Source of the DNA: a virus
DNA: 49,441 bases
Reading direction: 5' to 3' (one strand)
Virus record (IMG/VR): IMGVR_UViG_3300048839_001052
Span: 1 to 49,441 of that record
Part shown: piece after piece, positions 1 through 49,441 of the stretch
How positions within the stretch are numbered: the stretch's first letter is position 1
Layout of the letters: each line of letters starts with the position of its first letter
Program-made: the position numbers and the translations under genes
The notes under the pieces: generated by a model
Databases searched by the model: none
Told to the model about the DNA's origin: nothing
Seen by the model: only the letters and a program-made list of their open reading frames with translations

Positions 1-42
1 GTTATGCGTGACTAGCAGGCTCTGATTTGCATAGCGTCATTT

Positions 43-77
43 GCCCGGCACGCGTCACCATGCCGGGCATTTTTTTT
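43..77 (+). terminator. Strong intrinsic terminator (rightward)
   Basis: GCCCGGCA (43-50) pairs perfectly with TGCCGGGC (61-68) around a 10-nt loop and is followed by A and eight T. No rightward gene precedes it inside the window. If the window ends are joined, it lies about 130 nt downstream of the rightward gene ending at 49355, so it would end the right-hand cassette transcript. Confidence 0.9.
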
Positions 78-86
78 GCCTAGAAC

Positions 87-126
87 TTTAGGCTTGCCTA
101 AATTGTGGATTAGCTATCTATAATCC
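87..126. repeat. Cluster of short inverted repeats, possible operators
   Basis: TTTAGGC-TT-GCCTAAA (87-102) is a perfect 7-bp inverted repeat with a 2-nt spacer. GGATTA (107-112) and TAATCC (121-126) form a second one, which overlaps a TATAAT at 119-124. A further TTTAGGC copy is at 131-137 and a GCCTAG at 78-83. This looks like a repressor-binding region over a rightward promoter with a poor -35, but no protein-binding evidence exists. Confidence 0.45.
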
Positions 127-167
127 GGGATTTAGGCGGAGCTAAGGGGAGCAGCCGCCGCCCATGC

Positions 168-208
168 TTATGTCAACCTACGCGCGCGATTATTTAAGGT
201 TGACATAA
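168..208. repeat. Perfect 12-bp inverted repeat
   Basis: TTATGTCAACCT (168-179) is the exact reverse complement of AGGTTGACATAA (197-208), separated by 17 nt. The right arm contains a TTGACA hexamer. It sits just before the TTCGCATAG array, whose third unit also contains GTCAACCTTAA. It could be a dimeric operator or part of an origin. Confidence 0.7.
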
Positions 209-222
209 CGTGCTCACACCCA

Positions 223-334
223 TTCGCATAGTAATGTTAAAGAATTGGCTCAGCCTGTTCGCATAGTGAACCTTAAAGAATCCGAGGCCCTTCGCATAGT
301 CAACCTTAAAGAATCGATTGCCCGTTTCGCATAG
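223..334 (+). repeat. Left TTCGCATAG array (four direct repeats, about 34-bp period)
   Basis: Exact TTCGCATAG copies start at 223, 258, 291 and 326, so the spacings are 35, 33 and 35 bp, about three helical turns. The first three are followed by TNAANNTTAAAGAAT, so the full unit is longer than the 9-mer. A diverged copy TTTGCATAG is at 26-34. No convincing gene covers the array. Regular phasing suggests a protein-binding array such as origin iterons, a partition site or a multi-operator. Confidence 0.85.
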
Positions 335-449
335 ACCTGCGGAACCGCACCCCGCCGGGGCGGCCCCAGCGTATCCCACACACGTGCCGACAAAAAGCGA
401 ATCGCGAGGGCGGTTCCCGCAAAAAAACAAAACATTCACATGAGGCGAG
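335..449. other. Non-coding stretch, no feature seen
   Basis: Between the left array and the stop of the last leftward gene. On the minus strand there is a T-rich run (about 420-432 in plus coordinates), but I see no good stem before it, so a terminator for the leftward operon is not supported. Confidence 0.4.
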
Positions 450-758
450 TCAGGTCCTGATTGTCCATGACCTCACCCGGCTGTCGCCCGACTTTATCAG
501 GTCCAGGGCCTTCTCCATCCGGGTCACGTACGTCCTCTCGACGACGAGATCATATCTCCGCGTGATGTCCCCCCAGGGGGGAACCTTCTCTATGAAATGC
601 TCGGTGGTTATCCTGGAGAACGAGACCAGCGCCAAGCGGGACTCAGAGAAAACCTCAATCTCCACGCCATCGAGCCTAGTCTCCCTGAAAATCGGTATGA
701 TCCGCTCGGGATCGGCTTTGGGCGGTGACCAACCGTAGGCTTTGAGTAATCGATTCAT
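450..758 (-). CDS. Hypothetical protein (102 aa), last gene of the leftward operon
   Basis: Family not recognised. It is a 102-residue soluble, mixed-charge protein with no cysteine, signal peptide or membrane segment. The ATG is preceded by AGGGGTTGT, a reasonable ribosome-binding site, and the gene begins 7 nt after the stop of the gene at 766-1053. It is the distal member of a tightly packed run of six genes (2279 to 450) that appears to be transcribed from the promoter near 2334. Confidence 0.75.
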   Translation of the reverse strand: MNRLLKAYGWSPPKADPERIIPIFRETRLDGVEIEVFSESRLALVSFSRITTEHFIEKVPPWGDITRRYDLVVERTYVTRMEKALDLIKSGDSRVRSWTIRT

Positions 759-765
759 ACAACCC

Positions 766-1053
766 CTAGAACGGGATCGAGTAGTGGAGCAGTGCGGCGA
801 TCAGTCCTTCCCTGATGTCGCTGACTCCACCCGGCCCGATAAACTGACTGTCAATCTCATTGAGTGCGGCTATTGTGGCGTCAAACTGGATGCCAAACGC
901 CTCGAGCAGAGTCTGCTGATCCTCGCCCCTAGAGCCCTCGACCAGAACGACCAACTGGTGGGCGAGGTGCATAACCTTCTCCGCCGTATCGTTCGCGTTG
1001 GTTCCCTTGAGTCCCAGCTTATTCGTGTCGAACACAGGCTTGAATTCAATCAT
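766..1053 (-). CDS. Hypothetical protein (95 aa)
   Basis: Not recognised. The 95-residue sequence is mostly helical and acidic (residues 20-50 rich in Ala, Glu, Leu), with no membrane segment or cysteine. AGGGGAGAG lies just before the ATG. It follows the small membrane protein at 1081-1353 with a 27-nt gap and stays in the same leftward operon. Confidence 0.75.
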   Translation of the reverse strand: MIEFKPVFDTNKLGLKGTNANDTAEKVMHLAHQLVVLVEGSRGEDQQTLLEAFGIQFDATIAALNEIDSQFIGPGGVSDIREGLIAALLHYSIPF

Positions 1054-1080
1054 CTCTCCCCTCTACCGGGCCGCTGATTT

Positions 1081-1353
1081 TCATTTGGTACTCCCCTTTT
1101 GCAACCCCACTGTCAGGGACAGAAGGAGCAGCGCGATGAAGCGGGTGGACTGGTGGACCATCCCCACGGCGACTGCGGCTACGACAATACCCAGGAAATT
1201 CGCCAGGGAGTTATCCGCAAATCTGGTATAGAAGGGCATGTAGACCATGATGCCGACAAAGGTCAGGAACAGGTAGACGAACGCCACGCCCAGGCTTGTT
1301 CCACAGGCGACATAGCTATCGGTAACACTACTAGCGGAAAGATTCTGTTTCAT
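1081..1353 (-). CDS. Small membrane protein (90 aa, two or three membrane segments)
   Basis: Hydrophobic stretches at about residues 20-42, 50-66 and 70-84 predict two or three transmembrane helices, with a polar N-terminus and a basic C-terminus. GGAGAAC precedes the ATG. The start overlaps the end of the zinc-ribbon gene at 1331-1603 by 23 nt. It is holin-sized, but its place in a leftward operon of small accessory genes gives no support for lysis; envelope modification or superinfection exclusion are alternatives. Confidence 0.75.
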   Translation of the reverse strand: MKQNLSASSVTDSYVACGTSLGVAFVYLFLTFVGIMVYMPFYTRFADNSLANFLGIVVAAVAVGMVHQSTRFIALLLLSLTVGLQKGSTK

Positions 1354-1603
1354 TTTGTGTTCTCCAGCAGTCCAGACAGATGTCAGCCAATTCGTCGCCG
1401 TCAGACATCGTGAACTGGTGCCTTATCTTCATCTCCTCGCAGAGAGGGCAGAACTTCCTGACCGGGTTTACGAGTTCGCCTATCATGAATGTCCGAACAT
1501 ACGGGCTGGGCTCCCTGTCCTCTTCTTGCTGCGTCGGTTGCTTTCTAAGGCCCCAGCCCCGATCCCTCCACTTCCGGTTCAGCTTGACGACCCGCCTCTT
1601 CAT
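1331..1603 (-). CDS. Small zinc-ribbon protein (90 aa)
   Basis: A basic N-terminal third, rich in Arg and Lys, is followed by CxxC (CPLC) and, about 24 residues later, another CxxC (CLDC), a typical structural zinc ribbon. A longer ATG frame reaches 1648, but the ATG at 1603 overlaps the stop of the upstream gene as ATGA, the pattern used throughout this operon, so it is preferred. Nucleic-acid binding is likely from basic charge plus zinc ribbon; no specific family is recognised. Confidence 0.75.
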   Translation of the reverse strand: MKRRVVKLNRKWRDRGWGLRKQPTQQEEDREPSPYVRTFMIGELVNPVRKFCPLCEEMKIRHQFTMSDGDELADICLDCWRTQNETESFR

Positions 1604-1959
1604 CTTTGGTCGAATGCCTCGAACCGATAAAGAAACCGGCCCCCGCATACCAAGCCCACACCAAGGGCTTCCTTGGTCTCATCCATGTAGTCGTCGAAGA
1701 GGCTGATGACGTGGCGAATATCTGTGCCGACCGTCCTGCCATTCCAGGTTGAGTCGGCGTATCGCCCCCTCTCCTCGAACACGCTCTTGACGAATAGCTC
1801 TTCCTCCAGCGCACCTGTCTCCGCCCACATCCGAACCCACACCGCCCGAAGTGCGCCCGGCACGGTGATCCACCACGCCCGGCAGTAGGCGGTAACCTTG
1901 TCCTTCCCGACCATCCCGATATTAAAATCTTCTGAATAGAACGGCATTTCACTGTTCAC
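1600..1959 (-). CDS. Hypothetical protein (119 aa)
   Basis: Not recognised. The chosen start is GTG at 1959, which overlaps the upstream stop as GTGA and has AGGAG nine bases before it; an ATG four codons in (1947) is the alternative. The protein is soluble, with several Trp and two Cys and an acidic C-terminal part. Its stop overlaps the next ATG, so translation of the pair is probably coupled. Confidence 0.75.
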   Translation of the reverse strand: MNSEMPFYSEDFNIGMVGKDKVTAYCRAWWITVPGALRAVWVRMWAETGALEEELFVKSVFEERGRYADSTWNGRTVGTDIRHVISLFDDYMDETKEALGVGLVCGGRFLYRFEAFDQR

Positions 1960-2279
1960 GCTTGCAAACTCCTTTGGTACTCGTCCATTCTCTCCGCGTA
2001 ATCATCAAACCTCGACTGGCCCTCGCGGATGACCTCGGACACACGCCTCTCCCCATAACTAAGATGGGTTTCTACATCGAACTCCGTGTCCATCGCGCTC
2101 GGGAAGGTGGTGTAAAGCTGAATAACATGAGCCTGTCTGGTTGTCCCCCAGTCGGTTGCCAACTCAGCTTGCCAAACCCTGACCCTGGCGTACCCCTGGT
2201 TGTCGCCAGCAGGACCAACCAGCTTCCACTCCCAGTAGATTAACCTTGTCTCGCCGACCTTGTTGTCTCCAGTATCCAT
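1956..2279 (-). CDS. Hypothetical protein (107 aa), first gene of the leftmost operon
   Basis: Not recognised. The frame is open to 2330, but the ATG at 2279 has GGAGAAAG directly upstream and is the likely start. The sequence looks like a small beta-rich soluble protein (YWEWKLVG and similar strands) with a charged helical C-terminus. It is the first gene after two TATAAT boxes at 2313-2339 and leads six tightly spaced genes. Confidence 0.75.
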   Translation of the reverse strand: MDTGDNKVGETRLIYWEWKLVGPAGDNQGYARVRVWQAELATDWGTTRQAHVIQLYTTFPSAMDTEFDVETHLSYGERRVSEVIREGQSRFDDYAERMDEYQRSLQA

Positions 2280-2312
2280 GCTTTCTCCTTTACAAGATTC
2301 TCCAACACGGAA

Positions 2313-2339
2313 ATTATACACCAAACACACAATATTATA
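2313..2339 (-). promoter_or_regulatory. Leftward promoter(s) for the 2279-450 operon
   Basis: Two perfect TATAAT boxes on the minus strand, at 2334-2339 and 2313-2318. The first has TTAGCC 16 bp upstream as a weak -35. Transcription would start near 2327 or 2306, giving a 27-48 nt leader before the ATG at 2279. Confidence 0.6.
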
Positions 2340-2660
2340 GCGCTTACTAATCTCTGGCTAATGGGGCGGGCGGTAAGCGCCGCTAGGCAAAGTGGGGTCC
2401 TTAAACCCTATGTAAAGCGCCCCCGGTCAGCATTCCTGCGTCGGTCGGTTTGCATCCTGGGGCTTGGAAGATTTTCTAATAATACGCATCGGGACGAATT
2501 TTCGGGGAGCCCTCAGCGTCCCCCGGTTTTTGAGTACAAGAAGAGGGGGAGAGGAGAGGGCGGCTTTGTCGGCTCTGGGGATGGTGGATTCTGGTGCGTC
2601 AAGAAACTACGTCGCTATTGTAGCGATAATATTACGTATCGACAAGGCCCCAGGGTGGTA
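2340..2660. other. Non-coding gap between two leftward operons
   Basis: About 320 nt lie between the leftmost operon's promoter and the terminator of the next operon. Rightward frames are open here, but their products are low-complexity, Arg/Gly-rich and lack a ribosome-binding site, so they are not called. The only clear structure is TCGCTA-TTG-TAGCGA (2612-2626) nested in TACGT/ACGTA arms (2608-2638). It may hold a regulator site or an uncalled RNA. Confidence 0.5.
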
Positions 2661-2697
2661 CAAAAAGAGCCACCCTAACTCGCGCTGGGGTGGCTCT
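2661..2697 (-). terminator. Intrinsic terminator of the second leftward operon
   Basis: On the minus strand AGAGCCACCC (2697-2688) pairs with GGGTGGCTCT (2675-2666) around a 12-nt loop, then five T. It lies 23 nt past the stop of the secreted-protein gene at 2720 and separates the two leftward operons. Confidence 0.9.
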
Positions 2698-2719
2698 GGT
2701 GCGGGACTGGGTTGCGGGG

Positions 2720-3091
2720 CTAGTTGACCAAGCAGGACCCGGCTGCGCCGGTGGTGGTTCCGTTATCCCAGTGAAGCAGGGCAGAGCCCGGGGCGCTGGG
2801 GGTCCAGAACCCCGGAGGGGCCTGATTCGCGGCAATGGAAGTCGTGCAGGACACGCCGGGTCTCACCGCGCCCAGGTTGACAATGCAGGTTCCGGTGTAG
2901 TTGGACGGATGGGAGCTATCCGGGTACAAGAGAGCCGTTCCGTACCCCCAAACTCCACCGCCCCAGGGGTAGACGAACGAAAAGCAGGTTGCCCGGAAGG
3001 GCTGGGGCACGGGGGCAGCCTTAGCCGACTCAGAGGCGATCAGCAGGGCCAGCAGCAAAGCGGCGAACAGGAAAGTAATTCTTTTCAGCAT
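2720..3091 (-). CDS. Secreted Cys-containing protein (123 aa) with signal peptide
   Basis: The N-terminus is a classic signal peptide: MLKR, about 18 hydrophobic residues, then a small-residue cleavage region (SAKAAP, about residues 22-27). The mature part has four Cys spaced about 20-35 residues apart, many Trp, Gly and Pro and a beta-rich look, suggesting a small disulfide-bonded extracellular domain. The ATG at 3091 has AGGAGTGAA before it and is preferred over the ATG four codons earlier. It is the last gene before the terminator. The role is unknown; a cell-surface or superinfection-blocking protein is one possibility. Confidence 0.8.
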   Translation of the reverse strand: MLKRITFLFAALLLALLIASESAKAAPVPQPFRATCFSFVYPWGGGVWGYGTALLYPDSSHPSNYTGTCIVNLGAVRPGVSCTTSIAANQAPPGFWTPSAPGSALLHWDNGTTTGAAGSCLVN

Positions 3092-3092
3092 T

Positions 3093-3278
3093 TCACTCCT
3101 CATTGGGGCCTGGGGCTATCGCCGCCAGAGCCATAATCAAAGACGTCAATTCTTCAATCTCTTCCAGCAGCTTCCCGTCAACCTCCAGCCCCTTGGCCCG
3201 CACGATGGTAGTGACTTTATTGAGGAAGTCCAGCCGGAAGGCAACGCACCTCACTAAGAGTAGGGTTGTGTTGGTCAT
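3093..3278 (-). CDS. Hypothetical protein (61 aa)
   Basis: Not recognised. A small, mainly helical protein with an acidic C-terminal half. The ATG at 3278 is preceded by GGAATGAGG; the frame is open further upstream but without a site. It ends 1 nt before the start of the secreted-protein gene, so the two are probably co-translated. Confidence 0.65.
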   Translation of the reverse strand: MTNTTLLLVRCVAFRLDFLNKVTTIVRAKGLEVDGKLLEEIEELTSLIMALAAIAPGPNEE

Positions 3279-3285
3279 TTTAACC

Positions 3286-3873
3286 TCATTCCGGTTTGCC
3301 GAACAGGTATCCGCCCAGATCGCCAACGGCGAGTCGAGCGGCACTTAGGGTGTAAGCGCCGGAAGCCGAGCCGAAGTACACCACGCTGCTCTTTTGGGGG
3401 CTGGTCTGCACCTTGCCCGTGGCGAGGTTCTTGTAGGCCACGCGCCCGTTCTTCGTACACCCCGGGGAGCCGGGCCCGGGATGCCACATGCAGTCCACCA
3501 GTCCCGCCAGCTTGCTGAACCACTCCGTTCCCCAGGCGTCATAGCAGATGCCAGCGAAGCGGTTGACGTGGCCCAGGCTTATCTCCAGTTCCAGCTTGTT
3601 TACGAACATCCGGTTGAGGGAAGTTCCGAAGGGGTGGTTTATCCAGAGATTTGCCGGATTGCCGTTGGGCTGGCACCAGGGCTGAGCGAAGCCGTCGTCG
3701 TCGATGCTGTAGTACCAATCGGCACCGATGTCCTCGTTGGCGGTGGCGCTCGAGAACGGGTCCAGGAACGGTCGTCTTAGGTACCACTCGATTATGGGGC
3801 TGACGATCTCCATTGGGGTGCCCCACTCCACGTTACCGCTGTCGATGTGGGCGTTCTTGCCTTTGTTTGTCAT
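3286..3873 (-). CDS. Phage DNA N6-adenine methyltransferase-like protein (195 aa)
   Basis: The N-terminal half follows the phage Dam-like family (DNA_N6-adenine-methyltransferase type): EWGTP near residues 16-20, FLDPFS at 36-41 (S-adenosylmethionine-binding region), DDDGFAQPW at 58-66, then NHPFG at 79-83 where the catalytic NPPY/DPPY motif is expected. His replaces the first Pro and Phe the Tyr, so activity is not certain, though an aromatic residue is kept. The C-terminus has two Cys (near CMWHPG and GCTKN) and a Gly-rich end. AGGAGAC precedes the ATG. Likely role: marking phage DNA against host restriction, close to a Lar-like gene in the same operon. Confidence 0.7.
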   Translation of the reverse strand: MTNKGKNAHIDSGNVEWGTPMEIVSPIIEWYLRRPFLDPFSSATANEDIGADWYYSIDDDGFAQPWCQPNGNPANLWINHPFGTSLNRMFVNKLELEISLGHVNRFAGICYDAWGTEWFSKLAGLVDCMWHPGPGSPGCTKNGRVAYKNLATGKVQTSPQKSSVVYFGSASGAYTLSAARLAVGDLGGYLFGKPE

Positions 3874-3958
3874 GTCTCCTCTTGGTTAGGTCGTCTCCAT
3901 AGGGCGGGGGCATCCGCGCCGCAATACTTACACTAATTTACGTTATTGCCACTCTGGT

Positions 3959-4186
3959 TTAGGCGTCTTTTGTCTCTATCATCATGAGGTGAACGTCAAT
4001 ATCAGCCTCAACCGTTTCGACCAGAAATGACATGGTAACACTGGTCACGAGGTCAACGCCCATAATAATCTGCATCTCTGTCAACCGATGAACCGGGGTG
4101 CCGTTGATTAGCACCTTTGCGCCGTTCATGGTCAACCCGTTAGTCACAATTCTCAGATGGTTCTCGTCATGTATGCCGTTCATCAT
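3959..4186 (-). CDS. Hypothetical beta-rich protein (75 aa)
   Basis: Not assigned to a named family. The middle (about residues 20-62) alternates hydrophobic and polar residues in a pattern typical of a small beta-sandwich. The start overlaps the preceding gene's stop as ATGATG, with AGAAGGGAT upstream. An 85-nt gap to the methylase gene follows, in which nothing is seen. Confidence 0.75.
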   Translation of the reverse strand: MMNGIHDENHLRIVTNGLTMNGAKVLINGTPVHRLTEMQIIMGVDLVTSVTMSFLVETVEADIDVHLMMIETKDA

Positions 4187-4398
4187 TGATCCCTTCTACC
4201 GTTTGCTTGAACAGCAAGCGCCAATTTATCAGCCAAGCTCACGGCTGATTGCCAATCTGGGCAAGTCTGAAAATTTCCGACAATATCAAATTCGCCCATG
4301 TCGGTTAAGGTAAACACGTCCACCTCGCCAGACGTAGTAGACTGCATCAAAATGCTGGTGCGTTGCGTTACTCGTCTGATTTCTTTTTTGATCGTCAT
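4183..4398 (-). CDS. Hypothetical protein (71 aa)
   Basis: Not recognised. Basic N-terminus, a likely strand region in the middle and a helical Ala-rich C-terminus. Its ATG overlaps the stop of the upstream Lar/DUF551 gene as ATGA and its stop overlaps the next ATG, so it is embedded in a translationally coupled series. Confidence 0.7.
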   Translation of the reverse strand: MTIKKEIRRVTQRTSILMQSTTSGEVDVFTLTDMGEFDIVGNFQTCPDWQSAVSLADKLALAVQANGRRDQ

Positions 4399-4862
4399 CT
4401 CATCTCCATAGGGCGGGGCGTCTGCCCCCGCCGATACGGTTGGGGCTTCGGCTGCCAGGCCGTCACCGTTTCATACCCGTCTTCGATTGGCTGGTCATGG
4501 GCATCGTACCATCCCGCATGGCTTGCCGGAAATGCGGGGCCGATGTCTGTGTATTGCAGGTGATAGCACGCCTCGATAACATAGACGGGTTCGGCTACCA
4601 GATTATGATCGCCGCTCGACCACTCAACTGTTACCAGCACATCATCACCTGCGGGCGGCATCCTGTCATTTACGTCAATCCATCCGTTCATTGTGGCACG
4701 CGTGTTCCATAGCTCCCACGCTTTCTCTGCGGATTCGCAGATAATCATTTGAGTGCAACATTCTGGGTTGCTGCACTCAATCATGCAATCTTCTGTGTTT
4801 GGTACTTCCCATTCGACACCCTCATGCCCGCAAAATGGGCACGGTTTGTTATCGCTCATCAT
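4395..4862 (-). CDS. Lar-like zinc ribbon fused to a DUF551-like domain (155 aa)
   Basis: Residues 1-56 match Lar-family restriction-alleviation proteins: KPCPFCGHEG with CxxC at 8/11, a second Cys pair at about 30/35, and the closing AWELWNTR motif. Residues 59-150 match the DUF551 pattern: GWIDVNDRMPPAG, a strand-rich core and a closing VTAWQPKPQP. The two are often separate small phage genes; here they form one frame joined by a short linker. GAAGGAGAT precedes the tandem ATGs. Lar of Rac prophage modulates type I restriction; the DUF551 function is unknown. A shared anti-restriction role with the nearby methylase-like gene is inferred. Confidence 0.8.
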   Translation of the reverse strand: MMSDNKPCPFCGHEGVEWEVPNTEDCMIECSNPECCTQMIICESAEKAWELWNTRATMNGWIDVNDRMPPAGDDVLVTVEWSSGDHNLVAEPVYVIEACYHLQYTDIGPAFPASHAGWYDAHDQPIEDGYETVTAWQPKPQPYRRGQTPRPMEMR

Positions 4863-4921
4863 ATCTCCTTCGGGGCCGGAAGCCGTTAAGTAACTAGGGG
4901 CGGGGCGTGCCCGTCACGTGC

Positions 4922-5176
4922 TTATAGCCACTCGCCGCCATCTGCTGTTGTCGGTCTGACACCCAGCCCGCGTATTTGGCGCTCAAGCAATCTGATGCGC
5001 CGTTCAAGCCGGTTGATTGCCGCGCCGGACTCGTCACCGACCAAAACATAGCACGGGTCGGAGTCGTTGATTTGGTCTTGTGCCCATGTTTGATCTTCGG
5101 GGTGCGCGGGCTGACCGGGCTCATCGGCGTCGTACCACTGTAGCCATAGATAGGGGGGAGGGGTGTATTGGGTCAT
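4922..5176 (-). CDS. Hypothetical protein (84 aa)
   Basis: Not recognised. Pro- and Trp-rich N-terminus, acidic middle and an Arg/Leu/Glu helical stretch at about residues 52-70 that could be a short coiled coil. GAGGACAC precedes the ATG. A 59-nt gap follows to the Lar-like gene, with no structure seen. Confidence 0.65.
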   Translation of the reverse strand: MTQYTPPPYLWLQWYDADEPGQPAHPEDQTWAQDQINDSDPCYVLVGDESGAAINRLERRIRLLERQIRGLGVRPTTADGGEWL

Positions 5177-5235
5177 GATTGTGTCCTCATACTTACTTTA
5201 ATTGATAGTCTGTGTATCTGCCGTCGCCCATGCTG

Positions 5236-5346
5236 TTACCCCATCAGCCCATATATCATCAGGGCGACAAGGGCCGCAAAGATTGCGACCCCGAACAGTT
5301 GCACAAGTATATCAGTCCACCTTGGCGGCGGCGGCGGCAGTTCCAT
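5236..5346 (-). CDS. Tiny single-pass membrane protein (36 aa)
   Basis: ATG at 5346 with AGGAG six bases upstream opens 36 codons: a start MELPPPPPRW, then a hydrophobic helix at about residues 13-34 ending LMG. It overlaps the last 35 nt of the zinc-binding gene at 5312 in another frame, so the GCC repeat there encodes Ala in one gene and Pro in the other. Good site, operon position and hydrophobicity support a real gene. Role unknown. Confidence 0.6.
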   Translation of the reverse strand: MELPPPPPRWTDILVQLFGVAIFAALVALMIYGLMG

Positions 5347-5557
5347 TTACCGTCTCCTGGATTTCGCTGAACGTGTGCCCCTCAAGCTGGCGATAATGTT
5401 CTTCGCAGACCGGGTACGCCTTGAAGCCGCGATAGTGCCACCCCAGTTTACTGAACGTTGGCACATCTTCCGCAATAAATTGCATTGCCCATACCGCGTC
5501 GCGCTTTGCCCCCTTGTCGGCATTTGTCTTTTTTTGGCAGAATTGGCACTTGGTCAT
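5312..5557 (-). CDS. Small zinc-binding protein (81 aa)
   Basis: CQFC at residues 4-7 and CEEH near residues 51-54 form a CxxC...CxxH set that probably holds one zinc. The stretch between includes WAMQFIAED and a Trp/Tyr-rich segment; the C-terminus is Ala-rich. The start overlaps the upstream stop as ATGA. No named family; nucleic-acid or protein binding is likely for such phage zinc proteins. Confidence 0.75.
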   Translation of the reverse strand: MTKCQFCQKKTNADKGAKRDAVWAMQFIAEDVPTFSKLGWHYRGFKAYPVCEEHYRQLEGHTFSEIQETVNGTAAAAAKVD

Positions 5558-5754
5558 CGGTCGTCCTCAACTTCGTATCCGGTTACATCGCAGCCCGCCC
5601 TGGCAAGCACCGCCAGCAGCACCACGACTGGTGACATCGTGCGTGGTCTCCGAAACAGCCCCCACTCCTTCGCGCAATCGGCAATCTCATTCATCGTGAT
5701 GCCGCCGCCGTCATCGCTTGAGTCCCAGCGTTCCTTGAACTGTTCCGGTGTCAT
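5554..5754 (-). CDS. Hypothetical protein (66 aa)
   Basis: Not recognised. The ATG at 5754 follows AGGATGGTG, and the preceding tiny membrane gene ends in the same ATGA; the frame is open upstream but without support. Acidic N-terminus, a helical middle (EIADCAKEWGLF) and a short hydrophobic stretch (about residues 40-52) that could be a weak membrane segment. Confidence 0.65.
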   Translation of the reverse strand: MTPEQFKERWDSSDDGGGITMNEIADCAKEWGLFRRPRTMSPVVVLLAVLARAGCDVTGYEVEDDR

Positions 5755-5858
5755 ACAGTCACCATCCTTATAATTTGAACGATTAGCAGCAAGACTACCA
5801 CCACCGCCCATACAACCAAGAAAAGCATGGCAATTCGGTTAGACGGCCCGTCATTCAT
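5751..5858 (-). CDS. Tiny single-pass membrane protein (35 aa)
   Basis: ATG at 5858 overlaps the stop of the 139-aa gene as ATGA, and its own stop overlaps the next ATG as ATGA. Translation: MNDGPSNRIA, then about 20 hydrophobic residues rich in Val and Leu, ending IIRMVTV. The double stop-start overlap on both sides argues strongly for a real gene of 35 codons. Function unknown. Confidence 0.65.
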   Translation of the reverse strand: MNDGPSNRIAMLFLVVWAVVVVLLLIVQIIRMVTV

Positions 5859-6274
5859 TCTTCTTCGTCCCCCACCTGAATCATTCCGCCCTTGTACAGG
5901 TCGTCAATGTCGCTCCGGGTGATTACGCCACTCTCGAAGCCCCAGTGCATCAGTACGCTACCCGCCATGATTGCGGCGGGGTGCTCGTGCCCCATCTCCT
6001 CTTCCTGGGCGAGCGAATCTCGCGCCAGGACTTCCATCAGGGACAGGGCGACGGGCTTGGTGATGTCCTTGACTGACAGGCTTGCCCCGCCCCAGCCCAC
6101 CGCCTCGCGGGGGTGCTCGCTGGCAAGCTCGTACAGCAGATGCTCCACTGCCGCCTCTTCGGGCGTGTCGATTGGGAACGGGGCGATCATGTTGACGACC
6201 CTCATGCTGCCCTCTTCGCTCGTCTCGATAACGCCCGTCACCGAGAGCACTTTGTAGGCCCGCAGGTAGTCCAT
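5855..6274 (-). CDS. Hypothetical protein (139 aa)
   Basis: Not recognised. The frame is open to 6355, but the ATG at 6274 overlaps the upstream stop as TGATG and is chosen. The protein is acidic, with predicted helices in the second half and a C-terminus of Gly-Asp-Glu-Glu-Glu. One His pair (about residues 97-99) lies in an acidic segment. No membrane segment or zinc motif. Confidence 0.7.
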   Translation of the reverse strand: MDYLRAYKVLSVTGVIETSEEGSMRVVNMIAPFPIDTPEEAAVEHLLYELASEHPREAVGWGGASLSVKDITKPVALSLMEVLARDSLAQEEEMGHEHPAAIMAGSVLMHWGFESGVITRSDIDDLYKGGMIQVGDEEE

Positions 6275-6459
6275 CAGATACCCCCTGCCCAATCCCAACC
6301 ATCGACGCCGCGAGCGAACTGAAGCCGGGAGTACTCGGTCAGGTCCGCTAGGCAAATGCCCGCCAGGGGGCCGGGCTGACGCCGGAAGAACTCTATCGCA
6401 GCCAAAACCAGCGCAGGCCCCATGTCCACAATATCATCGATACTTTGCTTACCGTTCAT
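6274..6459 (-). CDS. Hypothetical protein (61 aa), first gene of the second leftward operon
   Basis: Not recognised. Short, helical N-terminal half and a Trp/Gly-rich end. The ATG has GGAG eight bases upstream, and a minus-strand TATAAT at 6499-6504 would start the mRNA about 33 nt before it. It heads the operon that runs to the terminator at 2661. Confidence 0.7.
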   Translation of the reverse strand: MNGKQSIDDIVDMGPALVLAAIEFFRRQPGPLAGICLADLTEYSRLQFARGVDGWDWAGGI

Positions 6460-6498
6460 ACTAAAATCTCCTTTGCTAAACAGAATTCAACTACACCT

Positions 6499-6530
6499 AT
6501 TATACAGATCGAATGCCTATCCGGTTGACC
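6499..6530 (-). promoter_or_regulatory. Leftward promoter of the second leftward operon
   Basis: Perfect TATAAT at 6504-6499 on the minus strand. The -35 is weak (TCAACC at about 6528-6523, 18-bp spacing). It shares DNA with the -35 of the rightward promoter, so one bound regulator could switch both directions. Confidence 0.55.
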
Positions 6531-6553
6531 TACTAACGGCGCTCTCATAGAAT
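6525..6553 (+). promoter_or_regulatory. Rightward promoter of the packaging operon, leaderless start
   Basis: TTGACC (6525-6530), 17-bp spacer, TAGAAT (6548-6553). The ATG of the small terminase begins only 7 nt after the -10, which is the expected transcription start. No Shine-Dalgarno sequence fits between them. Confidence 0.65.
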
Positions 6554-6559
6554 AGGGGC

Positions 6560-7066
6560 ATGGCAGAAAACTCATTCGTGGAACTGGTTCAGGGCAACAT
6601 GGGGCCACCGGCTAAGGTGGACCAGGGGGAACTAGACAAGATAGGCGATGACGCGGCGCTCAACATTCAGATCGTCGAGTTGGCTCGAGCCGGTGTACCC
6701 TACCCGGTTATGGCTGACCAGCTTGGCATGTCGCTGTCAAAGCTGCTGGCGCGAATTAACCAGATGATAAGCGGCGGCAACGATGTCCTCAGCAAGCAGC
6801 AGATGAACGACTACCTGCTATATCAGCTTGGCTTGATTCAGATGGGTATCGAGAACTCGCTCGAGGACATGCAGGTTAGGCCAACCGGGGACCCAGTAGA
6901 GGACAAGGTTATATTCTCTGCCAGGGACAAGGGGCGCGTGGGACTGCACAAGTTCCTTCAGCACCAAGCCGCTATCATGCAGCTATTCCGGCAGCAGATC
7001 GACATTCGGGAGGTAAGGAAGGTGGAGATCAGCGTTGTGAGGCCAGAGGATTTTGACGCGCTGTGA
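6560..7066 (+). CDS. Probable terminase small subunit (168 aa)
   Basis: It lies directly before the large terminase and has the usual size. Residues about 31-75 resemble a helix-turn-helix (VELARAGVPYPVMADQLGMSLSKLLAR in outline), expected for recognition of packaging DNA. The second half is helical and probably drives oligomerisation. The assignment rests on position, length and the DNA-binding-like N-terminus, not on a strongly conserved motif. The mRNA seems to start at the ATG itself. Confidence 0.7.
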   Translation: MAENSFVELVQGNMGPPAKVDQGELDKIGDDAALNIQIVELARAGVPYPVMADQLGMSLSKLLARINQMISGGNDVLSKQQMNDYLLYQLGLIQMGIENSLEDMQVRPTGDPVEDKVIFSARDKGRVGLHKFLQHQAAIMQLFRQQIDIREVRKVEISVVRPEDFDAL

Positions 7067-7081
7067 GTTCTGGAATATAAT
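7053..7081 (+). promoter_or_regulatory. Promoter within the end of the small terminase gene
   Basis: TTGACG (7053-7058), exactly 17 bp, TATAAT (7076-7081). Transcription would start near 7088 and carry the hairpin at 7109-7135 in its leader, allowing separate control of the large terminase and later genes. Confidence 0.7.
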
Positions 7082-7108
7082 GATCGTGTCTAATCTCTCC
7101 TTCCCCTG

Positions 7109-7135
7109 GAGGGGCGACTCATTGGGTCGCCCCTC
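7109..7135 (+). promoter_or_regulatory. 10-bp perfect hairpin just before the large terminase start
   Basis: GAGGGGCGAC (7109-7118) pairs perfectly with GTCGCCCCTC (7126-7135) around a 7-nt loop. The stem includes the only GGAGG-like ribosome-binding site (7108-7112) and ends 3 nt before the ATG at 7139. There is no T tract, so this is more likely a translation-control hairpin than a terminator, but a protein-assisted terminator cannot be excluded. Confidence 0.7.
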
Positions 7136-7138
7136 TCC

Positions 7139-8542
7139 ATGTCTCCAGACCGCCTCGCTATGGGAATAAAGGATAACGTAGAATACGTCGTCGATTTGGG
7201 CACCGGCACCAAGCCGACGCTTAAGCTCTACGGGGCCATCAGGGAGATGTGGCACTATCGGGGGCCGGAAGTGATCGTCAGTGGTCCCTATGAGTGCGGC
7301 AAGACCTACGGGTTCCTACACAAGCTCCACAATCTTGCCATCAAGTACCCCGGTTCACAGATACTAATGGTGCGCCAGTCGTACTCTTCCCTGCTGACGT
7401 CGGCTTGGCAGAGCTACGCCAAAAAGGTGCTACCCTATCCGCCAGGGCACGAGATGTGCCCGGTGGACGTCTTTGGTGGCGGTCGCCCGGAGTGGGTCAT
7501 GTACCCCAACCAAAGCCAGATATTCCTGGGCGGGCTGGATAACCCAGAAAAGGTGCTGTCCTCAGAGTACGACTTTATCTTTATCCCCCAGGGTGAGGAG
7601 ATCGCCCTTCACGCCTACGAGCAACTGACTTCTCGGGCGACGGGTCGCGCCGGTAACGCTCCGTACTCGCAGGTCATGGTTGACTGCAACCCTGGCCCGC
7701 CGTCTCACTGGATTCTCCACCGGAAGCCCGCCAACCTACTGTTTGCCGCCCATAAGGACAACCCCACCCTGTACGACCACGAACTGAACGACTGGACTCC
7801 GCAGGGCAGGCGTACCATCGAGCGTCTACAGTCGCTGACCGGGCTACGCTACAAGCGCGGCTATCTGGGCTTGTGGGCCGGTGCCGAGGGTCAGGTATAC
7901 GAGGACTTTGATGATCAGGTTCACGTCATCAACGATTTCCCCATACCGAAGGAGTGGAAGCGGCATCGCGTTATGGACTTCGGGTACACCCACCCGTCTG
8001 TTGTCCAGTGGTGGGCAGAGGACGAGGACGGTCGCCTATACATGTATCGAGAGATGTACATGACGAAGCGCATCACTGCTGACCACATTAGGGGGGTCAA
8101 TGGTAAACCCGGAATTATCCAGTTGTCGGGCGGGGAGATTTACGAGAGGCCGATGATCTGCGACCACGACGCCGAGGACCGGGCTATCCTCAATAAGGCG
8201 GGCATCCCAACGGTGGCAGCCAGGAAGGGCATCAAGGAGGGAATAGAGCTTGTCCAGAACCGGCTCCGAATTCAAGCTGACGGGAGGCCCCGGATGTTCT
8301 TCTTCAGGGATGCCCTGGTCGAGGAGGACGAGGACCTAGCCGTTGACTTCCGGCCCGTCAGGACTACAGAGGAATTCGCCGGGTACGTCTGGCGAGAGAT
8401 GGACGTGGGCAGGGAAGCCACGGCGCGAGACGAGATACCCGTGCGGACTGACGACCACGGCATGGACTGCCTACGATACATATGTATGCAGGTAGATGGG
8501 GACGCATACTACGGCAAGGCTCGCGGCGTCAGTTACGCTTGA
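7139..8542 (+). CDS. terL: Terminase large subunit (467 aa)
   Basis: Packaging motor. The ATPase half has a Walker A motif (GPYECGKT, about residues 49-56) and a Walker B-like stretch (YDFIFIPQGEE, 144-154), with acidic residues closing it but Gln where an acidic residue is often found. The nuclease half shows VMDFGYTHPS (Asp280), CDHDAED (342-347) and TDDHGMD near 445, consistent with the RNase H-like metal-binding aspartates. Start: ATG at 7139, three bases after a hairpin; ATG at 7160 is possible. It cuts and translocates phage DNA into the prohead together with the portal. Confidence 0.93.
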   Translation: MSPDRLAMGIKDNVEYVVDLGTGTKPTLKLYGAIREMWHYRGPEVIVSGPYECGKTYGFLHKLHNLAIKYPGSQILMVRQSYSSLLTSAWQSYAKKVLPYPPGHEMCPVDVFGGGRPEWVMYPNQSQIFLGGLDNPEKVLSSEYDFIFIPQGEEIALHAYEQLTSRATGRAGNAPYSQVMVDCNPGPPSHWILHRKPANLLFAAHKDNPTLYDHELNDWTPQGRRTIERLQSLTGLRYKRGYLGLWAGAEGQVYEDFDDQVHVINDFPIPKEWKRHRVMDFGYTHPSVVQWWAEDEDGRLYMYREMYMTKRITADHIRGVNGKPGIIQLSGGEIYERPMICDHDAEDRAILNKAGIPTVAARKGIKEGIELVQNRLRIQADGRPRMFFFRDALVEEDEDLAVDFRPVRTTEEFAGYVWREMDVGREATARDEIPVRTDDHGMDCLRYICMQVDGDAYYGKARGVSYA

Positions 8543-8549
8543 CGCCCAG

Positions 8550-8578
8550 TTGCGGTTGGCAGCCGTTGAGACTATTAT
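8550..8578 (+). promoter_or_regulatory. Probable promoter before the portal gene
   Basis: TTGCGG (8550-8555), 17-bp spacer, TATTAT (8573-8578). It would start transcription near 8585, just before a ribosome-binding site (GAGGGGG) and the mini-ORF at 8596. Confidence 0.45.
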
Positions 8579-8595
8579 TAGAGGGGGAAATACCT

Positions 8596-8625
8596 ATGGA
8601 TAAAGAGGCCGAAGATGGCGAATGA
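8596..8625 (+). CDS. Nine-codon mini-ORF overlapping the portal start
   Basis: ATG with AGAGGGGG upstream encodes MDKEAEDGE and stops at 8625, inside the first codons of the portal gene (ATG 8615). The arrangement resembles a leader that delivers ribosomes to the portal start. It could be only a spurious ATG near a strong site. Confidence 0.3.
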   Translation: MDKEAEDGE

Positions 8626-10024
8626 TTTCTTGAAGTGGCTGGCCCAGGAAGCGCAAGAGCGAACCGCAAAGTATCGGATGTACCGCGAATACTATGACGG
8701 CGAGCATGACGTTCAGTTGACAGCCCGGCAGCGTAAGTATTTGCAGGTTGGCTCCGAGCAGGAGTTCAGCGCGAACTACATCCCCATTGTAGTCGATGGG
8801 CTCGCCAACCGACTGCTGGTCAAGGAGTTCGACGGGGACAACGAGAAGCTGATCAACGAATGGTGGACTATGGGCAACATGGATTCCCACCAGCACGCCG
8901 TTCATGTCAGCGCAATCAGGGACGGTGACTCGTACCTCATGGTTGACTGGGACCCCATCGAGGAGAGGCCAATCTTCGTGCCCCACATCGCCTATGACGG
9001 TCGAGGCGGCGTGACTGTCCACTACTCGGATGAGCAACTGGCCCCCATCGCAGCAACAAAGAGGTGGTGGATTGAGTTTGGTCCAATGGCGGGGAAGATG
9101 CGCCGGATGAACATCTACTACCCGGAGCGCATAGAACGGTACTACGCCTCAGACAATAGCGGCGAGTGGGGATGGCTGCCCTACACCGGCGACGGGTACG
9201 AGGCGGTCCTGCCCTGGGTGAACGAAAAGACCGGCGAGCCAATAGGCATCCCACTGATCCACTTCACGAATCGTTCACGCGGCATGAGGTACGGCGTATC
9301 AGAGATGGAGCCGGGTATCCCCATGCAGAATGCACTCAACAAGGCGGTGGTCGATCTCCTGGCTGCCGCCGACGCAAGCGGGTTCCGAATCATGGTGATG
9401 GTCGGCGACGACGCGGATGGGGTTCAGGTCAGCCCGGGCATGTTCATCAACTCCCTGAAGCACGCGAGCGAGGTGAACGTCTCGGCGATACCCGGCGAGC
9501 CCATGCGCCCCCTGATCGAGGTGGTTGACTCGTTCGTCCAGAGAATCGGTCAGGTAACCGACACCCCGCTGTCTTACTTCCAGCAGTCTGGGCAGATGGC
9601 TTCTGAGGGGACCCACGAGAAGCACGAGGACCGAATGTTGGTCAAGTGCCGCGTGTCGAGTGTCGAGTTCGGGGCATCGTGGGTGAAGGCCATGAATCAG
9701 GCCATCAGCACAGCCAACGCCTTCTCCTCGATGTCCGTCAAACCCGGTGCCCTCAAGGCGGTCTGGGAGGACTTCGACACCCGCAAGACGACGGAGAAGC
9801 TGAAGGAAAAGGCGGAGATTATGCAGATCATGGTTATGTCCGGGGCGAGCATCGAGCAGGCTGCCCTGGTTGCCGGTTTCACCGACAGGGAAGCCAAGAT
9901 GTTAGCCAAGATTGACATGACGATGGACCCAATGAGGGTCCAGGCGTTGATGGCCCAATTGCCCGTCAACCAGAATGTGAACCCCACCGCCAATGCCGAC
10001 GATACTAAGCCAGTCGTCGAGTAA
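8615..10024 (+). CDS. Portal protein, SPP1 gp6-like (469 aa)
   Basis: The portal ring at the capsid vertex, docking site for terminase and head-tail connectors. The N-terminus has the usual pattern of this family: helical start, YREYYDGEHDVQL near residue 25, then ANYIPIVVDGLANRL around 55-70. The middle has the stem/wing beta region and DTPLSYFQQSG followed by a helical crown. Length (469) is typical. Position between the large terminase and a MuF-like gene agrees. Confidence 0.9.
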   Translation: MANDFLKWLAQEAQERTAKYRMYREYYDGEHDVQLTARQRKYLQVGSEQEFSANYIPIVVDGLANRLLVKEFDGDNEKLINEWWTMGNMDSHQHAVHVSAIRDGDSYLMVDWDPIEERPIFVPHIAYDGRGGVTVHYSDEQLAPIAATKRWWIEFGPMAGKMRRMNIYYPERIERYYASDNSGEWGWLPYTGDGYEAVLPWVNEKTGEPIGIPLIHFTNRSRGMRYGVSEMEPGIPMQNALNKAVVDLLAAADASGFRIMVMVGDDADGVQVSPGMFINSLKHASEVNVSAIPGEPMRPLIEVVDSFVQRIGQVTDTPLSYFQQSGQMASEGTHEKHEDRMLVKCRVSSVEFGASWVKAMNQAISTANAFSSMSVKPGALKAVWEDFDTRKTTEKLKEKAEIMQIMVMSGASIEQAALVAGFTDREAKMLAKIDMTMDPMRVQALMAQLPVNQNVNPTANADDTKPVVE

Positions 10025-10796
10025 GCGCCTCGCCTACCTAGAGTGGGCGCTTCCGGTCGATGACCCGTCCCTGGTTCCTCGGGATGCCGATGGATTCAAC
10101 CGTCTCATGGATCAGCAGGGCGTCGAGGATGAGGAGCGCCGCTCCACCCTGCTCCGCCTGTTCCTGGCGGGCGCATTCGTGCTGTTCCTATCCTACTCAT
10201 CGACATACGCATCGATAGACGAGACAATGGATCAGGACTGGCTTACCAGCCAGCTTGATTACGGGGTCCGCCAGCAAGCCGCCTACCACCGAAGGCTGGC
10301 AGAGCAGTACATTCGCGGCGAACTGGATGTGGATGAGTTTCAGCGGCTGATGGAGGAGTCTATCACCGAGTCGCACGCTGCTGTAATGCTGGCTATATTT
10401 GGGATAAGTTGGGTAACCTTGGGATACCTCAAGACACTGCACGATCAGTACGTTGGTCGCGAGCTTGGGTATCTGAATCGGCTATTCGACGGGCTGAGGG
10501 CGGGGATCGTCCCTCACGACGGCAACTTGATTCGCCGGGCGGCGATGTACGGATTCGCGATACGCACCATCCTGGCGGAGTCTCAGCGCGTACGCGCTTC
10601 CCTGCTTTCCTACTCTCACGAGCAGAACATTCTGGGTGTCGCCGAGCACTGCGACGGGTGTCTCAACGAAACATCCAGGGGGATAGTCCCCATAGGAACC
10701 CTTGTCCCCATAGGGAGCCGGGACTGCATGTCCAACTGTCAGTGCCACCTGATATTCTGGAAGTATGACCCGGAGACGGGGGAGTATCTGCGCTAG
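9993..10796 (+). CDS. Minor head / MuF-like protein (267 aa)
   Basis: Starts inside the last codons of the portal gene (32-nt overlap), the usual place of the SPP1 gp7/MuF minor head protein. The last third has the Cys pattern of that family's C-terminus: HCDGC at about residue 223, then a Gly-rich stretch and CMSNCQCHLIFW, suggesting a zinc or disulfide-stabilised tail. Hydrophobic stretches near residues 55-70 and 130-150 are unusual and could be buried helices or membrane segments involved in ejection. The stop shares CTAG with the convergent gene at 10793. Confidence 0.75.
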   Translation: MPTILSQSSSKRLAYLEWALPVDDPSLVPRDADGFNRLMDQQGVEDEERRSTLLRLFLAGAFVLFLSYSSTYASIDETMDQDWLTSQLDYGVRQQAAYHRRLAEQYIRGELDVDEFQRLMEESITESHAAVMLAIFGISWVTLGYLKTLHDQYVGRELGYLNRLFDGLRAGIVPHDGNLIRRAAMYGFAIRTILAESQRVRASLLSYSHEQNILGVAEHCDGCLNETSRGIVPIGTLVPIGSRDCMSNCQCHLIFWKYDPETGEYLR

Positions 10797-10972
10797 GCAG
10801 ACTCGCCCTCTCGGTTGTGAGCGATGATTCCCAGTAATATCAGCACGAACCCGGTAATGACGGCGATGGCTACCACGCGACTGTCAGCTTGGTTCATCGC
10901 GGTGGCAGCGTAAAAAAAAGCCGCGCCAGCCAGGAACCCTATCGCCACGCTCGTCCTCACAGCGAACTCCAT
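10793..10972 (-). CDS. Small two-pass membrane protein (59 aa)
   Basis: ATG at 10972 opens 59 codons, with hydrophobic helices at about residues 5-25 and 33-51, a short polar turn (NQADSR) and a charged tail (HNREGESA). It overlaps the end of the gene at 10957 by 16 nt and is the last gene of a leftward four-gene island. Its stop overlaps the stop of the rightward MuF-like gene by four bases (CTAG). Holin-like topology, but no lysis neighbour here, so the role is open. Confidence 0.65.
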   Translation of the reverse strand: MEFAVRTSVAIGFLAGAAFFYAATAMNQADSRVVAIAVITGFVLILLGIIAHNREGESA

Positions 10973-11169
10973 AGGAACATGCTCGCCAACGCGCCCATCC
11001 AGACGGCAAGAAGCATGAGCAGGAATCCGAATCTCACGTACTCCTCGTTTTCCGGCGTCATTCTAACCCAAAGCGACTTCATGTTATTCATGACCATCCT
11101 CCCGCCCACAAGCGCCGTGACCACGGACATCAGAGCAATCACTAGGTAGGCGTTTTCCCCGGTTGTCAT
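10957..11169 (-). CDS. Small membrane protein (70 aa)
   Basis: The ATG at 11169 overlaps the upstream stop as ATGA, preferred over an open frame to 11217. Two hydrophobic helices (about residues 6-24 and 47-66) flank a basic/acidic loop (MKSLWVRMTPENEEY). Followed by a second small membrane gene, so the pair may form a membrane complex. Not assignable to a family. Confidence 0.7.
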   Translation of the reverse strand: MTTGENAYLVIALMSVVTALVGGRMVMNNMKSLWVRMTPENEEYVRFGFLLMLLAVWMGALASMFLWSSL

Positions 11170-11420
11170 AATAGGTGCACCTGCCCCGTGTGGGGGTTGA
11201 CAAACAGGATTCCGCATGTCAGCGGCGTTGCGCTTCCGTCAGTGAGGCGATTGAAGGCCAGAAGCGCGTCCAGCTTGGAGTGAGCCCAGTAGACGCAGAA
11301 TACGTCACCGGGAATCTCTGCGTCGTCAACCCTGTGGCTCTTGTGTAAGCGTGCGCGGAGCCCGTTTGCGAACATTTGCCCGTTGTTTCCGGGCAACAGC
11401 GGTAGCTGGTATTCAATCAT
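11166..11420 (-). CDS. Hypothetical protein (84 aa)
   Basis: Not recognised. Soluble, beta/alpha-looking small protein with a Gly-Asn turn near residue 11 and a hydrophobic strand LTCGILFVNP near residue 70. Start and stop both overlap neighbours as ATGA, so it is translated within the island's single mRNA. Confidence 0.7.
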   Translation of the reverse strand: MIEYQLPLLPGNNGQMFANGLRARLHKSHRVDDAEIPGDVFCVYWAHSKLDALLAFNRLTDGSATPLTCGILFVNPHTGQVHLL

Positions 11421-11650
11421 AGGTCGAACCTGTTGACGCAGAGGATCGCCGTCTCAGCCGACACCAGCTTCTCGATCCCCTCGCCGAATACAATGACCCC
11501 CATTCCGTCGTCCTCCGCCCCGACCCACACGATCTCCATGCTGTATCCGGGTATCACGAACCCATCGTAATCGTTGCCGAACGTGTCGGAATTTATGACT
11601 GAGGCGACGTTGGGGAACTTCTTGTCTGTTTTAAGTTGCAGTGCGTTCAT
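11417..11650 (-). CDS. Hypothetical protein (77 aa), first gene of the leftward island
   Basis: Not recognised. A small acidic protein, probably beta-rich (FVIPGYSMEIVWVG). Start chosen at the ATG at 11650: the earlier ATG (11659) overlaps a perfect TATAAT, while 11650 lies 8 nt after it, so the mRNA would begin at or next to this codon (leaderless). No Shine-Dalgarno sequence is present for either. Confidence 0.7.
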   Translation of the reverse strand: MNALQLKTDKKFPNVASVINSDTFGNDYDGFVIPGYSMEIVWVGAEDDGMGVIVFGEGIEKLVSAETAILCVNRFDL

Positions 11651-11657
11651 GACTGTC

Positions 11658-11685
11658 ATTATACGCGACTGAAGCCACCTGTCAC
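11658..11685 (-). promoter_or_regulatory. Leftward promoter of the 11650-10793 island, leaderless start
   Basis: On the minus strand GTGACA (11685-11680), 16-bp spacer, TATAAT (11663-11658), then 7 nt to the ATG at 11650. Confidence 0.65.
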
Positions 11686-11729
11686 CGCTCCATCATGCTG
11701 CGCTAATGTAAGAACCGGGTGAGAGGGTG

Positions 11730-11757
11730 TTGCTGTCGCGTACTCATGATATATAAT
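11730..11757 (+). promoter_or_regulatory. Rightward promoter of the ssb operon
   Basis: TTGCTG (11730-11735), 16-bp spacer, TATAAT (11752-11757). The leader of about 43 nt contains AAGGAGA before the ssb ATG at 11807. It is divergent from the island promoter 45 bp away. Confidence 0.7.
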
Positions 11758-11806
11758 GCCGACGTTGGTTGTGTTTTGTTGTACAAAAAACTTAAGGAGA
11801 AAACGA

Positions 11807-12214
11807 ATGCACACTGTTTCTGTTGTTGGTCGAATCGGGCACGATCCCGAGATGAAGTATCTGCCATCCGGCATGGCTGTCACGAACGTATCCATCGCCA
11901 CCGACGACTACGCCGGTAAGGACGACCCCAAGCACACGACTTGGTTCCGCCTGACATTCTGGGGAGCCAAGGCGGAGGCTGTCAACCAGTACGTCAAGAA
12001 GGGCGACTGGCTGGCTGTCGTGGGCAAGATGAAGAGCGACGAGAAGGGCAATCCCCGCGCCTTCGAGCGCAAGACCGGTGAGCCGGGGGCCTCTTACGAG
12101 ATGACCGTCGATGATTTCGCCTTTATCGGCGGCAAGCAGCGGGGCGAGGATGATGGCGATGACTTCCGTGTTGTCGTCAAGCCCCTCGCCGAGAAGGACA
12201 GCAGCCCCTTCTAG
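11807..12214 (+). CDS. ssb: Single-stranded DNA-binding protein (135 aa)
   Basis: OB-fold SSB: MHTVSVVGRIGHDPEMKYLPSG at the start is a typical SSB beginning, followed by VTNVSIATDD, WFRLTFWG and a VVGKM strand. The acidic tail ends DSSPF, like the DDDIPF tip that binds partner proteins. The ATG at 11807 has AAGGAGA upstream; the frame is open earlier but has no support. It protects ssDNA and probably loads the RecA-like protein encoded next, 15 nt downstream. Confidence 0.95.
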   Translation: MHTVSVVGRIGHDPEMKYLPSGMAVTNVSIATDDYAGKDDPKHTTWFRLTFWGAKAEAVNQYVKKGDWLAVVGKMKSDEKGNPRAFERKTGEPGASYEMTVDDFAFIGGKQRGEDDGDDFRVVVKPLAEKDSSPF

Positions 12215-12229
12215 GGCCCGGGAGACATC

Positions 12230-13255
12230 ATGACAAGAAAGATTGTATCCGCCGCTGATGTCCAGGCCCGCCCGGTAAACGTTGCCATTTGGGGACGTAC
12301 GAAGGGCGGCAAGACGACGCTGGCGACGAGAATGGCAATGGCCCTGTGGCGAGACTACTCCCTGGGTGCCAAAAAGAAGGTCTTGTTCATCGACACCGAG
12401 AATGCCCGCTCGCAATACGCGACATCGGATGCGTACGGCGGGAAACCGCCCGATGGCGTTGACCGGATTGACTGGAAGCCGCCGTACGATATGGTTGAGT
12501 TGGTGGCGATCATCAAGGAGTACCAGAACGACTACGACGTCATCGTGCTGGACTCGTTCTCAGCGTTTTATTCTCGCGAGGGGGGCACGCTTGACCGAGT
12601 TGGTCAGGAAGAGGTCCGCATGAAGGGCAACTCCTGGGCAGCCTGGAAGCGCCCTGGCGAGGAATATGCGTCACTGCTGACGGCGATAACGCAGGCCCCG
12701 TGCCACGTCATCGTGACGTTCCGCTCCAAGATGTCCTACCAGCAGGTGGAAGAGGGCGGCAAAAAGAAGATCGTGCCCATCGGTGAGGGGATCATTGCCC
12801 GTCAGGGCGAGACCGCTTATGAGTTCGACCTCGAGGTCGAGGTCCTGCTGGACAACGCCATTCACTACGCCGTTATCCAGGGTAGCCGTATCAGCACCAT
12901 CGCCACCGGCACCGTCTACAAGGGCGGTCTGCCTATCGACGACATCCTGAAGGCGTACACCGGCTTCATGGGGACCCCCCAGGAAATCATCGCAAGTCAG
13001 GCTGCGGCAGCCGAGGCGGGGATGTCGGCCCAGGAGTTCAAGACCAATGTCGAGAGCCTCATCAGCGACCCGGCCCTGAGAAAGCTCTACTACAACGGCG
13101 CTCTGCTGTCATTGGGATGGACCTGGGACGAGATCGCCGGATCGCCGGAGTCCATCCGGGACCTGTACTATCAGATTGATGCCGACTACGCGGAATCCCT
13201 GTTGGAACTGGATGACGACGAACCCGCAGCCGAGATCGACGAGCCGGTAGAATAG
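12230..13255 (+). CDS. RecA-like ATPase, AAA_24/Sak4-type recombinase (341 aa)
   Basis: Residues about 17-245 form a RecA-like ATPase core: Walker A GRTKGGKT (22-29), a strand with FIDTENARSQ (53-62) and Walker B VIVLDSF (Asp108). This is the AAA_24 type found in phage Sak4 proteins, which anneal or exchange single strands and work with SSB; the ssb neighbour fits. About 100 extra C-terminal residues are acidic and helical and may bind SSB or oligomerise. An alternative role is a helicase-loader-type ATPase. A promoter and terminator follow. Confidence 0.8.
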   Translation: MTRKIVSAADVQARPVNVAIWGRTKGGKTTLATRMAMALWRDYSLGAKKKVLFIDTENARSQYATSDAYGGKPPDGVDRIDWKPPYDMVELVAIIKEYQNDYDVIVLDSFSAFYSREGGTLDRVGQEEVRMKGNSWAAWKRPGEEYASLLTAITQAPCHVIVTFRSKMSYQQVEEGGKKKIVPIGEGIIARQGETAYEFDLEVEVLLDNAIHYAVIQGSRISTIATGTVYKGGLPIDDILKAYTGFMGTPQEIIASQAAAAEAGMSAQEFKTNVESLISDPALRKLYYNGALLSLGWTWDEIAGSPESIRDLYYQIDADYAESLLELDDDEPAAEIDEPVE

Positions 13256-13284
13256 TTGACGTAAAGCACAACCAACGCTAATAT
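13256..13284 (+). promoter_or_regulatory. Probable promoter immediately before the terminator
   Basis: TTGACG (13256-13261), 17-bp spacer, TAATAT (13279-13284). The predicted start at about 13290 lies within the terminator stem, so RNA from this promoter would lack part of the 5' arm and escape termination, whereas RNA from the ssb operon would be stopped. Confidence 0.45.
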
Positions 13285-13285
13285 T

Positions 13286-13316
13286 AAAGGCAGGTTAGAA
13301 ATCTAACCTGCCTTTT
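13286..13316 (+). terminator. Intrinsic terminator after the ssb operon
   Basis: AAAGGCAGGTTAGA (13286-13299) is the exact reverse complement of TCTAACCTGCCTTT (13302-13315), followed by T and ATTA. It separates the recombination genes from the capsid genes. The next ATG begins 4 nt after it. Confidence 0.85.
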
Positions 13317-13319
13317 ATT

Positions 13320-13466
13320 ATGTCCGGTCACAGCATTGTAGCTAAATGCAGGGTCTGTGGCGTTCAGTGGGTCGTCAAGGCCCCGGGCGTCGATGACCAG
13401 GGTTGCCAGTTTTGCGGGGCACCCGCCGACGCTGTGACCACCACCCAAGAGGACGAGGATGACTAA
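13320..13466 (+). CDS. Small zinc-ribbon protein (48 aa)
   Basis: ATG at 13320 directly after the terminator encodes 48 residues: KCRVCG (Cys10, Cys13), a short strand region, then CQFCG (Cys29, Cys32) and an acidic tail. A single rubredoxin-like zinc ribbon. No ribosome-binding site is visible, but the stop overlaps the next gene's ATG, so it is part of the capsid operon. Such small zinc proteins before the scaffold gene are seen in other phages; function unknown. Confidence 0.7.
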   Translation: MSGHSIVAKCRVCGVQWVVKAPGVDDQGCQFCGAPADAVTTTQEDEDD

Positions 13467-14031
13467 AGAGACTCAGGAAGTCCAGGTCAACGATGATGAT
13501 GTTGAGGTTGAGGAGCTTCTGGCGACAGCCGAAGAGCTTGAATCCAGGGACCCTACCTCCGAGGCGAGTGACATTATCCGCAAGCTGCGGCGAGAAAACG
13601 CGAGGACGCGGGTCGCCAAGAACCAGATTGCGGGTGAGTACGAGAAAACGCTATCCATGACGGCGGAGTACGAGAAGAAGCTGGCTGAACTGGGCACCCA
13701 GGTCGAACAGCTTCAATCCACAGCCGCCGAGAAGGAAAGCTCGCTCACTAAGTTTCTTGAGGAACTGAGCGAGGTGAACAGTACGGTCGTAGCAACGTTA
13801 CCCGAAGAGGTACAGGCTATCGTCCCCGGTGGACTAAACGCCCTTGAGTTGCGCAAATGGTTGGATACCGCCGTGCCCGTGTTGACGAGACGCCCAACGA
13901 AGCCGCCCCTGGGCTCCGAGGAGGGCGCATCAAAGCGGGGCCCACAGGGTCCGTCGCTGAACGATGACGAGCTTATCGTTGCCCAGCGACTCGGGCTCAG
14001 TCCCGACGATTATGCTAAGCACAAGAGGTAA
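13459..14031 (+). CDS. Scaffolding protein (190 aa)
   Basis: Acidic N-terminus, a long predicted coiled coil (about residues 35-100) and a polar C-terminal part with basic residues and a short helix at the end: the usual build of phage scaffolds, which fill the prohead and are lost before DNA packaging. Position just before a decoration-like protein and the major capsid gene supports this. No protease motif, so removal may be by exit or by an unrecognised protease. Confidence 0.75.
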   Translation: MTKETQEVQVNDDDVEVEELLATAEELESRDPTSEASDIIRKLRRENARTRVAKNQIAGEYEKTLSMTAEYEKKLAELGTQVEQLQSTAAEKESSLTKFLEELSEVNSTVVATLPEEVQAIVPGGLNALELRKWLDTAVPVLTRRPTKPPLGSEEGASKRGPQGPSLNDDELIVAQRLGLSPDDYAKHKR

Positions 14032-14034
14032 GGA

Positions 14035-14463
14035 ATGGCTACGAAAGGCTTTGAATACGCCTATTCCCTAGACGGAAGCCGACCGACTATCATGGACATG
14101 CCGATGAGTGGCACGGGGGCGTTCGCCAAGGGCGACGCCGTTGTGTTCTCCTCGGGCAAGCTGACCAAGGTGACGAATACTGTCGCCACCGTGTCCGGCG
14201 TCGTCCAGGAAGCGCGGGCGAGTGGCTCCGATGGGGGTTTGCTCCAGGTTGCCCTTGCAACCAAAAATCAGGTATGGCGGGTCAGCGCCGACGACACCAC
14301 GCTGTCGGCTACGCTGGGTGCCCGCACGTTGGATGTCGTTGACGCGAACACGCTCGACGCCAGCGACGCCACCAACGGCTCCCTGGTTCTTATTGACAGC
14401 GATACGGACAGCGACGGCAACGTCCTGGCCTATGTCGCCTTCTCGATCACGACTGTGGGGTAA
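14035..14463 (+). CDS. Probable head decoration / capsid-stabilising protein (142 aa)
   Basis: A beta-rich protein with many Ser, Thr, Val and Asp, between scaffold and major capsid genes. The FAKGDAVVFSSGKLTKVTN region with a later VSGVVQEA resembles small beta-barrel phage decoration proteins. Size and position are the main evidence. It starts 3 nt after the scaffold gene. Confidence 0.6.
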   Translation: MATKGFEYAYSLDGSRPTIMDMPMSGTGAFAKGDAVVFSSGKLTKVTNTVATVSGVVQEARASGSDGGLLQVALATKNQVWRVSADDTTLSATLGARTLDVVDANTLDASDATNGSLVLIDSDTDSDGNVLAYVAFSITTVG

Positions 14464-14469
14464 GACAAG

Positions 14470-15393
14470 ATGGCACAACTAATTTCCCAAAACTGGCCCA
14501 TTCTGTTGGAGCCGGGTTTGCGAGCCATTTTCGAGTTGGCCCGACAGCCGATCATCGAGCAGAGCCGCATCCCGAATTTCTTCAACGTCACCACCAGCCA
14601 AAAGGCCCAGGAGCACGACCAGGGTCTAGGCGGGATGTCCGACTGGAACGAGTACGGTGGGCAGATCGAGTACGACGACACCGAACTCGGCTACAAGGTC
14701 ACGTACACCCACAAGGAGTACGCCAAGGGTATCGCGATTGAGCGCAAGCTCGTTGACGACGATATGTACAATATCATCAACAACCGCGTCTCCCTGCTGG
14801 CCCTGACCGCCGAGCGTACTCGCGAGAAGCACGGCGCATCCGTGTTCGATCTGGCCTTCAGTTCGGCGCAGGTTGGCGGCGACAGCAAGCCCCTGTGCGC
14901 CTCGGACCACCCGGCATCGCCGGTCAATGCGACGACCCAGAGCAACGCCGGTTCGACCGCGCTGAGCTACGATTCCATCATCGCCACGCGCAAGTTGATG
15001 CGGGCCTTCAAGGATGACACGGGCGAACTGACGCCTATCATGCCGGACACCATCTTGGTGCCACCGGCGCTCGAGGAGACCGCCTACTACGCTACGCGGG
15101 CCGTTGTCGAGCCCACTGACGGCACGACCGCCAGTGAACCGACGAATCCCAACTACGTTCGGAGCAAGGGCTTCAACGTCGTGGTCTGGGACTACCTGTC
15201 GGACACGAACAACTGGTTCATGATCGACTCGAGCCTCGGCAAGCGTCACCTGCACTGGTTCAATCGCGTTCCGCTGGAATTCGCCTTTGACCCGACCGGC
15301 GGCTACGACTTGGTGGCCCGCTATCGCGGCTACATGCGGTATTCCTACGGATTCAGCGACTGGCGCTGGATTTACGGTCACGCCGTCGCGTAA
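14470..15393 (+). CDS. Major capsid protein, Mu gpT-like HK97 fold (307 aa)
   Basis: The sequence shows the pattern of the Mu-like major head subunit: an N-terminal arm, then FFNVTTSQKAQEHDQ, GLGGMSDW, YTHKEYAKGIAIERKLVDDD (the spine-helix region), PLCASDHP and a C-terminal RGYMRYSYGFSDWRW. At 307 residues it has the right length for a capsid without a cleaved domain. It builds the icosahedral head; the previous genes supply scaffold and decoration. Confidence 0.9.
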   Translation: MAQLISQNWPILLEPGLRAIFELARQPIIEQSRIPNFFNVTTSQKAQEHDQGLGGMSDWNEYGGQIEYDDTELGYKVTYTHKEYAKGIAIERKLVDDDMYNIINNRVSLLALTAERTREKHGASVFDLAFSSAQVGGDSKPLCASDHPASPVNATTQSNAGSTALSYDSIIATRKLMRAFKDDTGELTPIMPDTILVPPALEETAYYATRAVVEPTDGTTASEPTNPNYVRSKGFNVVVWDYLSDTNNWFMIDSSLGKRHLHWFNRVPLEFAFDPTGGYDLVARYRGYMRYSYGFSDWRWIYGHAVA

Positions 15394-15641
15394 TGGGCAA
15401 GCCCATCAATGATTCAGGGTCGCGGCGCGGGGTACTAACCTGCGACGTGACCCTGATGGACACGGGATTTCGCCGTAGCGCCGGGTCAACCGTCTACGAG
15501 ACCGAGGTTACCCCGGAGATGTGGGCGAACTGGATTCGGGATGGCGTCATCGGCGTCCCCGATCTGCCTGACCCCCGCGAAGAAGGCACACCAGCGAAGA
15601 GAACCGCAAGAAAGCGCGGTTCCAGGAGCGTGTTAGAGTGA
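15393..15641 (+). CDS. Hypothetical protein (82 aa)
   Basis: Not recognised. Starts on the last base of the capsid gene (TAATG overlap). Contains a short beta region and a very basic C-terminal tail (KRTARKRGSRS), suggesting an RNA- or DNA-contacting end, or a tail buried near the capsid interior. Likely a minor head-neck or regulatory protein. Confidence 0.65.
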   Translation: MGKPINDSGSRRGVLTCDVTLMDTGFRRSAGSTVYETEVTPEMWANWIRDGVIGVPDLPDPREEGTPAKRTARKRGSRSVLE

Positions 15642-15994
15642 TTTCAGAGATTCACCTTCCATTCACAACTGCTGCTGACGGCAGCGCCACGGCAACGGCA
15701 TCAGTGGATTCCTTTGGTCGCTTGGTGGCTGTCAACTGGGAAGATGGCGACCTAGCCGATGGCGTTGGTGCTGTCTTGTCCTGCGTTGGTGCTGGGAGAC
15801 CGGACCAGACGCTTCTGACGCTGACCGCCGCCAACGATGACGCATGGCACTATCCCACAGTTCAGGCGAAGTCCGCTGCGGGCGCGGCGATCACTTGGTA
15901 CGAGAAACCCCTGGTAACCGGCAAGCTAAAGGTAGTTGTATCCTCTGGCGGTAACGCCAAGACTGGATCGATTCGCGCCTATGTCGAGCGTTAA
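15638..15994 (+). CDS. Hypothetical beta-rich structural protein (118 aa)
   Basis: GTG start at 15638 overlapping the previous stop (GTGA). Short repeated strands (TATASVDSFGRLVAVNW and similar), LTLTAANDDAWHYPTVQ and a C-terminal IRAYVER resemble a protein that commonly precedes connector genes in siphoviruses. Possibly a minor capsid or neck protein; no catalytic motif. Confidence 0.65.
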   Translation: MISEIHLPFTTAADGSATATASVDSFGRLVAVNWEDGDLADGVGAVLSCVGAGRPDQTLLTLTAANDDAWHYPTVQAKSAAGAAITWYEKPLVTGKLKVVVSSGGNAKTGSIRAYVER

Positions 15995-15996
15995 GT

Positions 15997-16401
15997 ATGT
16001 TCACATACGAAACCTCGCTGGCTACGTCCAAGGATAGGGTCAGGTTCCAAATCGGGGACACCGACCCCGAAGCCGGGCCCCGACCGGACAGCAAAACCTT
16101 CAGCAACGAGGAGATCGAGGCTGTCATCGCCCTCGAGGGCACGTGGCAGCGGGCGGTCGCTGCTCTGTTCGAGGTCCTGGCTGCCGAGTGGAGACAGCAC
16201 CCCACCTTTTCAGCCGATCAATACAGCATCAGCAACTCTCATATCAGCCGGGGTTACCGGGATGAGGCGGATGCTTGGCGCAAGCAGTACGGATACGCCG
16301 GTGAGCCGGTGGCGGCTGGTGGCAGCAAGGTCAAGAGCGTCAGCCCCGTGCGAGTAGACGCATACAGCGACGACCTAACCATCTCGGGACAAGATGATTA
16401 A
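15997..16401 (+). CDS. Head-tail connector (adaptor) protein (134 aa)
   Basis: All-helical N-terminal domain: VRFQIGDTDPEAG followed by FSNEEIEAVIALEGTW and ALFEVLAAEW is the typical start of gp6-like adaptors that bind under the portal. The C-terminus is a disordered Ser/Val tail. It is first of a series adaptor, stopper, gp10-like, tail terminator. Confidence 0.8.
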   Translation: MFTYETSLATSKDRVRFQIGDTDPEAGPRPDSKTFSNEEIEAVIALEGTWQRAVAALFEVLAAEWRQHPTFSADQYSISNSHISRGYRDEADAWRKQYGYAGEPVAAGGSKVKSVSPVRVDAYSDDLTISGQDD

Positions 16402-16792
16402 CCGGCGACAACTGGCGGTCTTTAGGGACAGGAACGAGCGGTACATGACAGACACGGTTCTCCATATGAGGGCCGTTTTGTCCACTGGCTCATATGGCGA
16501 GTCTGCTCGCACCTACACCACCGCCGCCACGTACGCCTGCGGTTTTGCCTTCAGCCCCTTCAAGTTCCGGGCTCGCGAGATAGACAGCGAGGTGGCAATG
16601 GAGATCAGCGAGGTCCTGGTCCGCGCCCGCCTCCCCCAGAGCGCCCAGGGGCAGATCGAATCAGAGGATCGCCTCGTGCTGATTAAGAAGTGGGGAGAGA
16701 CGCTCGACACGCCGGTCTCGTTTGAGGTTCAGGGCTTTGAGGAGATGGTCCTGCCGGGCATAATCGTCAACCTGAAGAGGATTGAGCTATGA
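16394..16792 (+). CDS. Probable head-closure (stopper) protein (132 aa)
   Basis: A basic start (RRQLAVFRDRNERY) followed by a beta-barrel-like region with VRARLP and FEVQGFEEMVLPG. Small beta-barrels at this place in the order act as stoppers that seal the portal and receive the tail. Overlaps the adaptor gene by 8 nt. Assignment by order and fold look. Confidence 0.65.
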   Translation: MINRRQLAVFRDRNERYMTDTVLHMRAVLSTGSYGESARTYTTAATYACGFAFSPFKFRAREIDSEVAMEISEVLVRARLPQSAQGQIESEDRLVLIKKWGETLDTPVSFEVQGFEEMVLPGIIVNLKRIEL

Positions 16793-17304
16793 CGAACTTC
16801 CGGGTTAACGTCAAGGTCACCACGGAGGGCGACCGGGGCGGTGGCGGGATGCGCCGCATTTACGAGAGAATCAGAAAGATAGACACCGGTGCCAAGCGGT
16901 CAAGGGGCGCTGCGTCTCTGGCTATGGCTGTTCGGGTTGCCGACGAGATCGTCGCCACCGTCCAGGGTGCCTCGGGCGGCGGCGAGACGTGGAACGAGGG
17001 TCACCCCAAGTTCGTTAAGAGGTGGCAGAACTCGTACGAGAGGTCATCGTCAACGCCCGGCAACCCCCCGCGAGACCAGTGGGGTGGTCTTGTTGATTCG
17101 GTTTATACGGTCAAGGTGTCGGAGAGAAGCGCGAACGTCGAGGTCCGGGCTCCGTACGCCGTTTACCATGAGTTCGGCGATTGGACGTCGTTCTTCGGCA
17201 ACAGTATCGGCGCGAGACCGTTCATTCGCCCATCGCTAGAGAAGGTGTCGGGGGAACTCGGGACCATAGCCGAAGCCGCCTTCCGTAATGAGACCGGATT
17301 GTAA
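16789..17304 (+). CDS. HK97 gp10-like tail-completion protein (171 aa)
   Basis: The C-terminal half has the family signature: a strand pair with VYTVKVSERSANVEVRAPYA, then YHEFGDWT and ARPFIRPSLEKV, typical of gp10-like proteins (tail completion / neck). The N-terminus is helical and basic. Overlaps the neighbours by four and one bases. Confidence 0.85.
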   Translation: MTNFRVNVKVTTEGDRGGGGMRRIYERIRKIDTGAKRSRGAASLAMAVRVADEIVATVQGASGGGETWNEGHPKFVKRWQNSYERSSSTPGNPPRDQWGGLVDSVYTVKVSERSANVEVRAPYAVYHEFGDWTSFFGNSIGARPFIRPSLEKVSGELGTIAEAAFRNETGL

Positions 17305-17708
17305 TGGCACTCACTGAACTGTTCTATTCAGAGCTAGTCGCCGCTGTCGGCTCCCTGGTCGGCGGGCGCGTGTACATCAACCCCATTCCGCCAGGATCGG
17401 CAACGCCGGTTGTGGCCTACAAGCGCGTCTACGGTGCCCACACCCGCCGCCACACCGCTGCTGGCTCGTCCAACGGCGTGGCGAGTCAGTGGCAAACCCG
17501 GTGGCAGATAGATGTGCTGTCTAAGAGTTACGCCGACATAGAAACTGTGATGTCTGCCGTTGCTGACTACTTCGGCAGCATGTCGGACTACACCTCGGCA
17601 CCCCTGATATATGACTCTGTTGTCGATATGGCGTTCACCGTATGGGATGGCACTGCGGAGATGCACCGGGGCATCATGAACGTCTCTATGCTTTCATCTT
17701 CGTCATAA
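17304..17708 (+). CDS. Tail terminator-like protein, DUF3168 type (134 aa)
   Basis: Starts ALTELFYSELVAAVGSLVGGRVYINPIPPGSATPV in outline and continues with a strand-helix-strand (WQIDVLSKSYADIETVMSAVADYF), the arrangement of tail-terminator proteins that cap the tail tube and contact the neck. Its place after gp10-like and before a tail-tube gene would be standard, but here the sugar/sulfate transferase gene lies between. The stop overlaps the next ATG (TAATG). Confidence 0.8.
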   Translation: MALTELFYSELVAAVGSLVGGRVYINPIPPGSATPVVAYKRVYGAHTRRHTAAGSSNGVASQWQTRWQIDVLSKSYADIETVMSAVADYFGSMSDYTSAPLIYDSVVDMAFTVWDGTAEMHRGIMNVSMLSSSS

Positions 17709-19783
17709 TGCTACAAATCGTCATACCGTCGAACTCGCACGATCTTGTTTCCACCTGCCTCGATTCGATTCAGGACAAGGACCCCGGATATATTCGCAGG
17801 GTGCATGTCGTTACCGACGATGACGATCTTGTTGAATTCGTCGAGGCGGCATACCCGGGCGCGAGCGGCATCTGGCGCAGGCCCGGACCGTTCACTTTCG
17901 CCGGTGCCGTAAATGACGCCATCGAGTACGCCATCGACGGCGAGGATGTCTTGGTCCTGAACGACGACACCGAACTGGTCACCTATGGCGGCCTGCAAAA
18001 CATGGAGAACCTGCTAGACAAGGTTCGCACCAGGGTCGGTATTGTTAGCTGCGGAATCAAGGGAACCGCTGGCGTGCCGGACCAGCAGGCAGGGGCTGGG
18101 CCACTGTTCAGGCTGGCGGGTAGCGTGTCGTTCACCGCTGTCGCCATAACGAACGAGGCCCTCAAGGTGGTCGGTGCCCTGGACGAGCAGTTCAACCAGT
18201 ACGGCTGGGAAGATAACGACTATTGTACCCGTGCCGCTGCTGTCGGCTTAGGCATCGGGGTGTTTGATGGTTGCGTATTCCGCCACGAGCGCCCCCACTC
18301 CACATTCTCGAAGCACGTTGACATCAAGGCGGGGCACCTGCGGGGCGAGCTAATCTACCGGCGAAAGCACACGGAGATAATCGGCGAGCCGGTATTCGTT
18401 GTCGGCCCCGGTAGCTCCGGGGCATCCGTGGTTGCCGCTGCCGTGAACGGGTTGGAGATCGCCATGTCCGACCCGAACCCACCTCACATCCGCTCCACCT
18501 CGGCCCACTTCCGGGACACCGATTTGTCCAGTCTTGTCAGGCACGGCGTCGATGGCGCTGAACTGTACGCTCTGCGCCGGTCTACTGCGGGTAAGCCGTG
18601 GGGGGTTCGTATCTGGCCCAACCCCCAGGGGCTAGGACTCATCCTCGAGGCGATTCCCGACGCCAGGATCATCTTCGTCACTCGCGACCGGGATGACGCC
18701 ATCGCCTCCTGCACCCTGCGGAACTTCATGAGCAATGCGGCGGCGAAGGAACGGGTGGACGATGAGATGGAAGGGCTTGCCCGCTGCATAGAGATGGCAG
18801 AGGAGTCCGGGGCCACCTACACTACATGCAGCTTCAGCGATCTGATCGACTCCCCCCGCCAAGTCGTAGGGGAGTTGGCGAAGTGGCTGGGCCATCGGAG
18901 TTCCATCACGCAGGCCATCGAGGTCATTCACCCTGAGATGGTGACCTTCCGGCACGGTCTGGCGGAAAAGGTCGCGCCGGATGACTTCGGAACGGTCGCC
19001 ATCGGTCTGCGCTGCTCGAATCCGCAGCCGTCATTTGTTGGCTGCTACGCCCTGCTGATCCGCAATGGGCTCAGAGACGGCGACGTGCTCCTGCAACCGC
19101 AGTACCGGTCCCCGTCCCACATCGCCGCCAACAATCTGATGCGGGAGTTCCTTGCCACGGAAGCCGACACCCTGCTCCTGATAGACGACGATATGACCTT
19201 TGATGACGGCTTGCTGGAAAGACTGCGCTCGCAACCGGATAACTGGCGTCACGGAGTCGTCAGCGCCCTGGCTACCCAGCGGCAGGTGCCGCCAAGGGCC
19301 ATAGTCATGCGAGAGTCAGAGCAGCCGCCGTTGCCAGACGCCGCCGATGGGGTATACTATTCATTAGTGGTTGATGAGATAACCGGCGACAAGACGATGA
19401 ATGTGGACGCAACCGGATTCGCGTTCACGCTGATTCGTCGGTCTGTTATCGAGAAGATGACCACGGAAAACGGTCCGCGTCACACCCACTACGTTCAATG
19501 GGGCGAGGGTGGCATTGGCGAGGACGTGTTCTTTTGCCGAAGGGCTGGTTCTCTCGGCTTCACTGTAGCCGTAGATACGCGGGCGCAGGTCGGGCACCTC
19601 GGTTCTGTTGTATACGGGTACGATGAGTTTGATCACTGGCGGAAGCAGAAGCCGCAATCCGGTGCCGGGTTGGGCGCTGATGATCTTGCGGAGCTAGTAT
19701 CGCACTCTCTTACTACTGATATGGACGGCGAGATGGTTGAGAAAGCCCTCTCACTGCTGTCAACGATACGAGGTATACGATGA
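17708..19783 (+). CDS. Glycosyltransferase-sulfotransferase-glycosyltransferase fusion (691 aa)
   Basis: Three domains. Residues 1-220: GT2/GT-A-like transferase with IVIPSNS at the start, a nucleotide-sugar/metal motif NDDTE (Asp86-Asp87) and WEDNDY (Glu168-Asp169). Residues 225-425: sulfotransferase-like P-loop, VGPGSSGAS (about 232-240) as 5'-PSB loop and IIFVTRDRDDAIAS (about 321-334) as 3'-PSB region for PAPS. Residues 428-690: second GT2-like domain with LLLIDDDMTF (Asp493-495) and GEGGIGEDVFF. Start ATG at 17708 overlaps the tail-terminator stop (TAATG), and the end overlaps the tail-tube start, so it is made with virion proteins. Likely decorates capsid, tail or host surface glycans with sugar and sulfate; substrate unknown. 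Confidence 0.8.
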   Translation: MLQIVIPSNSHDLVSTCLDSIQDKDPGYIRRVHVVTDDDDLVEFVEAAYPGASGIWRRPGPFTFAGAVNDAIEYAIDGEDVLVLNDDTELVTYGGLQNMENLLDKVRTRVGIVSCGIKGTAGVPDQQAGAGPLFRLAGSVSFTAVAITNEALKVVGALDEQFNQYGWEDNDYCTRAAAVGLGIGVFDGCVFRHERPHSTFSKHVDIKAGHLRGELIYRRKHTEIIGEPVFVVGPGSSGASVVAAAVNGLEIAMSDPNPPHIRSTSAHFRDTDLSSLVRHGVDGAELYALRRSTAGKPWGVRIWPNPQGLGLILEAIPDARIIFVTRDRDDAIASCTLRNFMSNAAAKERVDDEMEGLARCIEMAEESGATYTTCSFSDLIDSPRQVVGELAKWLGHRSSITQAIEVIHPEMVTFRHGLAEKVAPDDFGTVAIGLRCSNPQPSFVGCYALLIRNGLRDGDVLLQPQYRSPSHIAANNLMREFLATEADTLLLIDDDMTFDDGLLERLRSQPDNWRHGVVSALATQRQVPPRAIVMRESEQPPLPDAADGVYYSLVVDEITGDKTMNVDATGFAFTLIRRSVIEKMTTENGPRHTHYVQWGEGGIGEDVFFCRRAGSLGFTVAVDTRAQVGHLGSVVYGYDEFDHWRKQKPQSGAGLGADDLAELVSHSLTTDMDGEMVEKALSLLSTIRGIR

Positions 19784-20172
19784 GCAAATTTAACGGCAAG
19801 CAAATGCTCGCCACGTTCGGGACCTGGGGGCTAGACGGGTTGACGGAAGTCGAGTTCAGTTCTGACGCAGATGTTGTCGAGCAGGCTATCTCTGGGCAGA
19901 CCTACAAGGCCCAGATCGTCGGCGTCCCCAACGCTTCGTTCACGCTGAACTTCCTGCTGGACAACGCCACGCCGGTCCCCGCGACGTTTCTGACGGCGCT
20001 GACGCCCGGAAACACCGCCTCATTCACGTTTGATTCGGATCGAACCGGAACGTTTGGCCCCGCCTTCAGCGGCACCGGTCAGGTTCGGTCTCGGAACGTC
20101 TCGTTCCCGGTCGAAACGTTCGTCGCCGCGACCATCGAGATGGTGATTGACGGCGCTCTGACTATCAGCTAA
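19780..20172 (+). CDS. Major tail (tube) protein (130 aa)
   Basis: A small beta-sandwich-like protein with strands such as GLTEVEFSSDADVVE, YKAQIVGVPNASFTLNFLLD and RNVSFPVETFVAATIEMVIDG, like short tail-tube proteins. It is followed by a frameshifted chaperone and a long tape measure, the standard order for a tube gene. A 130-residue subunit is short but in range. Confidence 0.75.
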   Translation: MSKFNGKQMLATFGTWGLDGLTEVEFSSDADVVEQAISGQTYKAQIVGVPNASFTLNFLLDNATPVPATFLTALTPGNTASFTFDSDRTGTFGPAFSGTGQVRSRNVSFPVETFVAATIEMVIDGALTIS

Positions 20173-20199
20173 CAATTGCAGCGCTGGAGACAAGCAAAG

Positions 20200-20517
20200 A
20201 TGAAGCTATCTGATTTCAAGCTAAAGCCCGCAACGAATGTTACCCAAGAGCAACTCGAGGCATGGAATGTAGCCGTCCAGGACGCGACGGGCGGCAAGCC
20301 CATCTCCGATCTTCACGCCAGCACCTACCGGCGAGTTATCGTCGAGGGTGCCGTGGCAGCCGGTTGGTTCGAGGAGCTTCCGAAGGGCTTCAAGCAAGAA
20401 AGTCTGAAGGGGATGAAACCCGGCAACCTATCAGAGGTTGCGAGACTGGTTGATTCGTTCTACATGGAAATCTCCAGTCCCGATGAGGATTTTATCTCCG
20501 CACCGCCGACGCCGTAG
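20200..20517 (+). CDS. Tail-assembly chaperone, G-like product (105 aa)
   Basis: Lies between the tail-tube and tape-measure genes. Mainly helical, acidic, with FKLKPATNVTQEQLEAW near the start. The ATG at 20200 has GGAGA upstream; a TTG at 20176 is also in frame. The unshifted product ends at TAG 20515-20517. A -1 frameshift at 20491-20493 makes the longer partner. By analogy with lambda gpG/gpGT, it binds the tape measure and recruits tube subunits. Confidence 0.75.
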   Translation: MKLSDFKLKPATNVTQEQLEAWNVAVQDATGGKPISDLHASTYRRVIVEGAVAAGWFEELPKGFKQESLKGMKPGNLSEVARLVDSFYMEISSPDEDFISAPPTP

Positions 20518-20795
20518 AGCGCGTTGACGGTGCGGTCGCCCCGCAACATCTAGCTTGGCTCTGGCGCTCCAATTCGTATGGCTGGCCCTGGCCCCAGGGT
20601 TGGCTCGAATGGCCCGCCTATCACTTCACCCGTATCCGCCTTGCGGCTACCATCCAGGCTGCTATGGAGGGCTATTCCAACGCGCCAGCGAAGGAGAAGG
20701 GGGAGTGGATGGCTAGTCACCCGGAACTAGCCGCTATGTACGGCAAGGTAACCATGATGAGGCGCAAGAAGGCGGTGCAAGATGCCAACAATTGA
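20493..20795 (+). CDS. -1 frameshift extension of the tail-assembly chaperone (100 aa, GT-like)
   Basis: The -1 frame opens just after a TGA at 20484-20486 and stays open to TGA at 20793-20795, past the tape-measure start. The overlap with frame 0 is only about 30 nt and contains a run of four T (GAT TTT ATC): tRNA-Phe on TTT can slip back one base and read TAT next. The fused protein would be 98 + 100 = 198 residues. The extension (TADAVERVDGAVAPQHLAWL in outline) contains a Trp/Pro-rich middle and a basic end (MMRRKKAVQ), has no good start codon of its own and no ribosome-binding site, so frameshifting is the simplest reading. Confidence 0.8.
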   Translation, partial: YLRTADAVERVDGAVAPQHLAWLWRSNSYGWPWPQGWLEWPAYHFTRIRLAATIQAAMEGYSNAPAKEKGEWMASHPELAAMYGKVTMMRRKKAVQDANN

Positions 20796-23700
20796 CACAA
20801 TCAAGGTCTCATTTGAGGCCGACTGGACCGGCACGAATGCCGTCAACAAGATGGAAGCGGACCTGCGGAAGGTGGAGAAAGCCGCCAGTTCCATCAGCAA
20901 GACCTACGCGGAAGCCTTCAAGGACGACCCGTTCGCCAAGTTCTCCACCGGTGGTGCGTCACGGGCAATAGTCGAGTATCAGCGCCTGGAGGCCCAGGTC
21001 AAGGCCATCAAGAACGAGATGCGCGGGCTGGGCGAGGCTGTCAACAGCGGCTCCATGACGATGGGCAACGCCACGGCTCGCTACCAGGAGCTCTCTGGGG
21101 CCCTCGGTCAACTGGAACCCGCGATGGGGTCCATCCGAGCGGAATTGAACGGCGTCGAGGAGGCGGCGCACCAGCAGTCGATGACCCTGGGCGAGATGAT
21201 GTCAACCTATCGCCGGGTTATTTTCTTCGCCACCGCCGTCGCCATTAGCCTCAAGGGTATCCAGGCTGCGCTCGAGAAAACATACGAGTTGGCGAAGGCT
21301 GGTGCTGGTATCACCCAGCTTGGCAACTCATTTGAATTCCTGACTGATAACCTTCTCGGCGTTCCTGGCCTGCTGGACAAGATGCGTGTCGCATCGCTGA
21401 ACACCATCAGCGATCTCCAGTTGATGCAGTCCTTCATGACCCTGGTCGCCGGAACGAGCGAGGACTTCGGTCGCAAGCTGGCGCAACAGGCCCCGGCCCT
21501 TCTCGAGGTTGCCAAGGCAGCCAACGCCCTGAACCCGACCTTGGGTGACACCGCCTTCTTCTTTGACTCGTTAGCCAGAGGTATTAAGCGCTCTGAGATT
21601 AGACTTCTCGACAACCTGGGTCTCGTCGTTAAGGTTGGTCAGGCGAACGACACCTACGCCAGCCAGTTAGGGAAGTCCGTTGACGCGCTGACCGCCGAAG
21701 AGCGCCAGATTGCCCTGCTGAACGAAACGCTCCGCGTTGGCGGTCAGCTAATGGACCAAGTTGCCGGGAAAACGTCGTCACTCGTTGACCCGTACGACCA
21801 GCTTTCAGCCAGCGCCGAGAACCTGACGAGCCACTGGAAGGAAATCGTGGCTGTCGGCATGGAAGGGTTCATCGAGCAGTTATCCACGAACTTCCAGAGC
21901 TTCGCCATAAACGCCGCAGAAGCCGCTGAAGCGCTGGGAATGGTCCGCGATACCATCGCCTCGCTGTCCGGTCAGTCACCGGAAAAGGCGATAGTAAGCC
22001 TCGCCACTCTATTCGACCAGACCTCGCCGACTCAGTTCTCCCAGCGCAAGGAGATTTCGAGAGGGATCGAGGACGTCGTTGCTACTTATGTCGCCGGATC
22101 GAAGGACATAGTGGAGGCCCAGGCTAGAGCGGCGGAGTTGGTCGAGCGGGGCATCGGTGGTAACTACAGCCGCAACGCCCTGGGCTTCGGTCAGGACCTG
22201 ATAGAAGTAGAAATCAACGGCGAGTTGCAGCGCATCGTCATCGACATGGAGACCATTGCCCTTCGATACGAGAATGCCGCCCGCCAACTCGCTGCTGTCC
22301 GGCGCGTCAACCTCGACGATTACACCACGAACCCCAGGCAGAGGCGGGCAGCCGAGAGGCCCCGGGGCATCGACTCCGGTCCGTCAGACGAGCAGTTGCT
22401 GGACGAGAGGCGTGCGGCGTTCGCGGCTCTTCAGGCACAGCAGGCCCGGGAGTTGCAGGGCACCTACGCGATGGCGTCCATGAAGGCCAAGGCGCTCCAG
22501 GCGGCGAACGAGAAAATCGCAGAGGCGGTTAAGGAGCAGCAGGAGATAGTCGAGGCGTTCTTCGCTGCCCAAGACGAGTTGAGGCGGGGCGCGTTCAACG
22601 ACATCTTCGACGATGGGGAGTCCGATCTAATCGTCGGCAGTGTTAAGAATCTCGGTCAAGCCTTCGTTACAACGACAAACGCGACGGATGACCAGAAGAA
22701 GGCCCTAGCCGCCTGGAAGGATGAGTACGAGAGCGCCGCCGACGCGGTTTGGGACCTCGAGAACGGGATCGGTACGTTCGGTCAGGAGCAGGAGAAGCTA
22801 TCCGAGAAGCTGGCTGACGCACGCGGCGAGATGGAGCACTACAAGGCCCTCATCGATGGTGTCGAGGGCAAAATCGAGACGAGCACGAGGGCTATAACTC
22901 GGTACATAGACATCGACGACAGCAACGCCTTCCGGGGTGTCATCGAGGCGCTCGAGGCTGCGGGTGGGTCTGCGGACCAAATAATCGGCACGGCGGAAGC
23001 GTTTGGCCTCATAGAGCCCGCCGCTGCCGAAGCTGCTCGGGCTGTTGGCTTGCTTCAGACGGCTATTGCCCTTGTGGGGCAGCAGCTTGCCGATGGCCTC
23101 ATCGACCCCGCCGCCGCCAAGAGTGCCATCGACGGGGTTATCGCTGAGCTAGAGAGCGGTAAAACCGTGGCCCAAATGGAGATCGAGGTCGAGGTCGCCG
23201 TCAAGACCAACGCGCTCCAGGAAAGCATCAGCAAAGGGCTGAACCTGCCGGATGGCAGTACCGAACTGCTGCCCGTAGGTGCCGACATCACGCCAGCCCA
23301 GAACGTCATCGGTCAACTGAAGGGGATCATATCCGCCCCGGTGTCCGATGGAACCAGGGTGAAGATTGGCGCGGATATGAGCCCGGCTCGCGAAGAGTAC
23401 GAGGCGTTCACCGGCGAGGTCAGGAGCGACGAGATCAGCGCTACCATCAGCATTGCTGTTGACGATTCGCAATATCAGGCATGGAAGTCCCAGAACAGCG
23501 GTGGCGGAGCGCCGTCCCCTGTGCCGGACTCGATCCCGTGGTTCCACTCTGGCGGGTTCATAACGGGCAACCGGGGTGGCGACATTCCTGCTGTTCTGCA
23601 AGCCGGTGAGTACGTCATCCAGCGAAGTGCGGTGAACCGCCTGGGAACAGACTTCCTCGACAGGCTGAACCGCGCCGGTGGATCGTCGTATAACAACACG

Positions 23701-23838
23701 TCGAATGTCATTACGATTCAATTTAACACCTACGGGCAGCAGGGTGGAAGCCAGCAGCAGCCCGTCGTGGTAAAGACGGATGACCCGATTCGTACCCTGA
23801 CCCGGGTGCTACGGGAAAACGGGATGAGGATAGGATGA
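20782..23838 (+). CDS. Tape measure protein (1018 aa)
   Basis: Longest central tail gene, with the usual composition: N-terminal coiled coil (about residues 20-140), a hydrophobic stretch near 146-165 (VIFFATAVAISLKGI), a helical middle, and a Gly-rich C-terminus with FHSGGFITGNRGGDIPAVLQAGEYVIQRSAV in outline, a motif common near the end of tape measures. By the rule of about 0.15 nm per residue, the tail would be about 150 nm. It sets tail length and leaves through the tube at injection. Confidence 0.9.
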   Translation: MPTIDTIKVSFEADWTGTNAVNKMEADLRKVEKAASSISKTYAEAFKDDPFAKFSTGGASRAIVEYQRLEAQVKAIKNEMRGLGEAVNSGSMTMGNATARYQELSGALGQLEPAMGSIRAELNGVEEAAHQQSMTLGEMMSTYRRVIFFATAVAISLKGIQAALEKTYELAKAGAGITQLGNSFEFLTDNLLGVPGLLDKMRVASLNTISDLQLMQSFMTLVAGTSEDFGRKLAQQAPALLEVAKAANALNPTLGDTAFFFDSLARGIKRSEIRLLDNLGLVVKVGQANDTYASQLGKSVDALTAEERQIALLNETLRVGGQLMDQVAGKTSSLVDPYDQLSASAENLTSHWKEIVAVGMEGFIEQLSTNFQSFAINAAEAAEALGMVRDTIASLSGQSPEKAIVSLATLFDQTSPTQFSQRKEISRGIEDVVATYVAGSKDIVEAQARAAELVERGIGGNYSRNALGFGQDLIEVEINGELQRIVIDMETIALRYENAARQLAAVRRVNLDDYTTNPRQRRAAERPRGIDSGPSDEQLLDERRAAFAALQAQQARELQGTYAMASMKAKALQAANEKIAEAVKEQQEIVEAFFAAQDELRRGAFNDIFDDGESDLIVGSVKNLGQAFVTTTNATDDQKKALAAWKDEYESAADAVWDLENGIGTFGQEQEKLSEKLADARGEMEHYKALIDGVEGKIETSTRAITRYIDIDDSNAFRGVIEALEAAGGSADQIIGTAEAFGLIEPAAAEAARAVGLLQTAIALVGQQLADGLIDPAAAKSAIDGVIAELESGKTVAQMEIEVEVAVKTNALQESISKGLNLPDGSTELLPVGADITPAQNVIGQLKGIISAPVSDGTRVKIGADMSPAREEYEAFTGEVRSDEISATISIAVDDSQYQAWKSQNSGGGAPSPVPDSIPWFHSGGFITGNRGGDIPAVLQAGEYVIQRSAVNRLGTDFLDRLNRAGGSSYNNTSNVITIQFNTYGQQGGSQQQPVVVKTDDPIRTLTRVLRENGMRIG

Positions 23839-24278
23839 ACTACGAGCTAAGGCAGTTCGTCGCCAACACCGCTGGCGGCGTGTCCACATTCACCATTCAG
23901 AACATGATCTTCTACCAGGACTCGGGCGACATCGTGAGGAGCGGGACGATCACAACCTACTCCGGGGCGAAGTACAATGCCAACGGGACCTATCAGGCGA
24001 TCATTACGCCCGGCGAAACCCGGGCCATCCTGTTGTTCAAGGCGGGAAACCAAGCCGCCGCCAACGATTATGTCGAGACGGCTAAGCGCATGGAGGGCAG
24101 AAGCGGCGTGTTGCACGGAATCGAGTACACCGCATCCGGGATCGCCACCCACACCTGCTCTGCTGTCTGCATCGCGGCGAGACCGATCAGCATGATCGAC
24201 AAGATCGGGGCGAGCGTCGGCAGGTCTCACGCCGTTCAATTTGAACTGGTGTTCGACCGCCTCAACCTCTGGAGCTAA
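23835..24278 (+). CDS. Distal tail-like protein (147 aa)
   Basis: Follows the tape measure and precedes the long tail-tip protein, the place of the distal tail protein. Strand-rich with several short motifs (IQNMIFYQDSGDIVRSG, TPGETRAILLFKAGN, HAVQFELVFDRL). Shorter than most Dit proteins (about 200 aa or more), so it may be a reduced form or another baseplate part. Confidence 0.6.
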   Translation: MNYELRQFVANTAGGVSTFTIQNMIFYQDSGDIVRSGTITTYSGAKYNANGTYQAIITPGETRAILLFKAGNQAAANDYVETAKRMEGRSGVLHGIEYTASGIATHTCSAVCIAARPISMIDKIGASVGRSHAVQFELVFDRLNLWS

Positions 24279-24281
24279 ATC

Positions 24282-27200
24282 ATGGCGCGATTCGTCGGAC
24301 TAGCCGTTTACTTCTTCGCCAACGATAACCTGAATACGGCGCTCCAGGACAGCCTGGGCGGTTACACGCGCCCTATCACCGACATGTCCTACGTCCAGGT
24401 GGTCGATGGCCTGTCGAGGCTCACCGTTGAGTTCCCGGTCACCAGCACATTCGGCGACCTAGAGGTTCTGGGCAACGTCATGCTGGTCAACTACGTTGAC
24501 GAATGGTACGGCAACGTTGTTTACGCCGGTGAGGGATTCGAGATAACCGACATCCAGATCATGAACCAACCCGATGGGCCGGACATGGTTGTCCTGACCG
24601 GCGAGAGCCTCGCCAGGGAGCTTGCTGACAAGCACCTGTGGTACCCCATCGGCACCGAGGTCCAGTACAACACGACCCTGGCCCTCGACGCGCACGACGA
24701 CTCCGTAAACACCCTATCGTCTGCCGCGCTACAGAATGACACGGTGCTGTCCCTGAACTCGGTCACCACCCCGCAGCCGTGGAAGGAGAGTGACTACATT
24801 CTCGTCGAGCTTGACGGTGGTGGGTGGCACCCCACGATAGTCGATTCCATAGAGGGCACGGACATCACTATCAGGGACGCGCTTCCCGCAGCGGCAGCCT
24901 CTGGCAATGACGTTCACCGATACAATCGGCGCATCACCCTGACAAGCAACAACGGCGCGTACGTTGGGGCTCGCGTATTCATTACGATGAACGACGCCAC
25001 CGTGCACGCCAACATCATAGAGGAGATGGGCGAGGTGGACGGGGTGATGAAGATATACCTTCGCGACGGAATGGACAAGCCAGCCGACGCGGGGAAAGCC
25101 GTCACCATCAGCAACTACGAAACCCCGACCAACAGCAACCTGTCGCAACTGGACGGTCACATGCCGACCGAGTGGCAGATAGCCGGGGCGACCGGCACCG
25201 TTATACCGACCCGTCACCCACCGGATGGAATGTCCTTCCTCGATGTCCTCCAGCAAATCGTTGACCTGACCGGCGAGCACTGGCGGATGGATGTTGACTA
25301 CGCCAACGGCAAGCCGATCCGTCGCATAAAGTGGATTACCCCATCCGGGGAAAACAGCGGCAATGGGGGGATCGTCAACATCGTTGTCCCCAGGACCGTC
25401 TCCGAGGCCACGTACTACTCGACCACGATTACAGAGAACTCGGCTATCGTCGAAGGGCAGGTGACCAGCAAGCGACGCAAGAAGCAGTACACGAGAATCT
25501 ACCCTACCGCTGGCTCCGGGTACGTGTCGCTGTACAGTGTTAGTGCCGCGATGGAAGCCACCATCAATGGCATGGGCTACCAGATAGTCAGGACGGGCGA
25601 GTACCTCGCCTCGTACGAACCGCCATACATTGCCGATGTAGCAGAGGAGAGCGCAAGCGGAATTCGCGGTGTCCAGATCGGCTTCCCGGATGTCACAACG
25701 GAGTCCGCATCGCCAGCCGTTATCCTGTCAGCCGCCGACATGCTTGCGCTGGAAGCCGCGACGTGGCTTAGAGACAATGCGCGGGAGTACCGGGAAATAG
25801 ACGTCACCGACGTCCTATGGAACTGCTCCAAGCCGCCATACGCCGGTCAGAAGGTCCACCTCGCCTACACCTCGTATCCGCACGACTCCTGGCAGGAGAC
25901 GTGGGACTCCGGCACCGACCCCCTGTACATCAAGCGGGTCGAGATGACCTGGAGCAGCGACAAGGAGCTTAGGGTAAGCCTCAACCTAGTCAACGACCTG
26001 TCCGGCCCAGAGGATGATGGCGCTTCAATGGCGAGGCGGTTCAACAACTACGATCTCGCCACGCGGCGAGGCGTGTCGGTCACCTCGTCCCCTGTCGATT
26101 TCTCGTTCTTCGGGTATATCAGTTCCGATGACCACACCCACTCCGCCTATATGCCGAGAACCGGTGGGCAATTCACCGGCAACGTCAGCGCCAGCAGTGG
26201 CGTCACGTTCGACGGCGTTGACCTGAGTGCCCACGCATCCAACCCGAGCGCCCACCACAGCCCCGTTACCGCCTACGACACCTCGATGGGCGTAAGCGGG
26301 CAAGCGGTGTACGTCACCCCGGGGCTCAACTCCGGGCTGATCACCAGCGCCGGGCTCAAGATTTCGCTCAGGTCGGATAGTGGCATGAGTCTTGATAGCG
26401 GTGGCCTGGGTCTCGGGTCTCCGGGTACGAACAGCGCTGCATCGGCAAACACCGTCGCCGGTAGTACGCATACCCACGCCATCACGTCAACGAGTGACGG
26501 GAACAGTACGGTCGGCACGCTCCTCAAGGGGGACGCGGAGGGTGGCTTGACGCTGGGCAGGCTGGCTGTTGGGGCGAGCGTCGATACGTCGGCTACCCTC
26601 AAGGCCATAAGTAAGGCCAACGATGACTACACACTGTACCTGAAGCAGAAAAGTGGTCAGACGGCTGACGTTTGGCGGGTCGAGGATAGCTCCGGGAGCC
26701 CGCTGGTACGCCTGACCGGGGGCGGGAACCTCGAGAGTGGCACCCCAGCCTTTGTCTCGGGTCTGACCGGATGGCGCATCGAGGGCGCGACCGGCAACGC
26801 GGAATTTAACGACATCGTTGCGCGGGGGGAGTTCCACGCATCCATCTTCGTCGCTGACGAGATGCACGCCACCGGTGGTACCCTGGCGGTCATGACGGCA
26901 TCCAAGGTCGTTGACGGCATCGCAAACAACACCATGCCCGGTGCCGTGGGTAGCACGTTTATCGCTAACATCCAGGCGCAGCATACCGATCCCGGTCTTA
27001 GCTACTTCGCAGTGGGGGACGTTCTTCGTCTGAAGTGGATTCGGGTTAACCTCGGCGGCACGGTCATGGATGGGCGCGATGTGTACCTCGAGGTCGTCTC
27101 CGTGTTCGGGATAGAGGGGCGCGACCTGTCGGAGAACGAGCCGGGGTACTACCCAACGACATGCCGCTGGCTGTACGGCGGCGAAGCTGGCTATGTCCTT

Positions 27201-28973
27201 CCAACGGGTACCGCAATCGTCAAGTGGGCCGAGAAAGGCAAGGGATCGGGCTTCACCGGGGGTATGCTGATTACCTCTGACCTGACATACGCGCCGTACA
27301 TCAGTATTTTTACAATCGACTCGACCCGGACCACTGCGAACTGGCAGAGCGCCCCCGCCACTCCGATAGAGCGCGTGCGGGTGGGCAACCTGAATGGTAT
27401 CTTGGGGAAGTCAACGGCGGTCTGGGGTATCGCGGCGGGCGACAACCTAAGCGACGCCAGCGAGTCCCGGAAGTACATCGAAGCCAGTAGCGCGGGAGTG
27501 ACGCTTCAAAACGTCAGTCTGACCCTGTACGACGGAGCCGATCCTACGGTCTCGATGAGCAGCGCGGGCAACGTGAAATTCGGAACGGATACGGGAAGCG
27601 GGACGACTACCACACTCGAGTTTCTGTCTAGCACCGGTACGCTACGGGTGGGCCCGTCAAGCGGACCAAGTATGTATTGGTCCGGCACCGACCTCAGCAT
27701 CAGGAATAGCAGCAACTCGCCTGTCATCTCCCTGAATAGCAGCGGCGGGGCATCGTTCGAGGGCGTGGTGACCCTGGGTAGCGGCGGCGGAATCTATCAG
27801 GGCAACGGAACATTTGCGTCACCCGGAACCGGTCTGAAGATTTGGCGGGACGGCACGATGGGGAGAATGGCAACGTACAATTCGGGGACAACCCAGGTGG
27901 AGTTCGACACCTCGGGCAAACTGAAGGCTGGCGGCGGCTACATCACCATAGACTCGGTTGGTATGACTATCAGAGAAGGCGGCTCGGAGTCGTACAACTC
28001 GTCCATCAACTGGGTCACATCGACGGGGCGGCGAATGGCCTACCTGATCGCCTACGACAATAGCAGCACCGACTACCTCTACCTTAAAACGCAGGCACCC
28101 GGTATCGGGAAGAATTCCTCGATTCAGATCAAGGCCGACGCCGACAGCGGCTACGACTCGTTCATCACCATCACCGCTTCCCAGCACAGCGGAGAAAGAT
28201 CGGCGCTGTACTTATGGTCTGGATACGACTCCGTTGGGGCACCGGCGATGGTCGTCGATACCACCCGCTGCATCTTGGCGCAGGGCGACACGGATTGGCA
28301 CATTATGGACATGCGCTCGTCTGACGTCTCGCACGGCATGACAGCCATCGCCCCGTCCCAAAGCACGTTCGGGTCATTCAAGAAGATAATAGACGACAAC
28401 GGCGGTCTGGAGGTCGCCGGTTGGTCAGACGACAATATCGGCGTGAACCTGCGCGGGTTCGTGATCAACGAGGTGACGACGACTGCGACATCTTCCCGTG
28501 CCGTTACCATGATCGAGGCGGCAAAGCAGACCAGTACAACCTCAACATCGGTTGGCAGTACAGCCAACATCCTGGCGGTGCGTAACTCCGGCTCGACCGT
28601 ATTCATAATCAAGGGGAACGGGAACTTCCATTACGACGGCACGGGCTCATCCTACGACGACTATGACGACATCGCCCTTCTCCGCACCGCTGACATGGCC
28701 CTCAGCGACAGGCTGGACGCCACCTGGGAAAGCTGGCTAGGCTACAATCGAGACGATCTCGAGGCGGCTGGCATCGTGACGTTCGACGGCGACAGTGCAT
28801 TTGTTAACGGCGCGAGAATGAATCGCCTTCTTGCTGGCAGTGTGTGGCAGCTTCATGATAAAATGACAAGGGAGATCGCGAGTCTGCGGTCCGAAGTCTT
28901 GAATTTGAGAAGCGCCATTGGGCAAGGAGATTTAGATGACGAGGTTACTGGTCTTGATTCTGGCGGTGTATAG
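24282..28973 (+). CDS. Tail tip / hub and receptor-binding protein (1563 aa)
   Basis: About residues 1-600 look like the tail hub (Tal/gp37-like) part: beta-rich, with GESLARELADKHLWY, then a typical HYRW-like middle and WNCSKPPYAG near 520. From about residue 610 a fibre shaft begins with HTHSAYMPRTGGQFTGNV, PSAHH and many short Gly/Ser beta repeats. The last 80 residues (DRLDATWESWLGYN, then a helix with LRSEVLNLRSAIG) form a predicted coiled coil. It builds the tip and probably binds the host. The next gene starts inside its last codons. Confidence 0.8.
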   Translation: MARFVGLAVYFFANDNLNTALQDSLGGYTRPITDMSYVQVVDGLSRLTVEFPVTSTFGDLEVLGNVMLVNYVDEWYGNVVYAGEGFEITDIQIMNQPDGPDMVVLTGESLARELADKHLWYPIGTEVQYNTTLALDAHDDSVNTLSSAALQNDTVLSLNSVTTPQPWKESDYILVELDGGGWHPTIVDSIEGTDITIRDALPAAAASGNDVHRYNRRITLTSNNGAYVGARVFITMNDATVHANIIEEMGEVDGVMKIYLRDGMDKPADAGKAVTISNYETPTNSNLSQLDGHMPTEWQIAGATGTVIPTRHPPDGMSFLDVLQQIVDLTGEHWRMDVDYANGKPIRRIKWITPSGENSGNGGIVNIVVPRTVSEATYYSTTITENSAIVEGQVTSKRRKKQYTRIYPTAGSGYVSLYSVSAAMEATINGMGYQIVRTGEYLASYEPPYIADVAEESASGIRGVQIGFPDVTTESASPAVILSAADMLALEAATWLRDNAREYREIDVTDVLWNCSKPPYAGQKVHLAYTSYPHDSWQETWDSGTDPLYIKRVEMTWSSDKELRVSLNLVNDLSGPEDDGASMARRFNNYDLATRRGVSVTSSPVDFSFFGYISSDDHTHSAYMPRTGGQFTGNVSASSGVTFDGVDLSAHASNPSAHHSPVTAYDTSMGVSGQAVYVTPGLNSGLITSAGLKISLRSDSGMSLDSGGLGLGSPGTNSAASANTVAGSTHTHAITSTSDGNSTVGTLLKGDAEGGLTLGRLAVGASVDTSATLKAISKANDDYTLYLKQKSGQTADVWRVEDSSGSPLVRLTGGGNLESGTPAFVSGLTGWRIEGATGNAEFNDIVARGEFHASIFVADEMHATGGTLAVMTASKVVDGIANNTMPGAVGSTFIANIQAQHTDPGLSYFAVGDVLRLKWIRVNLGGTVMDGRDVYLEVVSVFGIEGRDLSENEPGYYPTTCRWLYGGEAGYVLPTGTAIVKWAEKGKGSGFTGGMLITSDLTYAPYISIFTIDSTRTTANWQSAPATPIERVRVGNLNGILGKSTAVWGIAAGDNLSDASESRKYIEASSAGVTLQNVSLTLYDGADPTVSMSSAGNVKFGTDTGSGTTTTLEFLSSTGTLRVGPSSGPSMYWSGTDLSIRNSSNSPVISLNSSGGASFEGVVTLGSGGGIYQGNGTFASPGTGLKIWRDGTMGRMATYNSGTTQVEFDTSGKLKAGGGYITIDSVGMTIREGGSESYNSSINWVTSTGRRMAYLIAYDNSSTDYLYLKTQAPGIGKNSSIQIKADADSGYDSFITITASQHSGERSALYLWSGYDSVGAPAMVVDTTRCILAQGDTDWHIMDMRSSDVSHGMTAIAPSQSTFGSFKKIIDDNGGLEVAGWSDDNIGVNLRGFVINEVTTTATSSRAVTMIEAAKQTSTTSTSVGSTANILAVRNSGSTVFIIKGNGNFHYDGTGSSYDDYDDIALLRTADMALSDRLDATWESWLGYNRDDLEAAGIVTFDGDSAFVNGARMNRLLAGSVWQLHDKMTREIASLRSEVLNLRSAIGQGDLDDEVTGLDSGGV

Positions 28974-29286
28974 TGTGTACATCCCGTTTGCCTCGAACGT
29001 GAGGCAGCGCATCAGTCCCGAGCCGGGGCCCACCCCGTGCTTCATCGTGATCAACGAGAATCACGTGGCTCGCATAGACGGCATCGGGCAGTTCGACGGG
29101 ATTGGCTGGGGGACATCGGGCGAGTGCCGGGCTGCGCCAAACTTTTTGATGCAGATAAATCAGGGGCAGATGTGCGGCGTCTGGGTCCGGGGAGTGGTAT
29201 CATGCAACAGCCTCGGGTGCGCCTACGGCTACTCGCATTCCGGCGAGGGTGTTATCGAAGGAGAACTGTGTGCAATCGCAAAGTAG
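28936..29286 (+). CDS. Secreted Cys-rich protein (116 aa) with signal peptide
   Basis: MTRLLVLILAVYSVYIPFAS is a signal peptide with likely cleavage near residue 20. The mature part has six Cys (near TPCF, GECRA, QMCGV, SCNSLGC, ELCA), many Gly and several Trp, fitting a small disulfide-bonded domain. GGAGATTTAG precedes the ATG, which lies within the end of the tail-tip gene (38-nt overlap). Secretion from a tail operon is unusual; roles could be release from receptors or blocking of superinfection. Confidence 0.75.
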   Translation: MTRLLVLILAVYSVYIPFASNVRQRISPEPGPTPCFIVINENHVARIDGIGQFDGIGWGTSGECRAAPNFLMQINQGQMCGVWVRGVVSCNSLGCAYGYSHSGEGVIEGELCAIAK

Positions 29287-29298
29287 CAGGAGAGCAAC

Positions 29299-29469
29299 AT
29301 GGAATTGAGTATTGAGTACTTGGAAGAGAAACTGGCCCAGGCGAGGGCCGACCTGGAGAGATTCGTGAAAGAGGCGAACTTGCAGGTGGCGGCCCTGAAC
29401 GGAGCCATCTCCCTGCTGGAGTCGATATTGGCTGAGCAGGAGACGCTTGGCGTCGAGGAGCCCAAATAA
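29299..29469 (+). CDS. Small coiled-coil protein (56 aa)
   Basis: ATG at 29299 with AGGAGAG upstream encodes 56 residues with heptad-like Leu/Ile/Ala spacing and charge pairs (IEYLEEKLAQARADLE in outline), a predicted coiled coil, and stops at 29467-29469 sharing TAATG with the next gene. It fits between the secreted protein and the beta-helix gene and is probably a small structural or chaperone protein for fibre trimers. Confidence 0.7.
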   Translation: MELSIEYLEEKLAQARADLERFVKEANLQVAALNGAISLLESILAEQETLGVEEPK

Positions 29470-31211
29470 TGGCAAACAGATATGTGGACGGCAACGCGCC
29501 ACCGGGCGGGGACGGGAGCGTCAACTCCCCCTGGAGAACCCTGGCTCAGGCCACCCAGGGCGTTCGGGATGGCGATATAGTCATCATCAGCGCCGGGGTG
29601 TACAAGGAGCCACTGGACATCAAGACCGACAACACGACCTGGGTGGCGAGCGGGGGGAGTGTCATCATCGACAACTTGTACTCCCCTCGCCTAGCGTTCA
29701 AGAATGGTCGAGACAGAATCGTGCGCCCGCACCTGGACTCGACTCCCGACGATCCGTGGTATCAGTGGCGGGCTCAGTACCACACTGCCGTAACGATCAA
29801 CGCTAACAACGTCCTGGTTGACGGGCTTTGGCACGACGGTCAGGATTACGGGTTCGTAATCCGCAACTCCCCCGCCAGACTGCTCGGGATCGGTGGACTG
29901 GCCCCGGATGGCGCTCCGCCATACCGGAATATCGTTGTTCGCAATCTCAAGGGCGACTTTGCATACGAGGGGGCGTTCCGGTGCGCCGCAGATGACGTTC
30001 TCATCGAGGACTGCGCCTTCCTGCGCTGCGGGATGTGTATGCACCACCCGACTCCAGTAACACCGGCTGGGGTGAGCACGAAGGGGAAGAGAACCACGTT
30101 CCGGCGAGTCTTGGTGGCCTACACGGGCGGCGAGGGGCTGCTGGCATCGCCGGGATCGGTTGGGATGAAGGCGATTAGCTGCCAGATTCACAACACAAAC
30201 CACGTCGCCTTGTATGTGCAGGGCGGCAACGAAGCCCATTTTGACAGGTGCTTCGTGTGGCATTCGCCGTACCTGGATGACTTCAGAAGCGCAAACGGGG
30301 AGGCCCTCAATCGGTTCGGGGTCCGGCGTTTGCCGTCAGCCATCAGGGTTGGGAATGAGTTTTGGCAGGAAAAGGACATCATGCACGACGGGGCGAAAGA
30401 CGTAACCATCACCAACTGTCTTGTCGTTGGTTCCGGCGATCTACTGAGCATCCCCGGCAACGACAAGTCCTACAGAAACGGTGCCACCGGTCTGTACGTT
30501 GGGAACTGCACGTTCGTATCAACCAGGGAGACGATTCGCGCACTTGACATCAGCAACGCCCCCAATAACAACGGCACGGGGCTCATCGAGAACAACGACT
30601 TCTCCCTCTCCGACGACGCCGGTTCCTTCGAGACCGGTAGATGTAACGAGCCGAACTACACCATTCGCAACAACGCCTGGGGGCTCCCGCCCCGCTCCGA
30701 GTGCCGGAGCAGCGGCGACATCTCTGTCGATAGATTCACTATTGGTCCAGACGATCTCCCGGAAGCGGGGTACGACCGAACAATGGAAGAAGCGCCGGTT
30801 TTGTGGCTTGACCCGGCGCGGTTCGTTATCGACGACGAATCGCCGCTTGTTGGCACCGCCATTGCTGCTGGCCTCGCCCGGGGGATAACGCCACCGGCAA
30901 TCGGTCGCGACATCCTTGACCAGGAGCGCCCGATCCCGGCGTCTCGCGGGGCATTTGAGCCGGTGGAGTTCGACCCACCCGTGGACCCACCTGTGGACCC
31001 ACCCGTTGACCCACCTGTGGACCCACCTGTGGACCCACCCGTTGACCCGCCCGTGGACCCACCTGTGGACCCACCTGTGGACCCACCTGTGGGCGGATTC
31101 GTCCACGAGTTTGTTCTGACCGGTACCTTCGAGGAGGGGGACTCGATCATCATGAGAGTCTTGGACTCCGACACCGGCGACGAGGTGGCATACTTCGAGG
31201 TGGTCCTCTAA
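29469..31211 (+). CDS. Right-handed beta-helix (pectate lyase-like) tailspike protein (580 aa)
   Basis: Residues about 20-440 carry repeated short strands with Asn/Asp ladders (NVLVDGLWHDGQDYGF, RNIVVRNLKGDFAYEG, DVTITNCLVVGSGD), the pattern of parallel beta-helix polysaccharide-binding or -cleaving proteins. Then a DPPV linker of ten copies (about residues 502-541), then a C-terminal strand domain. No catalytic set is certain. Likely a tailspike that attacks a host capsule or wall polysaccharide, with the linker as a flexible stalk to the C-terminal part. Confidence 0.8.
   Translation: MANRYVDGNAPPGGDGSVNSPWRTLAQATQGVRDGDIVIISAGVYKEPLDIKTDNTTWVASGGSVIIDNLYSPRLAFKNGRDRIVRPHLDSTPDDPWYQWRAQYHTAVTINANNVLVDGLWHDGQDYGFVIRNSPARLLGIGGLAPDGAPPYRNIVVRNLKGDFAYEGAFRCAADDVLIEDCAFLRCGMCMHHPTPVTPAGVSTKGKRTTFRRVLVAYTGGEGLLASPGSVGMKAISCQIHNTNHVALYVQGGNEAHFDRCFVWHSPYLDDFRSANGEALNRFGVRRLPSAIRVGNEFWQEKDIMHDGAKDVTITNCLVVGSGDLLSIPGNDKSYRNGATGLYVGNCTFVSTRETIRALDISNAPNNNGTGLIENNDFSLSDDAGSFETGRCNEPNYTIRNNAWGLPPRSECRSSGDISVDRFTIGPDDLPEAGYDRTMEEAPVLWLDPARFVIDDESPLVGTAIAAGLARGITPPAIGRDILDQERPIPASRGAFEPVEFDPPVDPPVDPPVDPPVDPPVDPPVDPPVDPPVDPPVDPPVGGFVHEFVLTGTFEEGDSIIMRVLDSDTGDEVAYFEVVL
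30972..31091 (+). repeat. Ten-copy 12-bp tandem repeat encoding DPPV
   Basis: Units of GACCCACCTGTG with variants (third-base C or T, one G for A) run ten times without break. All code for Asp-Pro-Pro-Val, a rigid and extended linker. Such repeats change copy number easily, so linker length may vary between relatives. Confidence 0.95.
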
Positions 31212-31212
31212 G

Positions 31213-33243
31213 ATGGCAACAACCTTCAGCACGGCGGTAGCGGGGAGCCTCGACGACCGAACGGAGTACGCAGACGGGTCCCAGGCAGCGGCGAGCATCA
31301 CATTCATTGATGCCCGCGACGGAGACACGGGCGGCGTTCGCTTCACCGGCGTTACCATCCCGCAGGGGGCGATGATCCACTCCGCCGTGCTGAGCGTTTA
31401 CATATCGGGGACGGACTACGATAATCCAGATGTCATCATTCGGGGCGACGACACGGATAGCGCCGCCGAGTTTGGCGGCGCTTCATTCGGCATAAGCGGC
31501 AGACCGCCAACAACCGCAACCGTCAATTGGGTCGCCGCATCAGCGACCGGCGCTGGGTACAGGTACACAGCAGACTTCGCGTCGGTCGTGCAGGAGATAG
31601 TAGATAGACCCGGGTGGTCATCCGGCAACGCTATCGCCGTGGTATTCGAGGACAATGGCGGAACCAACAACCTTCGCTTCCGGGCCTACGACTCCGGGAG
31701 TCCGCCATCGCTCATCGTATCCTACACCGACGGTGCTAACGGGAGCGCCACGGTGTCAGTCGCATCCGGCTCAGACGACGCCGGAGAGAACTCATCCGGT
31801 ACAATGTTTACGACGTCAACTAGCCTGAACGTCAACAGCACCGGAAGCACCTACGGTCTCCTACTGTTCAGGGACATCCCGATCCCGACCGGAGCCACGG
31901 TAGCAAGCGCGTTCCTGCGCTCCTACATCACATCCAACGCGTACGACAGCCCGAACATGACGATAGAGGTGCAGGACTCCGTGTCCCCCGCCGCTCCATC
32001 GTCTACAAATTACGACATCTCATCCAGGACCACCCTGACCGGATCGGTGACCTGGAATGAGGCGAACATCGGCTGCGGATATTACCTGAACTCCCCCGAC
32101 TTCTCGTCGCTAGTTCAGAGCTACATAGATCAGACCGGTTACACGCAAAACTCTAGCGACATGGCGGTAGTCCTCACCAGCGCCGGAACAGGGACCCTTC
32201 GCTGGGAGTCGGCTGACTCGTCGAACCCGCCACCGCAACTGTACATCGCCTGGACATCGGCGGGTGGGGAGACGTTCTCCATGACGGTATCCGATTTGTT
32301 CGAGACTGGGGACGCGCCGACCAGGACCGCCGTATTCTCCGGGGTCGTTGCTGACTCAGCCAGCCTAGGTGATACCGGCGACAGATCGTCGGTTATGTCC
32401 AGGTCAATCGACGACTCCCTTGGGCTCGCCGATCTGGTCAACCGGAGCGTCGTCATGCGGGTAACCTCGGTTGACGGCGTTGTCACCGGTGCCGTGGCTG
32501 CCGCCGCCATGATGTATCAGATGTCGGCAGCCGAGGTGTTGGACCTGTCCGATACGATTTCGCGGGCGCTTAGCTCCGGGATGACCTTGATTCGCGGCGT
32601 GTCCCTCGGCGAGCAGCCACCCGCACTCAGGGCGACAATGGGCGCGAGCATCGACGACGCAGTAGCCGTTATCGAGGCCCTCGCCACGGCAGCGGTTTAC
32701 AGGGTCGCCCTCAGCGAGTCATCCAACATCGGGGACGCGACGCTATCTGAACTCATGAGCGATTTGTCGATGGTAATCCAGGACGCCTGGATGCTATCGG
32801 AAGCGTCGCCAATGTCGCGCAACACCGGTGTCCTTCTAGCCGACATCCTGGGCCTCGGCGACGTGACGGTCAGTGGGGCTACAGTCTCGTCGCTCGTCTC
32901 GTCGGGGGCCCTTTTATCCGGTGCCCCCGGGGTGTCCCAGGTGTTCATCCATGCGCTTGACGACGCTCTTGGCATAGGGGATAATAGCTGGGTATCAGCG
33001 ACGTTCTCAATCAATCTGGTTGAGTCAGCGTCGGTAAGTGATGCGATGGCGCGGGTTGCGGTGTTCGCGGCTTCGGTAACCGATGGTTTCAAGTCTGGGG
33101 ACGCGCTTTACTACATCCTTCCGGGCGGAATCGTAAGGGTTGTGATAGCCGTAAACAAGCCAAGCGCCGTGGTTGTCGCCAGCAGAGCGACGCTTGTGTT
33201 CGATATAGCGATTCCGCGTTCAGATATAACCTTGAGGGAATAA
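31213..33243 (+). CDS. Fibre-like protein with two jelly-roll domains and tandem repeats (676 aa)
   Basis: Two similar N-terminal beta-sandwich domains (about residues 5-175 and 178-350) resemble DNRLRE/CBM96-like folds: both contain GVTIPQGAMIHSAVLSVYI- or DIPIPTGATVASAFLRSYI-type segments, then SSN- or DGS-rich loops. They are followed by about a dozen short repeats (about residues 355-640) with a recurring pattern Asp-x-hydrophobic-x-hydrophobic-x-Asp, such as DDSLGLADLVNR and DDALGIGDNSWV. The C-terminus is a short hydrophobic strand region. Probably a receptor-binding or adhesive appendage; the repeats could be a stalk. Confidence 0.65.
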   Translation: MATTFSTAVAGSLDDRTEYADGSQAAASITFIDARDGDTGGVRFTGVTIPQGAMIHSAVLSVYISGTDYDNPDVIIRGDDTDSAAEFGGASFGISGRPPTTATVNWVAASATGAGYRYTADFASVVQEIVDRPGWSSGNAIAVVFEDNGGTNNLRFRAYDSGSPPSLIVSYTDGANGSATVSVASGSDDAGENSSGTMFTTSTSLNVNSTGSTYGLLLFRDIPIPTGATVASAFLRSYITSNAYDSPNMTIEVQDSVSPAAPSSTNYDISSRTTLTGSVTWNEANIGCGYYLNSPDFSSLVQSYIDQTGYTQNSSDMAVVLTSAGTGTLRWESADSSNPPPQLYIAWTSAGGETFSMTVSDLFETGDAPTRTAVFSGVVADSASLGDTGDRSSVMSRSIDDSLGLADLVNRSVVMRVTSVDGVVTGAVAAAAMMYQMSAAEVLDLSDTISRALSSGMTLIRGVSLGEQPPALRATMGASIDDAVAVIEALATAAVYRVALSESSNIGDATLSELMSDLSMVIQDAWMLSEASPMSRNTGVLLADILGLGDVTVSGATVSSLVSSGALLSGAPGVSQVFIHALDDALGIGDNSWVSATFSINLVESASVSDAMARVAVFAASVTDGFKSGDALYYILPGGIVRVVIAVNKPSAVVVASRATLVFDIAIPRSDITLRE

Positions 33244-33740
33244 TGAATCAAAGAGAGAGCTTCGGTCCGCACGGCAAGTTTACCTTGGAGTGCCTTGACG
33301 CCGATGGGAACATCAAGTGGTCCAGTGAGTTCGACAACATCGTCACGGATGCCGGAATCAATTACCTTCTGGACGCCGGTCTGTCCGGTGGAACACCCAT
33401 TACCGCGTGGTATGTTGGCCTGAAGGGAACCGGCAGTGTGGCAGCCGGTGACACGCTGGCCTCGCACGCCGGGTGGTCCGAACTAACCCCCTACTCCGGG
33501 AATCGGCTTGCCTGGACAGACGGAGGCGTCAGCGCGAAGTCCGTCACCAACTCCGCCTCACCCGCCTCCTTCGCCATTACGGGGACCGCAACGGTAACCG
33601 GGGCATTCCTGGCTTCCGCCGCAACCGGAACCAGCGGCACCCTGTTCAGTGTCGGAGACTCTGCGTCCTCGAAGTCGGTCGAGGCAGATGACACCCTGAA
33701 CGTCACCTACACGATCAGCGGAGCCGACGACGGGGCCTAA
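33243..33740 (+). CDS. Tail fibre-like small protein (165 aa)
   Basis: Starts with FGPHGKFTLECLDADGNIKWSSEFDNIVTDAGINYLLDAGL in outline, a segment seen in phage proteins with a beta fold (VTDAGINYLLD and SELTPYSG). Ser/Thr/Ala-rich rest. Starts one base after the previous stop overlap (TAATG). Probably a minor tail or fibre subunit. Confidence 0.65.
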   Translation: MNQRESFGPHGKFTLECLDADGNIKWSSEFDNIVTDAGINYLLDAGLSGGTPITAWYVGLKGTGSVAAGDTLASHAGWSELTPYSGNRLAWTDGGVSAKSVTNSASPASFAITGTATVTGAFLASAATGTSGTLFSVGDSASSKSVEADDTLNVTYTISGADDGA

Positions 33741-34063
33741 TGGACATCGAACTGGTCAATGAGGGCAGTTCGGTTATTTTTGGGGTGACCTTTCTGGACG
33801 AGAACGGCGCATCCGTTGTTCCTAACGCGATTGCGTGGTCTCTGCTGACCGACGACAACACGGCGGTTGTTGAAGAGGAGCCGGTGACCCCAGCCGCATC
33901 GGTGTCCGTCGCAGTCAACGGGACATACCTCACCCTTGGCAACCAGTACGATCAGGGGTACAGAACGTTTGTTGTTGAGTCCACATACGACAGTAGCGCG
34001 GGCTCCGGGCTGCCAGTGGTGGGCAAGATGCGCTTCCGCATCGAGGACATCCTGGGAGTATAA
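33740..34063 (+). CDS. Ig-like small structural protein (107 aa)
   Basis: A single beta-sandwich-like domain: VNEGSSVIFGVTFLDENGASV, then TVVEEEPVTPAASVSVAVNGTYLTLG and a YRTFVVESTYDS strand pair. Ig-like decoration or fibre domain is plausible. Directly follows the fibre-like gene. Confidence 0.6.
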   Translation: MDIELVNEGSSVIFGVTFLDENGASVVPNAIAWSLLTDDNTAVVEEEPVTPAASVSVAVNGTYLTLGNQYDQGYRTFVVESTYDSSAGSGLPVVGKMRFRIEDILGV

Positions 34064-34068
34064 ATCTA

Positions 34069-34569
34069 ATGTCACTGGATTACTCTGGTGTTTTCAGCCG
34101 CTTAGAGAAAAGTGTTGCCGCTCACGACGACGCTATCCGCGAGATCACGGGCGAGATATACGGCAACGAGAGACACGGGGACGACCGTGGGGGGCTAATG
34201 CGCCAGAGTATACGTACACAGGTTACTGTAGACGGACTCCAGAAGAGAATGGAACGATTAGAGGAATGGACCAGTCGGACAGACACGGTTCTGCACCGCC
34301 TGGAGAGGCAATCGACGGCTATGTACCGAACATCGCAGGCACAAAGAACCAACTCGCTATCGTACGTGTTCATGTCGGCAGCCATATCGTTCTTCACGAT
34401 AATCATGGCGTCTCCGGTGTTGATCTCGAGCATCCGCACGCGCATATTCGGAGAGGCACCGCATCTCTGGTATAGCTATCTATTGGTGTTGGCGGTGGTT
34501 AGCCTGTCTGCTGCCCTAATCGCATTTGTCAGGGGGCAGCAGCAGATCATGAAGAGGGATACACAATGA
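34069..34569 (+). CDS. Membrane protein with N-terminal coiled coil (166 aa), lysis module
   Basis: Residues 1-85 are helical with charge pairs (LEKSVAAHDDAIREI, GLQKRMERLEEW in outline), a likely coiled coil. Two hydrophobic helices follow at about 98-120 and 134-156. A short basic tail ends it. It overlaps the holin-like gene by four bases. Possibly a holin partner or antiholin; a role in anchoring is also possible. Confidence 0.65.
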   Translation: MSLDYSGVFSRLEKSVAAHDDAIREITGEIYGNERHGDDRGGLMRQSIRTQVTVDGLQKRMERLEEWTSRTDTVLHRLERQSTAMYRTSQAQRTNSLSYVFMSAAISFFTIIMASPVLISSIRTRIFGEAPHLWYSYLLVLAVVSLSAALIAFVRGQQQIMKRDTQ

Positions 34570-34799
34570 CTCAGCAGAAATGGGAAGCCCTGAGCGCTTT
34601 TCTTATCGCCTTGGTCGGACTGATGGTGCCGGTACTCCTGTACTTCTTCCCGGAAGATGGAAGCATGATTGACGTGCTATCAACAGCCGTCGTTGGCTTC
34701 TTGGGAATTCTCGGCACCCTGGTCGCGGGCTGGATCACGGTCAACGTAGTCCGGGTCCGGGCCGAAGAGCGCGAGTCGATTCGTAAGTTCGACGCCTAG
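34566..34799 (+). CDS. Putative holin (77 aa)
   Basis: Two transmembrane helices (about residues 8-28 and 37-60) joined by a short acidic loop (PEDGSM), with a charged C-terminal tail (RVRAEERESIRKFDA): the usual class II holin topology. It follows another membrane gene at the end of the structural operon. Its stop shares CTAG with the convergent leftward gene at 34796. The lysin it would release is 7 kb away at 41679. Confidence 0.7.
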   Translation: MTQQKWEALSAFLIALVGLMVPVLLYFFPEDGSMIDVLSTAVVGFLGILGTLVAGWITVNVVRVRAEERESIRKFDA

Positions 34800-35176
34800 C
34801 GCGGGGGCGCAGCCCAGGACGCCATCTCGGTCTCCTGCACTGCGGACCATACAGACAGGCTCGGCGTTGGGTACGGGGCAGACATAACGTACTCGTCCCA
34901 CCCCCATCTCCGGGCCTTGGTCACCCACCCCAGGCCAGTTTCCCACAACTCCAGTTCCGCGCATCGCTGCCGGGCAGCCTTGGTGAAGAAGGATATTTCT
35001 TCCTTCTCGCTCATCACGCGCCACGCACCGGCGTTGTAAATGCGGGCCCCGTAGTCCCCCAGCGTGACATCCCCATCAAGGACGCCGGTCTCCAGTGGGT
35101 TCATCTTCTTGCCCCACAGCATGGGGCCGTACTTCGGGTCGGTGTATCCGTAGATTTCTATTCGCTTTTGTGCCAT
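34796..35176 (-). CDS. Hypothetical protein (126 aa)
   Basis: Not recognised. Soluble, Trp-rich, with KKMNPLETGVLDGDVTLGDYG near the middle and a Pro/Trp-rich end. The start overlaps the end of the MazG-like gene; the stop overlaps the holin's stop (CTAG). Last gene of a leftward island. Confidence 0.65.
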   Translation of the reverse strand: MAQKRIEIYGYTDPKYGPMLWGKKMNPLETGVLDGDVTLGDYGARIYNAGAWRVMSEKEEISFFTKAARQRCAELELWETGLGWVTKARRWGWDEYVMSAPYPTPSLSVWSAVQETEMASWAAPPR

Positions 35177-35502
35177 CCGTGCCCCTTGCTCAACTTGGTT
35201 TTCAGATGCGCCAGGGCACCCGGTAATTCCACATCGGCATACTCGCAGGCGAGGACCAGATAGAATATCAGGTCAGCCAACTCGTCCTGCATTTTGGGCT
35301 TCACCTCATCCAGGGACGCCTTGCCAAACGCGACCTTCTTCACGAGATCGCCGAACTCCCCCGCCTCCCCCGCAAGCCCGAGGGCGGCGTGGATCAGCGG
35401 GGACATGGTGTGCGGTATTGAGTCGAACGTCTTGGGGCTCATCCGGTCGAGGACGAACGTCGCCGCGCCCCTCTGCCACTCGCTAACTTCATAGTCACCC
35501 AT
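35158..35502 (-). CDS. MazG-like nucleotide pyrophosphohydrolase (114 aa)
   Basis: All-alpha NTP-PPase core: GLAGEAGEFGDLVKK gives Glu46 and Glu49 and, 25 residues on, DELADLIFYL gives Glu74 and Asp77, the EExxE...ExxD metal-binding pattern of MazG-like enzymes. They hydrolyse (d)NTPs to monophosphate and pyrophosphate, cleaning the pool or lowering alarmones. The ATG at 35502 overlaps the upstream stop (TGATG); a GTG three codons earlier is in frame. Confidence 0.85.
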   Translation of the reverse strand: MGDYEVSEWQRGAATFVLDRMSPKTFDSIPHTMSPLIHAALGLAGEAGEFGDLVKKVAFGKASLDEVKPKMQDELADLIFYLVLACEYADVELPGALAHLKTKLSKGHGWHKSE

Positions 35503-35786
35503 CACTCCCACTCCTCTGCGCCGGGCCAGTATGCCTCGCGCCTATAGCGGTCTCCATCGTACTCGAGGACAACCGCCCTGCTGATAAATACTCCTTTTTT
35601 GGACCCCTCTTCCCTGCTGATCGGCCTCAAGTCGTTGCGCCGGACCGTGTTGACCGAGATGACGGTGACATCACCGACGATCTCTATCTCCACATCATCC
35701 GACTGGCTGTCGAGAGTCCACTTCTCGATGGATAAAATCTGGCCCGGTACTGGTTCGTCGTAGAAGAATATTGTGTCGCTTGTCAT
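35502..35786 (-). CDS. Hypothetical protein (94 aa), first gene of the second leftward island
   Basis: Not recognised. Beta-rich small protein (VEIEIVGDVTVISVNTV, VFISRAVVLEYDG). The start is uncertain: ATG at 35786 is used; a GTG at 35804 extends it by six residues and lies just after a weak TATATC, which would make it leaderless. Neither has a good ribosome-binding site. Confidence 0.65.
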   Translation of the reverse strand: MTSDTIFFYDEPVPGQILSIEKWTLDSQSDDVEIEIVGDVTVISVNTVRRNDLRPISREEGSKKGVFISRAVVLEYDGDRYRREAYWPGAEEWE

Positions 35787-35811
35787 CTTGGTGGAGATTA
35801 ACACGACATGA

Positions 35812-35856
35812 TATAATCGGTCCAGTTATTGCCCCCGCGCCTAATGAGCCTATAAT
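35812..35856 (+). promoter_or_regulatory. Two TATAAT boxes before the primase operon
   Basis: TGATATAAT at 35809-35817 is an extended -10. A second TATAAT at 35851-35856 with TTGCCC 16 bp upstream lies only 6 nt before the primase ATG (35863), giving a leaderless mRNA from the nearer one. Confidence 0.6.
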
Positions 35857-35862
35857 CTGCCC

Positions 35863-36777
35863 ATGACCTCAGAGCTACCAGCCGATCTAATTCAATTCAG
35901 CGGTAACGGCAACATACAGCGAGCAGGAAGGTACGAGTGGTCGAGTTCCTGCCCCTACTGCGGCGGCGAGGATCGCTTCAGGATGTTCGCCAAGAGCGAG
36001 AGGGGTAACGCGAGGTACTGGTGCAGAGTGTGCGGCAGGAGGGGGTTCGCCGACGAAGGGGGTGTCGAGGATATAGCAGAGGCGAGGGCGAGACGGATGG
36101 AGTGGGAAGCGCGACGGGCGGCGGAGAGGCAGGAGAAGATCGAGAAGCTACAGAAGGATGCCTACTGGCGGGGATGGCACGACGCCATGACAGCCACGGG
36201 GCGGGAACTGTGGTCCAGCCGTGGGCTGCCCGGGGACGCGCAGGACTGGCTAGAGTTGGGTTACACAGACAGCCCGCCTGCTGGTGGCTCCCCCGCCCTG
36301 ACCATCCCCTACCACAGCGATAGCTGGGATGTGGTCAACCTGCAATGGAGACTCATCCAACCAGACGAGACCGGCAAGTACCGCAACACCCCGGGTTTGC
36401 CACTGGGAGCCTACCTGACAGACCCTAAGCCAAGCAGCAAGAACATGCTCGTCGTAGAGGGTGCAATCAAGAGCGCCGTAGTTTGGTGGCGTCTATCAGT
36501 CGTCGCCGGTCTGGACTACTACGTGGTGGGAATCCCCTCATCGACGCCATCGGCAGAGGTTATGGAGCACGTGTCGGGCATGGACTACGACAGGGTTTAC
36601 GTCATGACCGATCCCGACACCTACCACGGGAGCAGCCCACCGGCTAAGCGCGTTGGGGGGTGGTTCGACGAGCCACTTTACGTTAGACTACCTGCCAAGC
36701 CAGACGACCTGCTGAACGAGGGCTGGTCGGCGCGGGACCTGGACGCATTTATCAGGCAGGCGACATACAATGTCTAG
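35863..36777 (+). CDS. DNA primase (zinc finger plus TOPRIM-like, 304 aa)
   Basis: Zinc-binding domain at the N-terminus with CPYC (Cys30, Cys33) and CRVC (Cys54, Cys57), then a charged helical linker (residues 65-100) and a TOPRIM-like core: VVEGAIKSAVV (Glu199) and MTDPDTYHG (Asp250, Asp252), the metal-binding residues for nucleotide transfer. It makes RNA primers for replication together with the DnaB-like helicase at 39881. The start follows a -10 box by 6 nt; no Shine-Dalgarno sequence. Confidence 0.85.
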   Translation: MTSELPADLIQFSGNGNIQRAGRYEWSSSCPYCGGEDRFRMFAKSERGNARYWCRVCGRRGFADEGGVEDIAEARARRMEWEARRAAERQEKIEKLQKDAYWRGWHDAMTATGRELWSSRGLPGDAQDWLELGYTDSPPAGGSPALTIPYHSDSWDVVNLQWRLIQPDETGKYRNTPGLPLGAYLTDPKPSSKNMLVVEGAIKSAVVWWRLSVVAGLDYYVVGIPSSTPSAEVMEHVSGMDYDRVYVMTDPDTYHGSSPPAKRVGGWFDEPLYVRLPAKPDDLLNEGWSARDLDAFIRQATYNV

Positions 36778-37438
36778 ACTAGAACCGGAGTTAGCCCAAC
36801 TCATTTACGTGCAGGACTACATGGCCCGCCTGCTGGTCTCCACCAAGCGCCGCGCTCGCCACATGTCCAACCTGGGCTACGAGGATGGCGCTGTCATGTT
36901 GGAGTCATTTGCAGCCCGCGTGGGAGAGACAAAGGACGTCTACACCAAGAATCTCCGCCTAGCCATAAAGGAACACCCCATGCAGGTGGCGGCAGCGCCC
37001 GTGACGGGGTTAAACGGCATCAGGTTATTCCGGGTGCTGTACTACGTTGACTGGGAGAAAGCCCCTACTCCGGCATCACTTTGGCGCTATTTGGGCATGG
37101 GGGTCACGGATGGCAGGAGCGACTTCATTCGCTCCATGGCCTATCATGACATACACTGGAGCAAGAGTGCCGGGCGTGCCATGAGCGCCATGCGTCGATT
37201 CATCTGTGGCAGGTCCTCTCCCTACCGCCCTGTGTACGAGGCGCGGCGGGTCTACGAGGAGAAAGAGAAGTTCCACAACGCACGCTACTCTGCGTTGAGG
37301 GCCGGGAGATACACCACGAAAATGTACCTGAAGCATTTGTGGGTTGCCTCTCGTTATGTGTACCAACTGCCCTCTGCCGGGGTTCACGAGCTTGACCGCT
37401 CGCCCGGACCAGAGGAATTTGGATGGGTCCTGGGGTAG
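36770..37438 (+). CDS. IS110 transposase C-terminal-like protein (222 aa)
   Basis: From about residue 70 the sequence resembles the C-terminal (Transposase_20) half of IS110-family transposases: a VTGLNGIRLFRVLYYVDW segment in the place of GIGxxtA, LWRYLGMGVTDG for the LAAYLGL region, HWSKSAGRAMSAMRRF, then SPYRPVYEARRVYEEK and a helical end with HLWVASRYVYQL. The RuvC-like catalytic DEDD domain is missing; the N-terminal 70 residues are a helical basic segment. So it is probably a DNA/RNA-binding protein, not an active transposase, in the replication operon. It overlaps the primase gene by 8 nt. Confidence 0.5.
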   Translation: MSRLEPELAQLIYVQDYMARLLVSTKRRARHMSNLGYEDGAVMLESFAARVGETKDVYTKNLRLAIKEHPMQVAAAPVTGLNGIRLFRVLYYVDWEKAPTPASLWRYLGMGVTDGRSDFIRSMAYHDIHWSKSAGRAMSAMRRFICGRSSPYRPVYEARRVYEEKEKFHNARYSALRAGRYTTKMYLKHLWVASRYVYQLPSAGVHELDRSPGPEEFGWVLG

Positions 37439-37441
37439 AAT
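37436..37441 (+). promoter_or_regulatory. TAGAAT -10 box before the leader ORF
   Basis: TAGAAT spans the stop of the previous gene and lies 6 nt before the ATG at 37448. No convincing -35 is seen. Confidence 0.4.
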
Positions 37442-37447
37442 TTAATC

Positions 37448-37528
37448 ATGGGGGCATGGCGCGGAATAGCTACCCTACTTATAGAAGTAACCCAAAGCGC
37501 AACCCCCACCTTATTCTATAAGAGGTGA
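37448..37528 (+). CDS. Possible 26-aa leader peptide before a membrane-protein gene
   Basis: ATG at 37448, 26 codons (MGAWRGIATL... ending LFYKR), stop at 37526-37528, which overlaps the ribosome-binding site (AAGAGGTGAG) of the gene at 37532. It has a -10 box 6 nt upstream and a small inverted repeat (CTTAT-TCT-ATAAG) near the end. A regulatory or coupling peptide is likely, but coding is not proven. Confidence 0.4.
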   Translation: MGAWRGIATLLIEVTQSATPTLFYKR

Positions 37529-37531
37529 GAA

Positions 37532-38212
37532 ATGACGAGAGAGCCGATGGTAGTTGATTTTCGAGGTGCGGTCAGCAAGGCGGTGCTGATCCTGATTTAC
37601 ATTGGGTCGGCGACGATCAGTGGGTTCTGGTTCTGGAGAGAGCTACCGGGCCTGCTGATGGACCCGGCCCGATTCCCGACGCTCGCCCCAGCCATGAGCG
37701 CCCTGTTTGGTGTCGCCATCATGGAGTTGGCGGTCATCGCCTGGAACTACAAGGTCAAGCGAGACACGGGCGTTGAGGGGGCGCAGCGATGGGTGGCGTG
37801 GTTCGGTCTGATCGCCGCCATCTCCATGAGTGGGCTGACAACCTTTGCGGCAGTCATGTCCTTCATCGGCAGCGGCAGCGATTTGGTTGGCGGCTACGTG
37901 GTTGAGTTCGCCACGCAAAACGGCATGGCATACTACACATTCCTTCAAATTCTTTTGGTGGCGCTGTTCAGCTTCGTGTTCGATCCCGATACCGTCGCCC
38001 AGCCGGAGCGCCCTCGCAAGGCGACCAAACCGGGCAGCGTTACGACGATCTCCTCGCCGCAGCGCAGTCAGGCCAGTGTCCCCCGAACCACGCAGGCCCC
38101 GGACTTCCAGGCCATCCTGGGCGTAACGGGAGCAGAGGCTGGTTCTCGCCCTACGCAGGCCCCGGTCTCCCAGAGACCAGCGGGCGGCGAGAGTCGGAGC
38201 CAGTCGGCCTAG
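37532..38212 (+). CDS. Four-pass membrane protein (226 aa)
   Basis: Hydrophobic helices at about residues 14-33, 50-70, 87-110 and 128-148, then a Pro/Ser/Gln-rich polar tail of about 75 residues, likely cytoplasmic and disordered. Start with AAGAGGTGAG directly upstream. Not recognised as a transporter family. In the replication operon it might anchor the replisome to the membrane; that is speculation. Confidence 0.7.
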   Translation: MTREPMVVDFRGAVSKAVLILIYIGSATISGFWFWRELPGLLMDPARFPTLAPAMSALFGVAIMELAVIAWNYKVKRDTGVEGAQRWVAWFGLIAAISMSGLTTFAAVMSFIGSGSDLVGGYVVEFATQNGMAYYTFLQILLVALFSFVFDPDTVAQPERPRKATKPGSVTTISSPQRSQASVPRTTQAPDFQAILGVTGAEAGSRPTQAPVSQRPAGGESRSQSA

Positions 38213-38223
38213 CGACGGAAGAT

Positions 38224-38682
38224 ATGGTCTACATAGTCCGGCATGGTGTGGACGAATTCTTTAAGGTCGGTCACACCAGCCGGAGTATATCCAGCAGAAT
38301 AGCCGAGCTTCAAGCCGGGACGCCGCACGAGATAACGTTATGCGCCCGGCTTGACGGCGATAAAGACATAGAGACTGCCATACACGCCAGCCTAGCCGAG
38401 TACCACATCAGAGGGGAGTGGTTCGAGGTGCCGGAGAGTGAGCTTATCGGCGTCCTGAGAGATGTAACAGACAAGCTAGATCGAGGCGATTCGTTACGTC
38501 TTACCTCTGGATTTGGGGTGAAAGAGCGTAACGGGAGGGCGGCTGGCGGCAAGAAAGCGAGTTACGGAAAGTCGTGTCCGGTATGCGGAAACCTTCTGAC
38601 CATCAGGCAGAGCTATTGCTCGTCGGTGTGCAGGCAGAGGGCCTACCGGCAAAGGAAACAGAGCAAGGAAAATGAAAAGTAA
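38224..38682 (+). CDS. T5orf172/GIY-YIG-type protein with C-terminal zinc finger (152 aa)
   Basis: N-terminal 90 residues fit the T5orf172 family of GIY-YIG nucleases: MVYIVRHG (Y-I pair), FFKVGHTSRSISSRIAELQ and IHASLAEYHIRGEWFEV with a Glu/His pattern. The C-terminus has CPVC ... C...C (near residues 117-138), a zinc finger, and a basic tail. Such proteins are often DNA-cleaving or DNA-binding enzymes of phage. Confidence 0.75.
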   Translation: MVYIVRHGVDEFFKVGHTSRSISSRIAELQAGTPHEITLCARLDGDKDIETAIHASLAEYHIRGEWFEVPESELIGVLRDVTDKLDRGDSLRLTSGFGVKERNGRAAGGKKASYGKSCPVCGNLLTIRQSYCSSVCRQRAYRQRKQSKENEK

Positions 38683-38830
38683 ACAAATCGCGGGAATCCT
38701 GATTGGTCTGGTGGCTACCGGGGTCGGTATAGTGATCAATGGCCCGGTCGGGTGGTTCGTCATCATCGCCGGTATCGGAGTCGGGGCAATGCTCGCGGCG
38801 CAAGGGGATGCCGACATCAACCTAAGCTGA
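38672..38830 (+). CDS. Small two-pass membrane protein (52 aa)
   Basis: ATG at 38672 overlaps the end of the previous gene; 52 codons with hydrophobic helices at about residues 6-22 and 27-44, then a short polar tail. The stop (TGATG) overlaps the start of the next gene. AAGGAAAA upstream is a fair ribosome-binding site. Role unknown. Confidence 0.65.
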   Translation: MKSKQIAGILIGLVATGVGIVINGPVGWFVIIAGIGVGAMLAAQGDADINLS

Positions 38831-39171
38831 TGGCATACAAGCAAAGCGAAGCAGAAGAAGCGGTCCTGGAATTCATTCTGGCGCACGGCTACCCTGAGCC
38901 CGAGAGACAGGCGATGCTGGTCCCCGGCAGGAGATTCCAGACCGACTTCTACTGGTCATCGCACGCGACTGGCCTGGAGGTGGAGGGCGGGGTGTACGTG
39001 GGCGGCAGGCATGTCAATCCCAGTGGATTCGAGGGGGACATCAGGAAGTACAATGCCATCGCCGCCCAGGGCATCCGCCTGTTCAGGGTGATGCCCCAGC
39101 ACACGAAGCCCCGCAAGGGGGACGATGAGCCTTACCTGCTGTCTGTTCTGAGAATGATATTTGGGCCATAG
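38830..39171 (+). CDS. PD-(D/E)XK-type nuclease (113 aa)
   Basis: Small restriction-like fold: FQTDFYWSS (Asp39) and LEVEGGVYVGGRH (Glu50, Glu52), then GFEGDIRKYNAIAAQGIRLFRV, the usual order of a Vsr/DUF559-like nuclease. The Lys of PD-(D/E)XK is replaced by Gly, so the metal site may use Glu50 and Glu52 only. Likely role: Holliday junction or recombination cutting. Start by stop-start overlap (TGATG); the frame is open earlier. Confidence 0.7.
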   Translation: MAYKQSEAEEAVLEFILAHGYPEPERQAMLVPGRRFQTDFYWSSHATGLEVEGGVYVGGRHVNPSGFEGDIRKYNAIAAQGIRLFRVMPQHTKPRKGDDEPYLLSVLRMIFGP

Positions 39172-39175
39172 AAAA

Positions 39176-39208
39176 CGAAAACCCCGCGTTTGTGGGCGGG
39201 GCTTTCGC
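39176..39208. terminator. Bidirectional terminator between convergent genes
   Basis: CCCCGC (39182-39187) pairs with GCGGGG (39196-39201), with outer GAAA/TTTC extension. Rightward it is followed by CTTTCGCTT; leftward by TTTTCGTTTTC, a better T tract. It lies between the nuclease gene (ends 39171) and the leftward gene ending at 39257. Confidence 0.75.
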
Positions 39209-39256
39209 TTGAAGGGAGACCTCATGTCGCTGCGTTAAGGCATGGGTATTCTAGCA

Positions 39257-39517
39257 TCAGCCCTGTCGGATGACAAGGGCGCTAATCTCACCCTCATCTC
39301 TCAGGGAGCGGATCGAGACGGTGATGCCGATATTCTTGGCGTGACCGTAGGCGGTGGGCCGTAACCGGTTCAAGTCGCCACGGCTCTCGACCGCAATCTT
39401 GACAGCCTGACCAACTTCAAGTTGCCCCATAGCCAGCTTCAACTTGCTGTACTTTCCCTTCGGTCGGTCATCGACCAGGGCCTCCACCTCGCTTGCGCTA
39501 AGAACTTCGACATCCAT
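39257..39517 (-). CDS. Hypothetical protein (86 aa)
   Basis: Not recognised. The start at 39517 has CAAGGAGAAACAG before it; the frame is open further. N-terminal acidic helix (SASEVEALVDDRP), then a YSKLKLAMGQLEVGQAVKIAVE segment with a beta-like repeat and GHAKNIGITVSIRSLRD, which looks like a small DNA-binding beta domain. It is the only leftward gene here and faces a rich intergenic region; it could be a regulator. Confidence 0.7.
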   Translation of the reverse strand: MDVEVLSASEVEALVDDRPKGKYSKLKLAMGQLEVGQAVKIAVESRGDLNRLRPTAYGHAKNIGITVSIRSLRDEGEISALVIRQG

Positions 39518-39562
39518 TGCTGTTTCTCCTTGTGATTTATAGTCCGATACATTCATAATGAC

Positions 39563-39591
39563 ACTATACACCAGAGCGTCGGGGCGGTCAA
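39563..39591 (-). promoter_or_regulatory. Leftward promoter for the 39517 gene
   Basis: On the minus strand TTGACC (39591-39586), 17-bp spacer, TATAGT (39568-39563). Its -35 is the same hexamer as before the small terminase. A further TATAAT is at 39599-39594. Confidence 0.7.
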
Positions 39592-39867
39592 CTATTATAC
39601 ATCGCGCTAACACTCCGCTAACAATCAACGGATCATAATGACATACCGAATACTCAGTATACTAAGTAGAATAAGAATAAATAACAACCCTAGGATCGTC
39701 TCTTCCCTGCTGTCTTGTCAGTTAACACAATGGAAGATGAAGAGAAGAAAAGATCACCGCCCGCCCACCCAAATTCTTGTGTCGCTCCCCGGGGCTGTCA
39801 ACCATGATTAACCTACGGTTCACATTAGCGGGTGGTAAAGCGGGGTACACCGGTCGGGCGACTGTGG
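39592..39867. other. Intergenic AT-rich region, candidate origin of replication
   Basis: About 275 nt without a gene. 39630-39700 is unusually AT-rich for this genome (ATACTCAGTATACTAAGTAG and AATAAGAATAAATAACAA stretches), with an AGTATACT palindrome and two CATAATGACA direct repeats (about 39554 and 39634). A purine-rich run follows. GTCAACC (39797-39803) and AACCTACG (about 39810) echo the left-end inverted repeat. It lies directly before the replicative helicase. No iteron array. Confidence 0.45.
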
Positions 39868-39873
39868 TAAAAT
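39868..39873 (+). promoter_or_regulatory. Extended -10 before the helicase, leaderless start
   Basis: TGGTAAAAT (39865-39873) is an extended -10 of TAAAAT type, 7 nt before the helicase ATG at 39881. The -35 is weak. Confidence 0.5.
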
Positions 39874-39880
39874 TACCCCC

Positions 39881-40936
39881 ATGAATGGAGACGAATCATT
39901 ACCCAACCTGTCTGGAATTATTCACAACCCCGCAACTGTAGCTGTAATCGGGCTCGACTTTGTGAAGGCGCTCGAGGCCACCCGGGATCGCTTGGTCCCG
40001 ATGGGACTGCCGGGAATGGGGGGATACTTTGGCCCCCTTCTGCCGGGGGACCTCGTATCTGTCATAGCCAAGTCCCACAACGGCAAGTCCCTGTTTCTAA
40101 GGGACTGGGCTCACCGCCTAGGGAACTACCTGGAGGCCCGGGGGCGGGACGAGCTAATCGTTTGGGTTGACACGGAAACCCCGGTTGATCATCTGGCCCT
40201 GGGGCAACTGGCGACGGCGGCGAATACGGGGGTTCCTCAGATCGTGTACGAGGGAGCGTACGACCTGGGTGCACTCCTGACTGCCGCGAAGAGCGTGGGG
40301 CGGGGCAGAATCGTCTACATCGCCACCAAGCTGGGCGAGGACGATCAAGAAGTCACCCTCACCAACATCATGAATGCGCTGAGACTTATGACGACCGGGG
40401 CGTGGGACGGCAAGAAGCACAAGCTAGCGGCGATATTCGTTGACTACCTTCAGGCGCTCCCGTTTGACCCGGCAGTCAAGAGGCAGAGGGATATGGATTC
40501 CCAGCGCCGCATCCAGGTCTCGAATGACGTCAACACGTGTCGCAGGATGGGGGCCACGTTCAACTGTCCGGTCATCCTTGCTGTTCAGGCCAAGCAAGAT
40601 GACGAGTGGGCGCTCAAGACGCGCACGAGCAAAGAGGAGTATGCGAAGGGGATTCAGGGTAACATTAGCGTCGCCGGGTTTTGGGCCGGTCAGGAAACCG
40701 GCAACATAGGCCAGCGAAGTGATCGCATCATTGGCCTGGGTATGCCCAAGACCGAGCACCCCATTGGGACGAGACTGCTTTACAAGGATCAGTACATCGA
40801 CGTTACCGATGGGTTGATGGTGGTTCAGGTCCACAAACAGCGGATGGAAGGACTTGCCTCGGGTAGCGCCTTCTTTTACGAGATAGATCACGCCGCGCCA
40901 GCGGGCGAGAAGTTTGCCTTAGTTTACGGAGAGTAA
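39881..40936 (+). CDS. DnaB-like replicative helicase (351 aa)
   Basis: RecA-like hexameric helicase core: Walker A AKSHNGKS (63-70), a FLRDWAHRLGN helix, Walker B IFVDYLQ (Asp188 with the family's DYLQ), then a sensor region with VILAVQAKQ and an Arg-finger-like segment later. The N-terminal domain of full DnaB is missing, which is common in phage forms. It unwinds DNA with the primase (35863). The start has no Shine-Dalgarno sequence and follows the -10 by 7 nt. Confidence 0.85.
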   Translation: MNGDESLPNLSGIIHNPATVAVIGLDFVKALEATRDRLVPMGLPGMGGYFGPLLPGDLVSVIAKSHNGKSLFLRDWAHRLGNYLEARGRDELIVWVDTETPVDHLALGQLATAANTGVPQIVYEGAYDLGALLTAAKSVGRGRIVYIATKLGEDDQEVTLTNIMNALRLMTTGAWDGKKHKLAAIFVDYLQALPFDPAVKRQRDMDSQRRIQVSNDVNTCRRMGATFNCPVILAVQAKQDDEWALKTRTSKEEYAKGIQGNISVAGFWAGQETGNIGQRSDRIIGLGMPKTEHPIGTRLLYKDQYIDVTDGLMVVQVHKQRMEGLASGSAFFYEIDHAAPAGEKFALVYGE

Positions 40937-40937
40937 A

Positions 40938-41180
40938 ATGTCATTCAAGCAGAGAGCATCCGGGTGGGCGCACCACGTCAATGCAGCCGTGGTTGTTATG
41001 GGCCAGGAGATTAACGCGGGGGACACCGTGGGCACAGGACGGTACAACTTCTATGTCTCCGAGTGTTCCCCGAACTGGATAGAGGTCAAGATGACGGACA
41101 GCAAGACGGGGAAGCCACTCAGTTCCCACAACTTCGCCGGTCCGGTTGCGTTCGAGGAGTACATAAGGAGCGTCATGTGA
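40938..41180 (+). CDS. Hypothetical protein (80 aa)
   Basis: Not recognised. Small beta-rich, basic protein. Starts one base after the helicase stop and ends overlapping the next ATG (TGATG). No membrane segment or zinc motif; possibly a helicase partner. Confidence 0.65.
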   Translation: MSFKQRASGWAHHVNAAVVVMGQEINAGDTVGTGRYNFYVSECSPNWIEVKMTDSKTGKPLSSHNFAGPVAFEEYIRSVM

Positions 41181-41668
41181 TGGGCGGGTTGTTTACGGTG
41201 AGGTTCAGCGACGAGGAGATGGTCACCCTGAGGGAATCGGCGATGGGTCGCCAAAAGGCGAAAGTCAATGCGACTAATAAAAAATACTCGAATCGCAATG
41301 ACCTTGCCGTTCACCTCACCGGTGTAGCCGGGGAAGTCGCGTTTGCCCGCTGGACTGGCGGCGACTACGATAACAGGTTCTACTCCGGTGGCGACCCCGG
41401 GCACGATGCGGTCATTGGCGACGGTACCACCAAGGTTGACGTCAAAAGTCGCAAGGGGAAGTATCGAGACCTCGCGGTGCACACGGACCTGTCGGACATT
41501 AGAGCAAATATAGCGGTTCTTTGTTGGGTGACACTACCAGAGGTTTTTGTGGTAGGATGGGTTGAGAGGGACGATATAAAGAACGAGGGTTACGTGACGG
41601 AGTTTATCCCGGGCCAGCCAAGGCTGGTGGTGCGGTGGCAGCGTCTCAACCCCCTGTGGCAACTGTAG
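41180..41668 (+). CDS. PD-(D/E)XK-like nuclease (162 aa)
   Basis: Restriction-like fold: HLTGVAGEVAFARWTG (Glu52), YSGGDPGHDAVIGDG (Asp76), then TKVDVKSRK (Asp87, Lys89), the typical E...D...(D/E)xK series. The enzyme would cut DNA, perhaps in replication or recombination; the neighbouring helicase fits. The start at 41180 overlaps the upstream stop; a longer frame exists. Confidence 0.75.
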   Translation: MGGLFTVRFSDEEMVTLRESAMGRQKAKVNATNKKYSNRNDLAVHLTGVAGEVAFARWTGGDYDNRFYSGGDPGHDAVIGDGTTKVDVKSRKGKYRDLAVHTDLSDIRANIAVLCWVTLPEVFVVGWVERDDIKNEGYVTEFIPGQPRLVVRWQRLNPLWQL

Positions 41669-41678
41669 CAGGAGAGCA

Positions 41679-44600
41679 ATGATAATTCGACCGAACATTG
41701 GACATGTTTTTACCAGTATCTCGAAGCCCACTGGGGTAGGCGAGAAGTATTGGCGTCCCGTTTTGAGTAACGGCGGGCGCATCACCGTTCACAGTATCGA
41801 TGCTGCCGGTCCGATTCTCGAGGCCCTGAAGATGGCGCAGTCTTTGGGTGTTGACCATAACGTATCGGCGGAGTTCCGGGTTACCGGGATTCACGCCGAC
41901 GAGGGGCGTTTTGTGGACGTGCCCAACTACAACCTGGACCCGGAGCAGGCTGCCGAGGATGATTTCCCGTGGCATCTGGACCGCTGGAAGCGGGCCTTCG
42001 GGAGCGATTGGGATTTCGTTCGCACTCGCTGTTACTTCCGGGTGTACAACGAGCCGGACCAGGAGCGTTCGGAGTGGCTGGCTAAGAATGCCTTCCGGCA
42101 GCTTGAGTTGGCTCACAAGTTTGGGGTGCGGGTATCCCTGTTCGGGTGGAGCGCGGGCACGCCCGACTACCCGGCGTGGGAGGCCCCGGTTATGGCGAGC
42201 CTGCTGGAAGAGCTCTCCGAGCGCCCATTTTCCGCTGCCGTCTCCCTGCACGAGTACAGCTTGACCGATGACGTCATCGTGTCGGTTGCCGCCGAGACCG
42301 GGCGTTCCTACGATTTTGTCAAGCGCTCATATCTCCTGGATGTCGGTCTCTTTACATCTGCCGTCGAGAGCGTAACCACGCTCGATGGCGCGGAATTTGT
42401 GAAAGCCGTTCTCGAGGCCAGGGGAATGGTTATGGCGGGGGCAACCCTTAAGGCGTCGCTTCTGGACTTTGGCGATCCGCCGCTGATGATTGACGGGATC
42501 ATCGAGAGCGTGACGGCTGGCGTTGATCACGACCTGATCGGTCGGTGGACGAAGGTGCCCGGTCTGCGGAAGTGCACGCTGCTGTTCTCCGAGTTTGGCT
42601 ATGCGGAACGGTCTGCGCCACCGAAGGAGAAGATCGTTGCCGATCTCAATAGTGCGTGGACAGCGTACTACAGCTACCCCAACGTTCACGGGATGGCCCT
42701 TTGGGTTCTGGACCCGACGTGGGGCAACCTTCAGTCAACATGGCTCGCCCTGCTGCCCGACATTGCCAAGCTGAACCTGGAGGCGGAGTACGAGGTCCCC
42801 GATGGCGATCCCGAACCGGAGCCGGAGCCAGAACCAGAGCCGGAGCAGCCCCCGAGTAAGAACCAGATTCGCAACGGGGACTGGACCGAGGGCTGGACCA
42901 AAATCGACGCCACAAACCTACAGATGAACGAGTGGCGACTGGAGTGGGAAGATGACGACTCCTTTGATCCCCCGGAGTGGACGGTGAAGGGGCGGGGGCA
43001 GTTGCCGAGCCACGAGCAGTCCTACGTCAACCCGATCAGCGGGGTAACATACAAGGTGTTCGGCTCTCACGCGCCATTCCAGACGAGAATGGTCCAGGAT
43101 AACGTGATTTTGCGGGATGGAAAAAGACAAAAGCTAATCGTACGAGGCTGGTTCGAGGCTTACACGGTCGAGAACGGCAAGCGCTACTACGGCACCGTCG
43201 ATCCCTATCAGGCCAAGATGGAGCTAAAGGTCAATGGCTCTGTCATCGCAACTCGCGAGATGGTTCTCCATCGGCGGAGCGAGCTTGCGCCGGTGGGCGA
43301 GACGTACGACGGGGCGTACGAGTTTGAGGTTTCCGGCGAGTTCGATGCCGGGGATTTGAATAAGGTGGCGATTCGCTTTGAGAGTCGCTGGGGAATCAGC
43401 ACGAACTGGTTCATTAAGAGTGTAGGAGTTTACGAGATGGCGGAAGATGATTTTGCGTTGGATCGGGGCTACGTGTGGCAGCAGGCGATGGCGCTGCGTG
43501 CGCTGAATCTGAATGATGATGCCGCACTCCAGAAAAAGATTGTCGGTGACGGGTGGGTGCCGGTCTCGCCTGAGCGTTGGATTACCCAGCCCAACGGTCA
43601 CAAGGTGGCTGTCCAGGCGGCGGAGAACCCGGTGTCCCGCGTGCGCCGGGCGTATTGGGCCAGGGTGGGTGATTGGCAGAACGTGTCCTTCATCGGCTCC
43701 GGTGAGCTAGAGACTCCCGGCAATCCCATCGACGGGGCCTACATGCTGAAAGTGAGCGGCTACAGTCAGCGCGACCCGGCGTGGTCCACCATGCGCCTCG
43801 GAACCGTGGGTAGCGAGAAAACAGTCGGTCAGTTTGGGTGCTTGGCGCTGGTTTACTACATGATGGCTGACTTCTGGGACCTCGAGTCAACCGCTTCGTT
43901 CCCGGAGTTTCACGACCGGCTAGTCGGCAAGGGGGCGTTCAGTGGGCACTTCATCTTGCCCGGGGCCCTTGACATTGCCTATGGCAACGATGTGGACAAC
44001 CTGGGCTGGCGTCCTCGCTCGAGCGCCGATTTCTGGAAGCTGATTCGCTACTCCCTTTACGGGGTCGAGGTGGGTGGCCCTGCGCCCGTTGCGGTTCGCG
44101 TGGACTTCAACCCAGCCACCCCGCAAGAGGAGCAGCACTGGGTCCTGGTCATCGGTCACACCGGCGACTTCCCGCCGAACGGCAAGCCGAGCGATCTCGT
44201 GATTCTCGACCCCTGGGACATGCGCCCGGAGCCCAAGCTGCTTGGCGACTCCTACCCGATAGACGGTGACGACGCCCTGGAGATGCTGTACTACAAGCGC
44301 GTTGACGCCAGGGACAAGTATTACATCGGCTCCTGCTTCCCTAGCCCGATGCCCGATGAAACGGTGTCCCGTGGTCCGGTTGTATCCTTCCGCCACAGCG
44401 CGAACAGCCCGCACCCAAACCATCAGGAAAACATGCAGTTGGTCGATCTTCGGATCGGTCGCGGCGCTTACCCCTGCATCATCAAGGACGGCAATGTGGA
44501 GCAGGTGTGGGTCGATGGCAGCCGGGTGATGCGCCTATGTGACACGTCGCACGGTAACGAGACGTTCTACTCGCTCGAGACGGTTGGGACCAGCTTGCCC

Positions 44601-44981
44601 GCTGCCTGGATGCCAGCCTGGATGACCCTGGGTGAGGAGTACGAGAGCCGGGCGACGGTGAGCATTTACTACAAGGAAGCGCCTGTTCGCAAGGCTTCCC
44701 TGGCGTACGACGCAACGACGTATCTGAAGCTGGTTCGCGTTGACAAGAACGTGACGTTTGGCGGCGAGGTCATTCCCGTCGTATACGTCGTAGAGGGTAG
44801 CGACTGGAAGCACCGCCCGTTCGAGCGCTGGTACCTAGCGCCGGACCTGGGCTATGTTCGCTGGGAGAACCTGACTGATGGGTGGTTTACCGAGGCGGTC
44901 ACCATCGACGAGGACGGGGGACTTCCTATGCCCCCCGCGCCCCCGGCAATGCAGCTACTGGCAAAGTCGAAGGGGTGGTGA
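41679..44981 (+). CDS. Giant modular lysin: glycosidase-like domain plus C39-like peptidase (1100 aa)
   Basis: Residues about 1-375: TIM-barrel-like glycosidase with YNEPDQE (Glu125, possible acid) and LFSEFGYAER (Glu305, possible nucleophile). Residues about 379-394: an (EP)n linker. About 400-590: beta-rich carbohydrate-binding-like part. About 690-870: C39-like cysteine peptidase, GQFGCLALVYYM (Cys721), QHWVLVIGH (His820) and LVILDPWD (Asp844), order and spacing fitting a papain-like triad. The rest (to 1100) is a beta-rich C-terminal part. AGGAGAG precedes the ATG. It probably cuts cell-wall glycans and cross-links and leaves the cell through the holin. A tail-associated role is the alternative. 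Confidence 0.75.
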   Translation: MIIRPNIGHVFTSISKPTGVGEKYWRPVLSNGGRITVHSIDAAGPILEALKMAQSLGVDHNVSAEFRVTGIHADEGRFVDVPNYNLDPEQAAEDDFPWHLDRWKRAFGSDWDFVRTRCYFRVYNEPDQERSEWLAKNAFRQLELAHKFGVRVSLFGWSAGTPDYPAWEAPVMASLLEELSERPFSAAVSLHEYSLTDDVIVSVAAETGRSYDFVKRSYLLDVGLFTSAVESVTTLDGAEFVKAVLEARGMVMAGATLKASLLDFGDPPLMIDGIIESVTAGVDHDLIGRWTKVPGLRKCTLLFSEFGYAERSAPPKEKIVADLNSAWTAYYSYPNVHGMALWVLDPTWGNLQSTWLALLPDIAKLNLEAEYEVPDGDPEPEPEPEPEPEQPPSKNQIRNGDWTEGWTKIDATNLQMNEWRLEWEDDDSFDPPEWTVKGRGQLPSHEQSYVNPISGVTYKVFGSHAPFQTRMVQDNVILRDGKRQKLIVRGWFEAYTVENGKRYYGTVDPYQAKMELKVNGSVIATREMVLHRRSELAPVGETYDGAYEFEVSGEFDAGDLNKVAIRFESRWGISTNWFIKSVGVYEMAEDDFALDRGYVWQQAMALRALNLNDDAALQKKIVGDGWVPVSPERWITQPNGHKVAVQAAENPVSRVRRAYWARVGDWQNVSFIGSGELETPGNPIDGAYMLKVSGYSQRDPAWSTMRLGTVGSEKTVGQFGCLALVYYMMADFWDLESTASFPEFHDRLVGKGAFSGHFILPGALDIAYGNDVDNLGWRPRSSADFWKLIRYSLYGVEVGGPAPVAVRVDFNPATPQEEQHWVLVIGHTGDFPPNGKPSDLVILDPWDMRPEPKLLGDSYPIDGDDALEMLYYKRVDARDKYYIGSCFPSPMPDETVSRGPVVSFRHSANSPHPNHQENMQLVDLRIGRGAYPCIIKDGNVEQVWVDGSRVMRLCDTSHGNETFYSLETVGTSLPAAWMPAWMTLGEEYESRATVSIYYKEAPVRKASLAYDATTYLKLVRVDKNVTFGGEVIPVVYVVEGSDWKHRPFERWYLAPDLGYVRWENLTDGWFTEAVTIDEDGGLPMPPAPPAMQLLAKSKGW

Positions 44982-45598
44982 TGGGCGACCCGATCTTCTC
45001 CATTGTGACTCGGCATCTCTCGTCTCGACCCAGATCGTTTGACGTTCTGCTGCGCTGCCTGGATGCTCAGACATACAAGGGCTTCGAGCACGTTGTGTTG
45101 ACGGACAACGAGGGTAGCGGGGTGGAGTGGGCCAACAGTCAGGTCCCGTCTCTTATCGAGAGGGCCACGGGGGACTGGGTGTGGGTTGTGGACGACGATG
45201 ATCTCCTGGTGTCGCCGGATACCCTACACTATCTGGCCCAGGAGATTGTCGAAAACATCAGGTCCCCCTGGACTGGTGGCCCCTTGTCGTCGGCGTTTGT
45301 CAAGGGTTCCTTTGCGACTAACGGGACCCTGCCACCTCGCGACCTCTGGAAGTGCCGCCCGGTGAAGGGGCAGATCAGCGGGCAGAATGTGGTTGCGTCT
45401 ATCGATTTAGCCATGCGCTGCCGGTCAGCCTGGGGGCCGGTTTACTCGTCGGACTACGATTACGTTCTGAGTTGCTACAAGGAGTCGAAGTACATCCACT
45501 ATGTAGACCGCGTGGTGATCGCCCAGCAGAGGATAGGCAACGGTCGCGGCGACGACGATCCACCGGGGTACGAGCCGATAGATATTAGCTGGGCATGA
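44981..45598 (+). CDS. GT2-family glycosyltransferase (205 aa)
   Basis: GT-A fold signature: FSIVTRHLSSRP at the start, LRCLDAQTYKGFEHVVLTDN, then WVWVVDDDDLLV (the DxD-like metal/nucleotide-sugar motif) and a closing region with Tyr/Asp. Short for the family, as in phage forms. The ATG overlaps the lysin stop (TGATG), so the pair is made together. It may glycosylate virion or host-wall material, like the first domain at 17708. Confidence 0.8.
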   Translation: MGDPIFSIVTRHLSSRPRSFDVLLRCLDAQTYKGFEHVVLTDNEGSGVEWANSQVPSLIERATGDWVWVVDDDDLLVSPDTLHYLAQEIVENIRSPWTGGPLSSAFVKGSFATNGTLPPRDLWKCRPVKGQISGQNVVASIDLAMRCRSAWGPVYSSDYDYVLSCYKESKYIHYVDRVVIAQQRIGNGRGDDDPPGYEPIDISWA

Positions 45599-45605
45599 TA
45601 TTCTA

Positions 45606-45633
45606 TTGCTACAGTGTGCATTAGTGGTATAAT
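45606..45633 (+). promoter_or_regulatory. Strong promoter of the candidate RNA
   Basis: TTGCTA (45606-45611), 16-bp spacer, TGG-TATAAT (extended -10, 45628-45633). Start near 45640. No ORF follows before the terminator. Confidence 0.75.
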
Positions 45634-45725
45634 GATCTCGGATTGGATTCCAGAGAGAGGGGATGTTCCCTTCCCCAAGTGGCGCACTCCTCGCCGCACG
45701 CTCCCCTCTCTCTCCCCATTTCCGT

Positions 45726-45776
45726 ATGGTACCACCGGACTTTTACGGGAGACGCAGATGGTACCTCGGGACTTTT
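45726..45776 (+). repeat. ATGGTACC repeat pair (right-centre)
   Basis: ATGGTACCACCGGACTTTT (45726-45744) and ATGGTACCTCGGGACTTTT (45758-45776), 32 bp apart. The same motif occurs twice at 49385 and 49405. Both pairs are followed by C-rich sequence. Confidence 0.85.
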
Positions 45777-45805
45777 GACCCCCCTGTGCCCCACATGCGT
45801 CCAAC

Positions 45806-45833
45806 AAAAACCCACCAAATCAGGTGGGTTTTC
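45806..45833. terminator. Bidirectional intrinsic terminator
   Basis: AAAACCCACC (45807-45816), loop AAATCA, GGTGGGTTTT (45823-45832), then CTTATTT rightward; leftward the RNA ends in GGTGGGTTTTTG. The leftward gene's stop (45820-45822) lies in the loop, so its last codons form one arm of the stem. Confidence 0.9.
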
Positions 45834-46242
45834 TTATTTGCCACTCTTGGACTTGTCCCATCTGTTCCCGATAGTCCCTCGCCAGCGCCCAAAACGGGTC
45901 GTACCACTTGTCCTCGAAACCCCTGGTAGCCTGTCTCAGAAAACCCTCGACGTTCTCTTGGGGAAACTGGGCTTGGGCCAGGAAGTACGGGATAGAATCG
46001 ATGGCCTCGACCACCGCCTCGTGCTCTGTTTTCCCGGAAGCCGCGAATCTTGGCCTCGTGTTGAATGGTGCCACTCTTACGAACATCTCCAGGTGGTACT
46101 TGTGGTGCCGTTCCGGGTCGAATCTAAGGATCAGCCCGTCCCTCATATCGATCAGGCTCAGTAGAATTTCCTTTGCCGTCTCGGGCCACAAGCTGCCGAC
46201 CAGCTTCTCGGTCTCGCTCATTTCGATTTTTTCGCTGTTCAT
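45820..46242 (-). CDS. Hypothetical protein (140 aa)
   Basis: Not recognised. Helical N-terminus (ETEKLVGSLWPETAKEILLSLIDMRDG in outline), a middle with HHKYHLEMFVRVAPF and an acidic region near HEAVVEAIDSIPYFL. AAGGAGACG lies nine bases before the ATG. It is the only leftward gene between the candidate RNA and the right TTCGCATAG array, so it might be a regulator of the region. A minus-strand CATAAT at 46307-46312 is the only promoter hint. Confidence 0.75.
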   Translation of the reverse strand: MNSEKIEMSETEKLVGSLWPETAKEILLSLIDMRDGLILRFDPERHHKYHLEMFVRVAPFNTRPRFAASGKTEHEAVVEAIDSIPYFLAQAQFPQENVEGFLRQATRGFEDKWYDPFWALARDYREQMGQVQEWQIRKPT

Positions 46243-46373
46243 CAGCCACGTCTCCTTTCGTCGCCCCCCGGCTGCGCCCGCTGCGCCCGCCTCTGGGTTC
46301 CTCTGTATTATGGTAGCCGCAAGGACCGCCTCTACCTTCAGCTATTCCTCTGCCCCCATCTATCGCGGCCCAC
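46243..46373. other. Non-coding leader region upstream of the leftward gene
   Basis: Contains the ribosome-binding site of the 46242 gene, two GGGCGCAGC direct repeats on the minus strand and the weak CATAAT. Frames here on the minus strand are open through the repeats but are artefacts of the array. Confidence 0.4.
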
Positions 46374-46528
46374 TTCGCATAGTCCCCTCTGCTGCCTCTT
46401 GGGTTCTGTTTCGCATGGCTCGCTCGAACCGAGAGGGCCCTCTTCGCATAGTCCCGTCGCTCCGGTCGAGGCCCTGGAGAGGGGTGGGTGTTTCGCATAG
46501 TCCTTTTCGCATAATCCTCTTCGTATAG
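46374..46528 (+). repeat. Right TTCGCATAG array (six copies)
   Basis: TTCGCATAG starts at 46374, 46443 and 46492; variants TTCGCATGG at 46410, TTCGCATAA at 46506 and TTCGTATAG at 46520. Spacings 36, 33, 49, 14 and 14 bp; the last three form a 14-bp tandem repeat. Same strand orientation as the left array and, like it, non-coding. Confidence 0.85.
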
Positions 46529-46656
46529 TAGTGGATAGCGCGGGGTAGGTCAATGCCCTCTATACCCTGGCTCATATTGCCGAACTTGTATAATAAGGAA
46601 GAGCAACGGGGCTACACTGCTGAACATTAGTAGAATATGAGTGCCATATAAAACTC
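46529..46656. other. Non-coding stretch between array and promoter
   Basis: Contains an isolated TATAAT (about 46591) without a -35 match. No gene seen. Confidence 0.4.
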
Positions 46657-46685
46657 TTGCTATTGGATGATAGATTGACTATAAT
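46657..46685 (+). promoter_or_regulatory. Rightward promoter of the right-end cassette
   Basis: TTGCTA (46657-46662), exactly 17 bp, TATAAT (46680-46685). The same -35 as the candidate RNA promoter. A leader of about 57 nt precedes the GTG at 46749. Confidence 0.75.
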
Positions 46686-46748
46686 GTCATTGTAATTGAT
46701 TAACTTGAGCGCCCGGCTCCGTGGCATTGTAACGGGCAAGGGAGAATA

Positions 46749-47399
46749 GTGGACAACCTGAGTAACCTGAGCGAAGAAAGCAAAAAAGCCCTATTTGAGG
46801 CCCTTGCGGGCGAGTATACCGGGCGAAAAAGACTGGCTATCAGTCAGGCTTGGGGTGAGTGGAGTGACCCGCGCCAGTGGGATAACCTGGGCGAGTTTTA
46901 TGTCGGTCGTCGGGCTCACAACCGCTATGGCATTGGCGAACCGGTGGATGGCGAAGAAGAGTTCAACGAGGATCACCCGGATGGTGTATCGCTGGCGGTT
47001 TATCTTTATGACCATTCTGGCGTGGACATCCGGGTCGAGGGCGGCCCCCGGCGTTTTTGGCACCATGAGGCATGGGATAGCGCTTACATAGGGTGTTACC
47101 ATGCGGGCGAGGAAGCGATCCGCGAGTGGTTCCAGTTGGGGTCAGGTGACTTGGGCGAACCGGTTTTCAATCAAGCGGTTCAAGCCATGATCGTCGAGGT
47201 CGAAACATACGCGGCATGGCTCAGGGGCGAAGCATACAACCTGGCTATCGAGAGTGAACGCAGGGACGGCTCCTGGGAAGTGGCGGATGGGGATGAGGAT
47301 CGCGAGGTGCAAACCTATGGCGATCTTTACGGGACAATTGAGCGAGAGTTTCCCGAATTCTGGCCCGATGAGGATAACTGGTATGTCTATTACGCCTAG
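46749..47399 (+). CDS. Conserved phage protein of unknown function (216 aa)
   Basis: GTG start with AGGGAGAATA directly upstream. Its middle, SLAVYLYDHSGVDIRVEGGP and WDSAYIGCYHAG in outline, resembles a recurrent small phage protein family with a YLYDHSG and CPWDSGQVGF-like pattern, known from actinobacterial and other phages. Acidic overall. First gene of the right cassette, so probably early; an anti-host or anti-restriction role is only inference. Confidence 0.7.
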   Translation: MDNLSNLSEESKKALFEALAGEYTGRKRLAISQAWGEWSDPRQWDNLGEFYVGRRAHNRYGIGEPVDGEEEFNEDHPDGVSLAVYLYDHSGVDIRVEGGPRRFWHHEAWDSAYIGCYHAGEEAIREWFQLGSGDLGEPVFNQAVQAMIVEVETYAAWLRGEAYNLAIESERRDGSWEVADGDEDREVQTYGDLYGTIEREFPEFWPDEDNWYVYYA

Positions 47400-47586
47400 G
47401 CCCTGGGAGATGATGCTCAATGCCTTGGAGATCATGCAATCCGAGATCGAGGGTGACCCATTTTATAGGATGGGCCTAGATGGGCTCCCTCTTCCTGATG
47501 ATGCCGACGATGGCGAGGCTGGGTTATATTGGCTGGGCGTGGACGATAGGGAGATGATGAGCAATGAGTCGCGGGTTGTCACCTAA
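47383..47586 (+). CDS. Hypothetical protein (67 aa)
   Basis: Not recognised. ATG at 47383 within the end of the previous gene (17-nt overlap), with GATGAGGATA upstream. Helical start (WEMMLNALEIMQSEIEG) and an acidic end. The next gene starts inside it. Confidence 0.6.
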   Translation: MSITPRPWEMMLNALEIMQSEIEGDPFYRMGLDGLPLPDDADDGEAGLYWLGVDDREMMSNESRVVT

Positions 47587-47773
47587 CAGCAAGACCGTGA
47601 TCTTTATCGCCCTAGTGTTGCTGATGGGCGTGGCGCTGATTGTATTCGGTAGGCCATACCTGGACTACTTGACGTGGCTGACGATTGATTGCGATCCCCT
47701 AAATGACTTCCTAACCCATATGGTAGTCGGGCAGGATCAGGTTCAAGCTATTGGCGAGTTTATTTGTAAATAG
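47564..47773 (+). CDS. Small membrane protein (69 aa)
   Basis: One hydrophobic helix (about residues 11-28) after a short basic segment, then a polar acidic part with two Cys. The ATG overlaps the previous gene's end (23 nt). Single-pass, N-terminus probably cytoplasmic. Confidence 0.65.
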   Translation: MSRGLSPNSKTVIFIALVLLMGVALIVFGRPYLDYLTWLTIDCDPLNDFLTHMVVGQDQVQAIGEFICK

Positions 47774-47799
47774 CGGCAATGCCGCGAGGATGGTAAATA

Positions 47800-48009
47800 A
47801 TGCCGGATTATGGGAAGAGCACGCAGACTGTTATCAATGTTACGGGTAAGACCTTCGAGCAACTGCGGGCAGATTACGGCGGGCGTAAGCCGCAGTACAA
47901 CCTGGAAAACCTAGGGCGGCTCCGCGAGCACCTTGCGGCGCTCCTGGGCGAGGGGCGGGCCGGGGTGGTGGTGAAAGAATTCGCCGCCGACATCGGTGTA
48001 ATAATTTAA
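47800..48009 (+). CDS. Hypothetical protein (69 aa)
   Basis: Not recognised. Begins MPDYGKSTQTVINVTGKTFEQL and ends with a helix plus VVVKEFAADIGVII. No clear membrane segment. GAGGATGG precedes the ATG. Gap of 82 nt to the next gene contains its promoter. Confidence 0.6.
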   Translation: MPDYGKSTQTVINVTGKTFEQLRADYGGRKPQYNLENLGRLREHLAALLGEGRAGVVVKEFAADIGVII

Positions 48010-48021
48010 GGTTGTAGGGGG

Positions 48022-48050
48022 TTGACAATTGTCTATAGGGGGTGTATACT
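48022..48050 (+). promoter_or_regulatory. Near-consensus promoter with palindromic operator
   Basis: TTGACA (48022-48027), 17-bp spacer, TATACT (48045-48050). The perfect palindrome GACAATTGTC (48024-48033) overlaps the -35, and AATTGA-TAG-TCAATT (48061-48075) lies at the start of the transcript: two operator-like sites on one strong promoter. Confidence 0.8.
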
Positions 48051-48091
48051 GATTGTAGTTAATTGATAGTCAATTTGTAGGAGTGGTAGCA

Positions 48092-48391
48092 ATGGATAAC
48101 AGAATTTTGAGAGTTGGCAGTGTTTTCCGGGGTGACGAAGAAGTCGTCGTTTCTGCCCGCAGCGGTCAGGTCGAGGTGGAGATTTTTCCCCGTGGTGGTG
48201 GCGAGTGCCGTCGCCGGGTCGTCATGACTAGCTCCCTTAAGGGGTTTGGGCTACTCAAGGCGGTCGAGATATGGGAAGCGATTGGGGTGAGTCACGAGGA
48301 TTTCGGTAGCACCGCTGATAGCGTTTTCGATACGGCGGTCAGGGTGGCTGGTGACTATGGATGGTTGCCGGTCGAGGATTGTGTGCAATGA
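48092..48391 (+). CDS. Hypothetical protein (99 aa)
   Basis: Not recognised. The ATG at 48092 has TAGGAG upstream; a GTG three codons earlier is in frame. N-terminal half is strand-rich with VVVSARSGQVEVEIFP, the second half helical. First gene after the strong promoter at 48022. Confidence 0.65.
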   Translation: MDNRILRVGSVFRGDEEVVVSARSGQVEVEIFPRGGGECRRRVVMTSSLKGFGLLKAVEIWEAIGVSHEDFGSTADSVFDTAVRVAGDYGWLPVEDCVQ

Positions 48392-48675
48392 GCTATAACG
48401 GGGCTCCTAATAGGGAAACGTGGTTGATCGGATTGTGGAACGATGAAAGTGAGTTGCTGGAAGAGTTCGAGGATCAGTGGTGGGGTGCCAAAGAGTACAC
48501 CGCCGATGACTTTGCTGAGTGGCTAGAATCTTATTTCGATGAGGCCCTGGCCCCGCAGATCGAGGCCATCGAGAGCATTGCTGTGGGAACCATGCTGGGC
48601 GACTTTCTGGACATCCCGCTGGGTGAAGTGGACTGGCTGTGGATTGCTGAATTAACGTTGTCAGACAGAGACTAG
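48388..48675 (+). CDS. DUF7249-like phage protein (95 aa)
   Basis: MSYNGAPNRETWLIGLWNDE matches the recurrent phage start YNG-x-x-N-x-ETW-x-x-LW-x-N-D-E. The rest is helical and acidic. The ATG at 48388 overlaps the previous gene's end. Function unknown; relatives occur among early genes of many phages. Confidence 0.7.
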   Translation: MSYNGAPNRETWLIGLWNDESELLEEFEDQWWGAKEYTADDFAEWLESYFDEALAPQIEAIESIAVGTMLGDFLDIPLGEVDWLWIAELTLSDRD

Positions 48676-48695
48676 TTTACATAAGGAGATTAGAG

Positions 48696-49355
48696 ATGTT
48701 TACGATTTATCACACTGGGCGGTTGTTCTGGACTGATAAGCCTATGGTCATCGAGGCCAACGGCGAGACGGTCAATTTCCCGCAGGGTCTTGCGGTGAAC
48801 GTGGTGCAGTACATGGATACTATCGACATCCGGATCGACGCGGGCAACCCGTTCGACCGGGTCACCGAACGGATCGACGTGGGCTGGATTCCCATCGGTC
48901 TGGACACTCTCGCAGAGTCCCTGGATTGGGACCTGCGAGAGTGCACGGTCGGCGAGGCCCTGGTGCGGGCGGGTTACGCCGAAGATGAGATCGAGGCCAT
49001 CAGCGAGGGTACCCTGGAAGCCCTGGAAGCCCATGCCCTGGGCCTGGGTATCGGTGTCACGGAGATCGCTCTGGTGGACTTCAGCGGGTACAAGTGGGAC
49101 ACCCCTGAGCGCAAAATCTTCGATGAGTTCGTTATGCTGGTATATGACCGCATCGCGGGCGACTTCGATGACCTGGAGTTCACAGAGCGGCTCGCGCAAG
49201 AGCTTAAGGGTCTTTCTCTGTCGGAGTTGCTGGAAGAGATCGGCGCTGCGGTTGAGTCGGTAGCAGAGAGCTATGTGTACGAGTTGGCTAACTACTTCAT
49301 CGAGTCCGATTACCCCATCGAGGTGATCAGCGGCGAAGAGGAAGAGGAAGAGTAG
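48696..49355 (+). CDS. Acidic hypothetical protein (219 aa)
   Basis: Not recognised. Strongly acidic with a run of Glu at the end. N-terminal half strand-rich, C-terminal half helical (SLSELLEEIGAAVESVAESYVYELANYF in outline). AAGGAGATTAGAG precedes the ATG. Last gene before the right-end repeats; its transcript would read through them into the terminator at 43-77 if the ends join. An acidic DNA-mimic is a possible role. Confidence 0.7.
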   Translation: MFTIYHTGRLFWTDKPMVIEANGETVNFPQGLAVNVVQYMDTIDIRIDAGNPFDRVTERIDVGWIPIGLDTLAESLDWDLRECTVGEALVRAGYAEDEIEAISEGTLEALEAHALGLGIGVTEIALVDFSGYKWDTPERKIFDEFVMLVYDRIAGDFDDLEFTERLAQELKGLSLSELLEEIGAAVESVAESYVYELANYFIESDYPIEVISGEEEEEE

Positions 49356-49356
49356 T

Positions 49357-49365
49357 TTCGCATAG
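49357..49365 (+). repeat. Single TTCGCATAG copy after the last gene
   Basis: TTCGCATAG starts 2 nt after the stop of the gene at 48696. Same orientation as both arrays. Confidence 0.8.
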
Positions 49366-49384
49366 TGTACGGGTAGGGGCGGGG

Positions 49385-49423
49385 ATGGTACCGGGGGACT
49401 TCAGATGGTACCGGGGGACTTTT
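49385..49423 (+). repeat. ATGGTACC repeat pair (right end)
   Basis: ATGGTACCGGGGGACTT (49385-49401) and ATGGTACCGGGGGACTTTT (49405-49423), 20 bp apart, then a run of C to the window end. Related to the pair at 45726. Confidence 0.85.
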
Positions 49424-49441
49424 AGCCCCCCCCCACCCCCC

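Follow-up and report, generated by a model that had tools for sequence, protein, structure and literature searches.

What does a phage make with a single enzyme in which two glycosyltransferase (GT) domains flank a sulfotransferase-like (ST) domain, and on which molecule would it act? The question arises in the window (the whole stretch of 49,441 nucleotides that was analysed), where a preliminary description had placed such a GT2–sulfotransferase–GT2 fusion at 17708–19783, with starts and stops overlapping those of a tail-terminator and a tail-tube gene.

A three-domain gene between tail terminator and tail tube

The three-domain fusion in the virion operon is real. The gene is one uninterrupted open reading frame of 691 residues, from ATG at 17708 to TGA at 19783, with Pfam matches and neither frameshift nor truncation. 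The overlaps are also confirmed: its start shares 1 base with the stop of the tail-terminator gene (TAATG), and its stop shares 4 bases with the start of the tail-tube gene (ATGA). Farther upstream are the genes for a neck protein and the major head protein; downstream is the tape-measure gene. The gene, its neighbours and its motifs are as follows.

17304..17708, +, tail terminator, upstream neighbour (weak phrog_347 match, E 2.2e-4)
17708..19783, +, GT2–sulfotransferase–GT2 fusion gene, 691 aa (open reading frame and translation; Pfam; three-domain relatives L009 and L086)
17708..18379, +, domain 1, GT2-like, residues 1–224 (Pfam Glyco_tranf_2_3 at 6–200, Glyco_transf_7C at 145–188)
17960..17968, +, N85-D86-D87, DxD-type motif in domain 1 (identical in every row of the three-domain alignment)
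18209..18214, +, E168-D169, GT2 'ED' motif in domain 1 (likewise identical in every row)
18380..18991, +, domain 2, sulfotransferase fold, residues 225–428 (Pfam Sulfotransfer_3; model against TPST1/TPST2, OLS, CurM and Stf1; profile match to TPST2/SULT1A1)
18404..18427, +, 5'-phosphosulfate-binding (P-loop) site GPGSSGAS, residues 233–240 (Ser236 where relatives have Arg; nine-sequence alignment)
18599..18619, +, WGVRIWP motif, residues 298–304 (counterpart of WGxKDP in two-domain relatives)
18683..18709, +, 3'-phosphate-binding pair Arg326...Ser334, spacing 8 (invariant in 9/9 aligned domains; identical spacing in TPST2)
18992..19780, +, domain 3, GT2/GT-A, residues 429–691 (modelled fold against GT-A structures, Z up to 17.7; phrog_1574, E 1.8e-11)
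19184..19192, +, D493-D494-D495 of domain 3 (invariant in the three-domain alignment; across 24 rows one Asp is invariant and a second nearly so)
19520..19525, +, E605-D606 of domain 3 (both invariant in the three-domain alignment; the Asp nearly invariant in 24 rows)
19780..20172, +, major tail (tube) protein, downstream neighbour (weak phrog_10528 match, E 2.4e-3; adjoins the fusion in L009 and L086 too)

A search of other phages for this order of domains returned two diverged relatives, L009 (contig 3300043411_001041; 47% identity to the window fusion) and L086 (contig 3300012668_000160; 42%). Both have the identical order of domains and the same slot, tail terminator then fusion then tail tube, so that the gene sits among virion genes in three phages; in L086 the synteny with the window runs from scaffold through tail tip. 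That order and slot persist at these identities, and that the middle domain is sulfotransferase-folded, argues that the fusion is not a product of chance. Among 73 contigs whose major head proteins are related, phmmer detected the fusion in L009 and the window's own lineage only, its absence from the remainder being weak evidence since many of these contigs are short. Searching 50,697 phage records, and plasmids as well, by tblastn with the window domain gave nothing convincing, and the same type of search with L009 and the two-domain protein L165 gave weak matches only.

Both GT domains carry the metal-binding Asp motif and the ED motif in the alignment. Glyco_tranf_2_3 scores 38.6 bits against the whole protein (cutoff 27), and 25.4 and 20.2 bits, both under that cutoff, when the GT domains are excised singly. 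Domain 1 is about 36% identical to free-standing phage GTs; domain 3 has weak GT2/GT21-type Pfam matches over residues 474–634. Its modelled fold is GT-A, closest to the viral GT-A protein STIV A197 (2c0n; Z 17.7), with LH3 at 16.8. Because domain 1 resembles the free-standing GTs more closely than it does domain 3, duplication within the gene as the source of both GT domains was set aside. A second GT2-like reading frame lies at 44882–45598 (+; weak Pfam match, E 8.6e-4), behind a long reading frame with no assignment.

The sulfotransferase-fold domain and its PAPS site

Domains 2 and 3 (residues 222–691) were modelled together with AlphaFold from 24 aligned phage sequences (pLDDT 83.5) and the model was compared with known structures by VIA-align. 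The best match to domain 2 is PAP-bound human TPST1 (5wri; Z 14.8, 178 residues, 2.8 Å), followed by TPST2 (14.7), the olefin synthase (OLS) sulfotransferase (14.4) and CurM (14.2), all within 172–179 residues and r.m.s.d. 2.7–2.9; Stf1 sulfotransferase was matched as well. The structural part of the preliminary description thus holds for the sulfotransferase fold of domain 2 and the GT-A fold of domain 3; for domain 1, AlphaFold on a two-sequence alignment reached a pLDDT of 40.7, too poor for reading the N-terminal GT fold.

Sequence comparisons point the same way. Sulfotransfer_3 (PF13469) matches residues 274–395 of the full-length protein (E 2.6e-7), domain 2 alone (E 4.2e-8; 34.1 bits against a curated cutoff of 27) and, in the genome search, at 33.3 bits, again above cutoff. 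A single-protein sequence search of the PDB returned nothing useful; nine ST domains had to be combined into a profile, which matched TPST2 (7.8e-6) and SULT1A1 (8.2e-6). A profile built from just the three-domain copies, three sequences, still matched TPST2, weakly (0.0065). The predicted fold of the middle domain is that of a sulfotransferase. Like TPST1 and TPST2 (5wri, 3ap2), it has the Arg...Ser pair that binds the 3'-phosphate, at a spacing of 8; unlike them, it has lost the loop Arg, and identity is only 11–12%. TPST1 and TPST2 are, moreover, eukaryotic Golgi enzymes that act on tyrosine.

The loss of that Arg is the main reason to question activity in the window. The 5'-phosphosulfate loop reads SSG there and RSG in 8/8 other aligned ST domains, including both three-domain relatives (GGSRSGAA in L009, GPSRSGAS in L086). 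An Arg at this position is important in characterised sulfotransferases of the SULT and TPST types. Sequencing error is argued against by metagenome contig L001, which matches the window almost perfectly (99.99% over 11.3 kb) and has the same bases at Ser236, with the caveat that both assemblies may share a source. At the other positions compared, the usual Thr after the loop SG is Ala in all three-domain copies; WG is kept across the nine sequences, with WGxKDP becoming WGxRIWP; and the position aligned to the catalytic base of TPST2, Glu99, is E, K or P, varying even among relatives with intact loops. Within the three-domain family, where dS is near saturation, domain 2 is the least conserved (34% against 43% and 59%).

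The preliminary description had called domain 2 a PAPS-type sulfotransferase. Its fold and 3'-phosphate pair bear this out, but the window copy is without the 5'-loop Arg. We therefore describe domain 2 by its sulfotransferase fold and its sulfotransferase ancestry, and stop short of calling it an active enzyme, since the Arg/Lys before SG is absent. Judged by alignment, the three-domain and two-domain family keeps the main PAPS features and the window copy is without one important residue. The PAPS-binding residues, which might have been missing from all relatives, are kept in them. The lineage looks like one with a glycosylating and sulfating enzyme; sulfation by the window copy is unproven and doubtful, given GPGSSGAS in place of GxxRSGxS, and may be weak or lost.

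Two-domain fusions and unfused genes

ST–GT proteins homologous to residues 222–691, without the N-terminal GT, occur in seven distinct phage contigs (L165, L166, L167, L168, L169, L170 and L244). They carry intact PAPS loops of the textbook GTGRSGTS type, and in L166 the fusion lies a few genes behind the major head protein. The L170 gene looks frameshifted. The ST domain of this family is under purifying selection (L167/L170, dN 0.18, dS 1.49).

Stand-alone ST genes occur in L201, L325 and L326, and in other phages GT genes lie behind the major capsid protein (L046, L002). At L326:898–2634 (−) the free-standing sulfotransferase has a domain-1-like GT gene nearby on the same strand. At L002:3856–5327 a domain-3-related GT lies behind the head genes, separated from them by one small gene, and a methyltransferase-like reading frame comes next; the two look like another glycan-tailoring pair in a virion region. 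The records of L166, L173 and L168, which have the two-domain fusion, also hold a second, separate Sulfotransfer_3 gene in a frame of 231–241 residues.

In a quick tree of domain 3 the three-domain copies form one group (SH-aLRT 98) and the two-domain copies another (88); these two join with a single GT-only row at a support of 83. This grouping fits, with modest support, a single origin of the ST–GT join with later addition of the N-terminal GT, L248 then representing a loss or an unfused member. A 43-row full-length alignment had been discarded as it aligned domain-1-only GTs onto domain 3. Four of these ST domains were compared with PHROGs and matched no family there. No ST–GT fusion was seen in 697 bacterial genomes from two phyla, where the 11 matches at E 1e-10 were ten ST-only and one GT-only; this search had no positive control and shows little.

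Product, target and competing readings

We tentatively propose, at somewhat less than even confidence, that the fusion is a phage enzyme made late, by coupled translation, and that it tailors a glycan, likeliest on a virion protein such as the tail tube or capsid. Each GT-A domain would contribute one sugar, and domain 2 a sulfate group taken from host PAPS, giving a short sulfated glycan; in the window phage the loss of the 5'-loop Arg perhaps makes the sulfate step weak or abolishes it, the lineage overall keeping it. A virion protein is favoured as acceptor solely on gene position, through late expression coupled to tail genes. PAPS would have to be supplied by the host, since the 13 phage records searched, several of them fragments, yielded no APS kinase. 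For the proposal we count the domains, the modelled fold, the conserved gene order, the two-domain fusions with intact loops, the purifying selection on their ST domain, the GTs behind the major capsid protein and the reported modification of virions by phage GTs; against it, Ser236, the Thr to Ala change, the lack of an assignable catalytic base, the low conservation of domain 2 and the missing APS kinase.

A competing reading is that the protein glycosylates a virion protein but that its ST-fold domain, in the window, is a dead or altered remnant serving only for ligand binding or as a spacer between GTs. Loss of the P-loop Arg, Ala for Thr, WGVRIWP for WGxKDP and the lower conservation of domain 2 all favour such a remnant, which we regard as possible and the strongest of the rivals. 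The intact 3'-phosphate pair and overall fold, the loop Arg in both three-domain relatives and the undamaged reading frame speak against it. A target on the host surface is less likely again: here the enzyme would modify a host glycan, masking receptors or excluding superinfection, and the late operon would merely set the timing. Phage GT2 families are catalogued as moron or auxiliary genes, and known examples of phage GTs acting on the host surface are cited in PMC10955285. That three diverged phages all have the gene tightly coupled between tail genes does not suit this reading, however, nor was a GtrA/GtrC-type membrane partner noticed beside the fusion. Glycosylation of modified phage DNA ranks last and is very improbable. 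Phage DNA glucosyltransferases exist, but base-hypermodification genes were not recognised among the reading frames scanned, the gene lies in a tail operon, and we know of no role for a sulfotransferase in DNA glycosylation.

Glycan tailoring of a virion protein, the reading we prefer, has precedents for its separate parts. Decoration of capsid and tail-tube proteins by phage-encoded GTs has been reported (Freeman 2023, as cited in PMC11600133; PMC11256854), as in mycobacteriophages Che8 and cluster O. As described there, the mycobacteriophage GTs are separate genes with no sulfotransferase domain mentioned, lying either together with an O-methyltransferase gene or close to the end of the genome, unlike the fused gene coupled between tail genes in the window. 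Phage Sulfotransfer_3 proteins, of the same Pfam family (PF13469) as domain 2, are known from OM43 phages and cyanophage S-SRM01, their role being stated as unclear; the sections of that paper drawn on describe no GT fusion and report no link to virion genes, unlike the window (PMC10580990).

A sulfated glycan on a virion, suggested earlier as a new decoration, is not wholly new for prokaryotic viruses. Like the particle proposed here, that of HRPV-1 bears a sulfated sugar, a sulfated glucuronic acid on the N-glycan of VP4, although HRPV-1 is an archaeal pleomorphic virus (PMC6137143). Its host's S-layer glycoprotein also has a legionaminic-acid-containing pentasaccharide (PMC6137143), an indication of host machinery at work in place of an enzyme encoded by the virus. 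An ST–GT fusion in a virion or morphogenesis operon had no report in the open-licence literature or databases searched and is apparently new, the individual elements (virion glycosylation by phage enzymes, phage sulfotransferases, a sulfated virion glycan) being known. The earlier interpretation as a whole is partly supported.

The wider idea, that in some tailed phages one fused enzyme builds and sulfates a sugar chain on the phage's own tail or capsid protein during morphogenesis, giving a charged sulfated coat, seems to us less likely than not. If true, such a glycan would be a charged decoration new to tailed phages and relevant to adsorption and particle stability. An ST domain fused to GTs and coupled to tail genes also gives phage sulfotransferases one concrete, testable candidate role, the making of a sulfated virion glycan.

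Further genes in the window deserve mention. Within the head block, between the portal region and the major head gene, lie genes for a single-stranded DNA-binding protein (SSB) and a Sak4-like/AAA_24 ATPase (11756–13255, +), and at 38224–38682 (+) is a protein with a T5orf172/MUG113 domain and a C terminus that may bind zinc.

Follow-up and report, generated by a model that had tools for sequence, protein, structure and literature searches.

The window, i.e. the whole stretch of DNA analysed here, is a 49,441-base environmental phage contig of IMG/VR (IMGVR_UViG_3300048839_001052). It carries genes for the terminase large subunit (TerL, 7139-8542), a portal protein, a helicase and a primase, and TerL lies together with a TerS candidate on the + strand at 6.6-8.5 kb. 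The capsid and terminase proteins are less than 60% identical to those of any cultured phage, and no DNA close to the right half of the window was found among cultured phages. The nearest cultured relatives of TerL include P1312 and Dagobah, for which a circular record and 1,187-base terminal repeats, respectively, are seen rather than cos. The closest long relative is IMGVR_UViG_3300012668_000160, whose terminase and capsid protein (MCP) are 59% and 65% identical to those of the window, respectively, and searches through the helicase, the convergent 140-aa gene and the lysozyme-like gene yielded no relative besides it.

Toward the right end of the window, a gap of 221 nt separates the end of a rightward gene block from a convergent gene (45820-46242) with a 140-aa product; the product of the gene at 44882-45598 has a weak likeness to family 2 glycosyltransferases. 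The gap holds the unit at 45606-45833, which the original prediction described as a promoter and a terminator enclosing a structured, probably regulatory phage RNA. The features of the unit, and a second copy of part of it, are as follows.

45606..45633, + strand: sigma-70-type promoter with an extended -10, TTGCTA-16-TATAAT with TG before the -10, matching the consensus
45640..45832, + strand: predicted short transcript of ~193 nt, deduced from the promoter and the terminator
45652..45713, + strand: long hairpin, with a 12-bp outer stem (AGAGAGAGGGGA / TCCCCTCTCTCT) plus an inner stem
45726..45742, + strand: repeat unit 1, ATGGTACCACCGGACTT, with GGTACC at 45728-45733
45758..45784, + strand: repeat unit 2, ATGGTACCTCGGGACTTTTGACCCCCC, with GGTACC at 45760-45765
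45769..45784, - strand: core GGGGGGTCAAAAGTCC, an element of the kind that HNH-type cos phages have on the left of the cut
45807..45832, both strands: bidirectional intrinsic terminator, a perfect 10-bp stem that is T-rich on either strand
49384..49441, + strand: second copy of the two-unit element (repeat to 49431), with units at 49385 and 49405, at the poly-C contig end

Both transcription signals of the original prediction stand up against shuffled controls. Promoters scoring at least 10/12 occur 14 times in the whole window, two of them extended, as compared with 1.55 and 0.05, respectively, in block-wise dinucleotide shuffles. Terminators like that at 45807-45832 do not occur in the shuffles at all, and the window has two bidirectional ones, the other being a strong terminator with an 11-bp stem between two rightward genes (13286-13315). 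The promoter aims at the terminator 173 nt away with nothing else between them, and this locus (45606-45832) is the only one in the window where a promoter and a terminator stand on the same strand at most 300 nt apart; none was seen in 20 shuffled genomes. Another promoter, with a perfect TATAAT, precedes the terminase gene at 7053-7139 and shares TATAATGATC with the promoter at 45606-45633; it is followed by a hairpin (GGAGGGGCGAC/GTCGCCCCTCTCC) whose end coincides with the start codon.

Folding against shuffled controls, a check proposed together with the RNA claim, also came out in its favor. The + strand folds with a z score of -5.14 (200 shuffles, 197 nt) or -4.48 (24 shuffles), the latter ranking 4th among 522 windows of the contig. 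The excess comes mostly from the hairpin at 45652-45713 and the terminator: the 5' half with the hairpin has a z score of -4.51, none of the shuffles folding equally well, whereas the half with the GGTACC palindromes gives -1.47, no better than chance, implying that the palindromes are not the cause of the stable fold. The two GGTACC loops of the original prediction are present as palindromes, but they belong to a recurring DNA element, and the fold excess lies elsewhere. Two other regions, 38191-38383 and 48831-49023, fold with z scores near -5; they lie within or overlap coding sequence. The predicted transcript (45640-45832) matches no Rfam family, and searches of phages and IMG/VR gave no homologue of the whole promoter-terminator unit.

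The GGTACC part is a two-unit DNA repeat, [GGTACC-n3-GGACTTTT]x2, followed by CCCCCC, and it is shared with the distant relative IMGVR_UViG_3300012668_000160, which has the double element twice in GGTTCC variants (GGTTCCTCCCGACTTTCAAGG...CCCCCGGACTTTTGACCCCCC and GGTTCCTCCCAACTCTTGGGGGAGGTTCCTCCCAACTCTTGACCCCCC). Across both phages the element reads [GGTWCC-n3/4-RACTTTT]x2-CCCCCC. When IMG/VR and GTDB were scanned for exact matches to the full unit, only this relative came up, apart from a single unit on its own in one Flavobacteriales MAG. Each of the four copies coincides with the 3' end of a gene or closely follows it, has the same direction as the genes, and runs into C-rich sequence. None of the three other copies (49384-49431 and the two in the relative) has a comparable promoter-terminator pair or hairpin, and on the gene-sense strand none shows a fold excess over shuffles. 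A conserved RNA structure in the repeats was rejected as well, the z scores in the + strand sense being between -1.5 and +0.4. In two of the four elements the units agree fully with each other over 16-17 nt despite lying in different reading frames, which argues that the sequence is kept as DNA rather than as a peptide or an RNA fold.

Other repeats were also noticed. TTCGCATAGT occurs ten times (at most one mismatch) in non-coding sequence near the contig ends, at 223-335, 46374-46529 and 49357-49366, always on the + strand; the window has 11 matches where 1.8 would be expected, and these repeats are possibly operators or origin repeats. Two capsid relatives have unrelated tandem repeats of their own (G012 at 51202-51309, near its contig end, and G009 at about 26140-26236), one of which contains G-tracts (GAACTGGGATTCATGGGGGG).

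The - strand core of the element resembles part of the packaging site of HK97-type phages. A scan of IMG/VR for the 16-mer GGGGGGTCAAAAGTCC returned 13 contigs, one being IMGVR_UViG_3300012668_000160. In nine of the 12 other contigs RACCG follows 16-19 nt downstream, as compared with 3.5% of random positions, and in many of them the site immediately precedes the terminase genes, an HNH gene being found upstream in some cases. Among cultured phages, the same pattern is found just left of the chromosome end in HK97 (GGGGGGGGGATCAAATCTTC), HK022, D3 (GGGGCGGGTCAAAACCTT) and Silvanus (GGCGGGGTCAAAGTTC); in Halomonas H4907 and PseuP_224 it stands between the HNH gene and the terminase genes. HNH-type cos phages from several bacterial phyla apparently have in common a G-tract/TCAAAnnTC element to the left of a RACCG core, at a distance of about 16-20 nt; no description of it was found in the literature searched, nor, among the matches listed, any paper linking the core GGGGGGTCAAAAGTCC to cos. 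One HK97 report places the TerS site at +15 to +29, on the opposite side of the cut from the left element (PMC11331095).

With a weight matrix built from cultured cos sites, the element copies of the window take ranks 1 and 2, and those of the relative ranks 1 and 3, its rank 2 being an opposite-strand match inside the first element; the matrix was picked after the resemblance had been noticed, and the ranking is thus no independent test. When the matrix columns outside the G-tract were permuted, none of 400 permutations reached the summed score, implying that more than the G-tract underlies the match.

Full membership among cos sites was nevertheless rejected. RACCG is absent 16-19 nt downstream of the core in all four copies, and no match to the HNH endonuclease family (PF01844) was found in the window phage or in the relative, both of which may be incomplete records. 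The core lies on the - strand at 45.8 kb, opposite in orientation to TerS and TerL and not adjoining them, and the two copies per genome are awkward for a cos site. We do not call the element cos for these reasons. The core is also absent from 17 more records of capsid (MCP) relatives.

Taken together, a region that looked like an RNA resolves into two components, of which one is a transcription unit and the other a DNA repeat. The transcription unit is likely to be real, with a predicted non-coding RNA of ~193 nt and a stable 5' hairpin; the extended -10 promoter would fire toward the bidirectional terminator to produce it. A short non-coding transcript is therefore a fair prediction from a promoter facing a terminator, but the claim that it is structured and probably regulatory is not supported, with no Rfam match and a GGTACC element whose three other copies have neither promoter nor terminator and fold unremarkably. 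The regulatory label is only partly justified because the GGTACC half recurs as a DNA element without RNA signals and resembles part of an HK97-type packaging site.

We tentatively favor, at somewhat less than even odds, the view that a transcription unit and a DNA recognition element lie on top of each other here. The tandem element would most likely be a site bound sequence-specifically by a protein, and since its best match is the G-tract/TCAAAnnTC left of the HK97-type cut, recognition by the terminase for packaging is the leading reading. Packaging would then go leftward from the element, so that the early genes would enter the capsid last and leave it first on injection. If this is a packaging site, the left element of cos would be in use beyond the HNH phages, and the direction of packaging would become predictable for a group of uncultured phages.

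It is possible, though we consider this the less probable account, that the unit is a genuine regulatory small RNA gene, with the 193-nt RNA base pairing or binding a protein and the repeats contributing to what it does. There would otherwise be no point in a promoter that faces a terminator and serves no ORF, the pair is absent from the shuffles, and the fold is among the best of the window; if real, the RNA would be a compact phage RNA gene. However, neither a homologue nor an Rfam match was found for the unit, and the repeats recur apart from the promoter-terminator pair with a fold that is not unusual.

More doubtful is a plain transcription boundary, consisting of a leftover promoter and a bidirectional terminator between convergent genes, where the C-rich tandem element would aid termination (e.g. 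as a C-rich, G-poor rut-like site) or serve as an operator. The position of all four copies at or just past gene ends agrees with such a role, and hairpins such as GGGGG-ACTTTTAG-CCCCC are possible at some copies. Nevertheless, the three other copies fold no better than shuffles, and the match of TCAAAAGTCC to cos elements is left unexplained.

We regard as improbable a transcribed packaging signal, that is, a new terminase site (tandem, inverted relative to the terminase genes and without an HNH partner) inside a small RNA gene whose RNA or transcription would help to start packaging.

The absence of a coding signal, also part of the original prediction, was borne out. Two + frames are open across 45606-45833, but the ORFs in question (45643-46164 and 45663-45929, in one open frame) continue past the terminator and overlap the opposite gene, and neither matches a Pfam family; the only ATG-to-stop frame inside the predicted transcript is the six-codon MVPRDF. 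A coding explanation, e.g. the ORF at 45663-45929 or short MVPxDF-stop peptides, was rejected on these frames and families and is highly improbable, since the two units within one element are alike despite their different frames, although GGGAG stands 6 nt ahead of the ATG of MVPRDF-stop and the units are spaced by 32, 20, 47 and 23 in the four elements (counted by hand), each value being 2 modulo 3.

Among known systems, phage-encoded small RNAs with their own promoter and terminator have the same promoter-hairpin-terminator layout, at ~193 nt and with no contained gene; the predicted RNA differs from them in having no homologue found and no known target. If a short phage RNA gene does overlap a packaging-like signal here, it would call to mind the packaging RNA of phi29, although the window phage is of a different type with a different terminase, and Rfam gave no match. 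The remaining comparison, and the one on which the packaging reading of the overlaid DNA element is founded, is with the HNH-type cos sites. The window element differs from them in that it has neither the RACCG cut-site signature nor an HNH gene, stands opposite to the terminase genes and occurs in tandem with GGTACC in two copies per genome; with HK97, HK022, D3 and Silvanus it shares the G-tract followed by TCAAAnnTC, and several environmental phages carry the identical 16-mer GGGGGGTCAAAAGTCC ahead of their terminase genes.

Follow-up and report, generated by a model that had tools for sequence, protein, structure and literature searches.

Near the right end of a viral contig, six copies of one 9-bp word lie in a single orientation upstream of a rightward gene cassette, and a second array of the same word lies near the left end. 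The question raised by this locus is what these repeats are for, and whether one protein binds both arrays. The window, that is, the whole stretch analysed, is virus record IMGVR_UViG_3300048839_001052, positions 1 to 49,441 (49,441 bases). It encodes a terminase large subunit, a portal protein, a DNA primase, a DnaB-like helicase, SSB and a Sak4-like protein and is therefore a tailed phage contig. The repeats are most likely a direct-repeat array that binds a protein.

A repeated 9-mer on one strand

The word TTCGCATAG has eight exact copies in the window against 0.11 expected, all on the + strand. It is the most over-represented 9-mer of the window, with a log-likelihood ratio of 26.3; in 100 order-2 Markov genomes no 9-mer exceeded 13.6. 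A first-pass annotation had described the right array as six copies in one orientation, spaced by 36 and 33, then 49, then two steps of 14 bp, and all of this was confirmed. Both variants that it named exist, but three of the six copies differ from the word by one base, and TTCGCATGG had been missed. With up to one mismatch allowed, 17 sites occur in the window against a shuffle mean of 8.81, a number reached in 0 of 100 shuffles; the motif does not score equally well at random sites, which was the doubt that the annotation itself had raised. Five of the 17 lie outside the array regions (7158−, 29069+, 32969+, 40639− and 42599−), each with one mismatch, and fall below the chance level for the whole window. 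The repeat observation is real and far beyond chance. In the part of the papers matching the letters TTCGCATAG that was covered, no title concerned a phage or bacterial repeat.

Table 1. Features of the window discussed in the text, in order of position (promoter-like sites and proteins are predictions).
Feature	Position	Strand	Remarks
One-mismatch copy TTTGCATAG	26–34	+	just 5′ of the rightward terminator
Rightward intrinsic terminator	42–77	+	strong hairpin then eight T; −19.1 kcal/mol, z −3.28
Perfect 12-bp inverted repeat TTATGTCAACCT...AGGTTGACATAA	168–208		beside the left array
Left array	223–334	+	four exact copies at 223, 258, 291 and 326; spacings 35, 33, 35
HTH-like protein (below cut-off)	6560–7066		adjoins the terminase gene
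Terminase large subunit	7139–8542
Portal	8615–10024
TIGR-Tas-type solo Nop-domain protein	36770–37438	+	222 aa; replication module
Divergent single gene	45820–46242	−	140 aa; good ribosome-binding site, AAAGGAGA upstream of ATG
Right array	46374–46528	+	six copies: 3 exact, 3 one-base variants
Right-array copies	46374 TTCGCATAG, 46410 TTCGCATGG, 46443 TTCGCATAG, 46492 TTCGCATAG, 46506 TTCGCATAA, 46520–46528 TTCGTATAG	+
Leftward promoter-like TTGACC-17-TACTAT	46525–46553	−	for the divergent gene; 9 of 12, weak
Lowest-GC 100-bp window of the contig	46609–46708		GC 0.33; 81 bp past the right array
Rightward promoter-like TTGCTA-17-TATAAT	46657–46685	+	for the cassette; 10 of 12
Rightward cassette	46749–49355	+	small, mostly very acidic proteins
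Internal cassette promoter-like TTGACA-17-TATACT	48022–48050	+
Lone exact copy TTCGCATAG	49357–49365	+	one base past the stop of the last cassette ORF, 48696–49355

Genome organization and surroundings of the arrays

Three further contigs (G005, G010 and G013) belong to the same phage, and G005 starts at window position 63 and is 99.994% identical to window positions 63–17383. The nearest different phage found, G006 (58,634 bases; terminase 59%), shares long synteny with the window; its terminal repeat of 77 nt is exact and marks it as assembled into a circle. No such repeat is present at the ends of the window, and the join from 49441 to 1 was not observed. A circular genome is likely, though unproven: it is favoured by the terminal repeat of G006 and by the ordinary order obtained when the ends are joined, namely cassette, motif at 49357, motif at 26, terminator and left array. 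Read as a circle, the sites from 46374 to 334 fall within 3,402 bp (6.9% of the genome) around the acidic cassette; read linearly, the arrays lie near opposite contig ends with late and replication genes between them. The proposal in the first-pass annotation that two arrays flank a rightward cassette thus becomes tight bracketing if the contig is circular, but does not hold in this form for the linear contig. The only hint of a host is a set of terminase matches of 40–44% in 4 of 400 Chloroflexota genomes, from a search confined to that phylum, which would point to Chloroflexota.

Toward the left, the right array faces a divergent gene whose product has no family match and no match in known phages, and which is a candidate regulator. 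The −10 element of the leftward promoter-like site overlaps the last right-array copy; sites scoring 9 of 12, as this one does, are expected 2.2 times per region. No promoter-like site was found near the left array. The low-GC window past the right array is tied with another, which begins at 39588 and precedes the helicase gene. Downstream of this gene, 41679–44981 (+) encodes an 1100-aa protein; it has a homologue in G006, and nothing significant was obtained for it from PHROGs, Pfam, NCBIfam or PDB sequences.

Toward the right lies the cassette, whose three most acidic proteins carry net charges of −28 (46749–47399), −20 (48361–48675) and −37 (48696–49355). One cassette protein has a weak DUF7249 match, and a scan with the 46749–47399 protein gave no relative and, among known phages, five weak matches. 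Very acidic proteins are common among phage early proteins, and the cassette would be of the early, host-takeover or anti-host type. No terminator was predicted after the last cassette gene at the right end; the one at 42–77 would end the cassette if the genome is circular.

Two other repeated elements occur in the same region. The word ATTTAAGGTTG(AC) is found inverted beside the left array (168–208 and 188–204), within the left-array units on the other strand (266–316), and near 48005, just 5′ of the strong promoter-like site at 48022. The other repeat, ATGGTACC..GGGACTTTT with a C run after it, occurs at 45726–45784 and 49382–49431; its copies border the 45.8–49.4 kb segment in which the divergent gene, right array and cassette lie, and may mark an exchangeable module.

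Nature of the common element

Across 34 pairs of copies compared between the arrays, the 9-mer is 95% identical, a value partly built in because the copies were picked by the 9-mer itself, and the twenty bases on each side are 27% identical, which is the random level. The boundary is sharp; the T at position 10, directly after the 9-mer, is 68% identical. With flanks at the random level, the element common to both arrays cannot be a long duplicated unit, and it is, judged from these comparisons, a putative short binding site. The idea in the first-pass annotation of a common protein for both arrays is well supported in that one factor recognizes both. No binding protein was found. In the left array, 15 more bases recur in copies 2 and 3; the composite unit of these two copies is 25 nt long and ends in CCTTAAAGAATC.

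Five of the eight copy spacings (35, 33, 35, 36, 33, 49, 14 and 14) are not multiples of three (35, 35, 49, 14 and 14), so that the copies are not coding repeats. The mechanical open reading frames over the arrays (194–439−, 46124–46498− and 45908–46528+) were rejected as genes on these spacings and because two of them overlap the gene at 45820–46242. Folded as RNA, the right array is indistinguishable from shuffles (z 0.19), whereas the left region shows a somewhat stronger fold (z −1.88), mostly owing to the inverted repeat. The common element therefore acts most simply as DNA. Rfam gave no match, and the copy spacings are out of helical phase.

Distribution in relatives, viruses and bacteria

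There are four copies of TTCGCATAG in G005, the same phage, and none in the syntenic relative G006. Among 35 capsid-related loci, two are in G005 and G006, and the other 33 records were searched for TTCGCATAG; five copies were found in four records, never two close together, while a reversed control word occurred in eight records. The 33 include G013, a fragment of the same phage that lacks the array regions. A search for clustered 8-mers in 13 related records (G013 included), in G006 and in four Chloroflexota stretches gave nothing equal to this array. Known phages gave no match to the right-array DNA.

Some relatives carry repeats of their own. Intergenic runs of other short words occur in the related contigs G018 (AATTCGTTC in 14–16 bp steps; L155 1410–1480) and G019 (ATGAATCCCAGTTCA in steps of about 22 bp; L124 6151–6240). 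The dispersed word ACGGCAGGG of G006 (L048–L050) has 12 copies against 0.48 expected, and TCCTGCCGT has 9 against 0.14, on one strand; both lie in and between genes.

A motif common to viruses was considered and rejected. A three-copy pattern was found in seven stretches and the reversed word in none, but the seven were explained away one by one: L008 is the same phage, L004 is an exact 29-nt tandem, L005, L007 and L010 are 15-nt tandem runs and, if translated, would give coding repeats of the pentapeptide type, and L006 and L009 have no ORF in common with the window (for L009, 40,000 of the 40,974 bases of the record were compared). A two-copy 10-mer was found in 11 viral stretches vs. 17 for the reversed word. 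A motif common to bacteria was likewise rejected, as the 33 genome_contigs stretches, a count without a reversed-word control, consist for the most part of exact tandem repeats whose units are many and unrelated; one of them, L025, runs past the end of a gene that we take to be an ATP synthase gamma subunit look-alike. For the putative host phylum, the motif occurred in 2 of 400 Chloroflexota genomes vs. 4 of 400 for the reversed word. One of these two is the centre genome, picked because of its array, and the same genome gave the only hit of a TTCGYATA triple pattern (1 of 151). When coding and tandem repeats are taken into account, the motif is not enriched in clusters over the reversed word in viruses or Chloroflexota, and the array is private to this phage. 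This is what would be expected of sites co-evolving with a lineage-specific protein; its absence from relatives also removes comparative evidence on function.

Proposed operator-type sites and other readings

We favour, at roughly even odds (about 0.5), the reading of the arrays as operator-type sites in double-stranded DNA, bound by a single sequence-specific protein that is probably encoded by the phage and loads onto direct repeats of 9 bp. The right array would then be a control region between the divergent gene and the acidic cassette. Its 14-bp-spaced trio covers the predicted leftward promoter, which the bound protein could repress, and the array also lies upstream of the predicted cassette promoter. 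The left array and the lone copy at the 3′ end of the cassette would form a second landing area, perhaps looped to the right array. In favour of such operators is the position of the right array between divergent genes, adjoining both promoter-like sites; against them are the lack of a promoter-like site near the left array, the score of 9 of 12 for the leftward promoter and the unphased spacings. No DNA-binding regulator was recognized, and the sole HTH-like protein, encoded at 6560–7066, is probably the terminase small subunit.

Ranked next after operator-type sites, though unlikely, is an iteron-type replication origin, at which an initiator bound to direct repeats would melt the adjoining A+T-rich DNA and the DnaB-like helicase would be loaded. 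The phage encodes this helicase and a primase, the right array lies 81 bp from the contig's lowest-GC stretch (a tied minimum), the left array has an inverted repeat and lower-GC DNA beside it, and the portion of PMC7145576 at hand reports RepA_N initiators with iterons of 8 and 9 bp. Against an origin, no initiator homologue was recognized, the spacings vary irregularly from 14 to 49 without helical phasing, and an equally A+T-rich stretch lies at 39588. The cumulative GC skew is highest, not lowest, at 49417, although the direction of transcription confounds the skew.

A more ambitious form of the protein-binding reading, and an improbable one, is that the arrays are the left and right landing sites of a new phage DNA-binding system, with looping or handcuffing and without ParA, ParB, RepA or a recognizable repressor, in which a new DNA-binding family would have its first member in a cassette protein or in the 140-aa product of the divergent gene. 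If true, this family would set how the phage genome is expressed, its copy number or its segregation.

Short repeats, neutral or mobile, that spread by slippage and have no bound protein are doubtful. Local duplication is suggested by the look of the 14-bp trio and of the left array's composite unit, and the related contig G018 has short intergenic runs of another word, but the 9-mer is kept between arrays whose flanks are random, and all copies have one orientation at three separate places. More doubtful is a parS-like pair, in which a ParB-like protein would act in segregation or copy control from two sites of short direct repeats around the cassette. Such an array is present and the proteins scanned include no integrase, but open frames of at least 60 codons contain no ParA-type Walker motif and no TubZ motif, Walker A matches are found only in the terminase and the Sak4-like protein, and no ParB or ParM family match was obtained among the proteins scanned.

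Packaging (pac or cos) sites near the genome ends, recognized by the terminase small subunit, are very unlikely: the arrays lie near the contig ends and G005 starts at position 63, but the ends differ between these two contigs, the right end is a poly-C tract that may by itself have halted assembly, the gene for the probable small subunit is at 6560, and G006 is circular by its terminal repeat and lacks the motif.

A Tas-type protein in the same phage

The replication module encodes a Nop-domain protein with profile matches to TasR (9mty, 2.7e-13) and TasH (21kl, 1.4e-11). Its structural model (pLDDT 77.5) matches TasH (9vzx, TM 0.73 by query) and TasR structures, and the NCBIfam TIGR-Tas model gives 69.9 bits, under the cut-off of 100. 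No nuclease domain was seen, which makes it of the TasA kind as defined in the available text of PMC12045711. A homologue with 35% identity lies in the replication module of G006; none was found in 33 other related records or 400 Chloroflexota genomes, in searches without a positive control. Directly 3′ of the Tas gene, both phages have one hairpin (37436–37535; L122:1345–1475, −) whose loop contains two ACCC boxes about 18 nt apart. It may be a single-unit guide RNA in place of an array, but is only a lead, since these hairpins fold no better than shuffles (z −0.60 and −0.18).

TIGR arrays, as described in the same text, alternate repeats of 8–12 nt with two 9-nt variable spacers of constant size. 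That our arrays encode guide RNAs of the Tas protein, or are its DNA targets, has hardly any probability: the left-array unit of 33–35 nt is near the 36 nt of tigRNAs, but there is no constant period and no dual-repeat unit with paired variable spacers, the 14-bp steps leave no room for one, the arrays lie at least 8.9 kb from the Tas gene, the sole strong fixed-period array of the window is a coding 12-bp repeat at about 30972, and the resemblance of the candidate guide hairpin to the motif does not exceed that of shuffles (P 0.98, 0.53 and 0.98).

Comparison with known systems

The arrays provide a compact, statistically secure cis-element in a phage lineage without a studied regulator, and the candidates for a binder are few. 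The protein that binds the right array would be either a new phage DNA-binding family or a familiar class in a poorly known host group.

Among known systems, TIGR-Tas systems, going by the text of PMC12045711 at our disposal, resemble this phage in the Tas-type protein and the length of the left-array unit; the arrays here differ in lacking alternating edge and loop repeats with two variable 9-nt spacers and in not lying beside the tas gene. Iteron origins (P1 RepA, lambda O and RepA_N elements, e.g. PLE) likewise have several direct repeats beside an A+T-rich stretch, whereas no initiator was found here, the spacing is irregular and unphased, and two arrays lie 3 kb apart at best.

Operators and stoperators of Cluster A mycobacteriophages are, like the sites here, short, asymmetric, intergenic and fixed in orientation, according to the sections of PMC9283540 consulted. 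All copies here point in the direction of the cassette, opposite to the divergent gene and the left-end genes. The 13-bp stoperators are spread along the genome, whereas our sites are clustered, and the far sites have one mismatch and are at chance level. A repressor with a helix-turn-helix and a stoperator domain had no match among the proteins scanned, which cover the small ORFs in part.

The closest published layout found is that of mycobacteriophage RedRock, in which parS-L and parS-R are two arrays of 8-bp direct repeats around a small cassette (PMC7157519, as far as its accessible text describes them). Here the repeats are 9 bp long and, as there, two arrays of short direct repeats surround a small cassette and no integrase is seen; the differences are that the window has no ParA or ParB homologue, that the spacings are irregular and that the cassette encodes acidic proteins. 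Set against these systems, the arrays are new as an instance, not as a kind.
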